DNA of 64,000 nt from Mesostigma viride (Eukaryota; Streptophyta; Mesostigmatophyceae; Mesostigmatales; Mesostigmataceae), in contig RPFO01000231.1 of assembly GCA_009746045.1 (NCBI GenBank), forward strand, positions 415,388 through 479,387, given 5' to 3'. A program made the translations under genes and the position numbers. A model generated the notes under the pieces. That model was not told where the DNA came from and did not search any database. It saw only the letters and a list, made by a program, of their open reading frames with translations. Of the stretch, positions 1 to 64,000 are shown piece after piece. The number at the start of each line of letters is the position of its first letter. The first letter of the stretch is position 1.

Positions 1-457
1 CGCGACTTCAGTTGTCCTTGTTGTTGCCCACTTTTATTACCGGTGTGAGCTTGACCAGCACAAATCTCGTTGTTGTTGATGTTGAGTTGAGTTGAGTTGT
101 TGGACGTGCTAACAACTACTGTTCATCGAGGAGGGGCCAAAGTTTCAACTTCAATTTGTGAGCAAATAGATTATCCGTACCCAAGTAACAAAAGGCGTGG
201 CGCGGTGCAGATCTGACCCTATAACGAATGGGTCAGCACTCAGCACTTGGCAGCCGGCAATTCCAGTCTGTCAAGTGCGTAGACTTGAGCTGGTAACAAA
301 TGCGCTGCAGAATGCCTGCAGCAGTAGGTACGCAACACGATGTAAAGGTGCTGAGCCGCTAGACGATGCATAAAGTTCACGGCAATCGAGCCAGCTGACT
401 TTGTTTTGCGTGTTTTCTAATCCTACATTTTTCGATAGTGCGCTAGAGAAGTGAATC

Positions 458-820
458 ATGACGAAGAAGAAAGAGCCCCCGATTCCCCTGGGCTACAAGT
501 TCAAGGACCATTTCACACGAGGTGGTGGCGTTTTGACCTTGGCTGGCAGTACGAGCGGTCGCCGGGCTTTGGGCACGGTCGTTACACACCAGGCGCAGGC
601 AGGCAACGAGTTAGAAGGGGACGACACTGATAAGACGAATGGGGATGAGGGTGCCGTAGAGCAGGGCGATGCAGGTGGCTCAGCGCACCCACAGCGCGAA
701 ATTCATGGCGGTGATGTTCCGGAGCAGGCCATGTCGGAGCAGGTTGTTTCGACTCCGGCCTATGGGTGTATATGGTGCATGCAAACCCTAAGGCGGCATC
801 GTGTGAGGTCACGCCAATAA
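458..820 (+). CDS. Hypothetical small ORF, charged
   Basis: A 120-codon open frame starts MTKKKEPPIPLGYKFKDHF and continues into a Glu/Asp/Gly-rich, low-complexity stretch. A BED-finger protein at 6.3 kb starts in a similar lysine-rich way, but this frame has no cysteine pairs that would make a zinc finger. No splice partners or promoter stand out. It could be the first exon of a degenerate transposase or a chance frame. I do not recognise it. Confidence 0.2.
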   Translation: MTKKKEPPIPLGYKFKDHFTRGGGVLTLAGSTSGRRALGTVVTHQAQAGNELEGDDTDKTNGDEGAVEQGDAGGSAHPQREIHGGDVPEQAMSEQVVSTPAYGCIWCMQTLRRHRVRSRQ

Positions 821-829
821 TGTATGGGT

Positions 830-1590
830 GAGCTAATGTGAGCTACATAGCCTACAAGTGATGACAACTATGTTTTGTAACCTCCTATTGTGACTAGGCA
901 TGCTTGTATGCATGCTAAGTTATCATTTTCGTATGTTTTATTAGGGAGCCCTGCGTATGCCAAGGCTATGTGAATCAGGATTCAGGGCACAAGCAGCCCA
1001 CTAAGGCAAGGCTTCACAGTTTAGGATAAATTATATAACTGTATAAGAAATCCTATTGGGTTTTTATTTTTCTAAAAAAAAATTCGCCAACATCCGGGGG
1101 GGCTCCGCCCCCCCCGACCCCCCCCGGCCTCGGCCGCTTCGCGGCCTCGGCCGGACCCCCCCCCTTACCGGAGTTACCGGAACCCCCCCACCCCTTAGCA
1201 GAAACACTGGACAGAGGGAATGGAAGTACAGGAGCAGTTCAAGGACGAGGCAGGGAGGGACAGAGGGTTGCTGACTGTTTCCCCCTCATTATTGTACTAG
1301 CCCCCGTCCCCTGGTCACTAGCTTACTTTCAAAACAACTCTCCTCGCCGCCCTGGTGCTAGCTTACTTACAACCTTTGCTGCCCTCACTGCCCTCATGAC
1401 TGGTATGTTTGGAATTGCCTCCTGAAATCCGCCTCCCCCCTACCGAGTACTATCCTCCTTCCTCCTTCCTTCTAAGTGAGTTCTAGGTCACCAACTACCC
1501 TTCCCCTGATTACTGGTTTATGGCCTCAACCACCTGCCTCCCCCCATCCCCCGTTTCCCTTCTTCCCCAAATCTTCTTCCCCCCTCGCCC
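830..1590. other. Non-coding stretch with GC-rich hairpins
   Basis: No convincing gene. At about 1093-1175 two adjacent hairpins can form: a run of G pairs with a run of C around GGCTCCGCC, and GGCCGCTTCGCGGCC follows inside a C-rich context. Downstream is C/T-rich sequence leading into the microsatellite. Confidence 0.5.
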
Positions 1591-2041
1591 CCCCCTTCTC
1601 CCCCCCCCTTCTTCCCCCGCCTTCTCCCTCCCTTCTTCCCCCCCCCTTCTTCCCCCCCCTTCTCCCCCCTTCTCCCCCCCTTCTCCCCCCCTTCTCCCCC
1701 CCTTCTCCCCCCCTTCTCCCCCCCTTCTCCCCCCCGTTCTCCCCCCCTTCTCCCCCCTTCTCCCCCCTTCTCCCCCCTTCTCCCCCCTTCTCCCCCCTTC
1801 TCCCCCCTTCTCCCCCCTTCTCCCCCCTTCTCCCCCCTTCTCCCCCCTTCTCCCCCCTTCTCCCCCCTTCTCCCCCCTTCTCCCCCCTTCTCCCCCCTTC
1901 TCCCCCCTTCTCCCCCCTTCTCCCCCCTTCTCCCCCCTTCTCCCCCCTTCTCCCCCCTTCTCCCCCCTTCTCCCCCCCTTCTCCCCCCCTTCTCTCCCCC
2001 CCTTCCCCCCCCTTCTCCCCCCGTTCTCCCCCCCCCCCCAG
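1590..2041 (+). repeat. (TTCTCCCCCC)n microsatellite ending in a splice acceptor
   Basis: About 430 bp of almost pure pyrimidine on the + strand, mostly units of CCCCCCTTCT with small length changes. It runs without interruption into CCCCCAG at 2034-2041, which is the 3' splice site of the TraB exon starting at 2042. Long frames on both strands here (Pro/Ser-rich on +, Gly/Glu/Arg-rich on -) are artefacts of the repeat. Confidence 0.9.
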
Positions 2042-3393
2042 CTCAAGCGTGCATGGGCTGCGATGGGCACCACCGAGCAGCTCCGTTTCCTGTGGACGAT
2101 CGCTGGGGGTGGCCAGAAGCTACGGCACGCGCTGCAGGACCCACGCATGCTTGATGGCCTCCAGAGTGATGACGCGGTGGATCGGTTGTACGCATCCCTG
2201 GCGGCCCTCTTTCCCTCCCTGGCGGTGCCCCTGATTCATGAGCGCGACCGGGTGGGTGGCCTTTCTGCTGGCATATGTGTTGGTGCGGTGCTGGTCGCTG
2301 CCATATGCGTCGCTGGGGTGCCGGTTGCTGCTATATGCGTCGCTGGGGTGCTGGTTGCTGCCATATGTGTTGCTGGGGTGCTGGTTGCTGGCATATTGCC
2401 TGCATATGTGTTGCCAGGGTGCTAGTTGCTGGGTGTGTGCTGCTGGATTGATCGTTGCTGGGGTGGCTGTTGCTGGCATGCACGGTTGTTTCTGGGGTGT
2501 ATGCTGCTGGGGTGTTCTGGTGTGTGTGCTGCTGGGGTGTGTGTGGCATGTGTGTGTGTGTGGCTGGGGTGATGTTTGGTGGGGTGCTGGCCTGCTGGTT
2601 ACTAAGTGCGCCGTCAACGGTTCCTTCTTGTTGATATTGGCAGCCGCGGTATCTGCATTGGCACAGCCTTCCGCGCTGACAGCCTGTATGGGCGGCCTTT
2701 TGTTTTCTGTGAATGGCTACAGTCGGTGTCGCGACAAAGGTCTTTGTGCTGGCAGTCGCCTTTGGTGTTTTGGCGAAGTCTTTGTGATGGCAGCCACAAT
2801 GCAGATTGTAGCAACGTGCCCTTTGCTGCGCTTCTCCCACCAATCATGACACGTTAAATCACCAACCGGTGCACTGCATTAAATTAACAAGCTCTGGCCA
2901 TCGTTCCACAGATTCCTTTTTGTTCACGCCAGTAACCCAACGATGCTGTCTCTTCCATTCACGTCGTTGGTCGCCAGTTCTCTCCAGCTTGTTTCGTTAA
3001 TCATGGCTCCTGTTCCCTCCATGCCAATATTAATCCCATACTGGGCCTGTATGCCATCATCTACCTCAAATGTCTACTTCTCTCCATGCTGCATGCATCC
3101 CCCCTGCCCCCCCCCCCCAGTACCTCGCCTGGTCCCTCAAGCGCAGCAAGGCGGTCAATGGGGCGAGCATCGTGGTGGGAGTGCTCGGGCGCGGCCACTT
3201 GCGCGGTGTCACGTACGCGCTGCGGCACGACCAGGACGGGCTGCGGTTCAAGGACCTCGTGGGGGTGGGGGACGGCACTAGCGGGCCAACATCCCTGCTG
3301 GCATCCCTGGTGGATAGTTTGAGGGTGGATGTCGCGTTCGCGGTCTTGTTGTGGCTCGCGTACACGGTGGTAAACAGCCTCACCGGGCATTAA
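2042..3393 (+). CDS. TraB-domain protein, C-terminal half (2 exons)
   Basis: Exons 2042-2251 and 3121-3393 join in phase 0 and encode 160 residues ending in TAA. Exon 1 has LKRAWAAM and then FPSLAVPLIHERD. Across the junction this becomes HERDRYLAWSLKRSKAV, followed by VVGVLGRGHLRGVTYAL and LRFKDLVGV. The HERD...R and G-x-GH core is the typical C-terminal part of eukaryotic TraB proteins. The last ~25 residues (VAFAVLLWLAYTVV) form a likely transmembrane anchor. Family knowledge: plant TraB proteins sit on the mitochondrial outer membrane and take part in ER contact and mitophagy; this member's role is inferred. The intron (2252-3120) starts GTGGGT and ends in a C-rich tract plus AG. Upstream exons with the TraB N-terminus are not visible, so the gene probably continues to the left of the window or across the microsatellite intron. 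Confidence 0.8.
2270..2590 (+). repeat. Intronic ~30-bp minisatellite, GCTGGGGTG-based
   Basis: Within the TraB intron, units like GCTGGTTGCTGCCATATGTG repeat about five times at 2270-2420, and shorter GCTGGGGTG-type units continue to about 2590. The frames seen here on both strands are repeat artefacts. Confidence 0.75.
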
Positions 3394-3554
3394 ATAGTAA
3401 TGATCTTATTCAGAAGTCGATTCGCGATGCACAGTCTCGCAGCGCTTTGAAGGCAAACACATCGGTAATTGCCCGGGTCGGCAGTGGATTCTTTAATCTT
3501 GTAGATCATGACGCGGAGGGCATGTTGCCAGGCAGCGGGGGGGGGGGGGGTAGC

Positions 3555-4290
3555 ATCAGGCAGCAAAAGCTAGTTGCAGAAGTCCAGAAGGAACCGTATC
3601 ACATACTCATCCTCAACTGCAGGCAAGTTATCAGCACCGACAGCCGAATCAAAGCGAAGGCGATTGACGGCGTCATCAAATTCTGCCGCAGTGAAGGGAG
3701 GCACGTCATTAATATCTGCTAGCATGCTACGAAGGGCACCAACCATGTAATCCTCATCGGCAGTAGGGGGGCAAGGGAGATGGCTCGGACTGGCCCCAAC
3801 TCCCATCGGCGTGCAGCCACCGCAGGTGGTAGCGGAGGGGGTGGCCGGGCCGCGCCGAGGACCGCCATGGTGGCATCCGTCCAAAGCTTGAGGCGGTGTG
3901 CGTAAGGTCCAGGGAGGTCAACACGGATACGAAAGCGACCGGCAAGCCGACATAGATGTAACGCCACATGCCCTTACCATCATTTTTGCGCTTGCACTCG
4001 TTGATGGCCACGATAAGCTTGGCAGTTGCCTCATCCTTGGCCGGCCTTTCGCATATGCAGCGTCAAGGGCGGCGCGCAAGGGAGGCTTGGCGGCTGGGTC
4101 GCGTGTGCGGGCAGCGAGGACAGCAGGGTGGTGGCGGAGGATTGCGGTAGGAATTCGAGGGGCTTGACGGGGAAGTTCACGAGCAGCAAGGGCAGCTTTG
4201 TCGGTGAATTTTTTGGAACACCTCGGGACAGGGGATGTCATCACGCAACTCATCAAGGCTGTTCTTAGCAGCAAGTTTGTGCAAGAAGGC
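3555..4290 (-). pseudogene. LINE reverse transcriptase fragment
   Basis: On the - strand a broken frame reads KRKNDGKGMWRYIYVGLPV, then after a frame change FTAAEFDDAVNRLRFDSAVG and ADNLPAE-like sequence. These match the linker and first conserved blocks of the non-LTR reverse transcriptase at 43.0-43.5 kb in this window (GKGMWYHLTGPP; LKELDGALARLRYDAAVGAD). Several frames must be joined, so it is decayed. It ends beside a run of G at 3537-3552. It probably belongs to the same LINE family as the ORF1 piece at 4924-5178. Confidence 0.65.
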
Positions 4291-4377
4291 AGGGCTCGCG
4301 CCTGGTTGGTAGCAGCTTTATCCGCAGCCGTCCATGTGCGCGAGTCTTTGGTGTTCAGGCGGAGAACGCTCCAATCG

Positions 4378-4410
4378 GGGGGGGGGGGGGGATTAATTAA
4401 TTAATTAATT
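4378..4410. repeat. Poly-G run plus (TTAA)n
   Basis: A run of G followed by four to five TTAA/ATTA units. It marks the upstream edge of the LINE fragment on the - strand. Confidence 0.7.
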
Positions 4411-4609
4411 AAACTCGTGCTCCCGTTGGGGAGTCACGGAGCACCGGAGGGCTTTTCATCCCTGTATGTCAAGGAGAATGTGCACAACAGGAAGAAAGGG
4501 CAGAGACGGTCCCCTTTCTCCTTCATGCCAGAGGCATGCCACAGCTGCAATCGGACACGATAGACCATCCGGCAAGTTTTGTGGGTGCAATAAGACCCAT
4601 GTGAGCATA

Positions 4610-4745
4610 TCATCTTCATCATCCTGAACGACTCGAACACGCGGACAAGATAACGGCAGGCTCGAGCTACCATGGTCCGGATTCTCCCGATTTCTTGCAT
4701 GCGCTGGTTGTCTCCTTGATATCATAACAAGGAGCGTGGGCAAGT
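4610..4745 (+). repeat. Dispersed repeat P, copy 1
   Basis: The segment around TCATCCTGAACGACTCGAAC, followed by CATGGTCCGGATTCTCCCGA, recurs at 25465-25590 (inverted) and 35425-35540 (same orientation). The 25 kb copy is continuous with the gypsy polyprotein frame (YHGPDSPDFWPALVVSLI), so the three copies are most likely pieces of one Ty3/gypsy family. Confidence 0.7.
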
Positions 4746-4923
4746 AATCTGATCAGAGCCAGGACGTAGCATGGCTGTACAGGGGCTAAGCTAAGGCTAT
4801 GGCTGGTTGTGTACCGTGTGTTAGCGGTGCACGTGACTAGGTATGGGGGCATAGCTAGGCAATCATTCTAGGCATGGCTGCCATGGCGGCAGTGACTACC
4901 AATGAATACAAGCTAGGGCTATT

Positions 4924-5178
4924 CTAGCCCGCAGGGGCCGTCCACATCTTGTGGTTGATCATCAGGTCCCCGCCCCTCCAGTACACCTTGGGCTTCTGGG
5001 GGTCCTGCTTGTGGCGGAGGTATTCAGGCCACAGGTCGCGTCGCTGCTGCTGCTGAGCGGGGGTCAGGTCGTCGTCCAGCGTCCAGGTGAGGTCGTGCAA
5101 CCTCTTGCGACGAGAAAGGAACCGCCTGCCGCAATCCCTGAGAGCCACGTTGCTGTGGGCTTGGTCTGAGAAACACAC
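4924..5178 (-). pseudogene. LINE ORF1 C-terminal fragment
   Basis: The frame contains TLDDDLTPAQQQQRRDLWPE followed by KVYWRGGDLMINHKMW. The 38.5 kb fragment on the + strand has TLDDDLTLAQQQRRRELWPT in the same place. A basic Q/R-rich helix ending in (D/E)LWP resembles the C-terminal domain of L1-type ORF1 RNA-binding proteins. It is a partial copy, in the same orientation as the RT fragment at 3.6-4.3 kb. Confidence 0.6.
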
Positions 5179-5179
5179 A

Positions 5180-6190
5180 CGTGCAGGTGGTTGCGCCCGT
5201 GTGGCCTACGTGCATACAGATGAGTAAGGACGCTATCTAAACAAGCTTTCAATCAAATCATGCAAATCTAGTGTGGTATATAGAGTGGTGAAATCATAGG
5301 TGGCTATGGGCATAGGTATACGCTTCTCTGCTGCTGCCTTAGAACGGCTAAGGGCGGCAAGGCGTAGGCGTACTTGGGGCTGAGTCTATAACGATCCAGC
5401 TACCAGCACATTCATACCCGGCACTCGACATGTTATATAGCTAGATAAATTAATCATGCTATAAGGCCTAGCTGAGGATAAACCGCGGCTCTGACAGTTA
5501 GTCCATTTAGTGCGATCTTTGCTTGCTATTGCGGTACGCGGATACGCGGCTATGCTGTCTTATTAAAGTGCACCTTATACTAGATTAGATCTTTAATTTG
5601 CACTGTCCGGTTCGGGATGCAACAGATGGCTGTACTAGCAAAAACCCAGAAGGCGTGAATGGGCTTCTAGCGCGGTGTGGCACTGTTTTTGACTGCCGCG
5701 ACTTATCGTGGGTGGTCGCCAGCCTGCGCCACCCAACACTACTTGAATCCGTCAGTCTGAATTCACTGCGGATCTTGGTCACTGCCATTGTCTATAAACG
5801 GGCTCAAGGCAGCGGCCTGCAGTGCCGTTTAGTGGCCGGCCACCTGGCCACTGCAATATGGCTGTGGTCAGCCTTAGTTTGAACGGCTATGGCCGACTTC
5901 CTGGGTTGGATAATACGCCATACGGAGCCGCAAAAATACGGGAATATGTAACACGCGTACCGTTTACCTCCGCCGTATATTCGCGTATTTATTTTAGAAT
6001 ACGCGATGTGGACTTCGAATTTTTCGGGGGTACCAGAGGGCAGCGGGCACTGGCGCGGTTCTGACTGCTCAGTTCTGGGTGCGGCGTGTTCACTGCACAT
6101 CCGAGATTTTTACTACTAGAAGTACATGCATACAGTTCTTTCCATCAAGCGCAAGCCTTGCAAAATGTATGGCCGGTAGGAGCTAGGATT
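5180..6190. other. No gene seen
   Basis: Short frames only. Around 5920-6000 is AT-rich sequence with repeated TACG/CGTA steps. A TATA-like GTATATAACG at about 6194 precedes the BED-finger exon. Confidence 0.5.
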
Positions 6191-6338
6191 AGGTATATAA
6201 CGCATTAAAAATTATGTCAGTATGCCAGCTTATGCCAGCTGTGCTACTGACGGTGGTATAGGCTGCAAAATACATATAGCGACGACGAGGTGCGGTCGGG
6301 CCAGTGCGACAGTGTGCAGCCATTTTCAGTTTGCAGCC

Positions 6339-6574
6339 ATGCCGAAGAAAGGGCCTGAAGTTTGGGATTACGTTGTCGAGAAGAAAGAAGCATTCACAGA
6401 TCCTGTTAGTATGAAAACGGTGTATGTGACGAAGATGTTCTGCTCATTTTGCAAAAAGAACTTCTCCTCCAAGGCGGGGCCAATCAGCGCATTCGGAGCC
6501 CGTGCATACGTTGCCGGAATCGAAGGGGGAGGGATGTTACCCTGCGAGAACATTCCACAGAATATCCTGAACAG
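6339..6574 (+). CDS. BED zinc-finger exon of a hAT-like transposase (partial)
   Basis: The frame starts MPKKGPEVWDYVVEKKEAF and continues MFCSFCKKNFSSKAG, then ARAYVAGIEGGGMLPCENIP. The order W-x-x-V, C-x2-C, aromatic, R-x(2-3)-AG and G-x-x-PC fits the BED zinc finger at the N-terminus of hAT transposases and related domesticated proteins. The histidine expected in the third ligand position appears as Tyr (RAYVAG rather than RxHLAG), so metal binding may be lost. It can end at a donor-like AACAG/GTGTTT. No catalytic hAT domain follows. A TATA-like motif lies ~140 bp upstream. Probably an isolated 5' piece of an element. Confidence 0.55.
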
Positions 6575-6989
6575 GTGTTTTCCATGTAGACGCACGCCCT
6601 ATTCAACACTGGTCGCGTATTTTACACCCGCTTTTTTTACACCCCCACGTATTCTTCTATATTTTTAGGCCCCGCGTTTATACCCCGTACCCGTATTTGC
6701 CAACCTGGTCGGCTTCTTGTCATACTGACTGATTAGGGTTGCTGCGCTCTCTCATGACATGGCGACATATATCGCCGGCCGGGATGAGCAACCTTTTTTG
6801 CGTTCGTACGTACGTGCAAACCATTCACTGTTATTAGACCTATCTATCCTGGTGATGATATTGGCCTTGGACGGGATCATCCCCAAACAATAATGATTAT
6901 TGTTTGCGTCGCCGATGCTAGGAAGTCGAGGCTAGAGGGTGCAACTGAAAGAGCCACTGCGCCTCTTCCGGACTCCTCGTGTGGCTCTT

Positions 6990-7325
6990 ACCGCCAAATG
7001 ACAATAACATACAACGCGCATGCCCTATGTAGGTAGCACACCAAGTTTAGTAGGCAGTTTTGGCTAGCACGGTGGGGTGCCTGCGGGTGAGTGCTTCAGC
7101 CGCCTACTACACTGAGCCGGTTTGCCGATGACTTGCATCCAAGTTTCGACCCGAAATACGACCTTCAGGGGGGGAATTCTTTACAGTCTGTACAGCAGCT
7201 CGATAGGCCTTAATTGACGAGAGCTATCAAAAGACACCCTGAAGTCCCGCATCAGCAGGGCGGGGGGTCGCAAGTTATGGTAACTTAATAAAGCCTTAAG
7301 TTGGGTTCACCCGAAGAAACCCTCG
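6990..7325 (+). repeat. Dispersed repeat Q, copy 1
   Basis: From GCCCTATGTAG and AGCACACCAAG through CAAGTTTCGACCCGAAATACGA to CCTTAAGTTGGGTTCAC, this matches 40163-40425 with small indels. The shared part includes GAGAGCTATCAAAAGACACC. It has no clear coding frame in this copy and no TIRs. Confidence 0.75.
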
Positions 7326-7519
7326 AACCCAATGACTGTAACCTTAATTAATATAAGAATCGTAACGCGCGGGGAATCATGACTGTTGTTGTTGTTGCCC
7401 ACGCCGCACATGGACAGCAGAAATTTGGAAACAGCCGAGGGCCAGGACACTGAACAGCATGCCATCACAAACATATTATCTTATGTATGTTGACTTTGAG
7501 GGGGGTGGCCGGCATCTGC

Positions 7520-8390
7520 TTATTGACGTTTCGGTGAATGGCGCGGCCCTTGGCTCTTAGCCACGTGGCTGGGCCGGCCTCCCTCACGGCAGGTTACACG
7601 GCGGACCGGGCGGAGCGGGCCAAGCTCCTGGCCTGACGTTGGCTGGCCACAGGCGCACGTGCCGGATCTCTCGAGCACGCCACCGCCGTGCACACTGACG
7701 CGTCGGACCCGAAGCGGTGTCCAAATACTCACTCGCCCGCGGAGGAGGGTGCCCACGAACATCCACTGAGGCCCTGGCCTGGCAAGGGGGCCGGACGACG
7801 GGCGTCCCTCTCCAAGGCAGGCTGAAGACGCACCGTGTACAGTAAGTCTCACCAGGCTCGGCGGGACACTCCACGTAGATCGCATCAGAGGCCATGATGC
7901 CCAACGGAGGCGGGTAGGCCCATGCTGAACCCCACAGTATACGTGAAGCTGCCAGGGGTCGTTGTGGCGCCGGGCCCAGCGGTACAACACGCGCCGAACC
8001 AACACCTCACCCTGGAAAATATGGGGTCGGCCAGAATTGAGAATGACCATGTCAAAAGGAGGACGGTCAGTATCCAGGCAGGGGTAGGTTCCGATCCCGA
8101 GGCGCACGACACACCTGGCTGGGAGTAGCCGTAGGACATAGGCGTCAAAGAAATCTCCGGCGCCGCCCGATCGAGGAAGGTCGCACTAGCTGTCACGCGG
8201 CACGCCGTAACCGACATACCATATGGCCCACAACCGCTGCCGTCCGTAGACGTAGGCATGCAGTGAGCAACTGAGGGCGCGCGGTCCCTGTCGCCGCGGG
8301 CCAATTCCTGAAGCGTGTCTGCCCCGCGCTGGTGGTCAATGCAGATCAGCCTCAGTGACCCGAGGAGTTGTGCTCCCGAGTCGGGCATCT
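7520..8390 (-). other. Decayed coding-like region, unassigned
   Basis: Two long - strand frames overlap, with a frame change near 8100. The text runs from TASATFLDRAAPEISL to DMVILNSGRPHIFQGEVLVR. The first piece vaguely resembles an aspartic-protease start (a changed LDSGA), which would suggest retroelement remains, but I cannot confirm it. It is more GC-rich than its surroundings. Confidence 0.25.
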
Positions 8391-8619
8391 ATCCGCCGGC
8401 CGGTAGTCGCCGGCCCGGACGCCTAGTTAGGTGGGCATCAAAGATTCGTGTCTAGATGCTAGTCGGTGCCTAAGCAAGGTACGGAAGCCAGTGCGCGCCG
8501 GGACAGTTGAGAATGACTTTGGAATTGTTTGGTTGCAATGGCTGCGGCTCCTTGGCCGCTGTTTATTGCTTTAATTTATACATTTACAGCCTCAACCTTC
8601 TAGAGATGCCTAGAAACCT

Positions 8620-9250
8620 TGTCCTGCACTGTCGTTACAAGTATGGCAATGCAGTATGCGTTGTGCACATGGAACCTTCTAGACACCGGGCAGACGCCAA
8701 ACTTAAGTCTGCCATGGTTATATCTTAACAACCCGTGGCAAGACTGCAACAATTGTGGCAACCATTGTGCCCAGCGACATGAGACGCACCGGATTCATTG
8801 TCCGCATCTAGGTAATCAACATCACGTGCGGCAAACAGATATATTGCATAACAGAAAACCGGCATTGAATTATGCATACATTTATTTCAATGTGTCGTTC
8901 CGACAGTATTTTTCCGAGCCCTGCCCAGCATCATTTGTAATGCTTTACAACTCCAGCACTTTTCTTTTTCATGTGGCAAAGATGGCCAGCGTACTCTTAT
9001 CAGTCATTAACGGCCGCGCGGGCCATGCCATCATGAATAGCAACTACTACACCGACATAGTCTCAGAGGGTAATGCCCGCTGAACATTATTATACAATAG
9101 ATAATCACTCCCGGGGAAAACCTACCAAGGTTGAAAACCCGTGGCGCGGGGCCATTCATGGTTCAACGCAACTCACTAGTGCGAAGACTGACCCAGTGAT
9201 AGCCTATTGTTAATCCACTCACGGTCCTAAATTTAGGACTTTGTCCTAAA
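8620..9250. repeat. Dispersed repeat R, copy 1
   Basis: The sequence from GTATGGCAATGCAGTATGCG through TAGGTAATCAACATCACGTG to the arm ending at TCCTAAATTTAGGA is repeated elsewhere. Bases 8745-8955 recur in the same orientation at 11375-11590. Bases 8945-9250 recur inverted at 10960-11380. Bases 8640-8955 recur inverted at 40430-40680 plus 63909-63990. Confidence 0.85.
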
Positions 9251-9254
9251 TTGT

Positions 9255-9440
9255 CCTAGAGGTCACTATAACCGAGGTACCGGGTAGGGGGGGTCACTAT
9301 ATGGTCCGTACCCCATGTCCACCGTACCCGGTATGATGTACCCGACCCGTGGTACCGGCACATGGTACCCGGATTCCGTACCCGGGTACCGGGTATAATG
9401 GCGGGAAAGTAGGTACCTCGACCAAAAATATAACCGATTT
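9255..9440. repeat. GGTACC-rich hairpin
   Basis: Outer arms ACCGAGGTACC (about 9269) and GGTACCTCGACC (about 9411) are inverted. Between them, the motifs ACCGGGTA, GTACCCGG and GGTACC occur about ten times in both orientations. It can form a ~160 bp imperfect hairpin and lies inside the inverted pair of R arms. Confidence 0.7.
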
Positions 9441-10960
9441 TGGAGCGAAAAAGTGGGTGCGGGAATGAAGTGAGGTGGATATGGCGACCTGACAATCGTG
9501 GCCGGCGTTTTCACGTGCGTTTATCATTTCGGGCGCCCAGTAGCAAAAACGAAAGGTTGTTAGTTATGCTTAAAGGCTGTGAATATTTTCTGCGCAAGTT
9601 TTTATGTGTAGCGCTGTATCACAGCGGCACAACACAAATGGGTCGCAGATCGCCTGCTCGCGGAGGGTCGATTTTGGCACAAACATGTTAGTGTATTAGC
9701 AATGGTGGTGCGAATCAAGCCAGGAAATTTTTGTGGACGATTTTTATTTTAGTCTGGAGTTCAGAAACGGAGTATTTGACATGGGAGCGCCTGGGCCGTG
9801 ATATTCTTGCCCGATTTCCATTGTCGACCATGTTTTAGGGACGTTCAGGCTGGGCAGCGAGCGCACCTTATAGGTCTTCACTTTCGGTATTTCTTGGACC
9901 TAGAACGCAGCACAAGCGTGGTTTATATCATTGTCGAACCGGTCGGCCAGCTTTGGTGCGCTCAGCTCTCGGAAAGCTGACCTCGCTGCGGATTTCAGCG
10001 ACTTTTTTGCAACCATCTGGAATGAGGCGACGTAAGTAGCAGGTAAGTGCCGGGTTGTCCTAGATCATGAGTGTAACTGGCAACGCTGTCGTGGTGTTTT
10101 GAGTCAGCCAGCTATGCCTAAAAAGAGGGGACGCTCTCTGTGCACATAACTGTCACACATAGTTGGTTTACGTCATACAATTTTTTACGTCTCTATCTTC
10201 GTCGTCCGCTGCAGCTAAAACACACATGCGTAAGAGCAGTTTTACTCATGTGTTAGTTATAAACCATTGTCCTATGGCCTGCAGTCGTTCAGGGTGTTCT
10301 CAGACAGTATATACAGTATGGTTTACGTGTTACATGCACGCTGAATTCGCTCACAAAGCGTTGCATGTTAGCACAACGTTGTTTTGTAACTTGATTTGGC
10401 TGCATTCATGTGTTAGTTGCAATGCAAATGCAATGTTTTTTCATCGCTGGGTGGTGGCCAGCATGTCCGTGATGTCAAAGAAGGTTTGGCATATGCTTAG
10501 AGAAAGTTTACCGCAAGGGGTGGGCCATGTTCAAGCCGGGCAACCTCAGCAACCATGCAACCCTATATTGCATTACCTGCACCATCTGTGACACCGTTAA
10601 TCACGCGTATATATAGAGGCAGCCACAGCAGGGTATGGCCTTGTTATACGCTGCCCCGCCATCCCAAGGCCTCGTAGGGTCCCCTAGCGCTTGTAAGATG
10701 CTCAAGGGACCGTGTGGATAGCATGGTCATGCGTTGACAATAATTGGTCCTAATGGTCCTAAAACCCACATTTTGGCCAAATTCGCGCTTTGAGGTCTGG
10801 CAGGTGGCAGGGCCCATTCATGCACTAAATGTAATTATTTGACCCCAGGTTTTAGATGCCAACTAAAAAAGTGTGTTATCTGTCATGGGAACGAATGCCA
10901 GGGTCAAATTTTAATGTTTGCATGTATATATTTTAATTCAAAGTGGTCCTAAATTTAGGA
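9440..10960. other. Spacer between inverted R arms, no gene seen
   Basis: Only short frames (the longest, 10163-10591, has no recognisable motif). The spacer is bounded on both sides by GTCCTAAATTTAGGAC palindromes (about 9223 and 10945), which may mark the ends of a non-autonomous element. Confidence 0.45.
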
Positions 10961-11595
10961 CTTTTTCTGGGAAGATTAACACTATTCATCGTGTGTCGCA
11001 GAAGCGGGTACTGTGCCTTAGCTGAGCTATACAGTTTAGCAAGGGCATCGGAGTAGTTCCTTTCGCCCGGCACATGCTGAATAGGCTATCACTGGGTCAG
11101 TATTCGCACTAGTTGAGTTGCGTTGAACCATGAATGGCCCCGCGCCACGGGTTTTCAGCCTTGGTAGGTTTTCCCCGGGAGTGATTATCTATTGTATAAT
11201 AATGTTCAGTGGGCATTACCCTCTGAGACTATGTCGGTGTTGTAGTTGCTATTCATGATGGCATGGCCCGCGCGGCCGTTAATGACTGATAAGAGTACGC
11301 TGGCCATCTTTGCCACATGAAAAAGAAAAGTGCTGGAGTTGTAAAGCATAATTACAAATGATGCTGGGCAGGGCTCGGAACAATTGTGGCAACCATTCAA
11401 TGTGCCCAGCGACATGAGTCGCACCGGATTCATTGTCCGCATCTAGGTAATCAACATCACGTGCGGCAAACAGATATATTGCATAACAGAAAACCGGGAT
11501 TGAATAATGCATACATTTATTTCAATGTGTGGTTCCGACAGTATTTTTCCGAGCCCTGCATGCCCAGCATCATTTGTAATGCTTTACAACTGGGA
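10960..11595. repeat. Dispersed repeat R, inverted and direct copies
   Basis: Bases 10960-11380 are the inverted counterpart of 8945-9250 with a ~50 bp insertion. They join directly to 11375-11590, a direct copy of 8745-8955. The junction is at GGGCTCGGAACAATTGTGGC. Confidence 0.8.
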
Positions 11596-11639
11596 CGGTC
11601 AGAGAGCCGTCGCCCTCGGTAGCACAGATCCGCTGAGTA

Positions 11640-11740
11640 CCGATAGTCTCGGGTTGGAGGCTCGAGCATGCACTATCGGGTAGCCTACCGGTAGTCTCGG
11701 GTTAGAGGCTCGAGCATGCCTTATCGGTTAGCGCCGCGCC
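11640..11740. repeat. Two tandem ~47-bp units
   Basis: GTCTCGGGTTGGAGGCTCGA and GTCTCGGGTTAGAGGCTCGA head two units that continue to TATCGG(G/T)TAGC. Confidence 0.75.
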
Positions 11741-11779
11741 GCTGAGCTACTCGCGGCCTGGCCAGCTGCAAGGGTTCAA

Positions 11780-13251
11780 TAGCAATCAGTGGCGGCTGCG
11801 GGCTCAGCCAGTCCCACAATCGGTTCCCCAAACAACAAAACTCCTGTCTCCATCGCCGGCAGTGCTACCCAGCGGTGAAGGGCATTCAACTCGAGGAGAA
11901 GCGACCACCGTCGCCAGCAGACGAGGCCCCGCACTGGAGGCGCGAGCAGGATCAGGAACAGGGGCCGGCGCAGCGGATCGACGCAGAGGCGGCGCCTGTC
12001 GGCCGGGACCGGCAGACCCGCCAGAGATGGGGCCTCGGACGGAGCCGGCATGTCCGAAGGGCGAAGGCCACCACATGTCCATCGAAGGCTCCGCAGGTGG
12101 ACGACCGCCGGGGTAGGACTGGTTACCGTCGAGGCTCCGGCAGTCAGGAACAGGTACACGCTGAGGCGGACCACCTTCCCACAGCGTCAGTAGGAAGACC
12201 GCTCGGGGTCACCGAAGAAACCCCGCGAAGGCGGAACAGGGGCCTGGTGGGTAGGCCCAGGCGCAGGAGCCGCCACAGCCAGCTCACCCGTAGCCGAAGG
12301 CTGGGCGCGCTGAGGCGCCGACGGGTCACGTGCCGGCGTGGCAGACGCACGCGGAGGCGCCGCAGCAGCAGTAGCAGCAGCAGCAGCAGGAGGAGGAGGA
12401 GGAGGATCGAGGAGGGGCGACAGCGGCCACAGGAGCATGGCCACAGGCACAGAGGAACCTATACGCCCGGAGGCGCCTGCGCAGCGGCAAAAGCCCCGAA
12501 GGCCGTAACTAGCGACTGGATCTGTGCCTGCATGGCGGACACAGTGGCGGCAAGGCTAGCCGCTGTCTGATCTACCGCCGGAGTGGTAGGAGAAGGTCCG
12601 GTCGACACTACGCCTAGCAGACGCTGGTGACGAGGGGACCGGGGAGGGTGCCGACCGACCCCGCTCAGACCCCAAGGAGGCTGAAACGGAGGCAGGGTCC
12701 TCCGGGGTGTACATAATGCACATCCACCGGCACGCCCTGAGGAGACTGATCGGCCGAAGGAAGAACCTGAGCCGACTGGGCCGCTATCTCCATAAACTCG
12801 ACGGCCCTGAGGAGATCACAAGGGTCATCATCTAGCTCCGAACCCCCCTAGCTCGGCCGGAAGCCAGTGAAAAATATCCCAGAGGCGCGCGCGCTCATCA
12901 GGAGTGGAGAGGTATAGGAGAAAATGCGCGGCCGGGCCCTGCAGCACGGCCTGTATCTGTGCAAGCACAGGACAGCGGGAGCCATACCGCACCAGGACAC
13001 CATGGCCAGCGTCATCAAAGCTATGTACGGCTAGATGTTGGCCCAAAGGGTCCGAGGCGTACCAGGCCAACGCCAAACAGCGCTGTCCGGACTAGGGCCG
13101 CCCGGTCGGCCGGCAGGGCCGAATGTACGCGGCCACCCGGGAAACAACTCCGCGAGACCCAACGGCCGGGAAGCACCTCGTGGAATAACTGAGGATCTGG
13201 AGTCAGATCGAGGAGCGGCCAGGGGCTCCTCATGAGGGGTAGGCGTCGCCA
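11780..13251 (-). pseudogene. Retroelement gag-like region, decayed
   Basis: Reading the - strand from an ATG at 13251 (MATPTPHEEPLAAPRSDSR), frames must be switched to follow LALAWYASDPLGQHLAVHSF and AHFLLYLSTPDERARLWDIF, then DDDPCDLLRAVEFMEI and a Pro/Ala-rich stretch near 12380. Size, low-complexity tail and position next to the gypsy integrase suggest a gag remnant, but no zinc knuckle is seen. It begins only ~100 bp after the chromodomain, so no full LTR separates the two. It may be a different element or a rearranged copy. Confidence 0.4.
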
Positions 13252-13329
13252 TGAAGGCTGCGGGGGCCGGGGGGGAGGGGGACAACCAACTGACCCGCGG
13301 ACAGAAGAAATAACATAAGGCAAGGAGGA

Positions 13330-14236
13330 CAAGCAACTAGAAATTATGCAGGTTTTTATACTCCTGCAGGAGGCGACTATATACATCCACCCATGCAGCT
13401 CTGACTCAGCATACCATACTCTATCTACCTCACCTCTAGAATACATCCATTTACATAGCCTTAAACTGGCGCTGCACACCGCGGCCACGTTTTACATCCC
13501 TGTGCCGGGCCACAATGCACTCTACCTCATCCTCTACCTCGCCAGTATCAGGATTATGTTCCAAAGGGGCCGGCAGGAGCTAGCTAGTTGTCTACCGGCA
13601 AACGTGCTCTGATGATAGAGCTTAAGCTGACTCCTATTATGGAAAGAACGAGAGTGTGTCTGCCAGGAGGAGGGAATATCTATTTCATATAAGAAGTTTC
13701 CTACTCTAGAAAGCACATGCACGGAAGGGACCGAGGAAGGCAGGCCTAAGCTTAACCTTCAACTCGAACTTGTGAGCAAATTGGCCAACACGGGGGCCTT
13801 CTACCAACACAAGGTCTCCTATACTTCTATCTCAGGGGCTCTTCTATCTAAAGAGGCACGCAACCTATAGAGAGATACTTGGCTTGCGTATTATGATGAT
13901 AACCAGCAATGTTATTATCGTGCGCATTCTTCATCTTATCTATAACAGTTCACGAACGCCATCCATGCACGGTATCACGAGACACATCATCCTTGTCCCG
14001 AAGGGGACTATATAGCCAAGAGAGAGGACGTAGGGGTAAGAGGTTGTCTACCAGCCAGTATCTAAGAAGAAGGGGGTATAGCCGTGGGCCGCCTGAGGAC
14101 AGTTGTTAAGGTGCATGAGAACTCCACAAGACACAAATAGTCCTCCCACCAGTCACTACCAGAACCGTCCACGTAACTATGCCTAAGGGCTTCTTCTACT
14201 ACCCTATTTAATCTTTCTACCAGGTGAGAGGAAGAG
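13330..14236 (-). pseudogene. Ty3/gypsy integrase C-terminus and chromodomain
   Basis: On the - strand, LVERLNRVVEEALRH is the end of the integrase core. It is followed by DWWEDYLCLVEF, then HGYTPFFLDTG, then GDLVLVEGPRV, then NFLYEIDIPSSWQTHSRSFH ending at QLKLYHQS, the usual order of a Ty3/gypsy integrase tail. Next come NPDTGEVEDEVECIVARHRD and GRGVQRQFKAM, a chromodomain-like segment, so the element is of chromovirus type. Stops and frame shifts interrupt it. The upstream half lies at 24.45-25.55 kb, beyond the inserted CACTA element. Confidence 0.8.
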
Positions 14237-14254
14237 GACACTAGGAGCTCAGCT

Positions 14255-14560
14255 GAGAATTGATTGAGAATTTTTGAGAATTGCTGAGAATTGGCTGAGA
14301 ATATCTGAGAATATCTGAGAATATCTGAGAATATCTGAGAATTTCTGAGAATTTCTGAGAATTTCTGAGAATATGCTGAGAATATGATGAGAATATCTGA
14401 GAATATCTGAGAATTGGCTGAGAATAGCTGAGAATTTCTGAGAATTTCTGAGAATAAGGGGTATGAATAGTGCACAGGCTGAGAATATTGAGAAAACTGA
14501 GAATATTGAGAAAACTGAGAATATTGAGAAAACTGAGAATAACAAGCGACTGAGAATACG
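14255..14560. repeat. CACTA left subterminal repeats
   Basis: About 30 tandem and near-tandem copies of a 10-11 bp motif TGAGAATATC / TGAGAATTTC, then (TGAGAATATTGAGAAAAC) units near 14490-14540. They are likely transposase-binding repeats, as known for CACTA elements. They appear inverted at the other end. Confidence 0.85.
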
Positions 14561-14579
14561 GAGAAAATGCAAACCATAG

Positions 14580-16070
14580 ACCTTATGCTAGCAGCGGCAA
14601 TCTGCCAGCATAAGAATCCAGCATTGTTGCAAACAATGCTAGGAGGACAAATTCTTTTATTATCAAAATAGTATGCCATATTGATGATGACAAATATTCA
14701 CTGCATTTGCTGACCACCCCGCATTTGCTAGCTGGGCCCATGTATGTAATGGCGCCTCCCATTTCCCATCGGACCATGCTGAATTTCTCATCCAATGAAT
14801 CTGCTACGTTGGAAACATGGCTGTGTTTTTTGGCATTCTACACGAGCCAATCGACCCTGGCATGCAGCGCCCCGGCAACCCATGGCAGTTATCCGAAATG
14901 CGACTACGAGTCCTTGCTCCAGGTGCGTTGGCGCTTCGCCGGTGTGCCGCTTTTCTGCTCCACAAACATATACGAAAATCCGGGAAATACAAGGGATGAA
15001 AATCATACAGTTCATACATTAGAAAGCAAGCAGTAGCAGCAGCAGCCGTAACTTTAAAAATCAAGAGATGTTCCAATGATACGTTATGGATGGGTGACAT
15101 GGCTGTGAACAGCCTACGCAAAAATTCATGATATGCATGCATAATACACGACATGGGCAAACATATCTTGAGCTCCTTACTCGTCAATGATTCCCACTTT
15201 GTTGGCGTTCAGAGCTTCTGCACCACAAAAACATCACATCCAGAAGGCTAGCATGAAGAAACGAGGAGCTAACCTATGTACCTGTGCACAAAACCCCTAC
15301 CTTGCTTCCTTGACAATTCCTTGCCTACATAAATGTGGTGGGGTGGCATGCATAAATGGATGTGGTGGGGTGCCCCAATGAAAAATAATACCCATTCACT
15401 TCCCCACTGAAAAGTAAGGAACAATAACCTTACCTGCCTGCCCCCGGCCATATCAATCAAAGAATTAAATGAAAGATGCCTGCCGCCCCTAAAAAAAAAA
15501 AAAAAGATGCCTGCCCACGACACCCAAAAAAAATTTACCCCCTGCAACCGCTCCCTTTGTATGATTGATGGAATAAATGATTAATGCCTCTGCATGCCCT
15601 CATTGGAACAGGTATAGCAGATGTCACAAAGAATGCAACAACAAATTTCCCTTGCACACACATTCTTATGTAAACTAAAAAACAACACGAGTACTGTAAC
15701 CGAAACCAAAATACCTTGAGTGGTGAGGACACCCCGGAATTAAGAGCCCACACTGGCATCATCACTGTCTGAGTCATCACCAGCATGGCGCCCCATGGCT
15801 CTCTCTTGGCGCGTCCAGTCAACCTGCAAAGAAATGGAAACAAGATATCGGAAAACCATTTGATGATGGCGCTGAATACACAACTCTCACACAACATACT
15901 AGCACATTCATAAATTCATTTCATGCAGATCAACGACGATAAAAAAACAAAAAAACTCTGACAACCGCAACTCTGTGAGCACCTACCGATGTTGCTGTCA
16001 TCGTGTGACTTGACATCGAGGCATCAACATTCCTTTGCCGCTGAACAAGGGCCTTTTGCCTCATTAACAA
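14580..16070. other. CACTA interior without a recognised gene
   Basis: Several short frames on both strands, none with a recognisable domain. The region may hold downstream exons or the 3' untranslated part of the - strand gene. Confidence 0.4.
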
Positions 16071-16261
16071 CGCCTAGTACAGCCTTGCCAATTCCACCTC
16101 CGTTTCCGTCAGGGCTGGCGGCTCTGGTGGTTCAGCATCACAGAAAGCAGGCTGCCGCATTGCAGGAAGTGGCGATGTGAAGTTGCACGGCAGCGCCCCC
16201 CCCCCCCGAGGCAACGGCCCCATCGCCACCCTGGTCCTCAGAAAACCCCATCCTCTCCGCT

Positions 16262-16665
16262 GTGGCCTTGGCCTTGCAGGCCTCCGCCTCCGCTTTGGCC
16301 TTGGCCTCCGCCTCCGCTTTGGCGTTGGCCTCCGCCTCCGCCTCCGCTTTGGCCTTGGCCTCCGCCTCCGCCTCCGCTTCGGCCTTGGCCTACGCCTCCG
16401 CCTCCGCTTTGGCCTTGGCCTCCGCCTCCGCTTTGGCCTTGGCCTCCGCCTCCACTTTGGCCTTGGCCTCCGCCTGCGCTTTGGCCTTGGCCTCCGCCTG
16501 CGCTTTGGCCTTGGCCTCCGCCTGCGCTTTGGCCTTGGCCTCCGCCTGCGCTTTGGCCTTGGCCTCCGCCTGAGCTTTGGCCTTGGCCTCCGCCTGAGCT
16601 TTGGCCTTGGCCTCCGGCTCCGCTTTGGCCTTGGCCTCCGGCTCCGCTTTGGCCTTGGCTTGACC
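16262..16665 (-). repeat. 18/24-bp coding-type minisatellite (CCTCCGCTTTGGCCTTGG)
   Basis: About 20 units of GCCTCCGC(C/T)T..GCTTTGGCCTTG. All six frames stay open because the unit lacks stops. On the - strand the three readings give AKAKAEAE, (RPRPKRRR)n or GQGQSGGG types. Whichever frame is used would form a repetitive, highly charged tail at the 3' end of the second CACTA gene. Confidence 0.8.
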
Positions 16666-16774
16666 TCTGCTCCCCCCTCCGTCTCAGCCTCCCTCCCGTC
16701 CTCCGCCTCCTCCCCCTCACTGTCCCCACCCTCCTCCTCGTCTGCCATCCTCTTCTTCTTCTTTTCTTGCTTCT

Positions 16775-18463
16775 TTATAGCTGACGCTCTTCCTCTGCCT
16801 TGACCTGGCACTTGGCGTACCACTGGCGGCGCTTGACTTTGCCGTAGTTGACGAGGTCATCCTGGACAACATTGTCCAGGACCACCCAGGCATGCAGCTC
16901 CTTGCTATCTCCACCCTGCGGCAAACTGTCCAGGGGAGCATTGTAGACAGCTGTCTGCCCGGAATAATCCACAAACTTGATTTCCCACGGACTTTTTCTT
17001 TTCCGTGGATTGTGCGCTTGTATCTTGCCGATCTCCCAAATGATCGAGCTTGGCTTGTCCGGCAGAACCAGAAGGTAGCGCTGGGCCACAAAAAGGCCAA
17101 CCTCTGGTTGTGCCGGTGGATCCCGCACCATGGCCTTGGTAGAAAGCGCACCAAGAAAATGTTGCAGGCCCAGGTCAAGAGGGGGGGAGCCTTCTGCCTG
17201 CTTGGCTGCCTTCTTGCCCCTTTTCTGGGCCGCCAGGTTGCCTGCCTTGTCGCCCGCCACCTCGCCCGCCACCTCACTCGCCTTGCCGTCTGCCTTCTTT
17301 CCCCCCGTCCCGGCCACCTTCTTTTCCGCCATCTCCCCCGCTGTCTCGCCCATCTTCTTTCGCACCTTGTCACCCTCACCCCCCTCCTTGCGGGCAGAAT
17401 TTTCCACCTTCTTCACGGCCGGTACAAAAGCAGCCTTGGCAGATGGACCATCTTGGACTGCAATGAGGCACTCCTTCGCTTTGCTAGCAGCAAAGGCTGC
17501 TGGCGGGAGTGGTGGCGTGATGAAAATAGTGGGCCCCGCGGCTGATTTCTGCATCAACGGCTGAGCTGGGGGCCCTGCGGTGGCCGCTGCAGCCCTCCGC
17601 ATTTTCGCCTCCGCCAGCTCGCGCTCGAGCCTTTCGATGTGGTCGTCCTGCGTCGTTTGGATGTCCATCGGCTTGATATCTCGTCGGTCTGCACAAGAGA
17701 GCATTGTTACGAAATGAAGGGGAGTTAATTAATGCTTCAGCGAGTACACTGAGGGGCCGGGTACACTGACGCATTGGTACGTAGTTTCATTAAATAATTA
17801 TGACACTGGCGGCGCTGGCCACCTGCAAACGATAAATAAAACAAAAGATTTTCGAATAGCTAAATTTACCTTGGCGGCATTCTCGAAAGCGACGATGTTC
17901 GTCAGGGAACTCAGAGGCTGCCGGCTGCTGCCGGTGGGCGAGTCGGCATTGACTGTGCTGACGCGCTCTTTCGCTTGCTTTTTCCTCATCTTCCGTGGGG
18001 GCCGACCCGCGGCCTCATTGTCGCCATCGTCACTAGGACTCTTCAAATCCTTGTCCTTGTGGTTTGAGAGGTATCGGGACCACTGCGTCTCAATGTACTG
18101 GGCGGCTGTCTCCTGTTTTGGTTCGAGGGGCGGTTGTTTCCGATTTCCTGTCTTGAACTTTTCTAGACTGACTGCATAAGTAGCCTGAAACTCTTGCTCT
18201 GCCAGCGCCGCAGCCCAAGGACAAATTACGAGCAAATGGGCAACGCAGGCCTGGAAATGCTCCTCGTCCTGGTATTTTCTAGCAATCCCCGGCGCGAGAT
18301 AACGCTCGCTCAGGACGGCGATCTGCTTGCGCAGCGTTGACTGATATTGTTGGGGACTGAGGCAAAGTATGGGCTGCCCCTCCTCCCAGAACTTGTTGTG
18401 CAAGAATCGCTTCTTCAACTCGTCGGAAGCTACCTGGACAGGCTGCGGATGATGTTTGCCCAT
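16775..18463 (-). CDS. Second CACTA gene (unknown accessory protein)
   Basis: Exon 1 (18463-17870) encodes 198 residues from MGKHHPQPVQVASDELKKR to SSLTNIVAFENAAK and ends at the donor AAG/GTAAAT. It has a basic nuclear-localisation-like patch PPRKMRKKQAK. Exon 2 (acceptor TTGTGCAG at 17689; stop at 16775) reads DDHIERLERELAEAKMRRAA (coiled coil), a K/E/G-rich linker with GEMAEKKVAGTGGKKADGK, then SSIIWEIGKIQAHNP and WEIKFVDYSGQTAVYNAPL, ending in an acidic/basic tail. The direct exon junction is off by one base, so the real junction may differ or there may be an indel. The gene diverges from the transposase gene, as the DNA-binding tnpA-like gene does in many CACTA elements; that role is inferred from position only. 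Confidence 0.6.
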
Positions 18464-18479
18464 CCTGGAATCACCATCT

Positions 18480-19670
18480 CACGAGCACAGCATCAGAATC
18501 ACCATCTCACAATCAAATCTCCTGTGAATTTCAGAGCTTCCTGTTAACTTCCGGTGGAGGAGCAAGACGCGATGGAGGTTTTCAAACACCGCGCCTTTCC
18601 AAGTTCTTGTCCGTTTGCAGTTGCCTTGGCTGTTGGCAGTTGGCGCGGCCACTGCCAACAGCAGGCGCAACGTGCAAGGAATCTTGCACTGCGAAAATCG
18701 GACGGCCAAAAAAAGCTCACCGCGCCGGAAATTAGAAATTGCGCCAAAAGTGGTCCCTGGGCACATGCAGCGGCTGACGCAATTGCCTGGAGGGAATCGG
18801 ATTCGGAGCCTTTGGTACCTTTGCAACCGTCAGTCACTCATGCAAGGTCACTATCTTACAGCGCGTGCTATCCAACGTTTACTTATTCCCACGCCTGTTT
18901 CGTAACTGTGAAGAAATCATTATGATTGGAAAAAACTAAGAATATCGTGACTGACATCTCACGTCTCTCCTTAGTTGGTCCAAGTTTGTTTCAGCACACC
19001 GGAATGACTAATTAGTCTAAATCAGCTGCTATCTACAGTGCTGTAAGCGGAACCACCCACACTAATTTATCTAAATTCGTGCAGTACGGAAGCGCTTCTT
19101 TGCTATCGACCAAAACTCTATTGCGCGACGCAAAAAAAAGCTGGACGTTCAGAGATTGATCTTTTTGGATCCTAGTCGTTGTATTTTGCCGGCAGGAATC
19201 TCATTCCATTCACCAGAGTGAAACACATCGCGGCGGTGCCAGGCTCGCCACATACAGTATGCGGCTGCCTTGTTTTAAAACAAATTTTATTGTTAAAAAA
19301 AATCGGATCTCTTACCTTAGCAACGGCCACACGACACTGCGCCGTTTGGACCTTCGCACGCGGTTTGGACCTTCTCACGCAACCGGGACAACAACCACAC
19401 GGTGTATCTACCTTACAATTTGGGAGACCTGCGCTAAGGACAGCCATAGCGACAGTGCTGGAGGGCCTGCATCGTCTGGAGTCGAGACGATGCAGGCCCT
19501 GATCCGGTCCACAGTTTTATAGTGGATCTTTCCAATGATGATTGACCATCTTCCTTCTGGAATGTAGGTAGGTCGGGCAGCCATCATGACGTAGGATGGG
19601 AGGGCCTGCATCATCTTGACTTGATGCAGGCCCTCTGACACGGTTCCAGCCTTGTTGTTTTATCGGTTCC
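18480..19670. promoter_or_regulatory. Divergent intergenic region of the CACTA genes
   Basis: About 1.2 kb separates the starts of the - strand gene (18463) and the + strand transposase (19673). It presumably holds both promoters. Three related palindrome-like blocks built on GGGCCTGCATC and GATGCAGGCCC occur at about 19464-19500 and 19600-19634 and can form hairpins of ~13-15 bp. Confidence 0.5.
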
Positions 19671-19672
19671 AG

Positions 19673-22600
19673 ATGGCGAGCATGATGCACGGGTCTGTCC
19701 ATGACTACATGATGGGTGGCATGCCTGCCGATGGCGGGCCTGAGCAGGAGGCCCGTGAGTTTGCCCGCAATTTCGAGGAAACTGTGCAAAGCATTCGTAC
19801 GGACACACGGCCCTCTATCCCGGGTCGTCTAAGATGGCCCTCTCGACGTCTTTGGAACTCCTGTCTCTGCTTGGCAAGAACAGCGCATCCGCCGTGTTTG
19901 CCGATGAGCTCTTTAAGTTTTTCTCCGACATACTACCACCGGGCAATTACCAGTTTCCAGAGTCGGTGGCCAAGGCAAAGTCTGTGATGAATAATTTAGG
20001 GCTGGGTTACCAAGTGTACGATGCGTGCCCATGCGACGAGTATCTGTATAAAGACAAGACTGTAAAGCAATGCCCCGTTTGCAAGCTGAACCGGTATGAG
20101 ACCTATGAAGACCGGAGTGGAGAGACGGTTGTGACCACCAGACCGCATCGGCAGGTTCGCAAGTTTTCCCTGAAGGACCGGATCAGGGGCCTTTTCAGAA
20201 TACCGGTGATGGCCAAAGCATTTAGGTACGCGGCGGAGAACCGAAGCAAGGAGCCTGACCACCCGCAGAAGAAGATCCACGGGATTAAAGGTCAGTTTGG
20301 CGCTGTCGTTTCCGCTTTTTTAATGTCCCTTTTTTAAAAAAAAATTCCCTTGAAAGCTTGTTCTTGTGCACCGCTGCTGTTGATCCTCAAGGTATGCTGA
20401 TTTGTGGCTCTGGCTCGTGCAGCAAGGTACCTGGACTAAGTTTTGCATGCATGTTTGCTTTTTCCCTTGGTTTGAACTGTTTTCTTGTGCCTCCCTGAGA
20501 CTGTGCAGATACAAGTGCCTGGCAGCGGCTTTTGCCGACCTGTTCCCCGAGCTTGCATCTGATCCAAGAAATCTGTTCATCGGATGCTGCTTCGATGGAG
20601 TGTGCCCGAGATACTGGTTAGACACCTATTCGTGCTGGCCGTGTATGGTTTGTTTTTTCAATCTGCCCGAGTGGGCGCACATAAATAAACATTTCTGCCC
20701 GATGGTCCTCCTGGTGGGGGCACACCGAGGGCGAGCCCCAAAAAAGATGCGCATCTTCTTGGACCTATTCGTAGACGAGCTAATAGAGCTTTTCAAAGGG
20801 TTTTATATATGTGATGTACTTGACGACGCCAAGGGGGAATTCCAAACTGCATTCATACGTGTGGTGCTGCTGATGACCATGCATTACTATCCCGCATTTT
20901 CAAAGCTGATCAACATGCCGGATGCAGGGTATGACGGGTGTTTAAAACATGGCCCAAACTAGTGGAAGGGGACGTATTTTTCAAACGGCAAGATTGTATT
21001 CCTGGGCAATGACCGCATGCTCCCTGACACTGACCCACGTCGTGTTACCACGCAGCCCGTCGACCCGGGTGACATGACTTATGCTGAATATCTGAACCAT
21101 GCATTGTGAGGACAACGAGCGCCTACCTGAGGCCTTTTCGCGGCTTCCGTACTGGCCAGCCCTGCCATGCCGGAATGCCATTGACGAGTTCCACCTGGCT
21201 TCGAATTTCTTCCTTCGCCTCGGGAATTGCACGAGTGGTAAGATATTTGGTTTTTGTCATTGTTAAACTGGATGGTATTTTTAGTCTTGGAAGTTTGCTG
21301 CACGCATGCCACCTTATGGCCAAAAGGAACTTACTAAACTTTTTTTATGTGTTTTTATGGTTGCGTATTTGGGTGCACATGCAGGTGAAGCTGCCACCAG
21401 GTCGGTACGGCATCGCCTCAAGGAGCTCAATCTGAGCCCTGACTTGTGGATGACCAAGGAGGAGACCACAACGGTCGCTGCTGATGGAACGGAGAAGACC
21501 ACAGTCAAGTACAAGGGCAGTCAGCCAGTTTTTCAGCTGTCCAAGAGCGAGAAGAACGAGATCTGTGGTGAGTTGTGCGGCTGAGCATGGTTATGATTTC
21601 ATAGTCCATGCTGCTTATAAAAGTTTATTTCAACAGAATGCTTATTCCAAGTGCTCGTTCATTAAAAGACTTTTCCATTTCAATGCATGTCCTTGTAGCT
21701 ACTTAATCCTTGTTTATTAAATGGATCAAAATATCTGAAACTAACTCTCATTTTTCCTGTTGTTAGCTGTTTATAGTTGGTTGCATGTTTAAGGGTTTTC
21801 CATTAAAAGATGTGGCTTAAATCTCACAGTTTGTGTTGCTATTTTATGTGGGCATGTTCTTTTATGCAGATCTTGAGAGGCACATCAACATGTCCTTGCC
21901 AGACTGCTTCACGGGAAACATCGTTGGGCTGCTGGCGCAGGGAAAGCCAGAGCACAAGGCGAAAACACATGACAAGATTGTTTATTTTTGCAAGTATTTG
22001 CCCGTGTTGCTGCGCGGTCGTTTGCATCCGCGCGCCCGGATGGCGTTCCTAGAAGCAAGTGCAGCCTGGGACTGTGCCTTTAGCGGTCGGGTATTAACGC
22101 AGGGGGAGTTGGATGAAGTTGGTAAAATGATGGTGCGGGCTGTGGTTGCAATGGAGCGGGTGATGCCCGCAAGTGAAATGTCGAGATCAATATTGCATGC
22201 TGCTACACATCTGGCAGCGCAGATATCAGAGCTAGGACTTGCTGATGGGAGGAACATGGCCTGGGGTGAGCGTGAGATGCAGGCCGTCACCGCGGGCCAT
22301 ATGTCAAATCTAAATGTCGAAAAATCAATCCAGCGATCCTTCAACGACATGGAGGAGCTGATGTACCTATCATATTTCATGCATGAGCAAACCGGGGTAA
22401 GTAATTTCTCACTGTATATGATTGTTTTGATTGTGTTTTTTTTTTTGTTCGGTTGAGTCGTTTGCAGTTTTGCTTGTTTTTTTCTTTTCATGCATCCTTT
22501 CTGATAGCATGTCTTCTTTTTCCCTCCATGTCTGGGTGCATCTGATGTCACATTGTGCAGATTAAGAGCAAGTACTACATTTGGGATGTTTTGACCACCG

Positions 22601-23915
22601 ACCCCTCGCGCATGGTTGAGCTGGGCTGCCGCCGCCGCCAAAATCATTACCGCTTTTCTTCAGGCGAGCTTGAGGAGGTGCGGGCGCTGTTGGTGGGGGA
22701 TGCGCTGCAGCGCGCGACTTACACCGATCCGGAGAAGAATGGTGACCAGGAGTACTGGTAAGCTCGCCCCTGGTTTTGTACATTTTATGGATATTTGCTA
22801 GTTAAAGTTTATCAGGCTTTGCAGATGCGGACTCCATACGTTGTTTTTTGCATAGTAGTCCAGCTGTTTGAGTGTTTTGGTGATGACAAGCTTTGCATTT
22901 TCGGCCCTCAAACTTAATTGTTGACCATGGTAACGCTGTTGTGGTGTACCTGCTATATCTATTGTGCTTGCATGCATGTTCTGCATGCAGGGCGCACTAC
23001 TGCAAGGAGTTGGGTTACGTGCAGCATTGGGCTGCATTGAACAAGGCGCCTCCGTGGTGCCTGAGCGCATCAAGGCAGCTGTGGCAGGCGTGCGAGACAA
23101 AGCGGATGAATTCGACAAAGTGCGTATGTATGGGTTCAACTATCGCACGGAGCACGCTGATGGCACGCAAGCTCGGCGGCACCAAAATTCTGGCATCGCG
23201 TACCACCAGCCTGACGGCGCGTTGCAGTTTGGGCACATAACACACATTTTGCAAAGTTACTGCCCTAGCAGCGCCCATGCCAGAATGGGGATCGCAGTTG
23301 GTGCTGAGGGTCGAGCTTTTCGACCCTGGTCATGTCGCTCACCTTCCTAGTGAGAGGTTGATTGTGATCAGCAGTGCCGACGCCCCACGTAGCCCCAAGT
23401 TGGTTTTGCCAACATCGGTCAGTTCAGTGGGGTATGTGGTCGACAAGTCGTTTGCGCCTGAAATGGTGGTGATTCCAGCCAAGCTGCCGTGGAACATGGT
23501 CAATGACGCGCAGGGCCCTTTGAGTAATGTTGTGACGCGCTCCCTCGAGGCTGATTGGGATCCTCTGCCTGTGCTTGATATCCCTGATGATGAAGTGCCG
23601 GCGGAGACTGTCGAGAAGACGACGACGAAGAAGAAGAAGAAGAAGGCGGGTCAAACCAAAGCACCCAAGCCACCCCTTGGCAAGGGCAAGGCACCTGCAG
23701 CGCCAAGGGCTTGGCCAGGCACAAAGCGCAAGGGGACTGATGCCCCGGAGGCAGGTCCAAGTTCTGCTCCGGCAACGGTGCCACCACAAATATCTGTGGG
23801 AACGCGGTCGAGTGGGAGACTGCGTGCTGATGTGAACTACAGGGAGACAGATGATGAGAATACTGATGAGGATGATGGGTATCAAACCAGTGATGAGTCT
23901 GAGGAAGACTTTTGA
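19673..23915 (+). CDS. CACTA tnp2-type transposase (multi-exon, frame-broken)
   Basis: Start ATG 19673 (MASMMHGSVHDYMMGG). A one-base frame change near 19805 is needed to reach LYPGSSKMALSTSLELLSLL and then YQVYDACPCDEYLYKDKT with QCPVCKLNRYE, the Cys-rich signature of Transposase_21/tnp2. Exon 2 (from ~20509) carries NLFIGCCFDGVCPRYWLDTY, SCWPCMVCFFNLPEW and FLDLFVDELIEL, the usual DG...YSCWP...LPPW order of the family. A further frame change near 20945 leads to NAIDEFHLASNFFLRLGNC. Later exons begin after AG at about 21382, 21868, 22560 and 22989. The last (to TGA 23915) has RRHQNSGIAYHQPDG and the family's C-terminal module, then an extra Lys-rich and acidic tail (TTTKKKKKKAG; DDENTDEDDGY). 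A polyA-type AATAAA is at ~24012. Confidence 0.8.
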
Positions 23916-24044
23916 TTTTTGGCATACGGCTGCACACAACGCTATTGTTTCAGTGGTTATTTTTGTACCTGCCAAGCATATTTGCGGCGTGCCAAATCAG
24001 AATATAATTTTAATAAAGTTTGCAATGCTCGTTTCGCTGTGATG

Positions 24045-24430
24045 GTTTTCTTGGGACTTGTGTTTTTCTCCGTTTTTTGGGTCCTTGTGTTTTTCTCAGT
24101 TTTTTGGGTCCTTGTGATATTCTCAGTTTTCTCGGGTCGTTGGGTTTCCCTGAGAATATTGGACCTGAGAATATTGAGAATATATTCTCAGCTTTTTTCA
24201 GTCATTCTCAGGCAAATTCTCAGTTATTCTCACAAAACTGAGAATATTGAGAAAAAACTGAGAATTATTCTCATTTATTCTCATTTATTCTCTGACATTT
24301 ATTCTCAGTTATTCTCAACATTCTCAGAAAACTGACAAAAAATTCTCAGATATTCTCAATATTCTCAGTTTTTTGTTGATTTTTGAGAATATTGAGAATT
24401 TTTTGAGAATAATCTGAGAATAAATTCTCA
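24045..24430. repeat. CACTA right subterminal repeats
   Basis: The same motif as at the left end, here mainly as GATATTCTCAG / ATTCTCAGTT on + and ending in AATTCTCAGCCGAGTTCC. Units occur in both orientations, so parts fold back on each other (for example CTGAGAATATTGAGAA). Confidence 0.85.
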
Positions 24431-24448
24431 GCCGAGTTCCTAGTAGTG

Positions 24449-25590
24449 GAGTGGTAGGCATGGTACCAAAAATAACCTTAGTACCGATGGCAGCAAAGAA
24501 TTGTTGCCAGAACTCAGAAGTAAATAATTTATCTTTATCAGAAATAAACTGCCTACTCATACCATGGTACCTATTATTAATTAATGAATTATCAACATCA
24601 CTCCGTTGGGAGTCAATGGAGCACATATCCCGGAGAAGGGGCATATATGGCTTTTAATACATTCTAGGCTACGTCCTGCAAGAGTGGAATGTAAGCAGCA
24701 CTTGCTCTAGGTGCCGCAAGGGCACCGGCACCCCCGGTACCTATTATATACGTTATATAAATATAGACGAGCACAATTACGTGCAGTGAGGTCTAAAGGG
24801 CAGGGTACTAAATGACAACGTCGTGTGAGGCGATCTATGAACACCAGGATCTGGGCATTGCCAATAGCATTCTCCCTACTAAAGGGACCCACAAAATCCA
24901 TCATAATAGAATCCCAAGGCATTATAGGATCAGGGAGGGTAGGAGGCTCTGCTATCTGACCCACATATTTACTAGGTTTCATTTCCTGGCATGATTGACA
25001 AGTCCTAACATATTCATCCACGTCACTGAGGAGGAAGGGCCAGAAGTATGAACGGGTTACTAAATCCCGCACACGCTTTCCACCCTGGTGAGCAGCTAAA
25101 TCATGTAACTCAAACAACAAGGACGAACGGCAGATAGAGGGGACATATAAACGCCATTGCGGAGGATCATCTTTTTACAGCACATACAAGAAACCACCCA
25201 CGAACTTGCAAGGATATACTTCCCAAATTGTTGCGGGTGTGAGGATATTGCGGCTAAGGCCTCCGGCTCAGTGGCCGTAAACCTACTAATAAGACGCTTT
25301 AAGTCAGAAGTAGGGGTAGCTACTGAGGCATCTATGGAGGGTTTGAACAAGTCACCCATAATAGCTTTGCCAAAAAGGAGAGGTGGACCAGTAGGAACTA
25401 CACTGTCGTACAACTTCCCCCGCCGCTCTATAGTAGAAACATGGCTAAGAGGCACAGGAATGTTATTGATCAAGGAGACAACCAGCGCAGGCCAGAAATC
25501 GGGAGAATCCGGACCATGGTAGCTCGAGCCCGTGCCGTTATCTTGTCCGCGTGTTCGAGTCGTTCAGGATGATGAGTATGAATGGTGATG
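24449..25590 (-). pseudogene. Ty3/gypsy polyprotein fragment: integrase N-terminus and core
   Basis: Frame 24707-25120 (-) carries LFELHDLAAHQGGKRVRDLV and SYFWPFLLSDVDEYVRTCQSCQ, the H-H-C-C zinc-binding module. MDFVGPFSRENAIGNAQILVFID then starts the catalytic core with its first aspartate region. Continuing (24460-24640) are GMSRQFISDKDKLFTSEFWQ and FFAAIGTKVIF. The text stops at the CACTA insertion and resumes at 14,236 with SSSSHLVERLN. The frame upstream to ~25545 (YHGPDSPDFWPALVVSLINN) also occurs in dispersed repeat P. No LTR is recognisable on this side. Confidence 0.85.
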
Positions 25591-25599
25591 GAAATGTGT

Positions 25600-26235
25600 T
25601 ATATCCATTTCTGGCCTTGCTTTGCTTTGCATGCATCACCACAGCAGCTGTGCCCCTGCTCTACCCCCTTTTGCCAGCTAGGGTGGGTGGGTGGGAGGCA
25701 AAAGAAACAAGATATGCTTCCCTACTAGGATGGAAGCCCACCTTTTATAGCAACCACCTGTCCAGCCAACCCCTAGCTACCTGGGTGGCTGGGGTACAGG
25801 TGCCAGCACAAAAAATATTTTTTCTGAAAATTATTTTTTTTCTTCTTGTGCTATACGGCGTTGCATTCTCCGCTCAGCAGGTTAGTCATAGATAAAATGA
25901 GCATAGCTCACCAAATCCATTTCTGGCCTTGCTTTGCTTTGCATGCAATGATCACCACAAAACATCAAATTTATTACAATATATGTGTGTTAGCTCTATA
26001 CAGTGGAATAACACAGACATGTCTACCAGATGGCAACACGGCCATCTGTATGCTATAGGGTGAGCACACTATGTGAATTTGCAGGGCCAGCCCACAGCAG
26101 CTGTGCCCCTGCTCTACCCACATCTCCTTACATGGCTAACAGCCGAAAAAATACGTAGGACATGCAAAAAAAGAAGACTTAAAATACCTAGCTATGGGGG
26201 TACTTTGTCCCAACCCAGGTTCACCCTCGGGTTAG
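25600..26235. other. No gene seen
   Basis: Low-complexity sequence with a local duplication: ATCCATTTCTGGCCTTGCTTTGC at ~25600 recurs at ~25915, and CACAGCAGCTGTGCCCCTGC at ~25639 recurs at ~26093. No coding motif. Confidence 0.5.
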
Positions 26236-26299
26236 TTAAACCATTTCCCCCCTGACCTTCCACACAAGGGTGAGGTCAGTTGATAGCTTAAAGACGAGA

Positions 26300-28065
26300 G
26301 ATGAAAACTGGAAGACGTCAAAACTCGATGCCACCAAAGTGGTGCCGAAAAGCCGCTGGGTCAAAACCCAGGGCCTGAGCCCAGAGGGCGGGCGGGATGT
26401 CTCGCCCCGGCCAGGAGGCTGCGGTGGAGGCCAATGTAGCGCGTGACCGAGAGGGCCGAAGCCCACCGGCCGCGCAGCTGAATGGCCTCCGGCGACTCGC
26501 CAGCGATGGCGTCGTGCGTCGCCCGGCCCCCATGCGGCCGGAGGCTGTGAAAGGAAAACATCCCCGGGATGCCCATGCGGGCCTGCACAGCCACCCACTG
26601 CTGCCTAGCCTGGCTGTACATCAAACCCCGAAAAAGAAGTGCATCCGGGGGCTGGCCAGCCGTCAGGCGTTGCAGGAGCCACAAAGAAAGTGGATCCCGG
26701 GCGAGGACGTGCTGGGCCGCCCCGGCCCTGCGCAGTCTTGGGGTTGCGCAACACAAGGGCACCGACCGTGGGTCCTGGCTCAAGAAGGGGGTGGCCAGAA
26801 TGAGCCACATCCCGAACCCGAAGCCCTAGCTAGCGCCTCGCTAATGCGTAAATACTGCTGGAAAGCAATAATAATCAACGCACTCAAATGCACCTGTCGA
26901 CGTGAAACTAGCAACACTAGAAGGGCAGTGAAATAGCAAAGGCGCCAGGGCATAGTGAAAATAGGCTGAGGGCTCAACAGCCGGAACAAGCCGCTGCCAA
27001 CCTGCTAGCAGGCGGTCCGCCCGGTACCCAATTCTGAACAATGTCGGGGTAGTACAGGTGCAGACAGGCCTTGGCGTGCTGGCATAAAGTGCGCCCCCGC
27101 CCCCTAGCTCTGGCATGGTATAGACAGCAGAAATCCACTATCAGAAAATGGCTTCCGCGTCAGCTGGGTCGACGGGGCCAGGTGGCGCCCACGCCACGTA
27201 GACAGCCACCGCGCGCTGGTACGCTGGCAAGGTATAGACACAGGGTTGACTGTGCCCTCCAAACGTGCCAAGTCCCGAGGGTGTCGCGCCCCCTCAGGCC
27301 CAGGGTTGGGATGCACATCACCACACCAGGTCAAGTCAGGAATCCAAGCGCCACGCCGACTGGCCTTGTCAGCTGGGTTGACAGACTGTGGTCGGTAGCC
27401 ACCCAGACCCAGTGGCTCTGCATGTCGCCAGCCAGTGACAGAGCGCAGTAGCGCCGAACCAGCTGGTTGAGGCGGTAGGAAGATGACCGCCCTCTGACAA
27501 ACGCCCCCACCACAGCACTAGAGTCCACGAGCCGGACGATTTGCTTACCTCGACACGCCTTGGTCCGGCACGACCACTCGACCCCCTGCGTCGCAGCAAT
27601 TAATGGCCTCCTTGACGTTGATGTGGTTAGGCTGCCCCCGCCACCTGTAGGACAGTGCCGTACGCCAATGGCCACTATCCAGCAGGCTGTAGTCCCCCTC
27701 CTCCATGCGCTCCAGGTCCCAGTCCTCCCCAGATGTTAAGGCTGTCGTGACTCCGCCACCCCCGCGCTTCGCGCCGGGTCGCCAGCCGGGCACAATCGGC
27801 CCCAGGCAGGTCCCTGTAGTCCACCCCACCACCGGAACTGCATGCTCGCATCACTTGCGATGACCCGGTCAGAAAGGGGCCGGGCCCTGGCAGCCCTCAA
27901 AAAGGGGGCCAGGTCGATCGCCGCCTGACGCTCCTGGCGGGCCCCCGCAGGAAGGCGCCAGCGGCGCCCAGGCAGGGAGGCGTTCATGGCTGCTAGAAGC
28001 CGATACGTCTCAGACCACACCGCGAGAACATGGGGCGGCACAGCAGCTAGATGCATCCACACCCA
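26300..28065 (-). mobile_element. DIRS-type (tyrosine recombinase) retrotransposon fragment
   Basis: Read on -, with frame changes: a linker (VLAVWSETYRLLAAMNASL), then an RNase H-like region with RVIASDASMQFRWWGG, NHINVKEAIN and VRLVDSSAVVGAFVRGRSSS, ending in SVNPADKASRRGAWIPDL. Next comes WCGDVHPNPGPEG, a 2A-like motif. The tyrosine recombinase follows (26810-26361): ALLFRGLMYSQARQQWVAV and FHSLRPHGGRATHDAIAG, then RGRWASALSVTRYIG, showing the H-x2-R, GRW and R-Y signature. RNase H followed by a tyrosine recombinase is diagnostic of DIRS-like elements. The reverse transcriptase and the terminal repeats are not recognisable, so this is a 5'-truncated or decayed copy. Confidence 0.75.
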
Positions 28066-28099
28066 CTTCCCAAGCGACTTAGCTGAGGGATCTGAACCG

Positions 28100-29640
28100 A
28101 ACCGACATCACGCGGAAGCACGAAGGACGCACGAGGAATCCAGCGCCCGTTTCCCGTAAGTATCCGGAGAAAGGGTCTGCATATAGGCGAAGGGCGTCTA
28201 AATAGCACAGCATGCAAGGCAAAAAGGTGTAGTCTCACGAGACGCTAGTCGTCCTACAATCCAACTAACTGTCAACCGCCAACCGATCTAAATTACAAAC
28301 AGAATTCTCAAGAGACAAAGGCGCAGGTAGAAAAAGGAAACACTATCTACGTGAGGATTTCCGCTGTGAGCAGGTCTAACTTCTAAACGCGAGCGTGTCC
28401 CGAATCGGGCAGCACGTCTCCGTTAGCTTGTCGGCGACCCACCCATTATTACCTGACAAGGATGTGCCGTCTTCGCTACCCTGCATGACCGCGGAAGGTC
28501 AAAGGCATAAAGGGGTTCTGCTGCAAAGGATCGTCGTCGTCGTATCTACCTTAACCCATAGTCCGGGAATGTGTTTTTGGCATTTTTTGACCCCTGAAAA
28601 TGAAAAAAATCATAACTCATAGACCACAACTCCAAATACCCCCAACCAAGGTGCTAGGAATATCTACACTTTAAGGGCTTTCAGAATATGCAATAATATC
28701 ATGAGTTTATAAAGTGGTTTGCAAGATATTTAATGTCAAAGTTGGCCAAAAGACGATCATTTTCAGGCAAGGGAAATCCCCTTAGTAGTTTACCCCTGCA
28801 GGGAGGGTTCTAAAAAATTATTCTGGGGTTGGACAATGTCAATAGATAGTGCCACCATGCTTTCCTTGGGTCAGACCGCACAGATAGCCCAACTGACCTA
28901 TATAATCCGCTCACTTACGTGTGTGGGTTACGCGCGCGTATGCAGCTATCCATGAATTGCCACACACTTATGCATTGTATACAGCCACATAGGACTGTCA
29001 AAAGTGCTGGAAAACAAAGAAGTTGCTAAACCAGCACCAACGGAATGGCATCCTCCAAAGAAACACCACAAACTGAGCAGATTTGGGGCTAATAGCACTC
29101 ATACAGCAGGCATGGAAACCTGCTGCAAGAGGCACTGATACACTCGTGAAACAAGGATGCATAAACGACAGATTCCCGTGCAAACGACGTGCAAACACGT
29201 TGCCGTACCTGGCTCGATCACGACCTTTCCGGGTTCTGCTGGCCGGGACCCTCATATCTCACACGGGCTAATGCTTTCCAGGCATAGGCCGCCATAGCCT
29301 GATAATGCATGCATCCACCATGATTACCAGGTTGATGTTCTGTGCAAAGATGACCTATAAACGCATCCGAATTCACAGGGACGCTGCTGCGGATGTCCAG
29401 TACCAAAACTGGGTGCTCGGGCTGGCGAAGCCTGCCCGGCCATAAGAAGAAAATCGAAATATGACGTGCAATAACTCATCTGGTACTGGCGACCAAGAAA
29501 TCAGTAATTACCTACCTGTATTTTCCCAATGCTATACATCTGGCCACCCCTGACCTACGAAAATCACGCATCATCATTCTGAGCAACATTCTGAACCGTT
29601 ACAAGCCGCGAGACGCAAATTTCCATGACAACGGCACGCT
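28100..29640. other. No gene seen
   Basis: Short frames without motifs. AT-rich from 28.55 to 28.85 kb, where the sequence resembles diverged non-coding repeat. No splice-paired coding signal found. Confidence 0.45.
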
Positions 29641-29760
29641 GGCAGCCATATCTAGTTACGCGCGCGCGAGTGAAAATTTCCCGCCAAAGTCACGTGATAC
29701 TTTCTCAATACACGTTGTAATTACCTGGCTATGGCGAATATTAAGGGGACGGGACACCCC

Positions 29761-29786
29761 CGAATTTTTTGGCGCCAAAAAATTCG
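29761..29786. promoter_or_regulatory. Perfect 26-bp palindrome with E2F-type core
   Basis: Two-fold symmetric sequence centred on TTTTTTGGCGCCAAAAAA. TTTGGCGC is the classic E2F/DP site on both strands. It lies 63 bp upstream of an ATG at 29849. An E2F-controlled, cell-cycle promoter is an inference. Confidence 0.55.
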
Positions 29787-29848
29787 CGCCGGAGCCGAAG
29801 GTCACAAATTTCACGTGCACGGTGCGCGCACCCCTTGCGGAAGTGGCC

Positions 29849-30412
29849 ATGGCGACTGCGTTCAGGCGAAACTACCACACTAGGGCAGGCGAAATGCAAA
29901 AATTTTACTCGAATCTAGAAGGAGATGAGTTTATGATGTTAGTTTTTGGCGGAAATCAGCTGGTTTACAATTTCGCTGTTGTTTTTTTATGCCATCGGCA
30001 TGGGGGGTAATCTGAATTTTTTGGTCGCGCGGAATGAAATAGAATTCATGATAGCGGCTGTAAAATAGCGGTTTTGGGGGCTGTTCTGACCTTGAAGCAG
30101 GCATTAATATCGGTTGCATCGAATTCTAAACCGAGCTGGTGCTTTTTGCCAGATTTTCGGCCATTATCGGTAAGTAATTGTTCAGACCTGCGCAGTGCGT
30201 GTCTGACCTGTCCATGGAAGAACGGCTGTTGTTGCGCGCCTGGGCGAGGGATTTACGGGGGCAAGGTACAGATTTGTCGCGAACGTTATCTGCTATCGGT
30301 GCTTTCTTCTATGAGCTCATCGTTCGAGGTTTTTTGCGTTCTTTTTGGGCAGTTTCCGCCAGCTAGCTCGCCGTCGCTTGCCGTTGTGTTGTCGAATACC
30401 TGGCAGCTTTAG
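29849..30412 (+). CDS. Possible small spliced gene downstream of the E2F palindrome
   Basis: ATG 29849 opens MATAFRRNYHTRAGEMQKFY followed by SNLEGDEFMM; a donor-like GTTAGT follows at 29938. Downstream, a frame at 30178-30366 reads DLSMEERLLLRAWARDLRGQ before GTACAG. The intervening exon structure is not settled: candidate acceptors at 30153 and 30187 do not give one clean frame. I do not recognise the protein. It may be the 5' part of a host gene or coincidence. Confidence 0.3.
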
Positions 30413-30419
30413 ATTGTTT

Positions 30420-31130
30420 TCGTTGATGTCGTGATCAGGGCCGCTTCAGTCGCAGCCTATAGCTCTTCGGGAAGGTATAAGGCATTTCATAAAACGTGTT
30501 CTGGCAAGGATGTTGTGCGTATGGACGCTTCTTGTTGTTTGAGAGTGACGCACCCTCTCCTCACAGGCCGCAGCGGCATCACAGCGCTCATGCGGTGAAG
30601 GGCCGCCAATGGTTTCTTTGCATTTTATCGTGCAGGGATGGAAGTGTTATAGTGATGATGATGTTGGAGATATTGCATTTGTGTGACTGCATGTAGATAG
30701 CTGGCACCAATGGTTGTTTGAGCTTTCCTTTGTTATGATGATGTGACAAGACTACAATGTGCTGAGCCAACCATGGTTGACATGCATGACTGCATGCAAG
30801 CTATATATACCATGTTCTTACTTGGTTCCTTGCCCTCCATAGTCCCAGTTTGTCATCCATGCCGGGGAGGACAGTTTAGGAGGTGTTGTTGTGTTGATTA
30901 GCTTGGTTGGCATCAACCTTACACTCTAACCTGGGAGAAACATAGGAAATGCCGCTTAGGCATGTTAGGGCTACCATCGTCAAGGCTATGCACATATTTA
31001 CAAGGCTGGCCATGCTGGAGGGATGATGAAGACATATGAGGTGCGTGGCCACCCCTTTGTACTTTGTAAACATACTCTGCATGGTTTTGGTGCATGTTGG
31101 ATGGCATATTAAGTGGCACTGTGGGGTTAC
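30420..31130. other. No gene seen
   Basis: Short frames only. Locally ATG/CAT-rich (ATGATGATG near 30655). Confidence 0.45.
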
Positions 31131-31139
31131 TAACTTACT

Positions 31140-31680
31140 GAGTGGTCCTTAGCGCCTTGTCATGTGGTCATATAGGAAACCCATCAACTTGAGCAGTTCT
31201 TGTCGCAATGACCCCCCACATTGAGCATGCGTTGCCGTCAGCGTGCAAGAGTTGATTATGTGTGCTTTGGTCAGTTTGCAGATGTCTTTGATGAAGAAGG
31301 AGGTGCTAGTGTGGCTAAATGGTTACTCTAATTTCCTTGTAGCGTCTACATGGGTGGCCGTCTTGGAATGGTTGTAACTTGGGCAGTTCTTGTCAGAATG
31401 GCGTCAAACCTTGAACATAGGAGGTACCATATGTGCAGAGAATGGTAGTATGTGGTTTGGCCAGTTTTCATGAGGCTTAGATGTATAAAGGGGTGTTAGT
31501 GTGGTTAAATACTAGCTAAAGCCTCCCTTAGCTTCGTCACAGGTGGCAATCTAGGAATATCCATCAAATAGGGCTGCGCTTGTCAGAATGACCTGAAAAT
31601 TTGGGGCTGCATGTCCCCCAACCTCTAGTATTTGGGAATATATGATTTGGCCCTATTCCATGTGTTTATGATTTGATAAT
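31140..31680 (+). repeat. Diverged ~190-bp tandem repeats
   Basis: Three diverged units share a string like CATCAA(C/A)TTGAGCAGTTCTTGTC followed by AGAATG(A/G)C and later GTTAGTGTGGTTAAAT. Unit starts are near 31150, 31345 and 31530. No coding. Confidence 0.55.
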
Positions 31681-34490
31681 TTTTTTTTTCATTAAAAAAG
31701 TACCCTTTTTGCGGGAAAATCCATCAATGTGTGTAAACATGATTATTTTGTGCTCAAAATTAGGTAGCATTTCTCAAAAGTCAGGGAACTATATGGGAAT
31801 ATATGATTTGGTCCCAATATGTTTGCCCACTGCCCTAGGAAAAATGTGACTAGAATAGCGTCTTTTTCTATTTTTAGCGCGTTACCGGTGCCCTGTGGGG
31901 GCTAGTACCCCCCCCAAGTGGCTGGAAAATTTTTTTTTTTATCATATTAATGGTCCCCAATCATCATTGGATTTTTAGCACATGCATAGGTATGGTTTCC
32001 AGAAAAGTGCCCTTTAGGGGTGTCCCCTCCCCTTAACCCCAAACCTATGCATCACCTTCGTCCCTAAGTGTTCCCAGACCCACCGGACAACTTCCCTCCG
32101 TCACGGGTGGCGTGGCGCTCCTGGAATTGAGCGCCGCGCCACCGGGGGTCAAACAGTTCGATATATCGAACTGTTTCCGGAGTCCGACTACTATGGGACC
32201 TCCGAGTCCGTTGTTACGCCGTGGCCCTACCTCCGAGTCCGTTGTTACGCCGTGGCCCTACTATACCACCTCCTCTACCACGACCTAAACCACGTCACAA
32301 GGACCCACGTCTACTTCTACCTAAATGTGTAAACTAGTGAGGTCGCCGGTTGCTGAGGAGCTGCTCTGTGCGAAAGTCGGACGCGACGAATCAGATCTCA
32401 ATGCTGATTTACATATGTATAACTTACATATGTATGCCATCAACCGGTTATGCCGTGACCAATTCAATTCAGGATTACTAAGGAAACACCTAACCAGCCA
32501 TGACCCAAGCTAATATGTGTTACAATTCATAACACACGCCGAGTGCCAACACGAGGGGTCATAGAACGTGCATAAATGACCACCAACGGTCAGGCATGCT
32601 CGGGCCGACCTGGCCCTTAGTAGCTCGCACACAGGAACCACGCTGGTCCACTACATCTACACGAAGGATAAGGACCACTAATAAAGTAGGCAGCGCGGCG
32701 CAGATGCACCGATACACCAAACTACAGTACCATGTGCACAATTATCACGTCATAGGCCAAGTGAACACCGGCCACATATACTCATAACTACACGTAGGCA
32801 TAGGAAAGCTCACGGTCATAAACACAGGCTGTACTGACTAGCTGAGGCCACTGAAACGTAAGTCCTATACATTTACGGCCGTAACTATAGCAGGTTGTTA
32901 CGCGACGTAACAATTGTGTTTCAAGAGTTGCTTCAGTCTTCCACCGACGCACCGGCTTGCGACCTGACGCACGCCCGTAGACGAATATGATGGGCCGACG
33001 GGCGGGGCCTCTGTCGACGACGGACGACCACGACGACCGTTGCGGATGACGAGCCCGCATCCGTCGACAATTCAGTTCCCTTATACGGGTACATCGACGC
33101 ATTCATCGGGCAAGAAGCCCGGCTACTAGATCGGTCTATTATAACAGCTGCCCCCGTCCGTTGACGGCCAGCCGGCCGGCAGCAGGCCGGGCGAGTCGCA
33201 TCGTCCTCACCGCGTTCAATTGCGGGCGGAACCAAATTGAAAGGCACCTATTCATGCTGCGCATACTAAACATCTATAGAGTCACACCTGTGAAACCTCT
33301 CCCTCTGGGTGGACTCCCTCTTCGATTTGCCCTTTTTCAAAGACCGCCCTGGGCGAGGTGGGGGCAGGGCGTACTGACCCCTTGGTGGGTGGCCCGGGGG
33401 CGTGGGGTGCGGGGGACGAATCCGCCATGAGCGCCGCATCATTGATCCGTCATGGACGGCCCTTGCTCACTGAGGGTGGGGGTGGGGGGGCGACCTCCGT
33501 GTGGGTGGGGGGGCGCGGGGGGCGGGGGATCCCGCCGCAGATGGCGTCCCGTTGAGGGGGGGGGGGGGGGGTTGGGACCTCGGGGCGGGGCGTCTTCAGT
33601 ACTACTGAGGCGGGGAGGCCTCCGGGTGGGTGGGGAGGGCGGACTGCGGTGCTTCAGGCCGGGCCCAGACGGCGTGTCGTTATTTGTCTCCCGACTTTTT
33701 CCTTTTTTCTTTGACGTTTAGCGGGCCCCCGGCCTTTTTTTTCCGGTGAAACGGGTGTTAGTTTATTTCCATATAACCGTTAAGGTGACCCAGGTATGCC
33801 AAAAATGCTTAGTCAGTTGTGCCTAAATTGGGCCCCCGGCCTTAACAGTGAGCTTCAGTTGACTGGCATCGAGTTGCCGCCATCTGTCGTTAGCCGTGAG
33901 ACGGATCGAACTGAAACTCGACTAGTAGATGACTGTTACGATCGGCTTCAGTAGTGTTTGCGCCTTCTTTGGGGGGGATGCGAAGAAACAAAGATACTCA
34001 GCGGGGACATGTACGGTTGCATCATTGGATACACCCGGCCCGCGTCACGTTGCGGGTACAACAGCTTGGTGTGTCCTAGCAAACGATGTTCCGCGGGGAT
34101 GACTGTTGTAAATTCTGTAAATTCTAGAGAACTTTTATCTAAACTTTAAGGGGCAACGGATCTCCATGGTTAAGCAGTCACCAGTCAAGAGCTGTAAAGG
34201 GAGTACAATGTAACGAGTAAGCACCAATCGCATGCATGATGACTGCACGCGTTGTCCGCTTGGCACCTGCCAGTGTACTGTTATGCGAGCGGCAGGGGAC
34301 GCTCGGTCATATGTAGATTTCTCGGACCGGGCATGGCATGGGTTTGGGCGTGTTCGACATCGCTTCTGCGATTTCTTTTCCCCTTCGCATTAATAAGTTC
34401 ACCATATATCGCGCCCTCCTCGCTTTGAGCACACGCTTGCAGCTGCCCGGCCAGTTCCCCGTGACCTGACCGCTGTTTCTTGCGCGATCA
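31680..34490. other. Unassigned spacer with small repeats and G-rich tract
   Basis: A 34-bp unit (CCTCCGAGTCCGTTGTTACG...) is duplicated in tandem at 32198-32265. 33350-33680 is strongly G-rich on + with many GGGG runs and one run of about 17 G near 33556. Several short frames exist, none with recognisable domains. Confidence 0.5.
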
Positions 34491-34501
34491 GCCAGCTGAA
34501 A

Positions 34502-34870
34502 ATGGTTGAGACGTCGACCAAGGTTGGGGCAATGCTGGGGCTCGGGCTACAATTTTACTCGAACGCTGTTCGGAAGCTGCCGCTGATGCGCAGTAAGTTC
34601 TTGCCAGCGAGTGCGCCTGTTTTTTAATACTCATTTTGCATATCTGCTTACCAGGGGGGGGGGGGGTAAATGTTAAAGCTAGCTTATCCTTATATTTTTT
34701 CCAACGGCCTTGCCCACATGTCGCAACGAGCAGATCCATGGGAGCATGTTCTGCTGATGGGCGCTGGAGCAGCCGTTGCCGGGTGGACTGTTGAATGGAA
34801 CGAGCGCCTGGAAGCTGACGTAGCCAAGCGGATAAAACTTAACGCGGAAGCCAACAGCAATGCAAAATAG
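34502..34870 (+). CDS. Small conserved membrane protein, plant mitochondrial type (2 exons)
   Basis: Exons 34502-34592 and 34734-34870 join across a GTAAGT...CAG intron that includes a run of about 10 G. They give 75 residues: MVETSTKVGAMLGLGLQFYS, NAVRKLPLMRNPWEHVLLMG, AGAAVAGWTVEWNERLEADV, then AKRIKLNAEANSNAK and TAG. The junction restores RNPWEHV. Residues ~38-48 (VLLMGAGAAVAGW) form a short hydrophobic segment, followed by an amphipathic charged helix. The LPLMRxPWEH-gap-GAGA pattern reminds me of small plant mitochondrial inner-membrane proteins listed with respiratory complex I; that assignment is from memory and weak. Clean splice sites, phase and composition make it a convincing host gene. 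Confidence 0.65.
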
Positions 34871-35039
34871 ATTTGTGAGTAACGTTCTGGGCTCCCTTAG
34901 CTCTCTGCTGCACGCCGGCGTAGTCCTTAGCTTACCCCCGGGCGGAGTTGCTTCACACTCTGCTAATTATTTTTTCCTGTGCGCGGCGGTGGACGAAAGT
35001 GTTGGCAAGCTGGCTTCTGAAACTCCATCTCTCAGGCCG

Positions 35040-35160
35040 CTTCTGGTGTGAAGCGGGCAGGGGAGGAGGGGCGGAGGGAAGCTGATGGCGGGATTGATTG
35101 GGGTTGGGGGAAAAGTGGGATGGGAAGGGTTGGGGGGGAAGGGAGGGAGGGATCCTTTGA
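35040..35160. repeat. Purine-rich (GGGA)n-like tract
   Basis: The + strand is almost purely G/A (GGGGAGGAGGGGCGGAGGGA type) for ~110 bp, directly after the small gene. Confidence 0.6.
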
Positions 35161-35424
35161 CAGAGCGATCCTGACGTCCTGATGTACTGTTAGCTTGGGT
35201 CTGCACACAGGTGTACCCTACTATGTTACAGCGTACCATACCCTGCCTGGTGGGCTCTTGCCATACTCTGGTTCCAAGGTAGTGACATGTGGTGGTGGCA
35301 TGTGCTTGATATTACCAACAGTTTGCACCCACTCCTCGATGTGTTCGTGCTTCGACCAGCACATTGTGCCATGATCACAATTTTTATGTCCATTGCTACA
35401 CATATCCACCTCCATTCATTTCCA

Positions 35425-35540
35425 TCATCCTGAACGACTCGACCAACGCGGATAAGATGACAGCAGGCTCGCGCTACCATGGTCTGGATTCTTTCAGATT
35501 CCTGGCCTCCGCTGGTTGTCTCTTTGATATTGTGCCATTG
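35425..35540 (+). repeat. Dispersed repeat P, copy 3
   Basis: CATCCTGAACGACTCGACCA followed by CGCTACCATGGTCTGGATTC and GCTGGTTGTCTCTTTGATAT matches 4615-4740 and the complement of 25465-25590 with ~15% differences. Confidence 0.7.
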
Positions 35541-35921
35541 ATCTTGTGGCTTATGGGGAGGCTCCTGGAGGCTGTTAGTCTCCAGTAGAGGCTGTTATGG
35601 GCTATTGGAAGCTCTTAGGGGCGATTGGGGGCTGTTGGAGGCCATTTGTGGCGATTTCGTGTTATTTGGAGGCTGTCTTTCGCCTTTGGTGGTCAGTGAC
35701 CTTGCAGCTCGGGGCACGTACCTGCAGGAACTCCAACACAAATTGGACCGTGCATTCTGGGCCTGACTCAGCATCTGAACATGTGGTTCTTTCCTTCTCC
35801 CGTCCTGTCCCGTCCACTTGCCGCCTGCTTGTTTTCCTTTGTTCGGTCCTTTTGTTACTTGGTCTGCTTCTTGGCTGGTCAATTCGTCAATTGGCTTGCT
35901 TCCTGCCCTTGCATTTGTCTG

Positions 35922-35925
<4 letters not shown>

Positions 35926-35997
<72 letters not shown>
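35926..35997 (+). repeat. (CT)n(GT)n compound microsatellite
   Basis: About 15 CT followed by about 21 GT dinucleotides. Overlapping long frames (His/Thr or Arg/Glu repeats) are artefacts. Confidence 0.95.
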
Positions 35998-35999
<2 letters not shown>

Positions 36000-36000
<1 letters not shown>

Positions 36001-37220
36001 GGGGGTGGCTCCAACTGTGTTGGAAGCTTTGAATCCCTGGACAGTCAACCAGCCGGGCTGTCCACCTGCTGTTGCGAGCAGGGGGTGATGGAACCACAGG
36101 GCCAGAATGGATTCTGATAACAAGCCGTCGGAACTGAGTCTTCTCGTCAAGGCTTTTTCTAAGGCTCCTGTCAAGGCTGTGTATGCTTCACAAAGGCCAT
36201 GTGCTGTGTATGCCCATGCTTGCGGTGCTCTCGGCTGGAGGCAACAAGCTTATGTCCCTTTGCAGCCTTGGGCATAATTATGACACTCCCCTACGCAGCC
36301 CGCCACCATGCTGGAGGCTAGCAGAGGGCATGGGCTGCTCATTCCCTTCTATCCATGGCAAAGACCGTCCATCGCGGCATCGCTCGCGTGTGATGCCAAG
36401 GGACACAGACATGAGGGTTAAAGGTCCGCGGTGCCCCCAGCGGGACTGCGTGACAAATCATTCGATCAAGGGAGACAGCCAGCTACTGGAAGCGTGATAA
36501 GCTAGCTGCTAGTGGTAGAATGGGAGAGAGTATCTGTGCCTGGTCGCCACCTGGACCACTTCATTATCATTAATTACTAGTATGTCTAGACACAATCGGG
36601 GACTCATGTGGGCGGCGGTGCAGCACTTGCCGTTTTTTTTTTCTGTTCCACGTCACGCCTGTTCCTGTCATGGGCAGAGGTCGTCGGACTAACCTGAGCT
36701 ATCGACGAGATAATCAACGGAATATAGGTCGCGCAATGTAGGTGGCGGGTTGGATGATACGAAGGCTGGAGAGTCTTGCAAGACAAATGTGACACTGCAG
36801 GTTAAGCAGGCAGGAAGGGGCCTGGGTGCAGTAGAAAAAGGAAGGGGTGTACCACTGATGTAACGTGATCGGAAGGGAGCTGCTTGTGGAGGTCGATGCT
36901 TGTTGGGTTTGGCCTTGCCCGCCGGATCTGCTCGCGAAAAGGAGAAAGGGTCGCATATCTGGGGCTGTTGTAGTTCAGCCAAGCCGGCTAATTCTTCCCT
37001 ATGCTCTTGTAACATGTAATTGCATGCGTGCTCTCTGGGGTAAGATGTAGAGTGTTTAATCTAACATATTTCTGTGCTTTCATTTGGGAGCAAGTGCATA
37101 TGCGTTCGCAGTGAAGTGCTCTGCACAAACAGTCCTTTCAATTTCCAAGTAACCCAACACTCACTAGAAGTCGGGGTAAAATTGGCTCTTTTTGTCAAAT
37201 GGTCAAATTGTCGGAGGGCG
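36000..37220. other. No gene seen
   Basis: Frames at 36183-36497 (+) and 36689-37015 (-) have no recognisable domain or splice context. Confidence 0.4.
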
Positions 37221-37227
37221 GGGGGCG

Positions 37228-37400
37228 ATATTAATTAAGAGGTACCTTGAAATTAAAGAGCCACGAGCCACGAGGTAGCCATGGCTGACGGTGGAGCTAA
37301 TAATAACATTCACTTTTTGGCACCAAATTCGGCCGTGAATATCACAATCGCTTCGTCTTTCTAAGACGCACACGCTGATATATTCTCCCGAAGCTATCAT
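37228..37400. repeat. Dispersed repeat S, copy 1
   Basis: GTAGCCATGGCTGACGG, GGCACCAAATTCGGCCGTGA and CGCTTCGTCTTTCTAAGACG occur here and, inverted, at 39560-39930, where the copy is split by a 201-bp insertion. Confidence 0.75.
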
Positions 37401-37403
37401 GCA

Positions 37404-38765
37404 ATATTATGGCGAGCAAACGCTCCTTCGCGCAACGCAGCTTGGCGGCTGCGCTAAGCCCTGAAAATATGTCTGCAGCTTCGCCCTCCGGCCCAGCAGG
37501 GAGCGGCGCCACTAGCCAAGCACTAGCTAGTGGTCGTCCCGCCTCCCGGGCTCGCCTCGCCTGCAGCGTCGCCTGAACCCAAGCGCAGTCGCCCTGCCGA
37601 GCTGACCTGGGAAGCGCTCGACTTTGACGCCAGCCAGCCCGGCTTTTTTGACAAGATCACCGAAGACGGCCTCCTAGGCTACGTGTTTTGGGGATCACAC
37701 GCCTCGCTTATTGAACTGTGCAAGCAGCTCTTCCATGCAGGGTCGCCTCGTCGATGCCTCCCTTCGGAGGCGCCCATGATACGAATACATCCTCACCGCC
37801 CCCCGCCCCCGACTGCAGCAATGCGCCCTCTTCTCCCTCCTTGGACGCTCCATCGATGAGCTCTGGCCCCCCAAGCCCCTCACCACCACCTTGACCGAAT
37901 CCTCCATCCGCTCACTCCTTAAGGAGGTACTCGAGCAGCACGTCCACGGCCCCCCTCGCTGCAGATGTGGCAGCAGTGGGTGGCACGCTGGCTGCCGAGC
38001 TCCCCACCATCTCTACCGCCACCTCCACCGCCACCTCCACCCTCCTTGCCTCCTCCACCGCCACCACCCCCACCACCGCCGACATCACCGACAGCCCAGC
38101 TCCGCAACGCCATCGCCATCGAGTGCCTGCAAAACACCGCAGGCCAGGCGGTGAAGGACATTGCCGCCATGCCAGCCCCCACTGGTCCGGCAGGCGATGC
38201 TCGGCCCCCAGACAGGTCTGGGCGGACATGCTGAAGCACCACACCACCTCCACCACCTCCACCATCGCGGCACAGCTCAAGCAACACACGCTTGACCTCC
38301 ACGAGGAGGCCGACCTCACCAAGCGCAGCAACAATGTCATCGTCAAGCACTTCGACCAGCCGGCAGGTGAGACCTCGGAGTCTCTCGCCATCGCGTTTAA
38401 GCGCGACATTCTTACCCCCATGCAACTCACTGGTGAGCTGCAGATGTCGGCTCATCCGCCTTCCCCGCGCGCGGGGTAAGGCTGGCCCGCCCCCCCTTCT
38501 CCTCACCTTTGAGTACATGGCGGATAAGCTGTCGTTTCTAAAATGCCGCAAGAAGCTCTCGGGGACTTCCTACACGCTGGACGACGACTTGACCCTGGCA
38601 CAGCAACAGCGGCGACGGGAGCTATGGCCGACCTACCTGCAGCTTCGGCAGAGCGCAGGGGGGAAACCGGTATATACTGGAGGGGGGAGGTCATCCACGT
38701 CGACCACAGGCCATGGCACTATGCAGGCGCCCCCTGTGCACAACCCGAGCAACCTCAGTCTAGGG
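37404..38765 (+). pseudogene. LINE ORF1 copy, frame-shifted
   Basis: Starts MASKRSFAQRSLAAALSPEN, then after a frame change AELTWEALDFDASQPGFFDK and GYVFWGSHASLIELCKQLF. A Pro/Thr-rich linker follows, then LHEEADLTKRSNNVIVKHFD, and finally TLDDDLTLAQQQRRRELWPT and GGRSSTSTTGH. The ending resembles an L1-type ORF1 C-terminal domain. It is the 5' part of a LINE without any ORF2, the reverse of usual 5' truncation. The N-terminal block also appears on the - strand at 39.0-39.2 kb. Confidence 0.55.
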
Positions 38766-38959
38766 ATATATATATTAAATAAATATTTTTTCGTGGGTGC
38801 CTTTAAGTAAGTAAGTAAGTACTTGCGTGTCATGCGCAAAGGCATGCCACGGAGTACTATGCTAATCTCATTGAAAAAATAATTACACCGAAAAGTTGGG
38901 TGCCTTAACTCTGCTGTAAGTAATTATATTTTTAAATATACATTAAAAAATATAAATAC

Positions 38960-39240
38960 TTACATCAGACGTGCTGCTGCATGGAAGGCTTCCGTAAGCA
39001 TGGAATTCGGAGTGTGGGTGCGAAGATGGATGGAGCCCAGATCTCGGTGTCGACCGGTGCGCCCAAGGAGGGAGCAGAGGATGCATGATGCGCTGGATTT
39101 GGGGGCGGGCGCAGGCCCGAACAGAAAGTTGGGGCGCATTCGGGTGCCGTCGGGGTGGATGAGGCGATTGATGTCGAAGAGATGGAGGCCCAGGTCGTAA
39201 AGCGAGGCGTAATCCCCAAAGAAGATGAAATGCATGGCAT
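38960..39240 (-). pseudogene. LINE ORF1 N-terminal-like fragment
   Basis: The frame reads MHFIFFGDYASLYDLGLHLF then INRLIHPDGTRMRPNF. It aligns with YVFWGSHASLIELCKQLF of the neighbouring ORF1 on the opposite strand. It is probably a second, inverted LINE fragment; a host exon is possible. Confidence 0.35.
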
Positions 39241-39641
39241 CTACTGGATCTAATTAATTAATTAATTAATCTACTGGAGCCATGGCGGTTCAGTCGTAAT
39301 CGTCAACCTTGAAAGGTTGGGGCCGGAAGCGCGGTTCAGATGCCGGGCGTGGTTCTGCTGGGCGACTGCGTTTAGGATCTGGCGATGCCGAGGGCGAGGC
39401 CGCAGGAGCCGAGTGCACTACCAGTTAACGCTTGGGTATAGCAGCCTCGCTGCCTGGCAGGCCGAGCGGAACTGCAGCCGGAGCTGCAGGCGAATTTTCT
39501 TGGCTCATCGTCGCAGCCACCAGGCTGCGTTGCGTAGTCGAGCGTTTGATCGTCATAATATTGCGTTTAGTTTCGGAAAAATATACAGTGTATATCAGCG
39601 TGTGCGTCTTAGAAAGACGAAGCGATACAGTAGTGATATTC

Positions 39642-39842
39642 TGCAGCGGATGACTGTAGGTGTCAGTACGTTGGCGTTGCCCTAGGATCCGGAGAGGTCC
39701 GTCCTATCGTCAGCAAAATTGGTGCGAGAGGTCCCCAGTTCGATTCCGGCCTGGATTCATTTGCAGATCGCGTTTTTCCGCGTTTTCCGCTGACCGGCAC
39801 TGAACGCAAATGGTTTTCACCTTTACGGCGTGCCAAATCAGA
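39642..39842 (+). mobile_element. Candidate tRNA-derived SINE, 201 bp
   Basis: It interrupts dispersed repeat S and is flanked by ATATTC at 39636-39641 and 39843-39848. Removing it restores the repeat S text (GTGATATTCACGGCC). Inside is an RNA polymerase III B-box-like GTTCGATTCC (39738-39747). About 30 bp upstream is an A-box-like TCAGCAAAATTGGTGC. The A-B distance is too short for a full anticodon arm. Confidence 0.55.
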
Positions 39843-40162
39843 ATATTCACGGCCGAATTTGGTGCCCAAACGTGAAAGTTATGAGCTCCGCCGTCAGCCA
39901 TGGCTACCGCGAGGGAGATACGGTGATCCACGTCGGCCTAGCTCGCAGCTGGGGAGTAAGCTACCCTTAACAACTTGACGCGTTATTGTATATTATATGG
40001 CCGGCAAATGGCTTCAGTCACGCTGTAGTCGTTCAAAGGCGTTCGCCACATTTGAACCCATCATAAATGCGACCCAACAACTAATGGCCGACAAGCGAGA
40101 AGGCGGGTGGCAAGCTCTCAAACCAGCAACACTTAGCACTGTTTACGATTACTCATAAATGA

Positions 40163-40430
40163 ATGCGCACGCCCTATGTAGCACACCAAGTTAGGCAGGT
40201 TTGGCTAGCACTACAGTGCTGTAGTGGGGCTTCACCTGCCGGCTACAGCCGGTTTGATCCAAGTTTCGACCCAAAATACGACCTTGGGGATGAATTCTTT
40301 AGTGCAGTTCGATCGGCCTTGATGAGAGCTATCAAAAGACACCCTAAAGTCCATCAGCAGGGCGGGGGGTTGCAAGTTATGGTTCACGCCTTAAGTTGGG
40401 TTCACGCCTTAAGTTGGGTTGAGTTGTAAA
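40163..40430 (+). repeat. Dispersed repeat Q, copy 2
   Basis: Second copy of the 7.0-7.3 kb repeat. Here it holds an open frame with FDPSFDPKYDLGDEFFSAVR and MRAIKRHPKVHQQGGGLQVM. It joins directly to an inverted repeat R copy at ~40432. Confidence 0.75.
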
Positions 40431-40431
40431 G

Positions 40432-40678
40432 CATTACCGGCAAATGATGCTGGGCAGGGCTCGGAAAAATACTGTCGGAACGACACATTGAAATAAACGT
40501 ATGCATTATTCTGTCCCGGTCTTCTGTTATGCAATATATCAGTTTGCTGCACGTGATGTTGATTACCCGGATGCGGTCGACAATAAATCCGGCGCGACTC
40601 ATGTCGCTGGCCACAATGGTTGCCAAAATGGTTGCAGTCTTGCCACAGGTTGTTAAGATATAACCATGGCAGACCTTA
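40432..40678 (-). repeat. Dispersed repeat R, copy 3 (left part)
   Basis: Inverted relative to 8640-8955. It continues beyond the LINE at 63909-63990. The duplicated ATGGCAGAC(C)TTA marks the LINE insertion point. Confidence 0.85.
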
Positions 40679-41400
40679 CGACCGCAGTCTTTTACGACCG
40701 TGCAGGGCGACATCAAGGTCCTGGCGGAGGCGTCTGCAGCTACGACGGCACAACTGCTGGAGCTGAAGAAAGCCATGGCAACCCCCGCCAAAACTACCAC
40801 GTTCGCCGACGTCACAGGCAAGAACTTGACCGCCATAGTTCAACAGGCGGCCAAGTCTGCCGCTACCGCTGCGGTATCCCAGAATGCAGTGCAACAACGC
40901 CAACGCACTATAGTAATCAAGAACTTCCAGACACTGAGGCGCGGATGCAAAAGCAAATGAGACAGCCAGCACACTTGCCAAGGAGCTGCGCGGCCCAGCG
41001 TTTCTGGGTGTGATGCAGCTCCAGAACCGTGTCGTCATTGAACGCGCCATTCGGCTACCAGGCCCTACATATGGGCTTGGTCGTCGTCACCATGGCATCC
41101 ATGCACGATAAACGCCTCCTGCATGCTGGGAGCACGTCGCCTGCTCCACACAACCGACTACAGCCTCGACGAGGATCACTACACGCCGGCATAACTGAAG
41201 GCGAGGAGCGCGGTGTGAAACAGCACCAGCGTCCATGAGGCAAGGAAGCACGAGACAAAGGGTAAGCGCATGCGTCTGCTTCAGGATGGCTCGATCCTTT
41301 GCAGCATTCTTTAACGGTGTTCAGATTAACACCCCGGGAGCAGAGTCTCGTGCGGTGTCTAGCAAGAAGGGCGCTGCCTCGGGTGGTGCCAGTAGGTAGA
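40679..41400 (+). pseudogene. LINE ORF1 remnant
   Basis: TVQGDIKVLAEASAATTAQL, then TTFADVTGKNLTAIVQQAAK and RTIVIKNFQTL. After a frame change come ANETASTLAKELRGPAFLGV and LQNRVVIERAIRLPG. The (V/I)IVKxF block corresponds to NNVIVKHFD in the 38.3 kb ORF1 copy. Confidence 0.55.
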
Positions 41401-41479
41401 CAACCTTCCTCGTCGGCTTGCGGCTAAAAGGCTTCGGGGACAGCCTCTAAACAGTCCCCCCCCGCTCCACCCCCATGCC

Positions 41480-44400
41480 TCGACCTAGCTAGCCGTCGGG
41501 TGATAGACATGGTGGTGCCGGTATTTCGGGCTAGAAAGACATCTGTCAACTGTCAGATTTGTAAACTAAAACGCTTGCTAGATTACCTACGCCTGACGGC
41601 GTTGCGCAATCAGCCCCCCCCGAATACCCCGAGCAGGCGGCAGGCTCGCATCCTACGCCTGCAGGACAAAATCCATGCGATGAAAAGCACTATTCCCTTC
41701 GTTTCCCTTCCGTTCGTTCCATCCCCACCGTCACTTTCCGCTGCACCCACCCCCATCACCCGTCGCCGTTCTCCCCTGTTGGGCCAGCACGGGCATCCTT
41801 GGCCCTTGCAACCTTTAATTAACGTACGTACATTGCTAGCAGAATCATGGCGACCATAGCTACCGGGTAGACGGGAGCTTGTTGCCTTTTGCATCGCCCA
41901 TCGTGTGTCTATTCTAGGCGTGCAGGAGCATCGTCGCACGGTGCCATTTGGCACGGTGCGCACTGATCGCAGCTGGCAGGCGGTTGGCGTTTTTACTTCG
42001 CTGGCAGTGGGACGCCAGGCCAAGGTGGTGTTGCATGGCCTTTTGTGTTCGCCGCTGGCAGCTGCTAGCCTCAGCACGCTACAGTTTCTAACCCGGCCAC
42101 ATGCACCTTATGGTGGCACATTTCACCTCCGTTGAGGGGCGGCCTAAACACCATCTCACGGTCGGTTGGGGTGGGTTACGCACCCCATAGCCTGGTCTAC
42201 CTGAGTTGGAACGCCAGAAGTTCTTCGAGGACTTGCATAGCCTTGAGGGGGGCCACCCCGGCCCGCCACTTCTTGGTTATGCTGCTCGACGCCAACGCCA
42301 GGCTACCCGTGGGCACTGCTGGCAGTCGCTTTGCGCCTGCCGGCACGACTGCTAACGACAACACCCCCCTGTTTTCTGCCTTTTCCCGAGATAGCGGGAT
42401 GGTTGCTGTCAACTGCCACTTCCAACGTCCCTCACAGGACTTCGTCACTTTTCGGGGCCCTATAACGACCGTCAGGCCTGTCTGGACTACGTGGTGGTAC
42501 GGCAGCCCAGGTACACTTCGGTTCTGGATGCCCGAGCGTTCGACACGCCCACGGTGTGTTCTGACCACCGGTTGGTGCACGCGACCATTAGGCTCCGGTT
42601 CCATGTCCCCGAGCGCCGCAACCCAAGTGGCCCGCCCCGACTGGTCTGCTCTACGCCCGGTCCGAGGGGATCCTGAGGACTGGACGGACGCCGAGCGCGC
42701 TCGGGGAACCGGTGCCGACTGGAGTATACCTGGCTGCCCTGAACGCCCGGGCGGACGTCGACAAGCTGAACAAGGGTGCTCCCAACGCCGCCATTTTTGC
42801 GGGCTTTGCGGCCCGCGCCCCGCTGCTGGCGGCCCGGCCGGCACCTGCCGGTCATGCCCCGCCGCCGCCCCGGCCCGCTCTACCGCCAGGACCCCAAGGT
42901 CTTGGCCGCCCGGCACCGCCTCAAGCGTAACCGGGACCCGCTGCAGAAACCGGTGCTCAAGGCCGCCCTCGTGGAGGCCTACGAGCACGCTCAGGACGCA
43001 GAGGCGGCCCAGTGCATCGCAGATGCCAAGGCCTGCCAAGCTCGCAACCAGGGCAAGGGCATGTGGTACCACCTGACCGGACCGCCTCGGCGGCCGGCGG
43101 CAGCGTACCCCGGTGGAGCACTGTCACGGGGGACGGCACGGCGCCTGTCATGCAGCCTTGACCGCGCTATAGTTGGCCCACAATGTTTCCTTGACAGGTG
43201 GGGCTCGCGCCCCCCCCCCCGCCGCTTCACCCCGAGACGGCCGCCCGTCTCAGTGTTGCAGGACCCCCCCCACCGCCGGCGCCCCCCTCCTCGGCCGCGG
43301 ACTACCAAGTCCCCGCCTTGCAGGAGGGCTGCCTTGCCACCAACGACGTCGTCCACTCCTTCACTTTGAAGGAATTGGACGGCGCCCTTGCTCGCCTGCG
43401 GTACGACGCGGCGGTCGGTGCCGACCACCTTTCTGCTGAGCTGCTGAAGACCCCTGACCTGGCGGTTAGGGATCTTCTGCTGGCGTTCTGCAACCGTGTC
43501 CTGCTCTCTGCATGATGAGCCTCGGCCTGCTGAGTGGCAGACAGCCATCCGCGCCATGCTGTACAAGAAGGGCTCTGCTGCTGACCCCGGTAACTATCGG
43601 GGTGTCTGCCTCCAGAGCGCCGCGCTGAAGGTCTTCATGCGCATGATGCTGCACAGGCTCCGCGCCGCGCTGGACCCACACCTGCATGGGTGAGTCTCAG
43701 ATGGGTTTCCGTCGTGGTCGTAACACTGTCATGGCTGTCTTTGTCGCGCGCCGGTTGATGGAGGAGGTGCGTCGCCTTTGCATGCCCTGATGGTTTGCCG
43801 CTGGTCTTCATCTTTGTCGACTACATCAAGGCCTTTGACACGGTCCTCTTGGAGGCTCTTTGGGCCATCCTAGGCTCTGGACCGGGTACCACTCAGGTCA
43901 GCGTTTATTGCTGCCATTCGTCGACTGTATGAGGGCTCACAGGCCGTAGTGCGGACTGCGGATTCAATCAAGGCACCACCGCACCATTCCCCCTTCACCA
44001 CCACGGGGTGTGGCAAGGTTGTGTCCTAGCTGTCCCCATATATCTGTTCATTTATTGTCGTGGATCACGTCATGCGCCGGGCACGTGCGCGCTTTACTGC
44101 TCTTAATTAATCTCCAACCAACGTACCCCACCGCCCTGGCCTCCAAGCCCAGACAGTCCAGCCAGGTCTGAATGTGCTCGGGGCACGCGATGAGGGTGGT
44201 GTCGTCTGCATAATTAATCAGGTCGGCCAGACGGTAGCCAGTGCCAACCCCGCCGTGCTCGCACTGTCCAAGCCGGGCTCGAACCCCTTAATGTCAAAAC
44301 TGAGGCGATGGTGATTGGGGCCTCCAGTCGCCCACCGCTGCCGCGCCTGCTCGACGGGACGGAGGTCCCGTTCCGTGACCGCTTCAAACTGTTGGGGAGT

Positions 44401-44555
44401 ATGCTCCCTGAAACCGCCGACGATGTGGACATGATTCCGCATCGGCCTAGTGGCCTGGGCCAGGCTCCGTTCGCTCAACACCTCGAAGGGCCTGGGCGAG
44501 CACCGCAAGCGCATGCTTTTTGAAGGTCCTCGCCCTCACGGTGCTTACGTGTGGC
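41480..44555 (+). pseudogene. LINE ORF2: endonuclease and reverse transcriptase (5' part)
   Basis: 41905-42135 has ILGVQEHRRTVPFGTVRTDR, an AP-endonuclease-like core. 42260-42560 has LLDANARLPVG and a late D-H block (VCSDHRLVHATI) in shifting frames. The linker GKGMWYHLTGPP (43.06 kb) leads into LKELDGALARLRYDAAVGAD. Next are PAEWQTAIRAMLYKKGSAAD with PGNYRGVCLQSAALKVFMRM, then MGFRRGRNTVMAVF and VFIFVDYIKAFDTV, the reverse transcriptase blocks. The YxDD block is obscured near 44.0-44.2 kb. Text reaches LALTVLTCG at 44555, where the DNA transposon enters. Confidence 0.75.
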
Positions 44556-44622
44556 GGGTGGTCCCACGCGGAATGGGGTAGATTTTTGCAAGAAAAAAAC
44601 GCTAATTTCAATCGTCCGAAAA
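44556..44622 (+). repeat. Left terminal inverted repeat of the giant element
   Basis: Begins GGGTGGTCCC. After 24 bases it differs from the right end by a ~10-bp indel, then matches again through AATCGTCCGA. Subterminal sequence is rich in GCCGAAAATTT-type motifs. Confidence 0.9.
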
Positions 44623-45003
44623 CCGGACATTGCGCCGAAATTCTTGCCGAAAATTTGGCAGCCGAGCGAATTTTTCGCCCGACGGACTTTGCGCCGAAAT
44701 TTTTTGTCTGCCGTGCTTCGAACTCAACCGACTCCTGCTGTTGCGTGCACTTTGTCCGATGCCGGCAGGCCACGCACGAATTTTGCGACCGAAATATGAC
44801 GACTAGACAAGTTTATCGACGACCTACATCGATCTATTGCCACTTTTGAAGTCCTTGGCTTGCTAGCAGCTTTTGATTATCAATGCCGGGAACAAAATTG
44901 CCGAAATTTTTTATTGAATCAGTACATATATGTGCACATGTCCGTAATTTTATCATTCGCAATTTTGACATTGTCGGAGTATTTGACAACTTAGGCATTG
45001 CGC

Positions 45004-45606
45004 CTAGAAAAAGGTGCCCCATCCGTCGATGTCAAAATCGCCGAAGGAGTACACTCCCTGGTACTGGTCTCCCCTGTAGTTGGGAGGCTCGCCTGTATAC
45101 ATTTTGGTGTTCCACTTGGCCCCGCCGTTCTCCGCAGCAGCCAGGAACTCCTGCTGGGCCTCGGCCCTCAGGCGCATCATTGATACATTGGGAGAGCCCG
45201 GAATTTCCGTGCTCTCCACCACCACTCTCGCCTGATTGTCAGGCACGCATTGGTAAGCAGGGTTCAAATCTGAATCGGGTGGCACCAGATCGATCATGCC
45301 ATTGCCGAACGCAATGACACCTGCACCCCACTGTGCAGAAGGTCCGAGCAACTCTACATCAATTCTGATGTTTGCAGCGTGCTCATTTTTGTCGACCATC
45401 ACATAGGTATGCTGAGAACCGAAAATATTGCTCTGCTCCATTTGTGACAGTGTTAAATTTCGGCAAGGTTGGCTGCTTGCAATCGACAGGAAATTGGTGA
45501 CCCCGACAGCCAGACGCGCAAGGGTTATAACTGCAGGTAGAACCCAAAATTTGTCGATAAGGAGTAATGGAAGGGCACGACCACCAGTCACTAGTATTCG
45601 CTTCAC
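45004..45606 (-). CDS. Unknown gene near the left end of the giant element
   Basis: A 200-codon frame on -. A strong acceptor (TTCTACCTGCAG, ~45530) inside it suggests the coding part is a last exon beginning near ITLARLAVGVTNFLSIASSQ, or starts at MEQSNIFGSQH. The rest reads HTYVMVDKNEHAANIRIDVE, MIDLVPPDSDLNPAYQCVPD and TEIPGSPNVSMMRLRAEAQQ, ending YSFGDFDIDGWGTFF and stop. Composition is globular, not repetitive. I recognise no family. It has the same orientation as the transposase gene and could be its final exon or a separate cargo gene. Confidence 0.5.
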   Translation of the reverse strand: MKRILVTGGRALPLLLIDKFWVLPAVITLARLAVGVTNFLSIASSQPCRNLTLSQMEQSNIFGSQHTYVMVDKNEHAANIRIDVELLGPSAQWGAGVIAFGNGMIDLVPPDSDLNPAYQCVPDNQARVVVESTEIPGSPNVSMMRLRAEAQQEFLAAAENGGAKWNTKMYTGEPPNYRGDQYQGVYSFGDFDIDGWGTFF

Positions 45607-45761
45607 CGGACACCTTTTTCAGCTTCCGGATAAAATTCAGCAAGAGCAGCGGCGATTAGATACTAAATATTGCGTTATTGGTTCGTACCGTACCCAGACA
45701 AAAATTGTACTAGTGACGCAATTGTACTAGGCGGAATGACAACTGCGCCCGGCAAATAAGT

Positions 45762-45976
45762 ATTTATTGCTCCAACCCCACACCTAACTTGTTCCGGAGC
45801 TGTTCGAAGCGAAGAGCAATGGAAGGGATCGGACCCGAGCCAGATTTGAGTGCGGAACATGATGGCTGGCCTACCTCACTCCGAACATTAAGGTGGACCC
45901 GGGTTCGAATCCTGTCAGTGCTATTCGCTTCGAACAGTTCCGGAACGATTTTTTTTGTGGGGGTGGAGCAATAAAT
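45762..45976. mobile_element. MITE-like hairpin with tRNA B-box motif, 215 bp
   Basis: The arms at 45762-45818 and 45919-45976 are inverted copies (ATTTATTGCTCCAACCCCAC; GTTCCGGAGCTGTTCGAAGC against GCTTCGAACAGTTCCGGAAC). The loop contains GGGTTCGAATCC at 45901, a B-box-like sequence. No duplication was identified with confidence. Confidence 0.65.
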
Positions 45977-46263
45977 TCTCGACATGCAGAAACAAATGTC
46001 GAATAGATTGTGCAAAAAAATATCGAAATCCTTATCATTATTTAAATATACAGCATAAAATTATGTTGCAGTAAAAAATAACTGTTAATTGAAGGCCGCA
46101 AAAAATTATCAACTACCCTTAAACTTGACCACAGAAAGATCTCGAAAAATATATACAATATATGCGGCCACCTTTTTACACCCTACTGAAGCCCCACTCT
46201 AAAGATATAATACGAGCCGAAACTAGGGCGTCGTCTACCCGCAGCGAGACCCCAATTTCTTGT

Positions 46264-49200
46264 TTAAGTCGGTGCCGGCCCCTCCGGGGCTTCATCCTTG
46301 ATCACCAGCGCAGTAAGCCACTTGTCGAGCTCCTTGCTCATCCTGATGTCGGCACACATTCCGTCGCTGCGCACGCGTGCTTCTAGCCGGAGAGCCGGAG
46401 CGACGCAGAGATAGCAATTCACAAGCTCGGGCTGGCGTGACGGTGGCCAATCCTCAACGTTGAGCGTGAAATGCAGGGGGTCATGCTTATCCCGCTTCCA
46501 AATCCGAACGGGAAGAATGCCGTTCCCGGCGAGGAACAGCTCCTTCTCCCGTCCGTTCCGGCCCTCGACCCACCTCTCGAAGTTCTCGTCTAACACGATC
46601 GGCCCGGCTTCGCTTACAACCTCAGCCAACCAGAACGGGTGGATGGGATCGTGATCCGTGTCCTTGTCCGATGGAACTGCCACATAGTCGTGGAGTCTCA
46701 TCTGCCGGCCCATCGCCTCCCGCTTGTCCTTCAGCTGCTCCCCCCGCGTCACCATGCGAACCGGAGGGTTGGGCTGGCTCGGTGGCAGCAAACGGACAGT
46801 TTTCATCGAGCTTCCTGCATCATTGAACTCGATGATAAACGACCACTCGCTTAGACATCCCTCAAACCGCCCAGCCAAACAGGGCGGACAGTAGCAGGAA
46901 TAGCGCCTAATCATCAAAAGGCCAGGGTCGGACTTGTCCAGTCGCCACCAATGCGCCTTCTTGATGCCAGGCACCTCCTCAACCTCCGCGCGTCGGCCGG
47001 ACTCGACGTCCTGTCATCAAATAGTTAGGACAAAAAGAATACCGTTCAAATTAGCAAAATTGACCAAAAACCAATAAAACAGGGTATAGCTGCAGAGAGA
47101 CCCCTTAAAAAAAAAATTAACGACAAGACATCAAGTGATCAAAATTCGACACAGGGTATAGCTGCAGAGAGACCCCATTCGAATCATAATAACAACGTAC
47201 GACAAGATATCAAGTGATCGAAATTCGACACAGGGTATAGCTGCAGAGAGACCCCATTCGAATCATAATAACAACGTACGACAAGATATCAAGTGATCGA
47301 AATTCGACACAGGGTATAGCTGCAGAGAGACCCCTTCATACCGAAAGAACAAGCGAAATTTCATACCTAAAAGAAAAGCAACCCATGGACAGTATATAGG
47401 GTCTCTCTGCAGAGATACCTTTATTGGGTTTGAATTTTTATAGAACAGCGGCAGTTGACGTCTTAAAACCTGAAATAACACAAAATTCCGTACCGGGGGT
47501 AAAAGGAAGAAGTGGCGAGTGACGTTCTCGGCCCGCGCGCGGGCCGACTCCCTGCTCGATGTCTTGCCGCCCTGCCAGTTCTGGTTCAAGTAGGCGACTA
47601 GCTGGTGGGTCTCAAGTATGTGCTGGTTTTCGGGAATCCTCTGCATTTCCCTCAAGACGCACTTGCACTTCGCTCCTTGACCATCCACCTCCCCCTTCCC
47701 ATGCTGCTCCCCCATGTAGTGGAACTCAAAGGCCTGCAGGTCGGGATCCCCCATGAGCAGACCGTTAATCTGGTTAATCACGTACCTGGACTTAAACTGC
47801 ACCGCGCAGTTGTCCGAGCACATGTACAGGTTTCGCACCTCTACCCCTACTTCTACCCGCAGGGTTTCCAGAATCTTGCGAAGAGCGTATACGAGTGCGC
47901 GCTCGCCCCGCTTGATACTGGAATCCCCCAGGAAAAAGAAGACGCGCTTTTCCAGCTCGCCGTTGAGCCGATAACGCACGATCATGGGCATCAGGATGTG
48001 GCTGCGCTTGTGGAAGTACTGCGACTGCAGTTGGACGTAGCTGCTGTTCTCGTAGTTCTCGGCCCAGTCGCCGTGCACGAGCACGTCCCCCTCTCTCAGA
48101 TTCTTCTCCCGATCCTTGATTGTATCCGCCTGCGACCAGGCCGTAAAGCAGTGCACGGTGAACTTGTCCCACCTCTTAAGAATCTCGTCCCGCAGCTCAG
48201 CTGGGGTGGACCTCATTTGGACTTGCTCGGGCCGCTTCACCTTCTTCGCCGCCCTGCCATCGGTCTCGCCCTGTTTCGCAAAGGTCCGCAGACAGTTTCG
48301 ATTTGCAATAAAATCGCATTTCGATCAGATAACTGCAACTCACAAAGGGTCTCGCTGCAGCTATAGGTCACAAAAAAAAAAGTCAACAACATTTAACGGA
48401 GAAATAAATCGAAACCTACTCACCCTCACCCCTCGGGTCACAGTCTGCTCCACCATCTCGAACTTGAACCAATTCAGAATCTCCGTGGAATTCTTGTCCC
48501 GATCACACTGCACCCAGTTATTATGGATGCCGCATGATTCCTCAGGACAGAACCCCTCCACACACGCCATCTTCAGTATGCGGTGAACCCTCTCCGTCCT
48601 CGGCACCCCATCTTCGTCCTCCACCAGCCTCTCAGAAATGTCGAGGTCTTCCAGGTCCCGTCCCCGCCATTCATCTTCCCCCTCCCCCTCTTCCATCCCC
48701 CCGCCCATTCCGCCCCCTTCACGCAGCCCGTTATCCCTGCCGTCAGTCTCGGCGGACACCGGGCAGTGAAAGTGCTTGATCCAGTCCGTCGAGTGAATGG
48801 CTTTCCACATTCCGCAAGTACCGTCCGGCTGTCTGTACTTGGAGCATCCCGCACACTCCGCGCCACACTTGCAGTTCTTGCCGTGGTTCGCATTGCAGTG
48901 CTTGGTCCACGCCCCCATGGCCGACTGCATGGTGACGTGCTTCTCACACGCGCACAGGTTCCTCTCCTTCCACTTGCCCTTGATGCAATCGGGCGCGTAT
49001 TTGCAGAAGGTCGTGTAGCCCACGTGAATGCCCACGTCCTTATCATACTGGTCACTCCTTTTGTTCCAGTACGCATGCTTTTCGAGAAAGTGATTGTACA
49101 TGTCCTCCTTGGAGGTCATGTAATAGCGCGCTCCCTCAACGGCGACGAGCACCCCGCGATTGCCATGACCCTCCCTGCTGTAAGTGCGCTTGACATCCTT

Positions 49201-50345
49201 CATCTGGGAGGAGGCGCGCGACTCATCATCGTGCATCCACGCGTCCACTATCGCGTCAATCACGAATTGCGGCAAAGGGCGCCCCTTGCGAGCCTGCGCG
49301 TGTCTGAGGTAGTCCAACTTCTGCTGCCTTCGTATCGCGCGAATTCCGCGAATCTTCTTGGCGTCCATCCCCGTCAGGTTCTCCAACTCCGCGGCCGAAA
49401 ACTCCTTCTCCAAGTCGTCACCACAGTAAAGCGTGGACATCAGCACCATCCTGACGTCTCTGTCTGCGTCGCTTTTGGTCAGACCATCAAAAAAGCCGTT
49501 AATCCGAGCCACCCAGAACCTGTTCAGTTCTGCCATCCGCTCCTGATTGTAAAGCTTTTTCGCCTCCTCATGATACTTCCCGTGACCTAGTTCAGCGGCC
49601 CTAGAGTTAAAGCCAGCAATCATCTGGTCGAAAGCCGGCCCCCGCCCCTCGGGTTTTGTCATCGCCTGAGCCGCTTCAAACGCCTGGTCAGCGAAATATT
49701 CCCCAATAACCCTCTTTGATTTCGAGTATTCTCCCGGCCGCTTGACTTCCTTGGCTTCAGGCTGCGCTGGATTCTGGTTCTCATCTCCGAAAACCCTTTT
49801 TGCGCCAGTTGACTGCTTCGTCCCGGTGTTCAACTTAATTGCACTGAATCCTGGACGACCGGACGCAAGGGCGAAAACTCCCACCCGTTCGCGTGCTGCA
49901 TGCCATGACGACCGGCACAACGAAATCCATGCAAATCGAGTATCGTTGGGAAAAGCGACAATTACAGACAAAGTTCGAAAGTGTATCATTTTTTACCACG
50001 ATTGGGGTCTAGCTGCAGCTAGACCCTTAGAGGGGCTTTTTCCGTTAGACGAAAAGATTACCTGATGTGGTGAACTTAGCATACCCCGACCAAGATTGGG
50101 GTCTCGCTGCAGCTAGACCCTTCATTGCGGCGTGCGATTGTTAAATCACAGACTTCTGATTCATTAATTTTATAGCAACCATAAAGAGGGTCTAGCTGCA
50201 GCGAGACCCTTGAATTTAAGCTATTGCTTGTGGTTATAAATGGTCTAGCTGCAGAGAGACCCCAATAAGGACGAAAAGATTTCAGGTTTTCCTCACCTTC
50301 GCGGCTCATTCTCTTATTAGTTCTCCCAGAACACTCAGATACCTG
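46264..50345 (-). CDS. DDE-type transposase of the giant element (4 exons)
   Basis: Exons: ~50345-50297, 49850-48424, 48270-47494, 47010-46264, giving ~1,000 residues. Exon 1 is VSECSGRTNKRMSRE; the split codon joins to GFSAIKLNTG. Exon 2 has GEYFADQAFEAAQAM, an HTH-like middle (MDAKKIRGIRAIRRQQKLDY) and a Cys/His block (FCKYAPDCIKGKWKE, LCACEKH, CKCGAECAGCSKY). Exon 3 holds the likely catalytic core: VLVHGDWAENYENSSYVQLQ (first Asp), LYMCSDNCAVQFKSRY (second Asp) and FHYMGEQHGKGEVDGQGAKC (Glu in HGKGExDG). Exon 4 has RRYSCYCPPCLAGRFEGC and HPFWLAEVVSEAGPIVL, an SH3/BAH-like look. The same D-ENY, SDxxxxQ(F/Y)K and HGKGxxDG order is in widespread, mostly unnamed eukaryotic DDE transposases; I link it tentatively to Sola. 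The exons carry no frame breaks and look functional. Confidence 0.75.
47110..47335. repeat. ~79-bp tandem repeat in transposase intron 3
   Basis: Three units of ACAAGATATCAAGTGATCGA, AATTCGACACAGGGTATAGC and the palindrome remnant, separated by TTCGAATCATAATAACAACG. Each unit carries one decayed palindrome copy. Confidence 0.85.
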
Positions 50346-50349
50346 CATG

Positions 50350-51770
50350 GCGAGAATAACAAAAATAACACAGTAGCATTGATAAAATTGTTTATCAGAA
50401 AATATATATACTAATTACAGTATATTTTGCAAAAGATTTTATAATATATTGTGAATAGCATGGTTAAATTCCACATACTTTAATAATATGGTATGTTAAA
50501 GTATATAGAATCATTATTTAGTAAATCATTTACAAGAAAAAGTGGTATAGACTATTATTATTATATAGTTCGGCAATCTATGATAGTAAGACATACCGGA
50601 TGTCAGGTTTATCAGCGGCCTCCAGGGCTATAGCGTCTCGCTGCAGCGTGACCGTTTGGTGCTATGACTGATTTCAGTAGATGTGCAGAAAAAAATTTAT
50701 TTCCATGACCACACCAGGAATCGAACCCAGAACCTCATTGTACATTTCTGCATGGTAACGATGTCAGCCAAACATCCGAATGTTCCCAGGTAAATGGGCT
50801 GGAGGTCGTCTCTTTTTATACCTGCGGCCACAAGCACGGGTGACGGCATATTGGATGTCGTCCAATCCGCTAGCTTGGTTCCAAAAGATGGGATCGAGCT
50901 TTTGCACCAGCGCCGCGCTTCCAGTTTTCAGTTCCGTGGGGAGGAACGAGGATGCCACGTTTCCAATTTTTTCAATACCGTTCAGCCCTGTGACGCCGCG
51001 TCCGGTTTGCGAATTGCGACCGTCCCATCGCCCATCGAAAAAGAAGCGCAGCCGCAGAGAGACCCCATAGCTAATAGTAACCAGCTGCAACCGTTTGCAT
51101 GCTACCTGCTTTTTTACAACATCGCTTTGCTACCTGTGCATAACGAAAGGAAATCGGTCTTCAAGCAATTAAGGCAATCGGTCTTCATTTTCCCGCATAA
51201 AGAAAAAAGGTGAGCTTTTGCCGCATCGTGGATGGTAGGCTGACAAAGTTTGTTCTATCAAAAACGGCAACTAAACAGCGCATGCACGCCGACGACACAG
51301 TTAGCCAGCTGGGCGAAGACATGTCCTTGCTGCCATCGCAAGAAACTCTATGTTGCAGCAAGAGTGATAAAAATGTCTGGCTTCCTTCTTTTCGTTGCTA
51401 GCTAAACCCTGCAGACATCTCGGTAGAGTCAGCTAAGCCGATCCTAATCCACATCTGGCATCCATCCCTTTAGTCTAGTTGCCATGGAGCGTTTCTTGGT
51501 CTCGCACATGTCGATCATGGTGGTGCTAGGCTTTCACTTGGGTCACCCTTTCCATGTTTGCTATGCCTTTGGTCTGGTTAGGTTATAGGTGTAGATGTGC
51601 ACATACTGCATTTGCTGCGTTTCTAATCGGTGCTCCTGTTTGATGCTTTTTTTCCCCTTCATATCGTTTCGACGTTTGCATGCTACCTGCCGGATTATAA
51701 CATCGGACGTTGCTACCTACCTGCATAACGATAGTTTGCAAGAAATCTTCATTTTGCCGAAACACAAAAA
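50350..51770. other. Region upstream of the transposase gene
   Basis: AT-rich at 50370-50620. A decayed palindrome lies at 50630 and another at 51048. Two ~110-codon frames overlap at 50764-51090 on opposite strands, with no way to choose. The phrase ending CGAAACACAAAAAAAGGTGATC (~51755) resembles TAAAGAAAAAAGGTGAGC at ~51199 with shared flanks (GCATGCTACCTGC; GCCGCA..CGTGGATGGTAGGCTGAC), so ~51060-51250 and ~51670-51830 are related copies. Confidence 0.5.
50699..50771 (-). other. tRNA-like sequence
   Basis: On - it reads TTTGGCTGACATCGTTACC ... GGTTCTGGGTTCGATTCCTG, with a B-box and a 5-bp T stem but no pairing acceptor stem. Probably a SINE or tRNA pseudogene, not a functional tRNA. Confidence 0.4.
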
Positions 51771-51814
51771 AAGGTGATCTTTTGCCGCAACGTGGATGGT
51801 AGGCTGACTAAAAT

Positions 51815-52945
51815 TGTGCTGCTACGTATCAATACATGTGGGGGGTGCTGCTACGTATCAATACATGTGGGGGGGTGCTGCTACGTATCAATACACGTGG
51901 GGGGGTGCTGCTACGTATCAATACATGTGGGGGGGTGCTGCTACGTATCAATACATGTGGGGGGGTGCTGCTACGTATCAATACATGTGGGGGGGGTGCT
52001 ACGTATCAATACATGTGGGGGGGTGCTGCTACGTATCAATACATGTGGGGGGGGATGCTACGTATCAATACATGTGGGGGGTGCTGCTACGTATCAATAC
52101 ATGTGGGGGGGTGCTGCTACGTATCAATACATGTGGGGGGGTGCTACGTATCAATACATGTGGGGGGGTGCTGCTACGTATCAATACATGTGGGGGGGTG
52201 CTGCTACGTATCAATACATGTGGGGGGTGCTGCTACGTATCAATACATGTGGGGGGGCTGCTACGTATCAATACATGTGGGGGGTGCTGCTACGTATCAA
52301 TACATGTGGGGGGTGCTGCTACGTATCAATACATGTGGGGGGGTGCTGCTACGTATCAATACATGTGGGGGGGTGCTGCTACGTATCAATACATGTGGGG
52401 GGTGCTGCTACGTATCAATACATGTGGGGGGGTGCTGCTACGTATCAATACATGTGGGGGGTGCTGCTACGTATCAATACATGTGGGGGGGTGCTGCTAC
52501 GTATCAATACATGTGGGGGGGGTGCTACGTATCAATACATGTGGGGGGGTGCTGCTACGTATCAATACATGTGGGGGGGTGCTACGTATCAATACATGTG
52601 GGGGGGTGCTGCTACGTATCAATACATGTGGGGGGGTGCTGCTACGTATCAATACATGTGGGGGGGTGCTGCTACGTATCAATACACGTGGGGGGGTGCT
52701 GCTACGTATCAATACATGTGGGGGGGTGCTGCTACGTATCAATACATGTGGGGGGGTGCTGCTACGTATCAATACATGTGGGGGGGGATGCTACGTATTA
52801 ATACATGTGGGGGGTGATGCTACGTATCAATACATGTGGGGGGGGATGCTACGTATTAATACATGTGGGGGGGTGATGCTACGTATCAATACATGTGGGG
52901 GGGGATGCTACGTATCAATACATGTGGGGGGTGATGCTACGTATC
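51815..52945 (+). repeat. Minisatellite array A (TGCTGCTACGTATCAATACATGTGGGGGG)
   Basis: About 38 units of 26-30 bp, highly homogeneous: GCTGCTACGTATCAATACAT then GTGGGGGGG. Variation is mainly in G-run length (6-8) and one or two GCT. The last units change to GATGCTACGTATTAATACAT. Very long frames in all three forward frames (up to 390 codons) are repeat artefacts. Confidence 0.95.
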
Positions 52946-53905
52946 ATTTATTTATTCATGCCATCACCCCCACATTTAATGATTAATGCCAGCACCCCCC
53001 AACATTCATTTATTCATGCCATCACACCCCCACATTCTTTTATTCATGGCAGCACCCCCCCACATTTATTTATTCATGCCATCACCCCCCACATTTAATG
53101 ATTAATGCCAGCACCCCCCAACATTCATTTATTCATGCCATCACACCCCCACATTCTTTTATTCATGGCAGCACCCCCCACATTTATTTATTCATGCCAT
53201 CACCCCCCACATTTAATATTAATGCCAGCACCCCCCAACATTCATTTATTCATGCCATCACACCCCCACATTCTTTTATTCATGGCAGCACCCCCCACAT
53301 TTATTTATTCATGCCATCACCCCCCCACATTTAATTATTAATGCCAGCACCCCCCAACATTCATTTATTCATGCCATCACACCCCCACATTCTTTTATTC
53401 ATGGCAGCACCCCCCACATTTATTTATTCATGCCATCACCCCCCACATTTAATTATTAATGCCAGCACCCCCCAACATTCATTTATTCATGCCATCACAC
53501 CCCCACATTCTTTTATTCATGGCAGCACCCCCCCACATTTATTTATTCATGCCATCACCCCCCACATTTAATTATTAATGCCAGCACCCCCCAACATTCA
53601 TTTATTCATGCCATCACACCCCCACATTCTTTTATTCATGGCAGCACCCCCCCACATTTATTTATTCATGCCATCACCCCCCACATTTAATTATTAATGC
53701 CAGCACCCCCCAACATTCATTTATTCATGCCATCACACCCCCACATTCTTTTATTCATGGCAGCACCCCCCCACATTTATTTATTCATGCCATCCCCCCC
53801 ACATTTAATTATTAATGCCAGCACCCCCCCACATGCATTTATACATAGCATCCCCCCCCACATGTATTTATACGTAGCTTCCCCCCCCACATGTATTTAT
53901 ACGTG
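52946..53905 (-). repeat. Minisatellite array B, inverted relative of array A
   Basis: About 32 units of ~29 bp arranged as seven to eight higher-order repeats of ~119 bp (CCAGCACCCCCCAACATTCA recurs every ~119 bp from 52986). Read on the - strand the units follow array A: CCCCCCACATTTATTTATTC against the complement CCCCCCACATGTATTGATAC. The last three units (CCCCACATGTATTTATACGT AGC) are nearly array A reversed. Confidence 0.9.
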
Positions 53906-53955
53906 GTCGTAAGGGTCTCGCTGCGGGTAGACCCTCGGAATTTTGTTTTTGTATT

Positions 53956-54310
53956 GACGTAAGGGTCTCGCTGCAGCGAGACCCCAAGGAATGTCAATTT
54001 TTCATGTTTTCATGATGGGGGGTCTTTCTTTTCTCACCCTTAAAATGATTTGTTTTTGTATCGGTGTTAGGGTCTCGCTGCAGCGAGACCCCTACGAATG
54101 TCGACTTTTAATGTTTGCAAGATGGGAGGGGGCTTTCTTCGCTCACCCTAAAAATTATTTGTTTTTGTTTGACGTTAGGGTCTCGCTGCAGCGAGACCCC
54201 AAGGAATGTATACTTTTTTATGTTTGCATGATGGGAGGTTGCTTGTTTTCGCTCACCCTAAAAATGATTTGTTTTTGCTTGAAGTGAGGGTCTCGCTGCA
54301 GCGAGACGCC
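53956..54310 (+). repeat. ~110-bp tandem repeats each headed by a palindrome
   Basis: Three to four units consisting of palindrome, AAGGAATGT, (A/T)CTTTTTATGTTTGCATGATG, GGAGG, CTCACCCTAAAAATGATTTG and TTTTTG. The palindrome is perfect in the first three units. Confidence 0.9.
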
Positions 54311-54453
54311 AAAGTTTTGCATTAAACTAAATGTCCCTTTTAGAATCCACGAAAGGGTCTAGCTGCAGCGAGACCCTCCCCATCGTTTTTCTGCCGGCGA
54401 TTCAGATTCTGAATGACATTTGTGAAACTTGCTTTTTTGATATTGTTCTGCAG

Positions 54454-57400
54454 ATGTCGTCCTCCTATTCCGATTCTGTCAAGGCCACTCCCGTTTCACC
54501 CAAGATGACGTCGAACACCTCGCCGGACCGAACGGCAACGGAGGCGTTTCCTCCGTTGCAGTTCGGTCCCGTAAATGCTCTTGCGAGGTCCCCCCCACCG
54601 AGTCCCCTCGCCCTCCAAGTCCAACTTGCCCCCCAGCGAGTTGGACAGAATTATACCCCCCAACTCTCTCGCTGCTGCGTCTCGCGCTCCGTCCCGCTCT
54701 CCGCCCCGTAAGTCTCCATCGCCGCCCCCCAAGTCGGCCGGAGCTACTGCGTCCCGCTCGCCGCCCCGCAAGTCCCCCAAGTCCCCCGCAACTGCGACCC
54801 GTTCGCCGAACCGCAAGTCCCCCTCTCCGCCCAAAGTTCCCCCCGCTACCGCGTCCCGCTCTCCTTCTCGCAAGTCCCCCTCGCCGTCAACCAAGAACCC
54901 CGCAACTGCGTCCCGCTCGCCGTCCCGCTCTCCTTCCCCCAAGTCCCGCTCGCCGCCACCCAAGTCCCCCGCTTCTGCGTCCCGCTCGCCGTCCCCCAAG
55001 CATTCCAGTTCTAAGCGTAAGCCTGCGGCCGAGTGGGTAGAGGAAGACGACCGCACCAAAGAGCTCAGGAAGCTGAGGAAGTCTATCAGTGAGCTTGTTG
55101 AGGAGGACGAGCGCGATCAGACTAACGGGAGGCCTGAAGACCCGGAATCGCCGGTTCGGGAGTCGCGTCAGAAGCGGTTGTCCGATTTGTTAGCAATGGC
55201 CGCAAGCTTTGCTGACGAATACGCGGCTCTCGACAAGAAGGACAAGGAGAAGGAGAAGGCGGAGAGGGAGGCCATCGAGAAGGCGGAGAGGGAGAGGGTG
55301 GAGAGGGAGGAGAAGGAGAGGCTGGAGAAGGCGGAGAGGGAGGAGGAGGAGAGGGAGTACAAGGAGAAAAAGGCTGCCCAGGAGAAGGAGCACAGGATCC
55401 TGGTGGCGAAGCAGAAGGAGGAGGCGAAGAAGAAGACGGAGGCGGCAGCGAAGGAATTCTTGCGGAGGAGGCCGCTCTTTTTTTGCAGATGCGACAGGAG
55501 AGGATGAAGGCGGAAGAGGCCGCGAGGAAGATGGAGGAGGAGGCTGCGAGGAAGGAGGAGGAGGCTGCGAAGGCAGTTGAGGGGGAGAAGGACGAGAACG
55601 GGAGCCCACCCCTTCTTCACGAAGGATTTTCAGTCGATTATCAGGTATGTTTATTAATGTGAGACGTACATTTTTCAGATGGCTTGAACGGCGTGTGTGT
55701 ATCGTAGAAAGGGTGGGATTTTATGTCATACATTGATCGTAAGGGTCTAGCTGCGGAGAGACGTTGACCTAGGAGTTAAGGTTGTTGACGACGACGATGT
55801 GTGGCCTTTTTTTTACTCTTGTTGTCTGCAGCCCTCCACGGTGGCCATTCTGAAACAGTACCTGGCTCAGGCTGAGTCTGAGTCTGGGGTGAGTCGTAAA
55901 GCCGAAAAGGGCTTGAGAGGCTTGATCCGCTTTCTTTCGGCCGAGATAGCGTTTGCAGAGAAGTCCGGTGTCGTCGTGGACCGTCCGGAGTCGGCACACA
56001 TAATTTGGAAGAACGACCGCTGGGCCGCTTGCATTGTTCGAAGCCACACAGCGAGCCATTCATGGGAAGAGGGTCGTTGGTGACGACATGTATGAGGTTT
56101 TGAAGATCGCGCAGTCGTGCATCCTTAATCTGAAGGAGGATGTCGGACGTTACTTTCCCCGTCGTGCTTTAATATGGTCGACGCTCTTTGATGAGGTTGA
56201 AAAGTTCGAGGTCCACATTGGCTTCACATGCATCGAGGCTTCCTATATGGAAACCTTGAAAACCACTGCGTTGCATCAGCTCTTTAAACTCATGACTGGA
56301 GATATGAGAGCGGATTCGAGGGCTTCACTGTCGGAAGATGAAGTGTTTGATATTGTCAGGCAAGGATTTGTTGACACGTCCAACAGTGACTTTATCGTAA
56401 TTGTGCCGGGAAGAATGAATGACGTAGGAGGATTGGAGGAGCGCGCACATGAAGTGATCGCGCATTTGGACATGGCAAGAGACCACTTACTGCAATCTTT
56501 TGTTAAGTGGCGGACTGACTTTCTTGTCAGCCCGGACGCCAGCCTTTCGCGGGAAGCGGTCGCTTTCTTTTTGGATTGGGCTGGACAGGTGATCCAAAGT
56601 TTCCGGCACCGGGAGGACTTCCATGTTATTCAGACATATAAGCCATACCGGGAATCGTCCAGGAATGGTTGGATCAAATCTCGTTGGTTGATTGTCTCCA
56701 GAGTATCCGAACCAAGACAGACACGGAGTGGTCTGATTTAGAGGCGGGAGGCCATTGGCAGTCCCTCGAGTTGTTCTTCGAGGCGGAATTGAGGCGGCAA
56801 CTGGAAAAGGAGAGAGCCCATCAAGTGCCGATATGGCCTTTGGGGAAGATTTTGAGGAGGTGGAAGTTCTACGTTTCGGTACGTTAACTTGCCGATATCG
56901 TTTATCGATTTGGGTTGTTTCCATTCCCTGAATAGGGCTCTATATGCTGACCAACCTTCATGGTTTGTCCTGTCATATCATGCAGGGGGGCTCCATGCCA
57001 GGGGACGTATCGGAGGATTTACCTAATTTGTCAGACTTGGTTGATAAGGTGGGTGCTTGTCCGTCGAGTTTCCACGAGCATCTTACATGGGGTCTAGCTG
57101 CAGGTAGACCCTCACCCTTTTATTGAGACTGACATGTTCGGCTAATTTCAACGGTGCCCCCAACCAATCTGTTGTCTTTTTTCAGGGGGCGGCTGCGGCG
57201 ATGGCTGTTGACAGTGCTGGTATTTGGTCTGGACTCGAGATGGAAATGGTAAGCATTAAACGATATCCGGATGTCTGCATTTCGCCTGAAGTTTTAGTGA
57301 GCGCATTATGCGAAATATACAAATATCGACTAATTTTGATTTCCAATGAGCTGTCGTATTCGGTGTTGACAGGCGGGGGGTTTGGCCTCAGCAGGCGCTG

Positions 57401-60400
57401 CCGGAGAGGAAGAAAACGCTGGAGGAGATGAGGATGGGGGGGATGAAAACGCTGGAGGAGATGAGGATGGGGGAGACGCTGAGGGAGAAGTGGCTGTGCA
57501 GGTACGTTCATCCGCCGCGAGTTCGTGTGATTTTTTTCGTGCTGAGGGGTATCTCCGCAGAGAGACGATGGTGCAACAATCGAACTGAGGTCAAGTCCCT
57601 TCTTGTTCGTTTTTTTTTGTCATGCAGGCGGGGGCTGTCGCTGGGGGTACTGCGGGGGGGAAGGCGGCGAAGCCTCCATTGACTGAGCATGAAAGGGAAA
57701 AGCTGGATTCCCGCAAGAAGGTTGCGAAGGATCATATTATTGCTGTTGGCCTGATCATGCTTAAGTCTCCGCCCGATGGCGTCGATTCGGAGGGACCTGC
57801 GGGGTCCGAGTTTCGCAAGTACCTGACACGACTTGAGGCGGAAGTCGATGCCGATTTCGATACGGAGGTGTTGGGTGACGCTACCTTTAAGAGTGAATTG
57901 GCATATGAATTCGCAAATCTGGTGAAGTCGAAAGCCACCAAGAATTTCAAGTGGCAGCCTAAGGAGTACTCAGAGGCAAAGGTTGACAAGATCGAGAAAT
58001 TCATGAAGGCTGATTTTCGTCGTCGGGCCGCTGAGGGAAAAAGGGCGCTGAATGCGGTGGCAAAGGCCAACAGTAAGAAGAACGCGGAGGCGAAGGCGGC
58101 GGAGAAGGAGGCGAAGAAGGCGGAGAAGGAGAAGGCTAAGGAGGCCAAGAAGCAGCAGAAAACTGGACAGGTACGATTGTTGTGAAAATTTAGACCTCTC
58201 GCTGCGGGTAGACGCTGACCGGCTGCGGGACTTGGTGTTTAGTGTCAGTAAGGTATTATTCCAACAGAACTTTGTTCGTCCCTGAACAGGATGTCGTGGT
58301 CGGCCTAAAGATTACTGACTTGAGCAAATCCTGCGGTCCTTTTCGATTTTTTACTTCAGGATGACGGGGGGGACGAAGACGCCACGGTGGAGAAGAAGTT
58401 ACCTGGTCATGACGCCGTGTTCGCGCTGGTGAAGGATATGCTCAAGTACTGCTCGAGTAGGCGGATGGCGGACGTCGATGACCTGCCAAACTGGCCCGAG
58501 TTCTCCCCCTTTCTTGAGCTGCTCCGGTCACTCAACAAGCTTTTTAAGGAGGGGGTGCTCACGAGCAGTGGGAACCCGGACACCGACCCTATCATTGAAA
58601 GCTGGAAGCCTTCGAAAAAGGTCGACTCGAACAAGGAGGTCAGGGACCAGAACATCCGGAAGGCCAATACTCTCAGGGAAACGCGTTGGATTCGGCCGGC
58701 CGATTTTAAGCAGACCGGATGTTTCAGTATGCGGATCCAGACGGTCAACGCGCTTATTTTGCCAGAGGCTTTGAGGCAGCGGCGTTTAAACCTTGAAACC
58801 ATTAAGGAGAACGGCCGCATTCTCCTCAATGCGCGGGACAACGCCTTGCACTTCAAGGTTGTTGTCCCGGTCTGGCAGTTCCCTTTCCAGGCGCTTGCCG
58901 AATCTCAACCTGACCTGTTCGACAAGCAAATCTTGTGCATGCCGGATTTCGTCAAGTGGCTGAAGCATCACCACGGCGCCAAGATTGACGCGGAGGATGT
59001 GGGGTCCAGGTACTTCCGGCCCCTTTCGGATACTGAAGTCGACGTGTGGCTTAACACGGAGTCCACCACCTCTTTCCTCGCGAGAGGACTTGAGTGGCGT
59101 ACCTACGCCAGGGTGGACGAGGTGGAAGCAGTTTTGCCTCAGGAGATCGAGGGCAGTCGGCAAGTTTTCAACCTGCTGTGCAATACTGCGATGAAGTCCT
59201 ACGATCCGAAATTTTTTGAGGAACGGGACCGGTACCGTATCTGGTTCTCCGGTACGCGGTGGTGGATGGGAACCACTACTTTAAGGGGTTAAAGTCGTTT
59301 CTCAGGGGGCCGGATGGCGGGTGGGGAGAGGTTCGGGCAATGATGTGCGAGGGTGGGGCGGAGTCCAATTTCGCAAATACTCCTAAGGAGGCGGAGCACG
59401 CCTTCCAGGACCTGTTGCGGAAATTCCGTGGTGGTTACATGGGTACGAACGTCATTCTTCTCAAGGGTGGCGACCTGCTCCCGTCGTGGAGTGAGCTGCG
59501 AAATCTACCTAAGGCAAAAGAAGATGTAAGCTATCTATTTTGGCAGGGTCTAGCTGCGGGTAGACCCTCGGAATTTTCGTGGTTGTTTTTTGTGTGCGCT
59601 TCAAGTTTTTTGCGAGGGTCTCGCTGCAGCTAGACCCTCTCCTTTTTTTTGTTGGAATTTTCGTTGCGTATTGTCGGCCGTTTCTTTTTCGAATTTTGTT
59701 AGGGTCTATCCGCAGCTATACCCCTCGCCTTTTATGACTGAGTTTTGTCGTTGCTCGCTCGATGTTAATTGATGTCGCAGGCGGTGCTGACCGGCAAGCT
59801 GGAGAAGCTGTTCGACATCGCCAAGGGGGCGAATTCGGAGGACTTAGCCGTGGCGGATCGTACGCTGGGCCAGGCGTTGCTTGACGTGTGGAACTACAAC
59901 AAGCTATATCTATACGGCAAAGTCACGCGTGGGAAGGGCCACTATATTGCGGATGGCCACTACACCAATCTGCTCACGTACATCCTCCCGGCTATGCGGC
60001 AAGCGGGGGGAAGGGAAGGGAATGTGGAGCCGGCAGCGGTGGATGTACACGAGGAGGAAGCAGAAGGAAAGAAAAAGCCGGCCCACAGCATTGCTTCAGT
60101 GCATTCCGCTTACAGTCGCACGCTGGCCAACACGTTTCTCCGTCTGACACAGGAGCAGACTGATGATCCTGCCTCAACGAAACCCGCGCCTGAGGAGGTG
60201 ATGATGCAAAGGTGCAAATTCGCCAATGCAGAGGGGGAGAAGAAAGGCCAGAAGGTCTCTTGGACTTCTTTCAGGAACTTGGCCAGCCTTCCTATGATGG
60301 ACGCCGTGATCGATTGCATCATGAGCTGCCAGGTTGGACCGGAAAAGCTCACCAAGTTGGTGGAGATCGCCAAGGATGTGCTGGAGTGCCTGCGGCTGAC

Positions 60401-62942
60401 CATTTGCGCCAGATTCAAGGAGGATGAGACGCTGGAAGCGCAATGCAAGGACGCAAATGGCAAGGAGTTTGTGGCGTCTCATATTTTCGAACTCGTCTTC
60501 AATCTCCATCCTCTCGCTCGGCCGGTCGGCAGGAAGGAGATTGTGGCCAGATACCGGGAATTTTGGGATGTGGCCGTCATCATAACGAGGAACATCGCCT
60601 ACCTTCTTAAAGCCAAAAAACACGCCGCACATCTGAGGATTCCGAGAAAGGATATCAGTAATGGCAAGATCGACTTTCAGGAGATTCTGCTAAAAGAGAG
60701 CGAGGACAAGACGGTGGGTTTGGCACTTTTGGCTCCGGAAGCGTTCAGGAAGTACGCTCCAAAAGTTGGATTACTCGAAGGGGGGTGAAGGAGGCGGCGA
60801 TGAAGGGGCCGGTGAAGGGGCTGGAGAAGGGGAAGGGGAAGGGGAAGGAGACGGAGGCGAAGAAGGAGGAGGAGGAGTGGGACGTGAAGTATGAGTGGCA
60901 GAGTGTGGACTGGGGCCGTCGCCGGGTCTGGTTTTGCTGTCAGGCTAGACGGTGATGATGATGACAAGTCGCTCGTCAAGCAGGTGGCAGGCGAGGTTGC
61001 CTCAGCTTCAGCCCGCCCCTTTCCCTTGGGCAGGTCCCTTCCGTGCCTGAGCCTGCTGAACTTGGCGAACATTTGGGGTGATAAGTGGAGTAACTTTCAG
61101 AGAGGGTGGTGGGCGTTCGGTCCTTGCCCGACAGCTTCGGACATTCCCCAACCGGGCGGGATGTACGATAATGTGCTGAAGGCTTGCGCCCACGACTTTT
61201 TCTCCAGGTTCGAACCGATGGTGATCGTGTTTGGTACCGAGACGGAGATTAAGGGGTTTCAAGAGATAGTGGAAAGGATCGGGAAAGGGAGTGAATTGTG
61301 GGAGCGGCTTGAACAGGGGGAAGGTGATGGGGGGCCTAGGCTCGGAAGGGCGAAGAAGCGAAAAGCTTCCCACGAAGCTGGGGGATCGTCCGCCGTGGTG
61401 GAGAGGGATGACCAACAGTTGTTGGAGGGAGGGGATGGAGGGGATGGAGGTCCGGCAGGAGGGTCTAACCGCGGAGAGACCCCCGTCGAGGTCAGAACGC
61501 AGCAGGCCGAACAGAGGACGGGGCCTGAAGGTGATTCGGATCCGCCTGCGGCGAAGAAGCCCGCTTCTCAAGTGACTCGACGGGCAGTCGTGTCACTTGT
61601 TGAGGATGATGGAGGTGGGCCTTCCAAGCCTGCCGCGTCGCAGCCCGTTTTTCAGGTTCCGAAGAAGCAGCTTCGGGTTCCCCCGGCGACTCTGCCCACC
61701 CCGGCGCCTCTGCCCAGTTCTCAGGTACCGAAGAAGCAGCTTCGGGTTCCCCCGCCGACTCTGGCCATTTCTCAGGTACCGAAGAAGCAGCTTCGTAAGC
61801 CAGTTGTGGCAGTGGCTGATTCGGACGACGATGCTGAGGAGGAGGAGGAGGAGGAGGACGACGATGCTGAGGAGGAGGAGGGGGAGGAGGAGGAGGAGGA
61901 GGAGGAGGAGCAGCACGTTGCTACCAAGAAATCCGCCAAGGGTGGGAAGGCTGCGGAGCACGTTGCTTCCAAGAAATCGGCCAAGGTGGGGAAGCCTCCC
62001 AAGCCTGCCCTGCCTCAGAAACGGCGTCGAAAAGCAGTTGTGCTTTCAGATTCGGACGATGAGGAGGAGAAGGAGGAGGAGGATGGCGGCGGAGAGGAGG
62101 AGGACGGGGGAAAGGAGCGCGTTGCTTCCAAGAAGTTACCCAAGACCGCGAAGACTGCCAAGGTTGCCGAGCCCGCCAAACCCGCCCCGGCGCCTGCCCC
62201 CCACCCCCAGACGGGGTCTACCTGCGAGCAGAGGTCGAAGGAAAAGGCCAAAAAGGGTAAGAAAAAATCTGCGAGTGAATTCTGGTATGTAGAGTGTTTT
62301 GATTTTTCACGGTTGGCAGTCCGATTTCTACTAACTCGATTTTAGTCATGCGTTGATGGCATGATCGGTTTGCTCGCAGGTAATGAGGATGTGGAGCAGT
62401 TACTTCGCTTGGCTAATGTGGCGGTGGGCTTCGGACCAGCGGCTGTACATGCTGACACTTCCGGACGGGAGGAGCCTAAGGGGGCGGAAGACAGTCAGGC
62501 GGGCGATGAGGATGATGACAAGCCCACGTTGGAAATGAGACTTATGGACGGGGAAATGGGGTTCGGAGCACCAGAGGCCTTTTGGTGTGATGGGTGGACT
62601 TTAGCCATTATGCAAGCAGGGAACAAGGATACGGCTACGCCAATGTATGCCAAGCTAGAAGACGTCATGCTTTATGGGCAGGTGTCTGGATACGACACCA
62701 AGTGGAGGGACGTCGCATTTAAGTTTTTCGCTGAGGGGGAGAAGGGAGGGAAGTTGAAGAACAAGTTGTGGTGGATGCCGCTGGACTACGCGATGAAGGT
62801 GGTAAAGCTGACGGATGGCAAGAGCTGGAAGGATGTGGAAGTCTGGGCGCCTGCAAAGGAGATCGATAAGAAGAGGAGGAACTCGAAAACGGAACAGCAG
62901 ATCGCGGAAGCGAAATTACGGAAGAGGCCCTCGAAAGTGTGA
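54454..62942 (+). CDS. Long multi-exon gene of unknown function (giant-element cargo)
   Basis: Exons visible from GT-AG sites: 54454-55644, 55832-56878, 56986-57048, 57186-57248, 57373-57501, 57628-58170, 58360-59525, 59781-60713 or beyond, ~60790-62284, 62380-62942; about 2,300-2,500 residues if one gene. Order: Ser/Pro/Arg-rich N-terminus (ASRSPPRKSPSPP repeats), KE-rich coiled coil (~55.2-55.5 kb), globular segments (RALIWSTLFDEVEKFEVHIG; DAVFALVKDMLKYCSSRRMA; ADRTLGQALLDVWNYNKLYL), an acidic/basic region with VPKKQLRVPP repeats and poly-Glu (61.6-62.2 kb), and a last exon with FGAPEAFWCDGWTLAIM ending RKRPSKV. Frame breaks at ~54595 (C run), ~55450, ~56030, ~56645, ~59255 and ~60780 need single-base changes. 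No known domain recognised. The charge pattern suggests a nuclear, nucleic-acid or chromatin-binding protein. It diverges from the transposase gene. It could also be two genes split near 59.6 or 60.8 kb. Confidence 0.65.
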
Positions 62943-63160
62943 GGGAAAGTTAGCACTTGGACATGCGCTGGCAATGCTCGTCCTATGGTTAATACAAAGG
63001 TTAGGATGATGTCGAGTCTCTCCACGTAAAATTTACATGAATTACTAACTTTCAAGCCTCTCGATGTGGAATGTACGCTCAAATTGACGTGAATTAAGCA
63101 TTATGACACCAAATTAGCTCGAAAATACGCGATCGGACGCCAAATTCGCGCGAAAAAAAG
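62943..63160. other. 3' flank of the long gene and subterminal region
   Basis: Contains a duplicated phrase (TCTCTCCACGTAAAATTTACATGAATTA and CCTCTCGATGTGGAATGTAC..TTGACGTGAATTA) and CCAAATT-type subterminal motifs. No coding. Confidence 0.6.
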
Positions 63161-63161
63161 A

Positions 63162-63236
63162 TATCGGACGATTGAAACTAGCGTTTTTTTCTTGCAAAAT
63201 GCGCCAAAAATGACCCCATTCCGCGTGGGACCACCC
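63162..63236 (-). repeat. Right terminal inverted repeat of the giant element
   Basis: Ends CCGCGTGGGACCACCC. Contains the extra GGCGCATTT-type segment absent from the left end. Upstream sequence has GGACGCCAAATTCGCGCG-type motifs. Confidence 0.9.
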
Positions 63237-63240
63237 TGGC

Positions 63241-63760
63241 GCCGAGGCGTGGACACTCGATCACGGACACACTGGCAGCTAAGCTAGACGGCACGGTTTA
63301 CAGGATGCTCCGACAGGTCCTGAATGTAGGGTTTTCCCAGCGTAGGTCATTAGAGTCTTTGTATCAGGGTATGCCTCGTATTTCGGACGAGATTAGGCAG
63401 CGTAGGATATCATTTGTAGGTCGACATCTTGCTCGCACCAGCCAGGTCGACACTACCCAAGGTTGGTCTGGCCGGCTCCCAGCAGCTTGGCCAACCAGGG
63501 CGGCATATCTTCACCTGGCCTGGCCCAAAGGACATTCCCAGGAAGCTAGGTAAACCTGCCATGAACTACACCCAGATGTTGCTGGCCGACCTAGTCGGGT
63601 CCCAGCCCAGTTCGAACACCGCATCCACTCCCTCTCCCTTCTTTGTTGGACTGCCATGCAGAACAAGAAGCGGTGGCAGAAGATTGTCCAGCCAGGCTCA
63701 CACGCCAGCCCTAGCTGTGGGCAAGCCCCCCCAAGAGGAAGGAGCGTTTTGCTGAGTAGT
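63241..63760 (+). pseudogene. LINE ORF2 C-terminal part
   Basis: Continues ORF2 after the transposon: GAEAW, then AAKLDGTVYRMLRQVLNVGF and SLYQGMPRISDEIRQRRISF with VGRHLART. This is the conserved C-terminal region of RTE/Jockey-like LINE ORF2 proteins. It is frame-broken after 63450. Confidence 0.75.
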
Positions 63761-63908
63761 GTAGTTAGTCAATTTTCTAGACTACTTGATAGCTTAGAAT
63801 TAGGATTAGGTCGATTAAGCGGCTTCTCCCACCTCCACTCTCCCAAGGAGATCACGTGCTGCATGATCTCCCAACCGAGGCGTGTTATAATTTAATTTTT
63901 AATTTTTA

Positions 63909-64000
63909 ATGGCAGACTTAAGTTAATTAGCGTCTGGTGTCTAGAAGGTTCCATGTGCACAACGCATACTGCATTGCCATACACGCATTGCCATACGTGG
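63909..64000 (-). repeat. Dispersed repeat R, copy 3 (right part)
   Basis: Continues the 40432-40678 copy after the LINE: GTGTCTAGAAGGTTCCATGT and GCACAACGCATACTGCATTG are the complement of 8640-8690. Confidence 0.85.

Follow-up and report, generated by a model that had tools for sequence, protein, structure and literature searches.

Short palindromes in the introns of giant Mesostigma viride transposons as putative family-specific binding sites

Why a transposon should carry many copies of one short palindrome, most of them in the introns of its own genes, is the question raised by a locus of the streptophyte alga Mesostigma viride (contig RPFO01000231.1; the window is the whole stretch of 64,000 nucleotides that was analysed, and positions are counted from its first letter). 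An earlier note on this DNA had described about 27 symmetric palindromes at 47.1–62.2 kb, private to a giant element, and had proposed binding sites for an element protein, RNA hairpins or a tiny mobile hairpin. The palindromes are housed in a TIR transposon of 18.7 kb (44556–63236; family A), whose left end (44556–44700, plus strand, TIR GGGTGGTCCCACGCGGAATGGGGT...) and right end with its TIR (63100–63236, minus strand) are flanked by the 4-bp target-site duplication (TSD) TGGC at 44552–44555 and 63237–63240. Of 11 insertions read at both ends, 10 have an exact 4-bp TSD (the window's element, eight of nine short elements described below, and one family B copy by eye); the short element L045 has one mismatch. 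The transposase-like gene (46264–50309, minus strand; relatives P0001–P0003) has exons at 50297–50309 (a short first exon, MSRE), 48424–49895, 47494–48270 and 46264–47010; the three large exons connect as a single open frame, and splice sites were set by frame continuity and the N-termini of P0001 and P0002, with which the first splice is consistent. The large second gene (plus gene; 54454–62942, plus strand) has 9 exons and 8 introns, with seven frame switches in the window's copy, which are decay or assembly errors; it is partly conserved in the related family B (about 27–57% identity, in pieces, repeats excluded), and no homologue at E ≤ 0.001 was obtained among 7984 candidates scored. A small third gene (45004–45441, minus strand) encodes 145 amino acids, with a family B counterpart 63% identical over 119 amino acids. 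Two intergenic 30-bp satellite arrays, G-rich then C-rich, occupy 51816–53900; such arrays are present too in the B element and in the family C stretch that was read. The element proteins tested, including that of the plus gene, matched no Pfam family above cut-off: the third gene gave no match, and among the transposases one family gave sub-threshold matches only (DUF7869, E 0.12; TniQ, E 0.11). AlphaFold models of the transposase (three-sequence input) and of the third gene product were too poor for structure search (mean pLDDT 35.8 and 44.4).

Within three mismatches of GGTCTCGCTGCAGCGAGACC, 18 sites were found at 47083–59636 (shuffled control, 0 in 100). For the window and genome counts an IUPAC consensus composed after inspection of the sites (GGGTMTMNCYGCRGNKAKACCC, at least 17 of 22 positions) was used; of its 33 matches in the window, 29 belong to the element and four (two at 17, two at 18) lie outside it. 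The interval of the earlier note holds 27 of the 29, as claimed; the two that it missed, at 45523 and 46231, lie beyond that interval and within the TIR-bounded element. The 29 comprise 17 intronic, 10 other non-coding and 2 exonic sites, and for the original 27 the reported split of 17 intronic, 8 intergenic and 2 exonic was exact. From left to right, one palindrome (GGTTATAACTGCAGGTAGAACC, 45523–45544) lies upstream of the third gene, about 80 bp from its ATG, and another (46231–46252) about 11 bp past the transposase stop codon. In the transposase gene, five (starting at 47082, 47154, 47233, 47312 and 47399; 47082–47420) lie in intron 47011–47493, a degenerate one (48347–48368) in intron 48271–48423, and four (50005, 50099, 50188 and 50241; 50005–50262) in the first intron, 49896–50296. 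A degenerate copy (50633–50654) is located between the divergent transposase and plus genes, followed by a one-sided, half-site copy (51044–51065). Six palindromes (53913, 53963, 54070, 54178, 54288 and 54355; 53913–54376) lie directly upstream of the plus gene's ATG; this cluster was tallied as intergenic and may be in the plus gene's first intron, because it is followed by a splice-acceptor-like TTCTGCAG directly adjoining the ATG. In the plus gene, single palindromes at 55743–55764, 57090–57111, 57547–57568 and 58194–58215 fall in introns 55645–55831, 57049–57185, 57502–57627 and 58171–58359, respectively, and three (59546, 59616 and 59702; 59546–59723) in intron 59526–59780. The exonic copies are a palindrome coding for GSNRGETP (GGGTCTAACCGCGGAGAGACCC, 61461–61482) and a half-site (62214–62235); the earlier count of two exonic copies was right, and the description of both as degenerate was not, since 61461 is a full consensus match. 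Two tandem units hold eight copies, four each: one of 79 bp (47079–47338) and one of 107 bp (53942–54312). After removal of six tandem copies, introns had 6.2 sites per kb, exons 0.19 per kb and the remaining non-coding DNA, satellites excluded, 1.7 per kb (intron versus exon, P = 3e-9; intron versus other non-coding, P = 0.005).

The structure of the sites was analysed in 21 family A sites (27 after exclusion of the half-sites 51044 and 62214, minus six tandem copies). The half-site is GGGT-M-T-M-N-C-Y-G, with the partner half at fixed dyad spacing; of the 42 halves, 41 have T at position 6, A and C share position 7 (22:20), and positions 4, 9 and 11 are invariant, letters that the site-picking consensus itself favours. 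The consensus is symmetric, as described earlier; most copies are not, and all nine arm pairs are present in only 2 of the 21 sites. If the palindromes folded into hairpins in the pre-mRNA and served splicing or silencing by small RNAs in this form, the intronic position of most copies would be in keeping with that role, and a perfect copy folds as a 9-bp stem with a UGCA loop at −16.9 kcal/mol. However, left and right halves of family A vary independently (34 symmetric matches of 63 at variable positions, 34.6 expected), so that the arms show no covariation; the stem cannot form in most copies, five of the 21 fold at only −0.2 to −3.0 kcal/mol, and the 'loop' bases YGCR remain palindromic, which loops need not do. 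In family B, where 8 of the 23 sites were removed as tandem or near-identical, the symmetry excess is weak at most (P 0.13 for positions 5–8, 0.047 for positions 1–9), which speaks for hairpins to that extent. We regard the hairpin reading as very improbable.

Related elements were compared with family A. The family B transposase is 59–62% identical to that of family A, and one complete B copy of 21,760 bp was found, with a TIR different from that of family A and the TSD GAGA. It contains 23 palindrome sites (framework scan, positions 5–8 free). When the identical framework scan was applied to both families (25 family A element sites, with one further match outside the element, minus six tandem copies), T stood at position 6 in 37 of 38 family A halves versus 2 of 30 family B halves (P = 1e-15). 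The placement is similar in both: the first transposase intron holds four palindromes in A and three in B, the intron preceding the last transposase exon five and two; one palindrome lies 3′ of the transposase stop codon (at about 11 bp in A and 7 bp in B) and one about 75–80 bp before the ATG of the third gene, and both families have a cluster before the plus gene and palindromes in separate small plus-gene introns. When four non-coding segments of family A were compared with the complete B element (E ≤ 0.05), palindromes were the only places that matched. Tandem multiplication of sites is seen in family B also. Family C, with a transposase 41–42% identical to that of family A, has a palindrome of its own, of the GTTACGCCGGCCGTCGTTAC type: four copies upstream of the transposase gene and one inside it in L041 (17–19 of 20 positions), and four sites in a second copy, as against a best score of 16 of 20 in the 64-kb window; no A/B-framework site at 8 of 10 was found in L041. 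The three families thus have three spellings, those of A and B related and that of C different.

In the genome, the consensus gave 2949 sites and its reversed control 0. The earlier note had held that equal frequency elsewhere in the genome would speak against it; this was checked in part, and all 50 distinct places listed of the 2949 resemble a family A element or a short relative in spacing and spelling (part of them read as DNA). The motif is private to the element within the window, as had been stated, and not in the genome, where it occurs also in a non-autonomous relative of about 590 bp with family A ends (the left ~130 bp of the window's element is common to both) and A-type palindromes. 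Eight of the nine short copies read have two palindromes and L045 has one, a count biased because these elements were found through their own palindromes; about 133 bp separate the left end from the first palindrome, and about 205 bp the second palindrome from the right end. For family B there were 130 end matches, and inspection of the spacing of the first 100 revealed no short elements. The 20-mer was absent from a prokaryote contig collection (genome_contigs) and had a single occurrence in viral_contigs, where it lies between two longer ORFs on IMG/VR contig L001; the single viral match was taken as coincidence, and a prokaryote or viral origin was rejected. In the papers searched, the 20-mer had no match in any of four spellings; a search for Mesostigma palindromes or transposons returned chloroplast work only, and one for Sola no match.

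These distributions bear on three further explanations. The sites might be bound by a host transcription factor and be exploited by the elements as intronic enhancers, in line with their clustering at first introns and 5′ ends of element genes; three families with three spellings, and the 50 listed places (of 2949) that by spacing and spelling resemble A elements and their short relatives, not host genes, make this quite unlikely. Instead of being targets of a regulator or anti-silencer, the sites might serve transposition itself in cis, as internal enhancers to which the transposase binds. In favour of this, short elements retain both the ends and palindromes; yet the sites nearest the ends of the window's element are about 1.0 kb and 1.75 kb inward (the half-site 62214 at about 1.0 kb), introns and gene starts hold most of the sites, and end-processing signals are not expected to multiply in tandem within introns. 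To this explanation we give a minor share of the probability, about twice that of a host factor. Finally, the many copies, several in different introns, could point to a parasite of the transposon, either introner-like or a tiny hairpin that is mobile. Against this, flanking direct repeats occur at chance level (for k = 2 to 5, at 7, 3, 1 and 1 sites versus 6.5, 2.5, 1.7 and 1.0 at random), placements are common to family B, the multiplication observed is tandem, and in aligned parts of other A copies none of 968 site bases is deleted (the six cluster sites 53913–54355 included). This proposal is barely credible. The other A copies, all reached via palindrome matches, were L039 with L049–L051 (one copy), L052 and L053; the six cluster sites were set aside in the substitution tests because the copies had been reached in this way. 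Sites of the window's element differed from the three copies at 2 of 572 bases and other non-coding DNA at 144 of 7016 (P = 0.001), or at 2 of 286 versus 132 of 5054 without three loci from the site listing (P = 0.048). Among 29 family B copies compared with one, sites showed 0 differences in 3080 bases and other intron sequence 21 in 13,930, at 4 positions, too few for a selection test.

The explanation that we consider likely is that the palindromes are dyad binding sites of a dimeric, family-specific protein, most plausibly one by which the element finds and acts on its own copies. The earlier suggestion of binding sites for an element protein thus gains support, at the level of sequence, from independent half-sites at fixed spacing, the respelling and matching placement between A and B, and the presence in non-autonomous relatives. 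The sites are probably bound by a protein, this protein is probably encoded by the element, and it probably acts at them; Pfam gave no candidate above cut-off among the element proteins. Such a dimer would recognize its own transposon family through the double-stranded 22-bp dyad, each half being a separate recognition site joined to the other at fixed spacing around the dyad. Sites occupy the first and other introns, the region before the third gene and the DNA immediately 3′ of the transposase stop, and are multiplied by local tandem duplication; their avoidance of exons would reflect that coding sequence hardly accommodates them. Since related families keep the arrangement and respell the sites, protein and sites would co-diverge. 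The protein would locate its copies, non-autonomous ones included, and act from within, by anti-silencing (keeping them transcribable, as VANC does on VANDAL transposons of Arabidopsis), gene regulation or aid to transposition. In M. viride, 5mC is widespread and expression is inversely related to promoter methylation, according to the available part of the source (PMC6947507). Counting against binding sites are the three of 11 element introns that have no palindrome, the exonic position of the full-consensus site 61461 and the weak matching of family B halves.

Several known systems invite comparison. En/Spm (TnpA) and Ac have subterminal arrays, no more than a few hundred bases from the ends, in which a short motif recognized by a protein of the element is repeated; the repeated motif is shared, whereas the sites of the window's element lie about 1–9 kb inside and are mostly intronic, the first site of the short element being 133 bp inside. 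Sola-type DNA transposons have 4-bp TSDs, as do the Mesostigma elements, whose transposase gave no Pfam match above cut-off. Introner elements are likewise repeated units tied to introns; unlike them, the palindromes are flanked by no insertion signature and occur outside introns too. VANDAL elements are Mutator-like, with TSDs of about 9 bp in contrast to the 4 bp found here. The likeness to VANC is one of motif features; nothing VANC-like was recognized among the Mesostigma element proteins, and those tested had no Pfam family above cut-off. As far as the available part of the source describes them, the stronger signals of VANC21 fall in introns and in intergenic and terminal non-coding DNA, the bound motif has 9 bases, and the tandem repeats that VANC targets often form vary from one related element to another (PMC5735166). 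Both systems thus have a short family-specific motif in the element's non-coding DNA (introns, intergenic), often tandem and differing between related families, and in both the motif extends further, for VANC6 to AT9TSD1, which is not related to the coding element, and here to short relatives; they differ in that the VANC21 motif is the 9-base YAGTATTAY and the Mesostigma motif a 22-bp dyad, and in that binding and demethylation are demonstrated for VANC, whereas the Mesostigma system is known from its sequence (PMC5735166, same part).

By this analogy it is conceivable, if somewhat doubtful, that a VANC-like self-recognition system with anti-silencing evolved independently here, each family having its own dyad address in introns and its own protein that reads only that address, with non-autonomous relatives riding along; with the same reserve, the giant TIR transposons of this early-branching streptophyte alga may be the setting of such a system. 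To our knowledge, the motif-level account of transposons finding and reactivating their own copies comes mainly from one Arabidopsis system. Were the same to hold for a transposon of another type, at the base of the plant lineage, self-recognition specific to an element would have arisen by convergence and might be common, and short repeats within the introns of large elements would become a handle for finding such systems. The three families, with transposases about 60% and 41% identical, would in that case form a natural series of changes in protein–DNA specificity, with matched sets of proteins and sites.

The transposon at 44556-63236, which with its copies forms family A, was delimited by terminal inverted repeats (TIRs) of ~73 nt (82% identical) and flanked on either side by TGGC. 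On its minus strand lay a transposase-like gene in which the large exons combined into one open frame, and on its plus strand a large gene (54454-62942) with eight introns; no frame switches were found in the former against seven in the window copy of the latter, which may reflect decay or assembly errors, indistinguishable here. A third gene near the left end (45004-45441) encoded a 145-aa protein with 63% identity to its counterpart in the related family B over 119 aa and no Pfam match. Two 30-bp satellite arrays, G-rich then C-rich, lay head to head between the divergent genes (51816-53900). A search with the transposase-like protein returned three relatives, each labelled Mesvir1 in EukProt and taken as Mesostigma viride. 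The 4-bp duplications are reminiscent of Sola, which would be one possible superfamily for the element.

The palindrome consensus GGGTMTMNCYGCRGNKAKACCC was scanned over the window at a threshold of ≥17/22, yielding 33 matches: 29 spread over 45523-62214, and four weak ones, scoring 17-18, in other parts of the window. When up to three mismatches to the exact 20-mer were allowed, it matched 18 times in the window and never in 100 shuffles. The earlier note had reported about 27 copies, all at 47.1-62.2 kb. Its count held, with 27 of the 29 element sites inside that interval, and its boundary has to be widened to take in one site at 45523, ~80 bp ahead of the third gene's start codon, and another at 46231, ~11 bp past the transposase stop. 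The concentration in introns was likewise borne out: 17 sites were intronic, ten lay in other non-coding DNA and two were exonic, and 8 of 11 introns held at least one. With six tandem copies dropped, site density was 6.2/kb in introns, 1.7/kb in other non-satellite non-coding DNA and 0.19/kb in exons. A cluster at 53913-54376 ended ahead of a pyrimidine-rich CAG adjoining the plus gene's ATG, and the equivalent family-B cluster ended at an acceptor-like GCCGCAG followed by charged, coding-like sequence; because each ends at an acceptor-like sequence in this way, both clusters may be first introns. The window also holds 36 copies of another short motif, CTGAGAAT / ATTCTCAG, confined to 14-15 and 24-25 kb (14253-14541 and 24045-24421), where they may form motif arrays of another large element.

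For the half-site table of family A, two half-sites and the six tandem copies were left out, giving 21 sites and 42 halves. Positions 4, 9 and 11 were invariant across these consensus-picked sites; position 5 was C or A (36:6), position 6 was T in 41 halves, and position 7 was A or C (22:20), never G or T. Since the sites had been picked with the consensus, the scan was repeated with positions 5-8 free, and in the 38 halves obtained position 7 was again A or C (20:18) and position 6 was T in 37. Left and right halves agreed at 34 of 63 variable positions, compared with 34.6 under random re-pairing, and all nine stem pairs were possible as RNA in only 2 of 21 sites, while several of the others barely fold. 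Because agreement is at the random level and most copies lack a full stem, each half in family A is constrained separately, as in a two-fold protein-DNA contact, and the hairpin is not the conserved thing; the suggestion that the palindromes act as RNA hairpins thus finds no support there. In family B, left/right matching showed a small borderline excess (P = 0.13 for positions 5-8; P = 0.047 for positions 1-9).

The palindrome had also been proposed to be a tiny mobile hairpin. This was rejected, as direct repeats flanking the 22-mers were no commoner than beside random places, and alignment with L002 and three further family-A copies (L039 with L049-L051; L052; L053) showed no deleted base in the non-coding sites covered (0/968). 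Site number grows instead by tandem duplication of site-bearing units, of 79 and 107 bp in family A, 58 bp in family B, ~65 bp (by eye) in the more distant family C, and ~226 bp in a short element, where the two halves were 73% alike over ~120 bp.

Across the 440-Mb genome there were 393 occurrences of the exact 20-mer and 2949 of the consensus, against 0 for the reversed control. Among the matches listed, all 50 distinct places resembled the window element or the short element in spacing and spelling, part of them having been read as DNA. The short element measured 585-588 bp in six full copies and had family-A ends; the stretch between them had no match in the window. Eight of nine short elements read had two palindromes ~226 bp apart (L045 had lost the first), although, these elements having been found through palindrome matches, that count is not unbiased; the 4-bp duplication was exact in eight and carried one mismatch in L045. 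One short element (L038) had a further insertion of ~750 bp. The exact 20-mer was absent from the prokaryote genome collection. It was seen once in an IMG/VR contig, between two longer ORFs (L001:9337-9356).

Family B was reached through the transposase relative P0002 (59-62% identity to the window transposase), whose first large exon had at least 45 genomic matches. The complete copy C1424 (21,760 bp, TIR GGCCGGGCCCACTTCGAATGTTCCG, target-site duplication GAGA) contained 23 sites in the scan with positions 5-8 free: three in the first transposase intron, two in the intron before the last transposase exon, one ~7 bp after the transposase stop codon, one ~75 bp ahead of the third gene's start codon, ten grouped ahead of the plus gene together with a 58-bp array and, by eye, one in each of three successive small plus-gene introns. 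By our own reading 22 of 23 were outside coding sequence, and the one at 15699 could be either coding or non-coding. Position 6 was T in 37/38 family-A halves and in 2/30 family-B halves in the same scan (P = 1e-15). When the three family-A transposase introns and the upstream cluster were compared with the whole family-B element, all matches at E ≤ 0.05 lay at palindromes; the short middle transposase intron gave no match at that cut-off. The three small family-B introns (oriented positions 13628-14350, L036/L037) had similar palindrome surroundings by eye, as if exon and intron had been tandemly duplicated. Family B (L036 and L037) likewise had a 30-bp satellite array between the divergent genes.

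Family C was represented by P0003 (41-42% identity), read in the 7.2-kb stretch L041. The framework shared by A and B was absent from it at 8/10, with one weak match at 7; its palindromes were of GTTACGCCGGCCGTCGTTAC and GTTGCGCCGGCCGGCGTTTC type instead. Four sites preceded the first transposase exon that was identified and a fifth lay in a later intron, scoring 17-19/20 against a maximum of 16 in the 64-kb window, and another intron held five degenerate tandem copies (by eye). A second family-C copy also had four upstream sites. The stretch upstream of a family-C transposase (L054) contained 71-bp arrays in both orientations and a 30-bp array; satellite arrays are a recurring part of the layout across the three families.

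Compared with the three other family-A copies, all reached through palindromes, sites outside the 53913-54355 cluster had 2/572 substitutions and other non-coding DNA 144/7016 (P = 0.001); leaving out the three loci that came from the listed site matches, the values were 2/286 and 132/5054 (P = 0.048). This gives modest support to site constraint in family A.

Several features together point to a family-specific dimer that recognises DNA: a dyad whose halves vary independently at a fixed spacing, signs of constraint, a spelling that changes from family to family, and sites in gene-less short relatives. Of the earlier proposal of binding sites for an element protein, the recognition part fits this pattern; as to the protein, no Pfam family was found above cut-off in the element's proteins. 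The change of spelling between families leads us to infer that the binding protein is element-encoded, and the 145-aa protein is a candidate. The action of the binding protein would be understood by analogy with the VANC proteins of Arabidopsis VANDAL elements, which, according to one report (PMC5735166), act on their own family through short motifs, frequently tandem repeats and variable between related elements; VANC21 signals are strongest in introns, between genes and in terminal non-coding DNA, and DNA methylation is lost as a result. In M. viride, another report (PMC6947507), which includes bisulfite and RNA data, describes widespread cytosine methylation, mostly CG, and promoter methylation that varies inversely with expression. 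Transcriptional autoregulation through the sites, or a role for them in transposition, would come close behind; given the VANC parallel and widespread methylation inversely tied to expression, anti-silencing of its own family would be the first choice of role.
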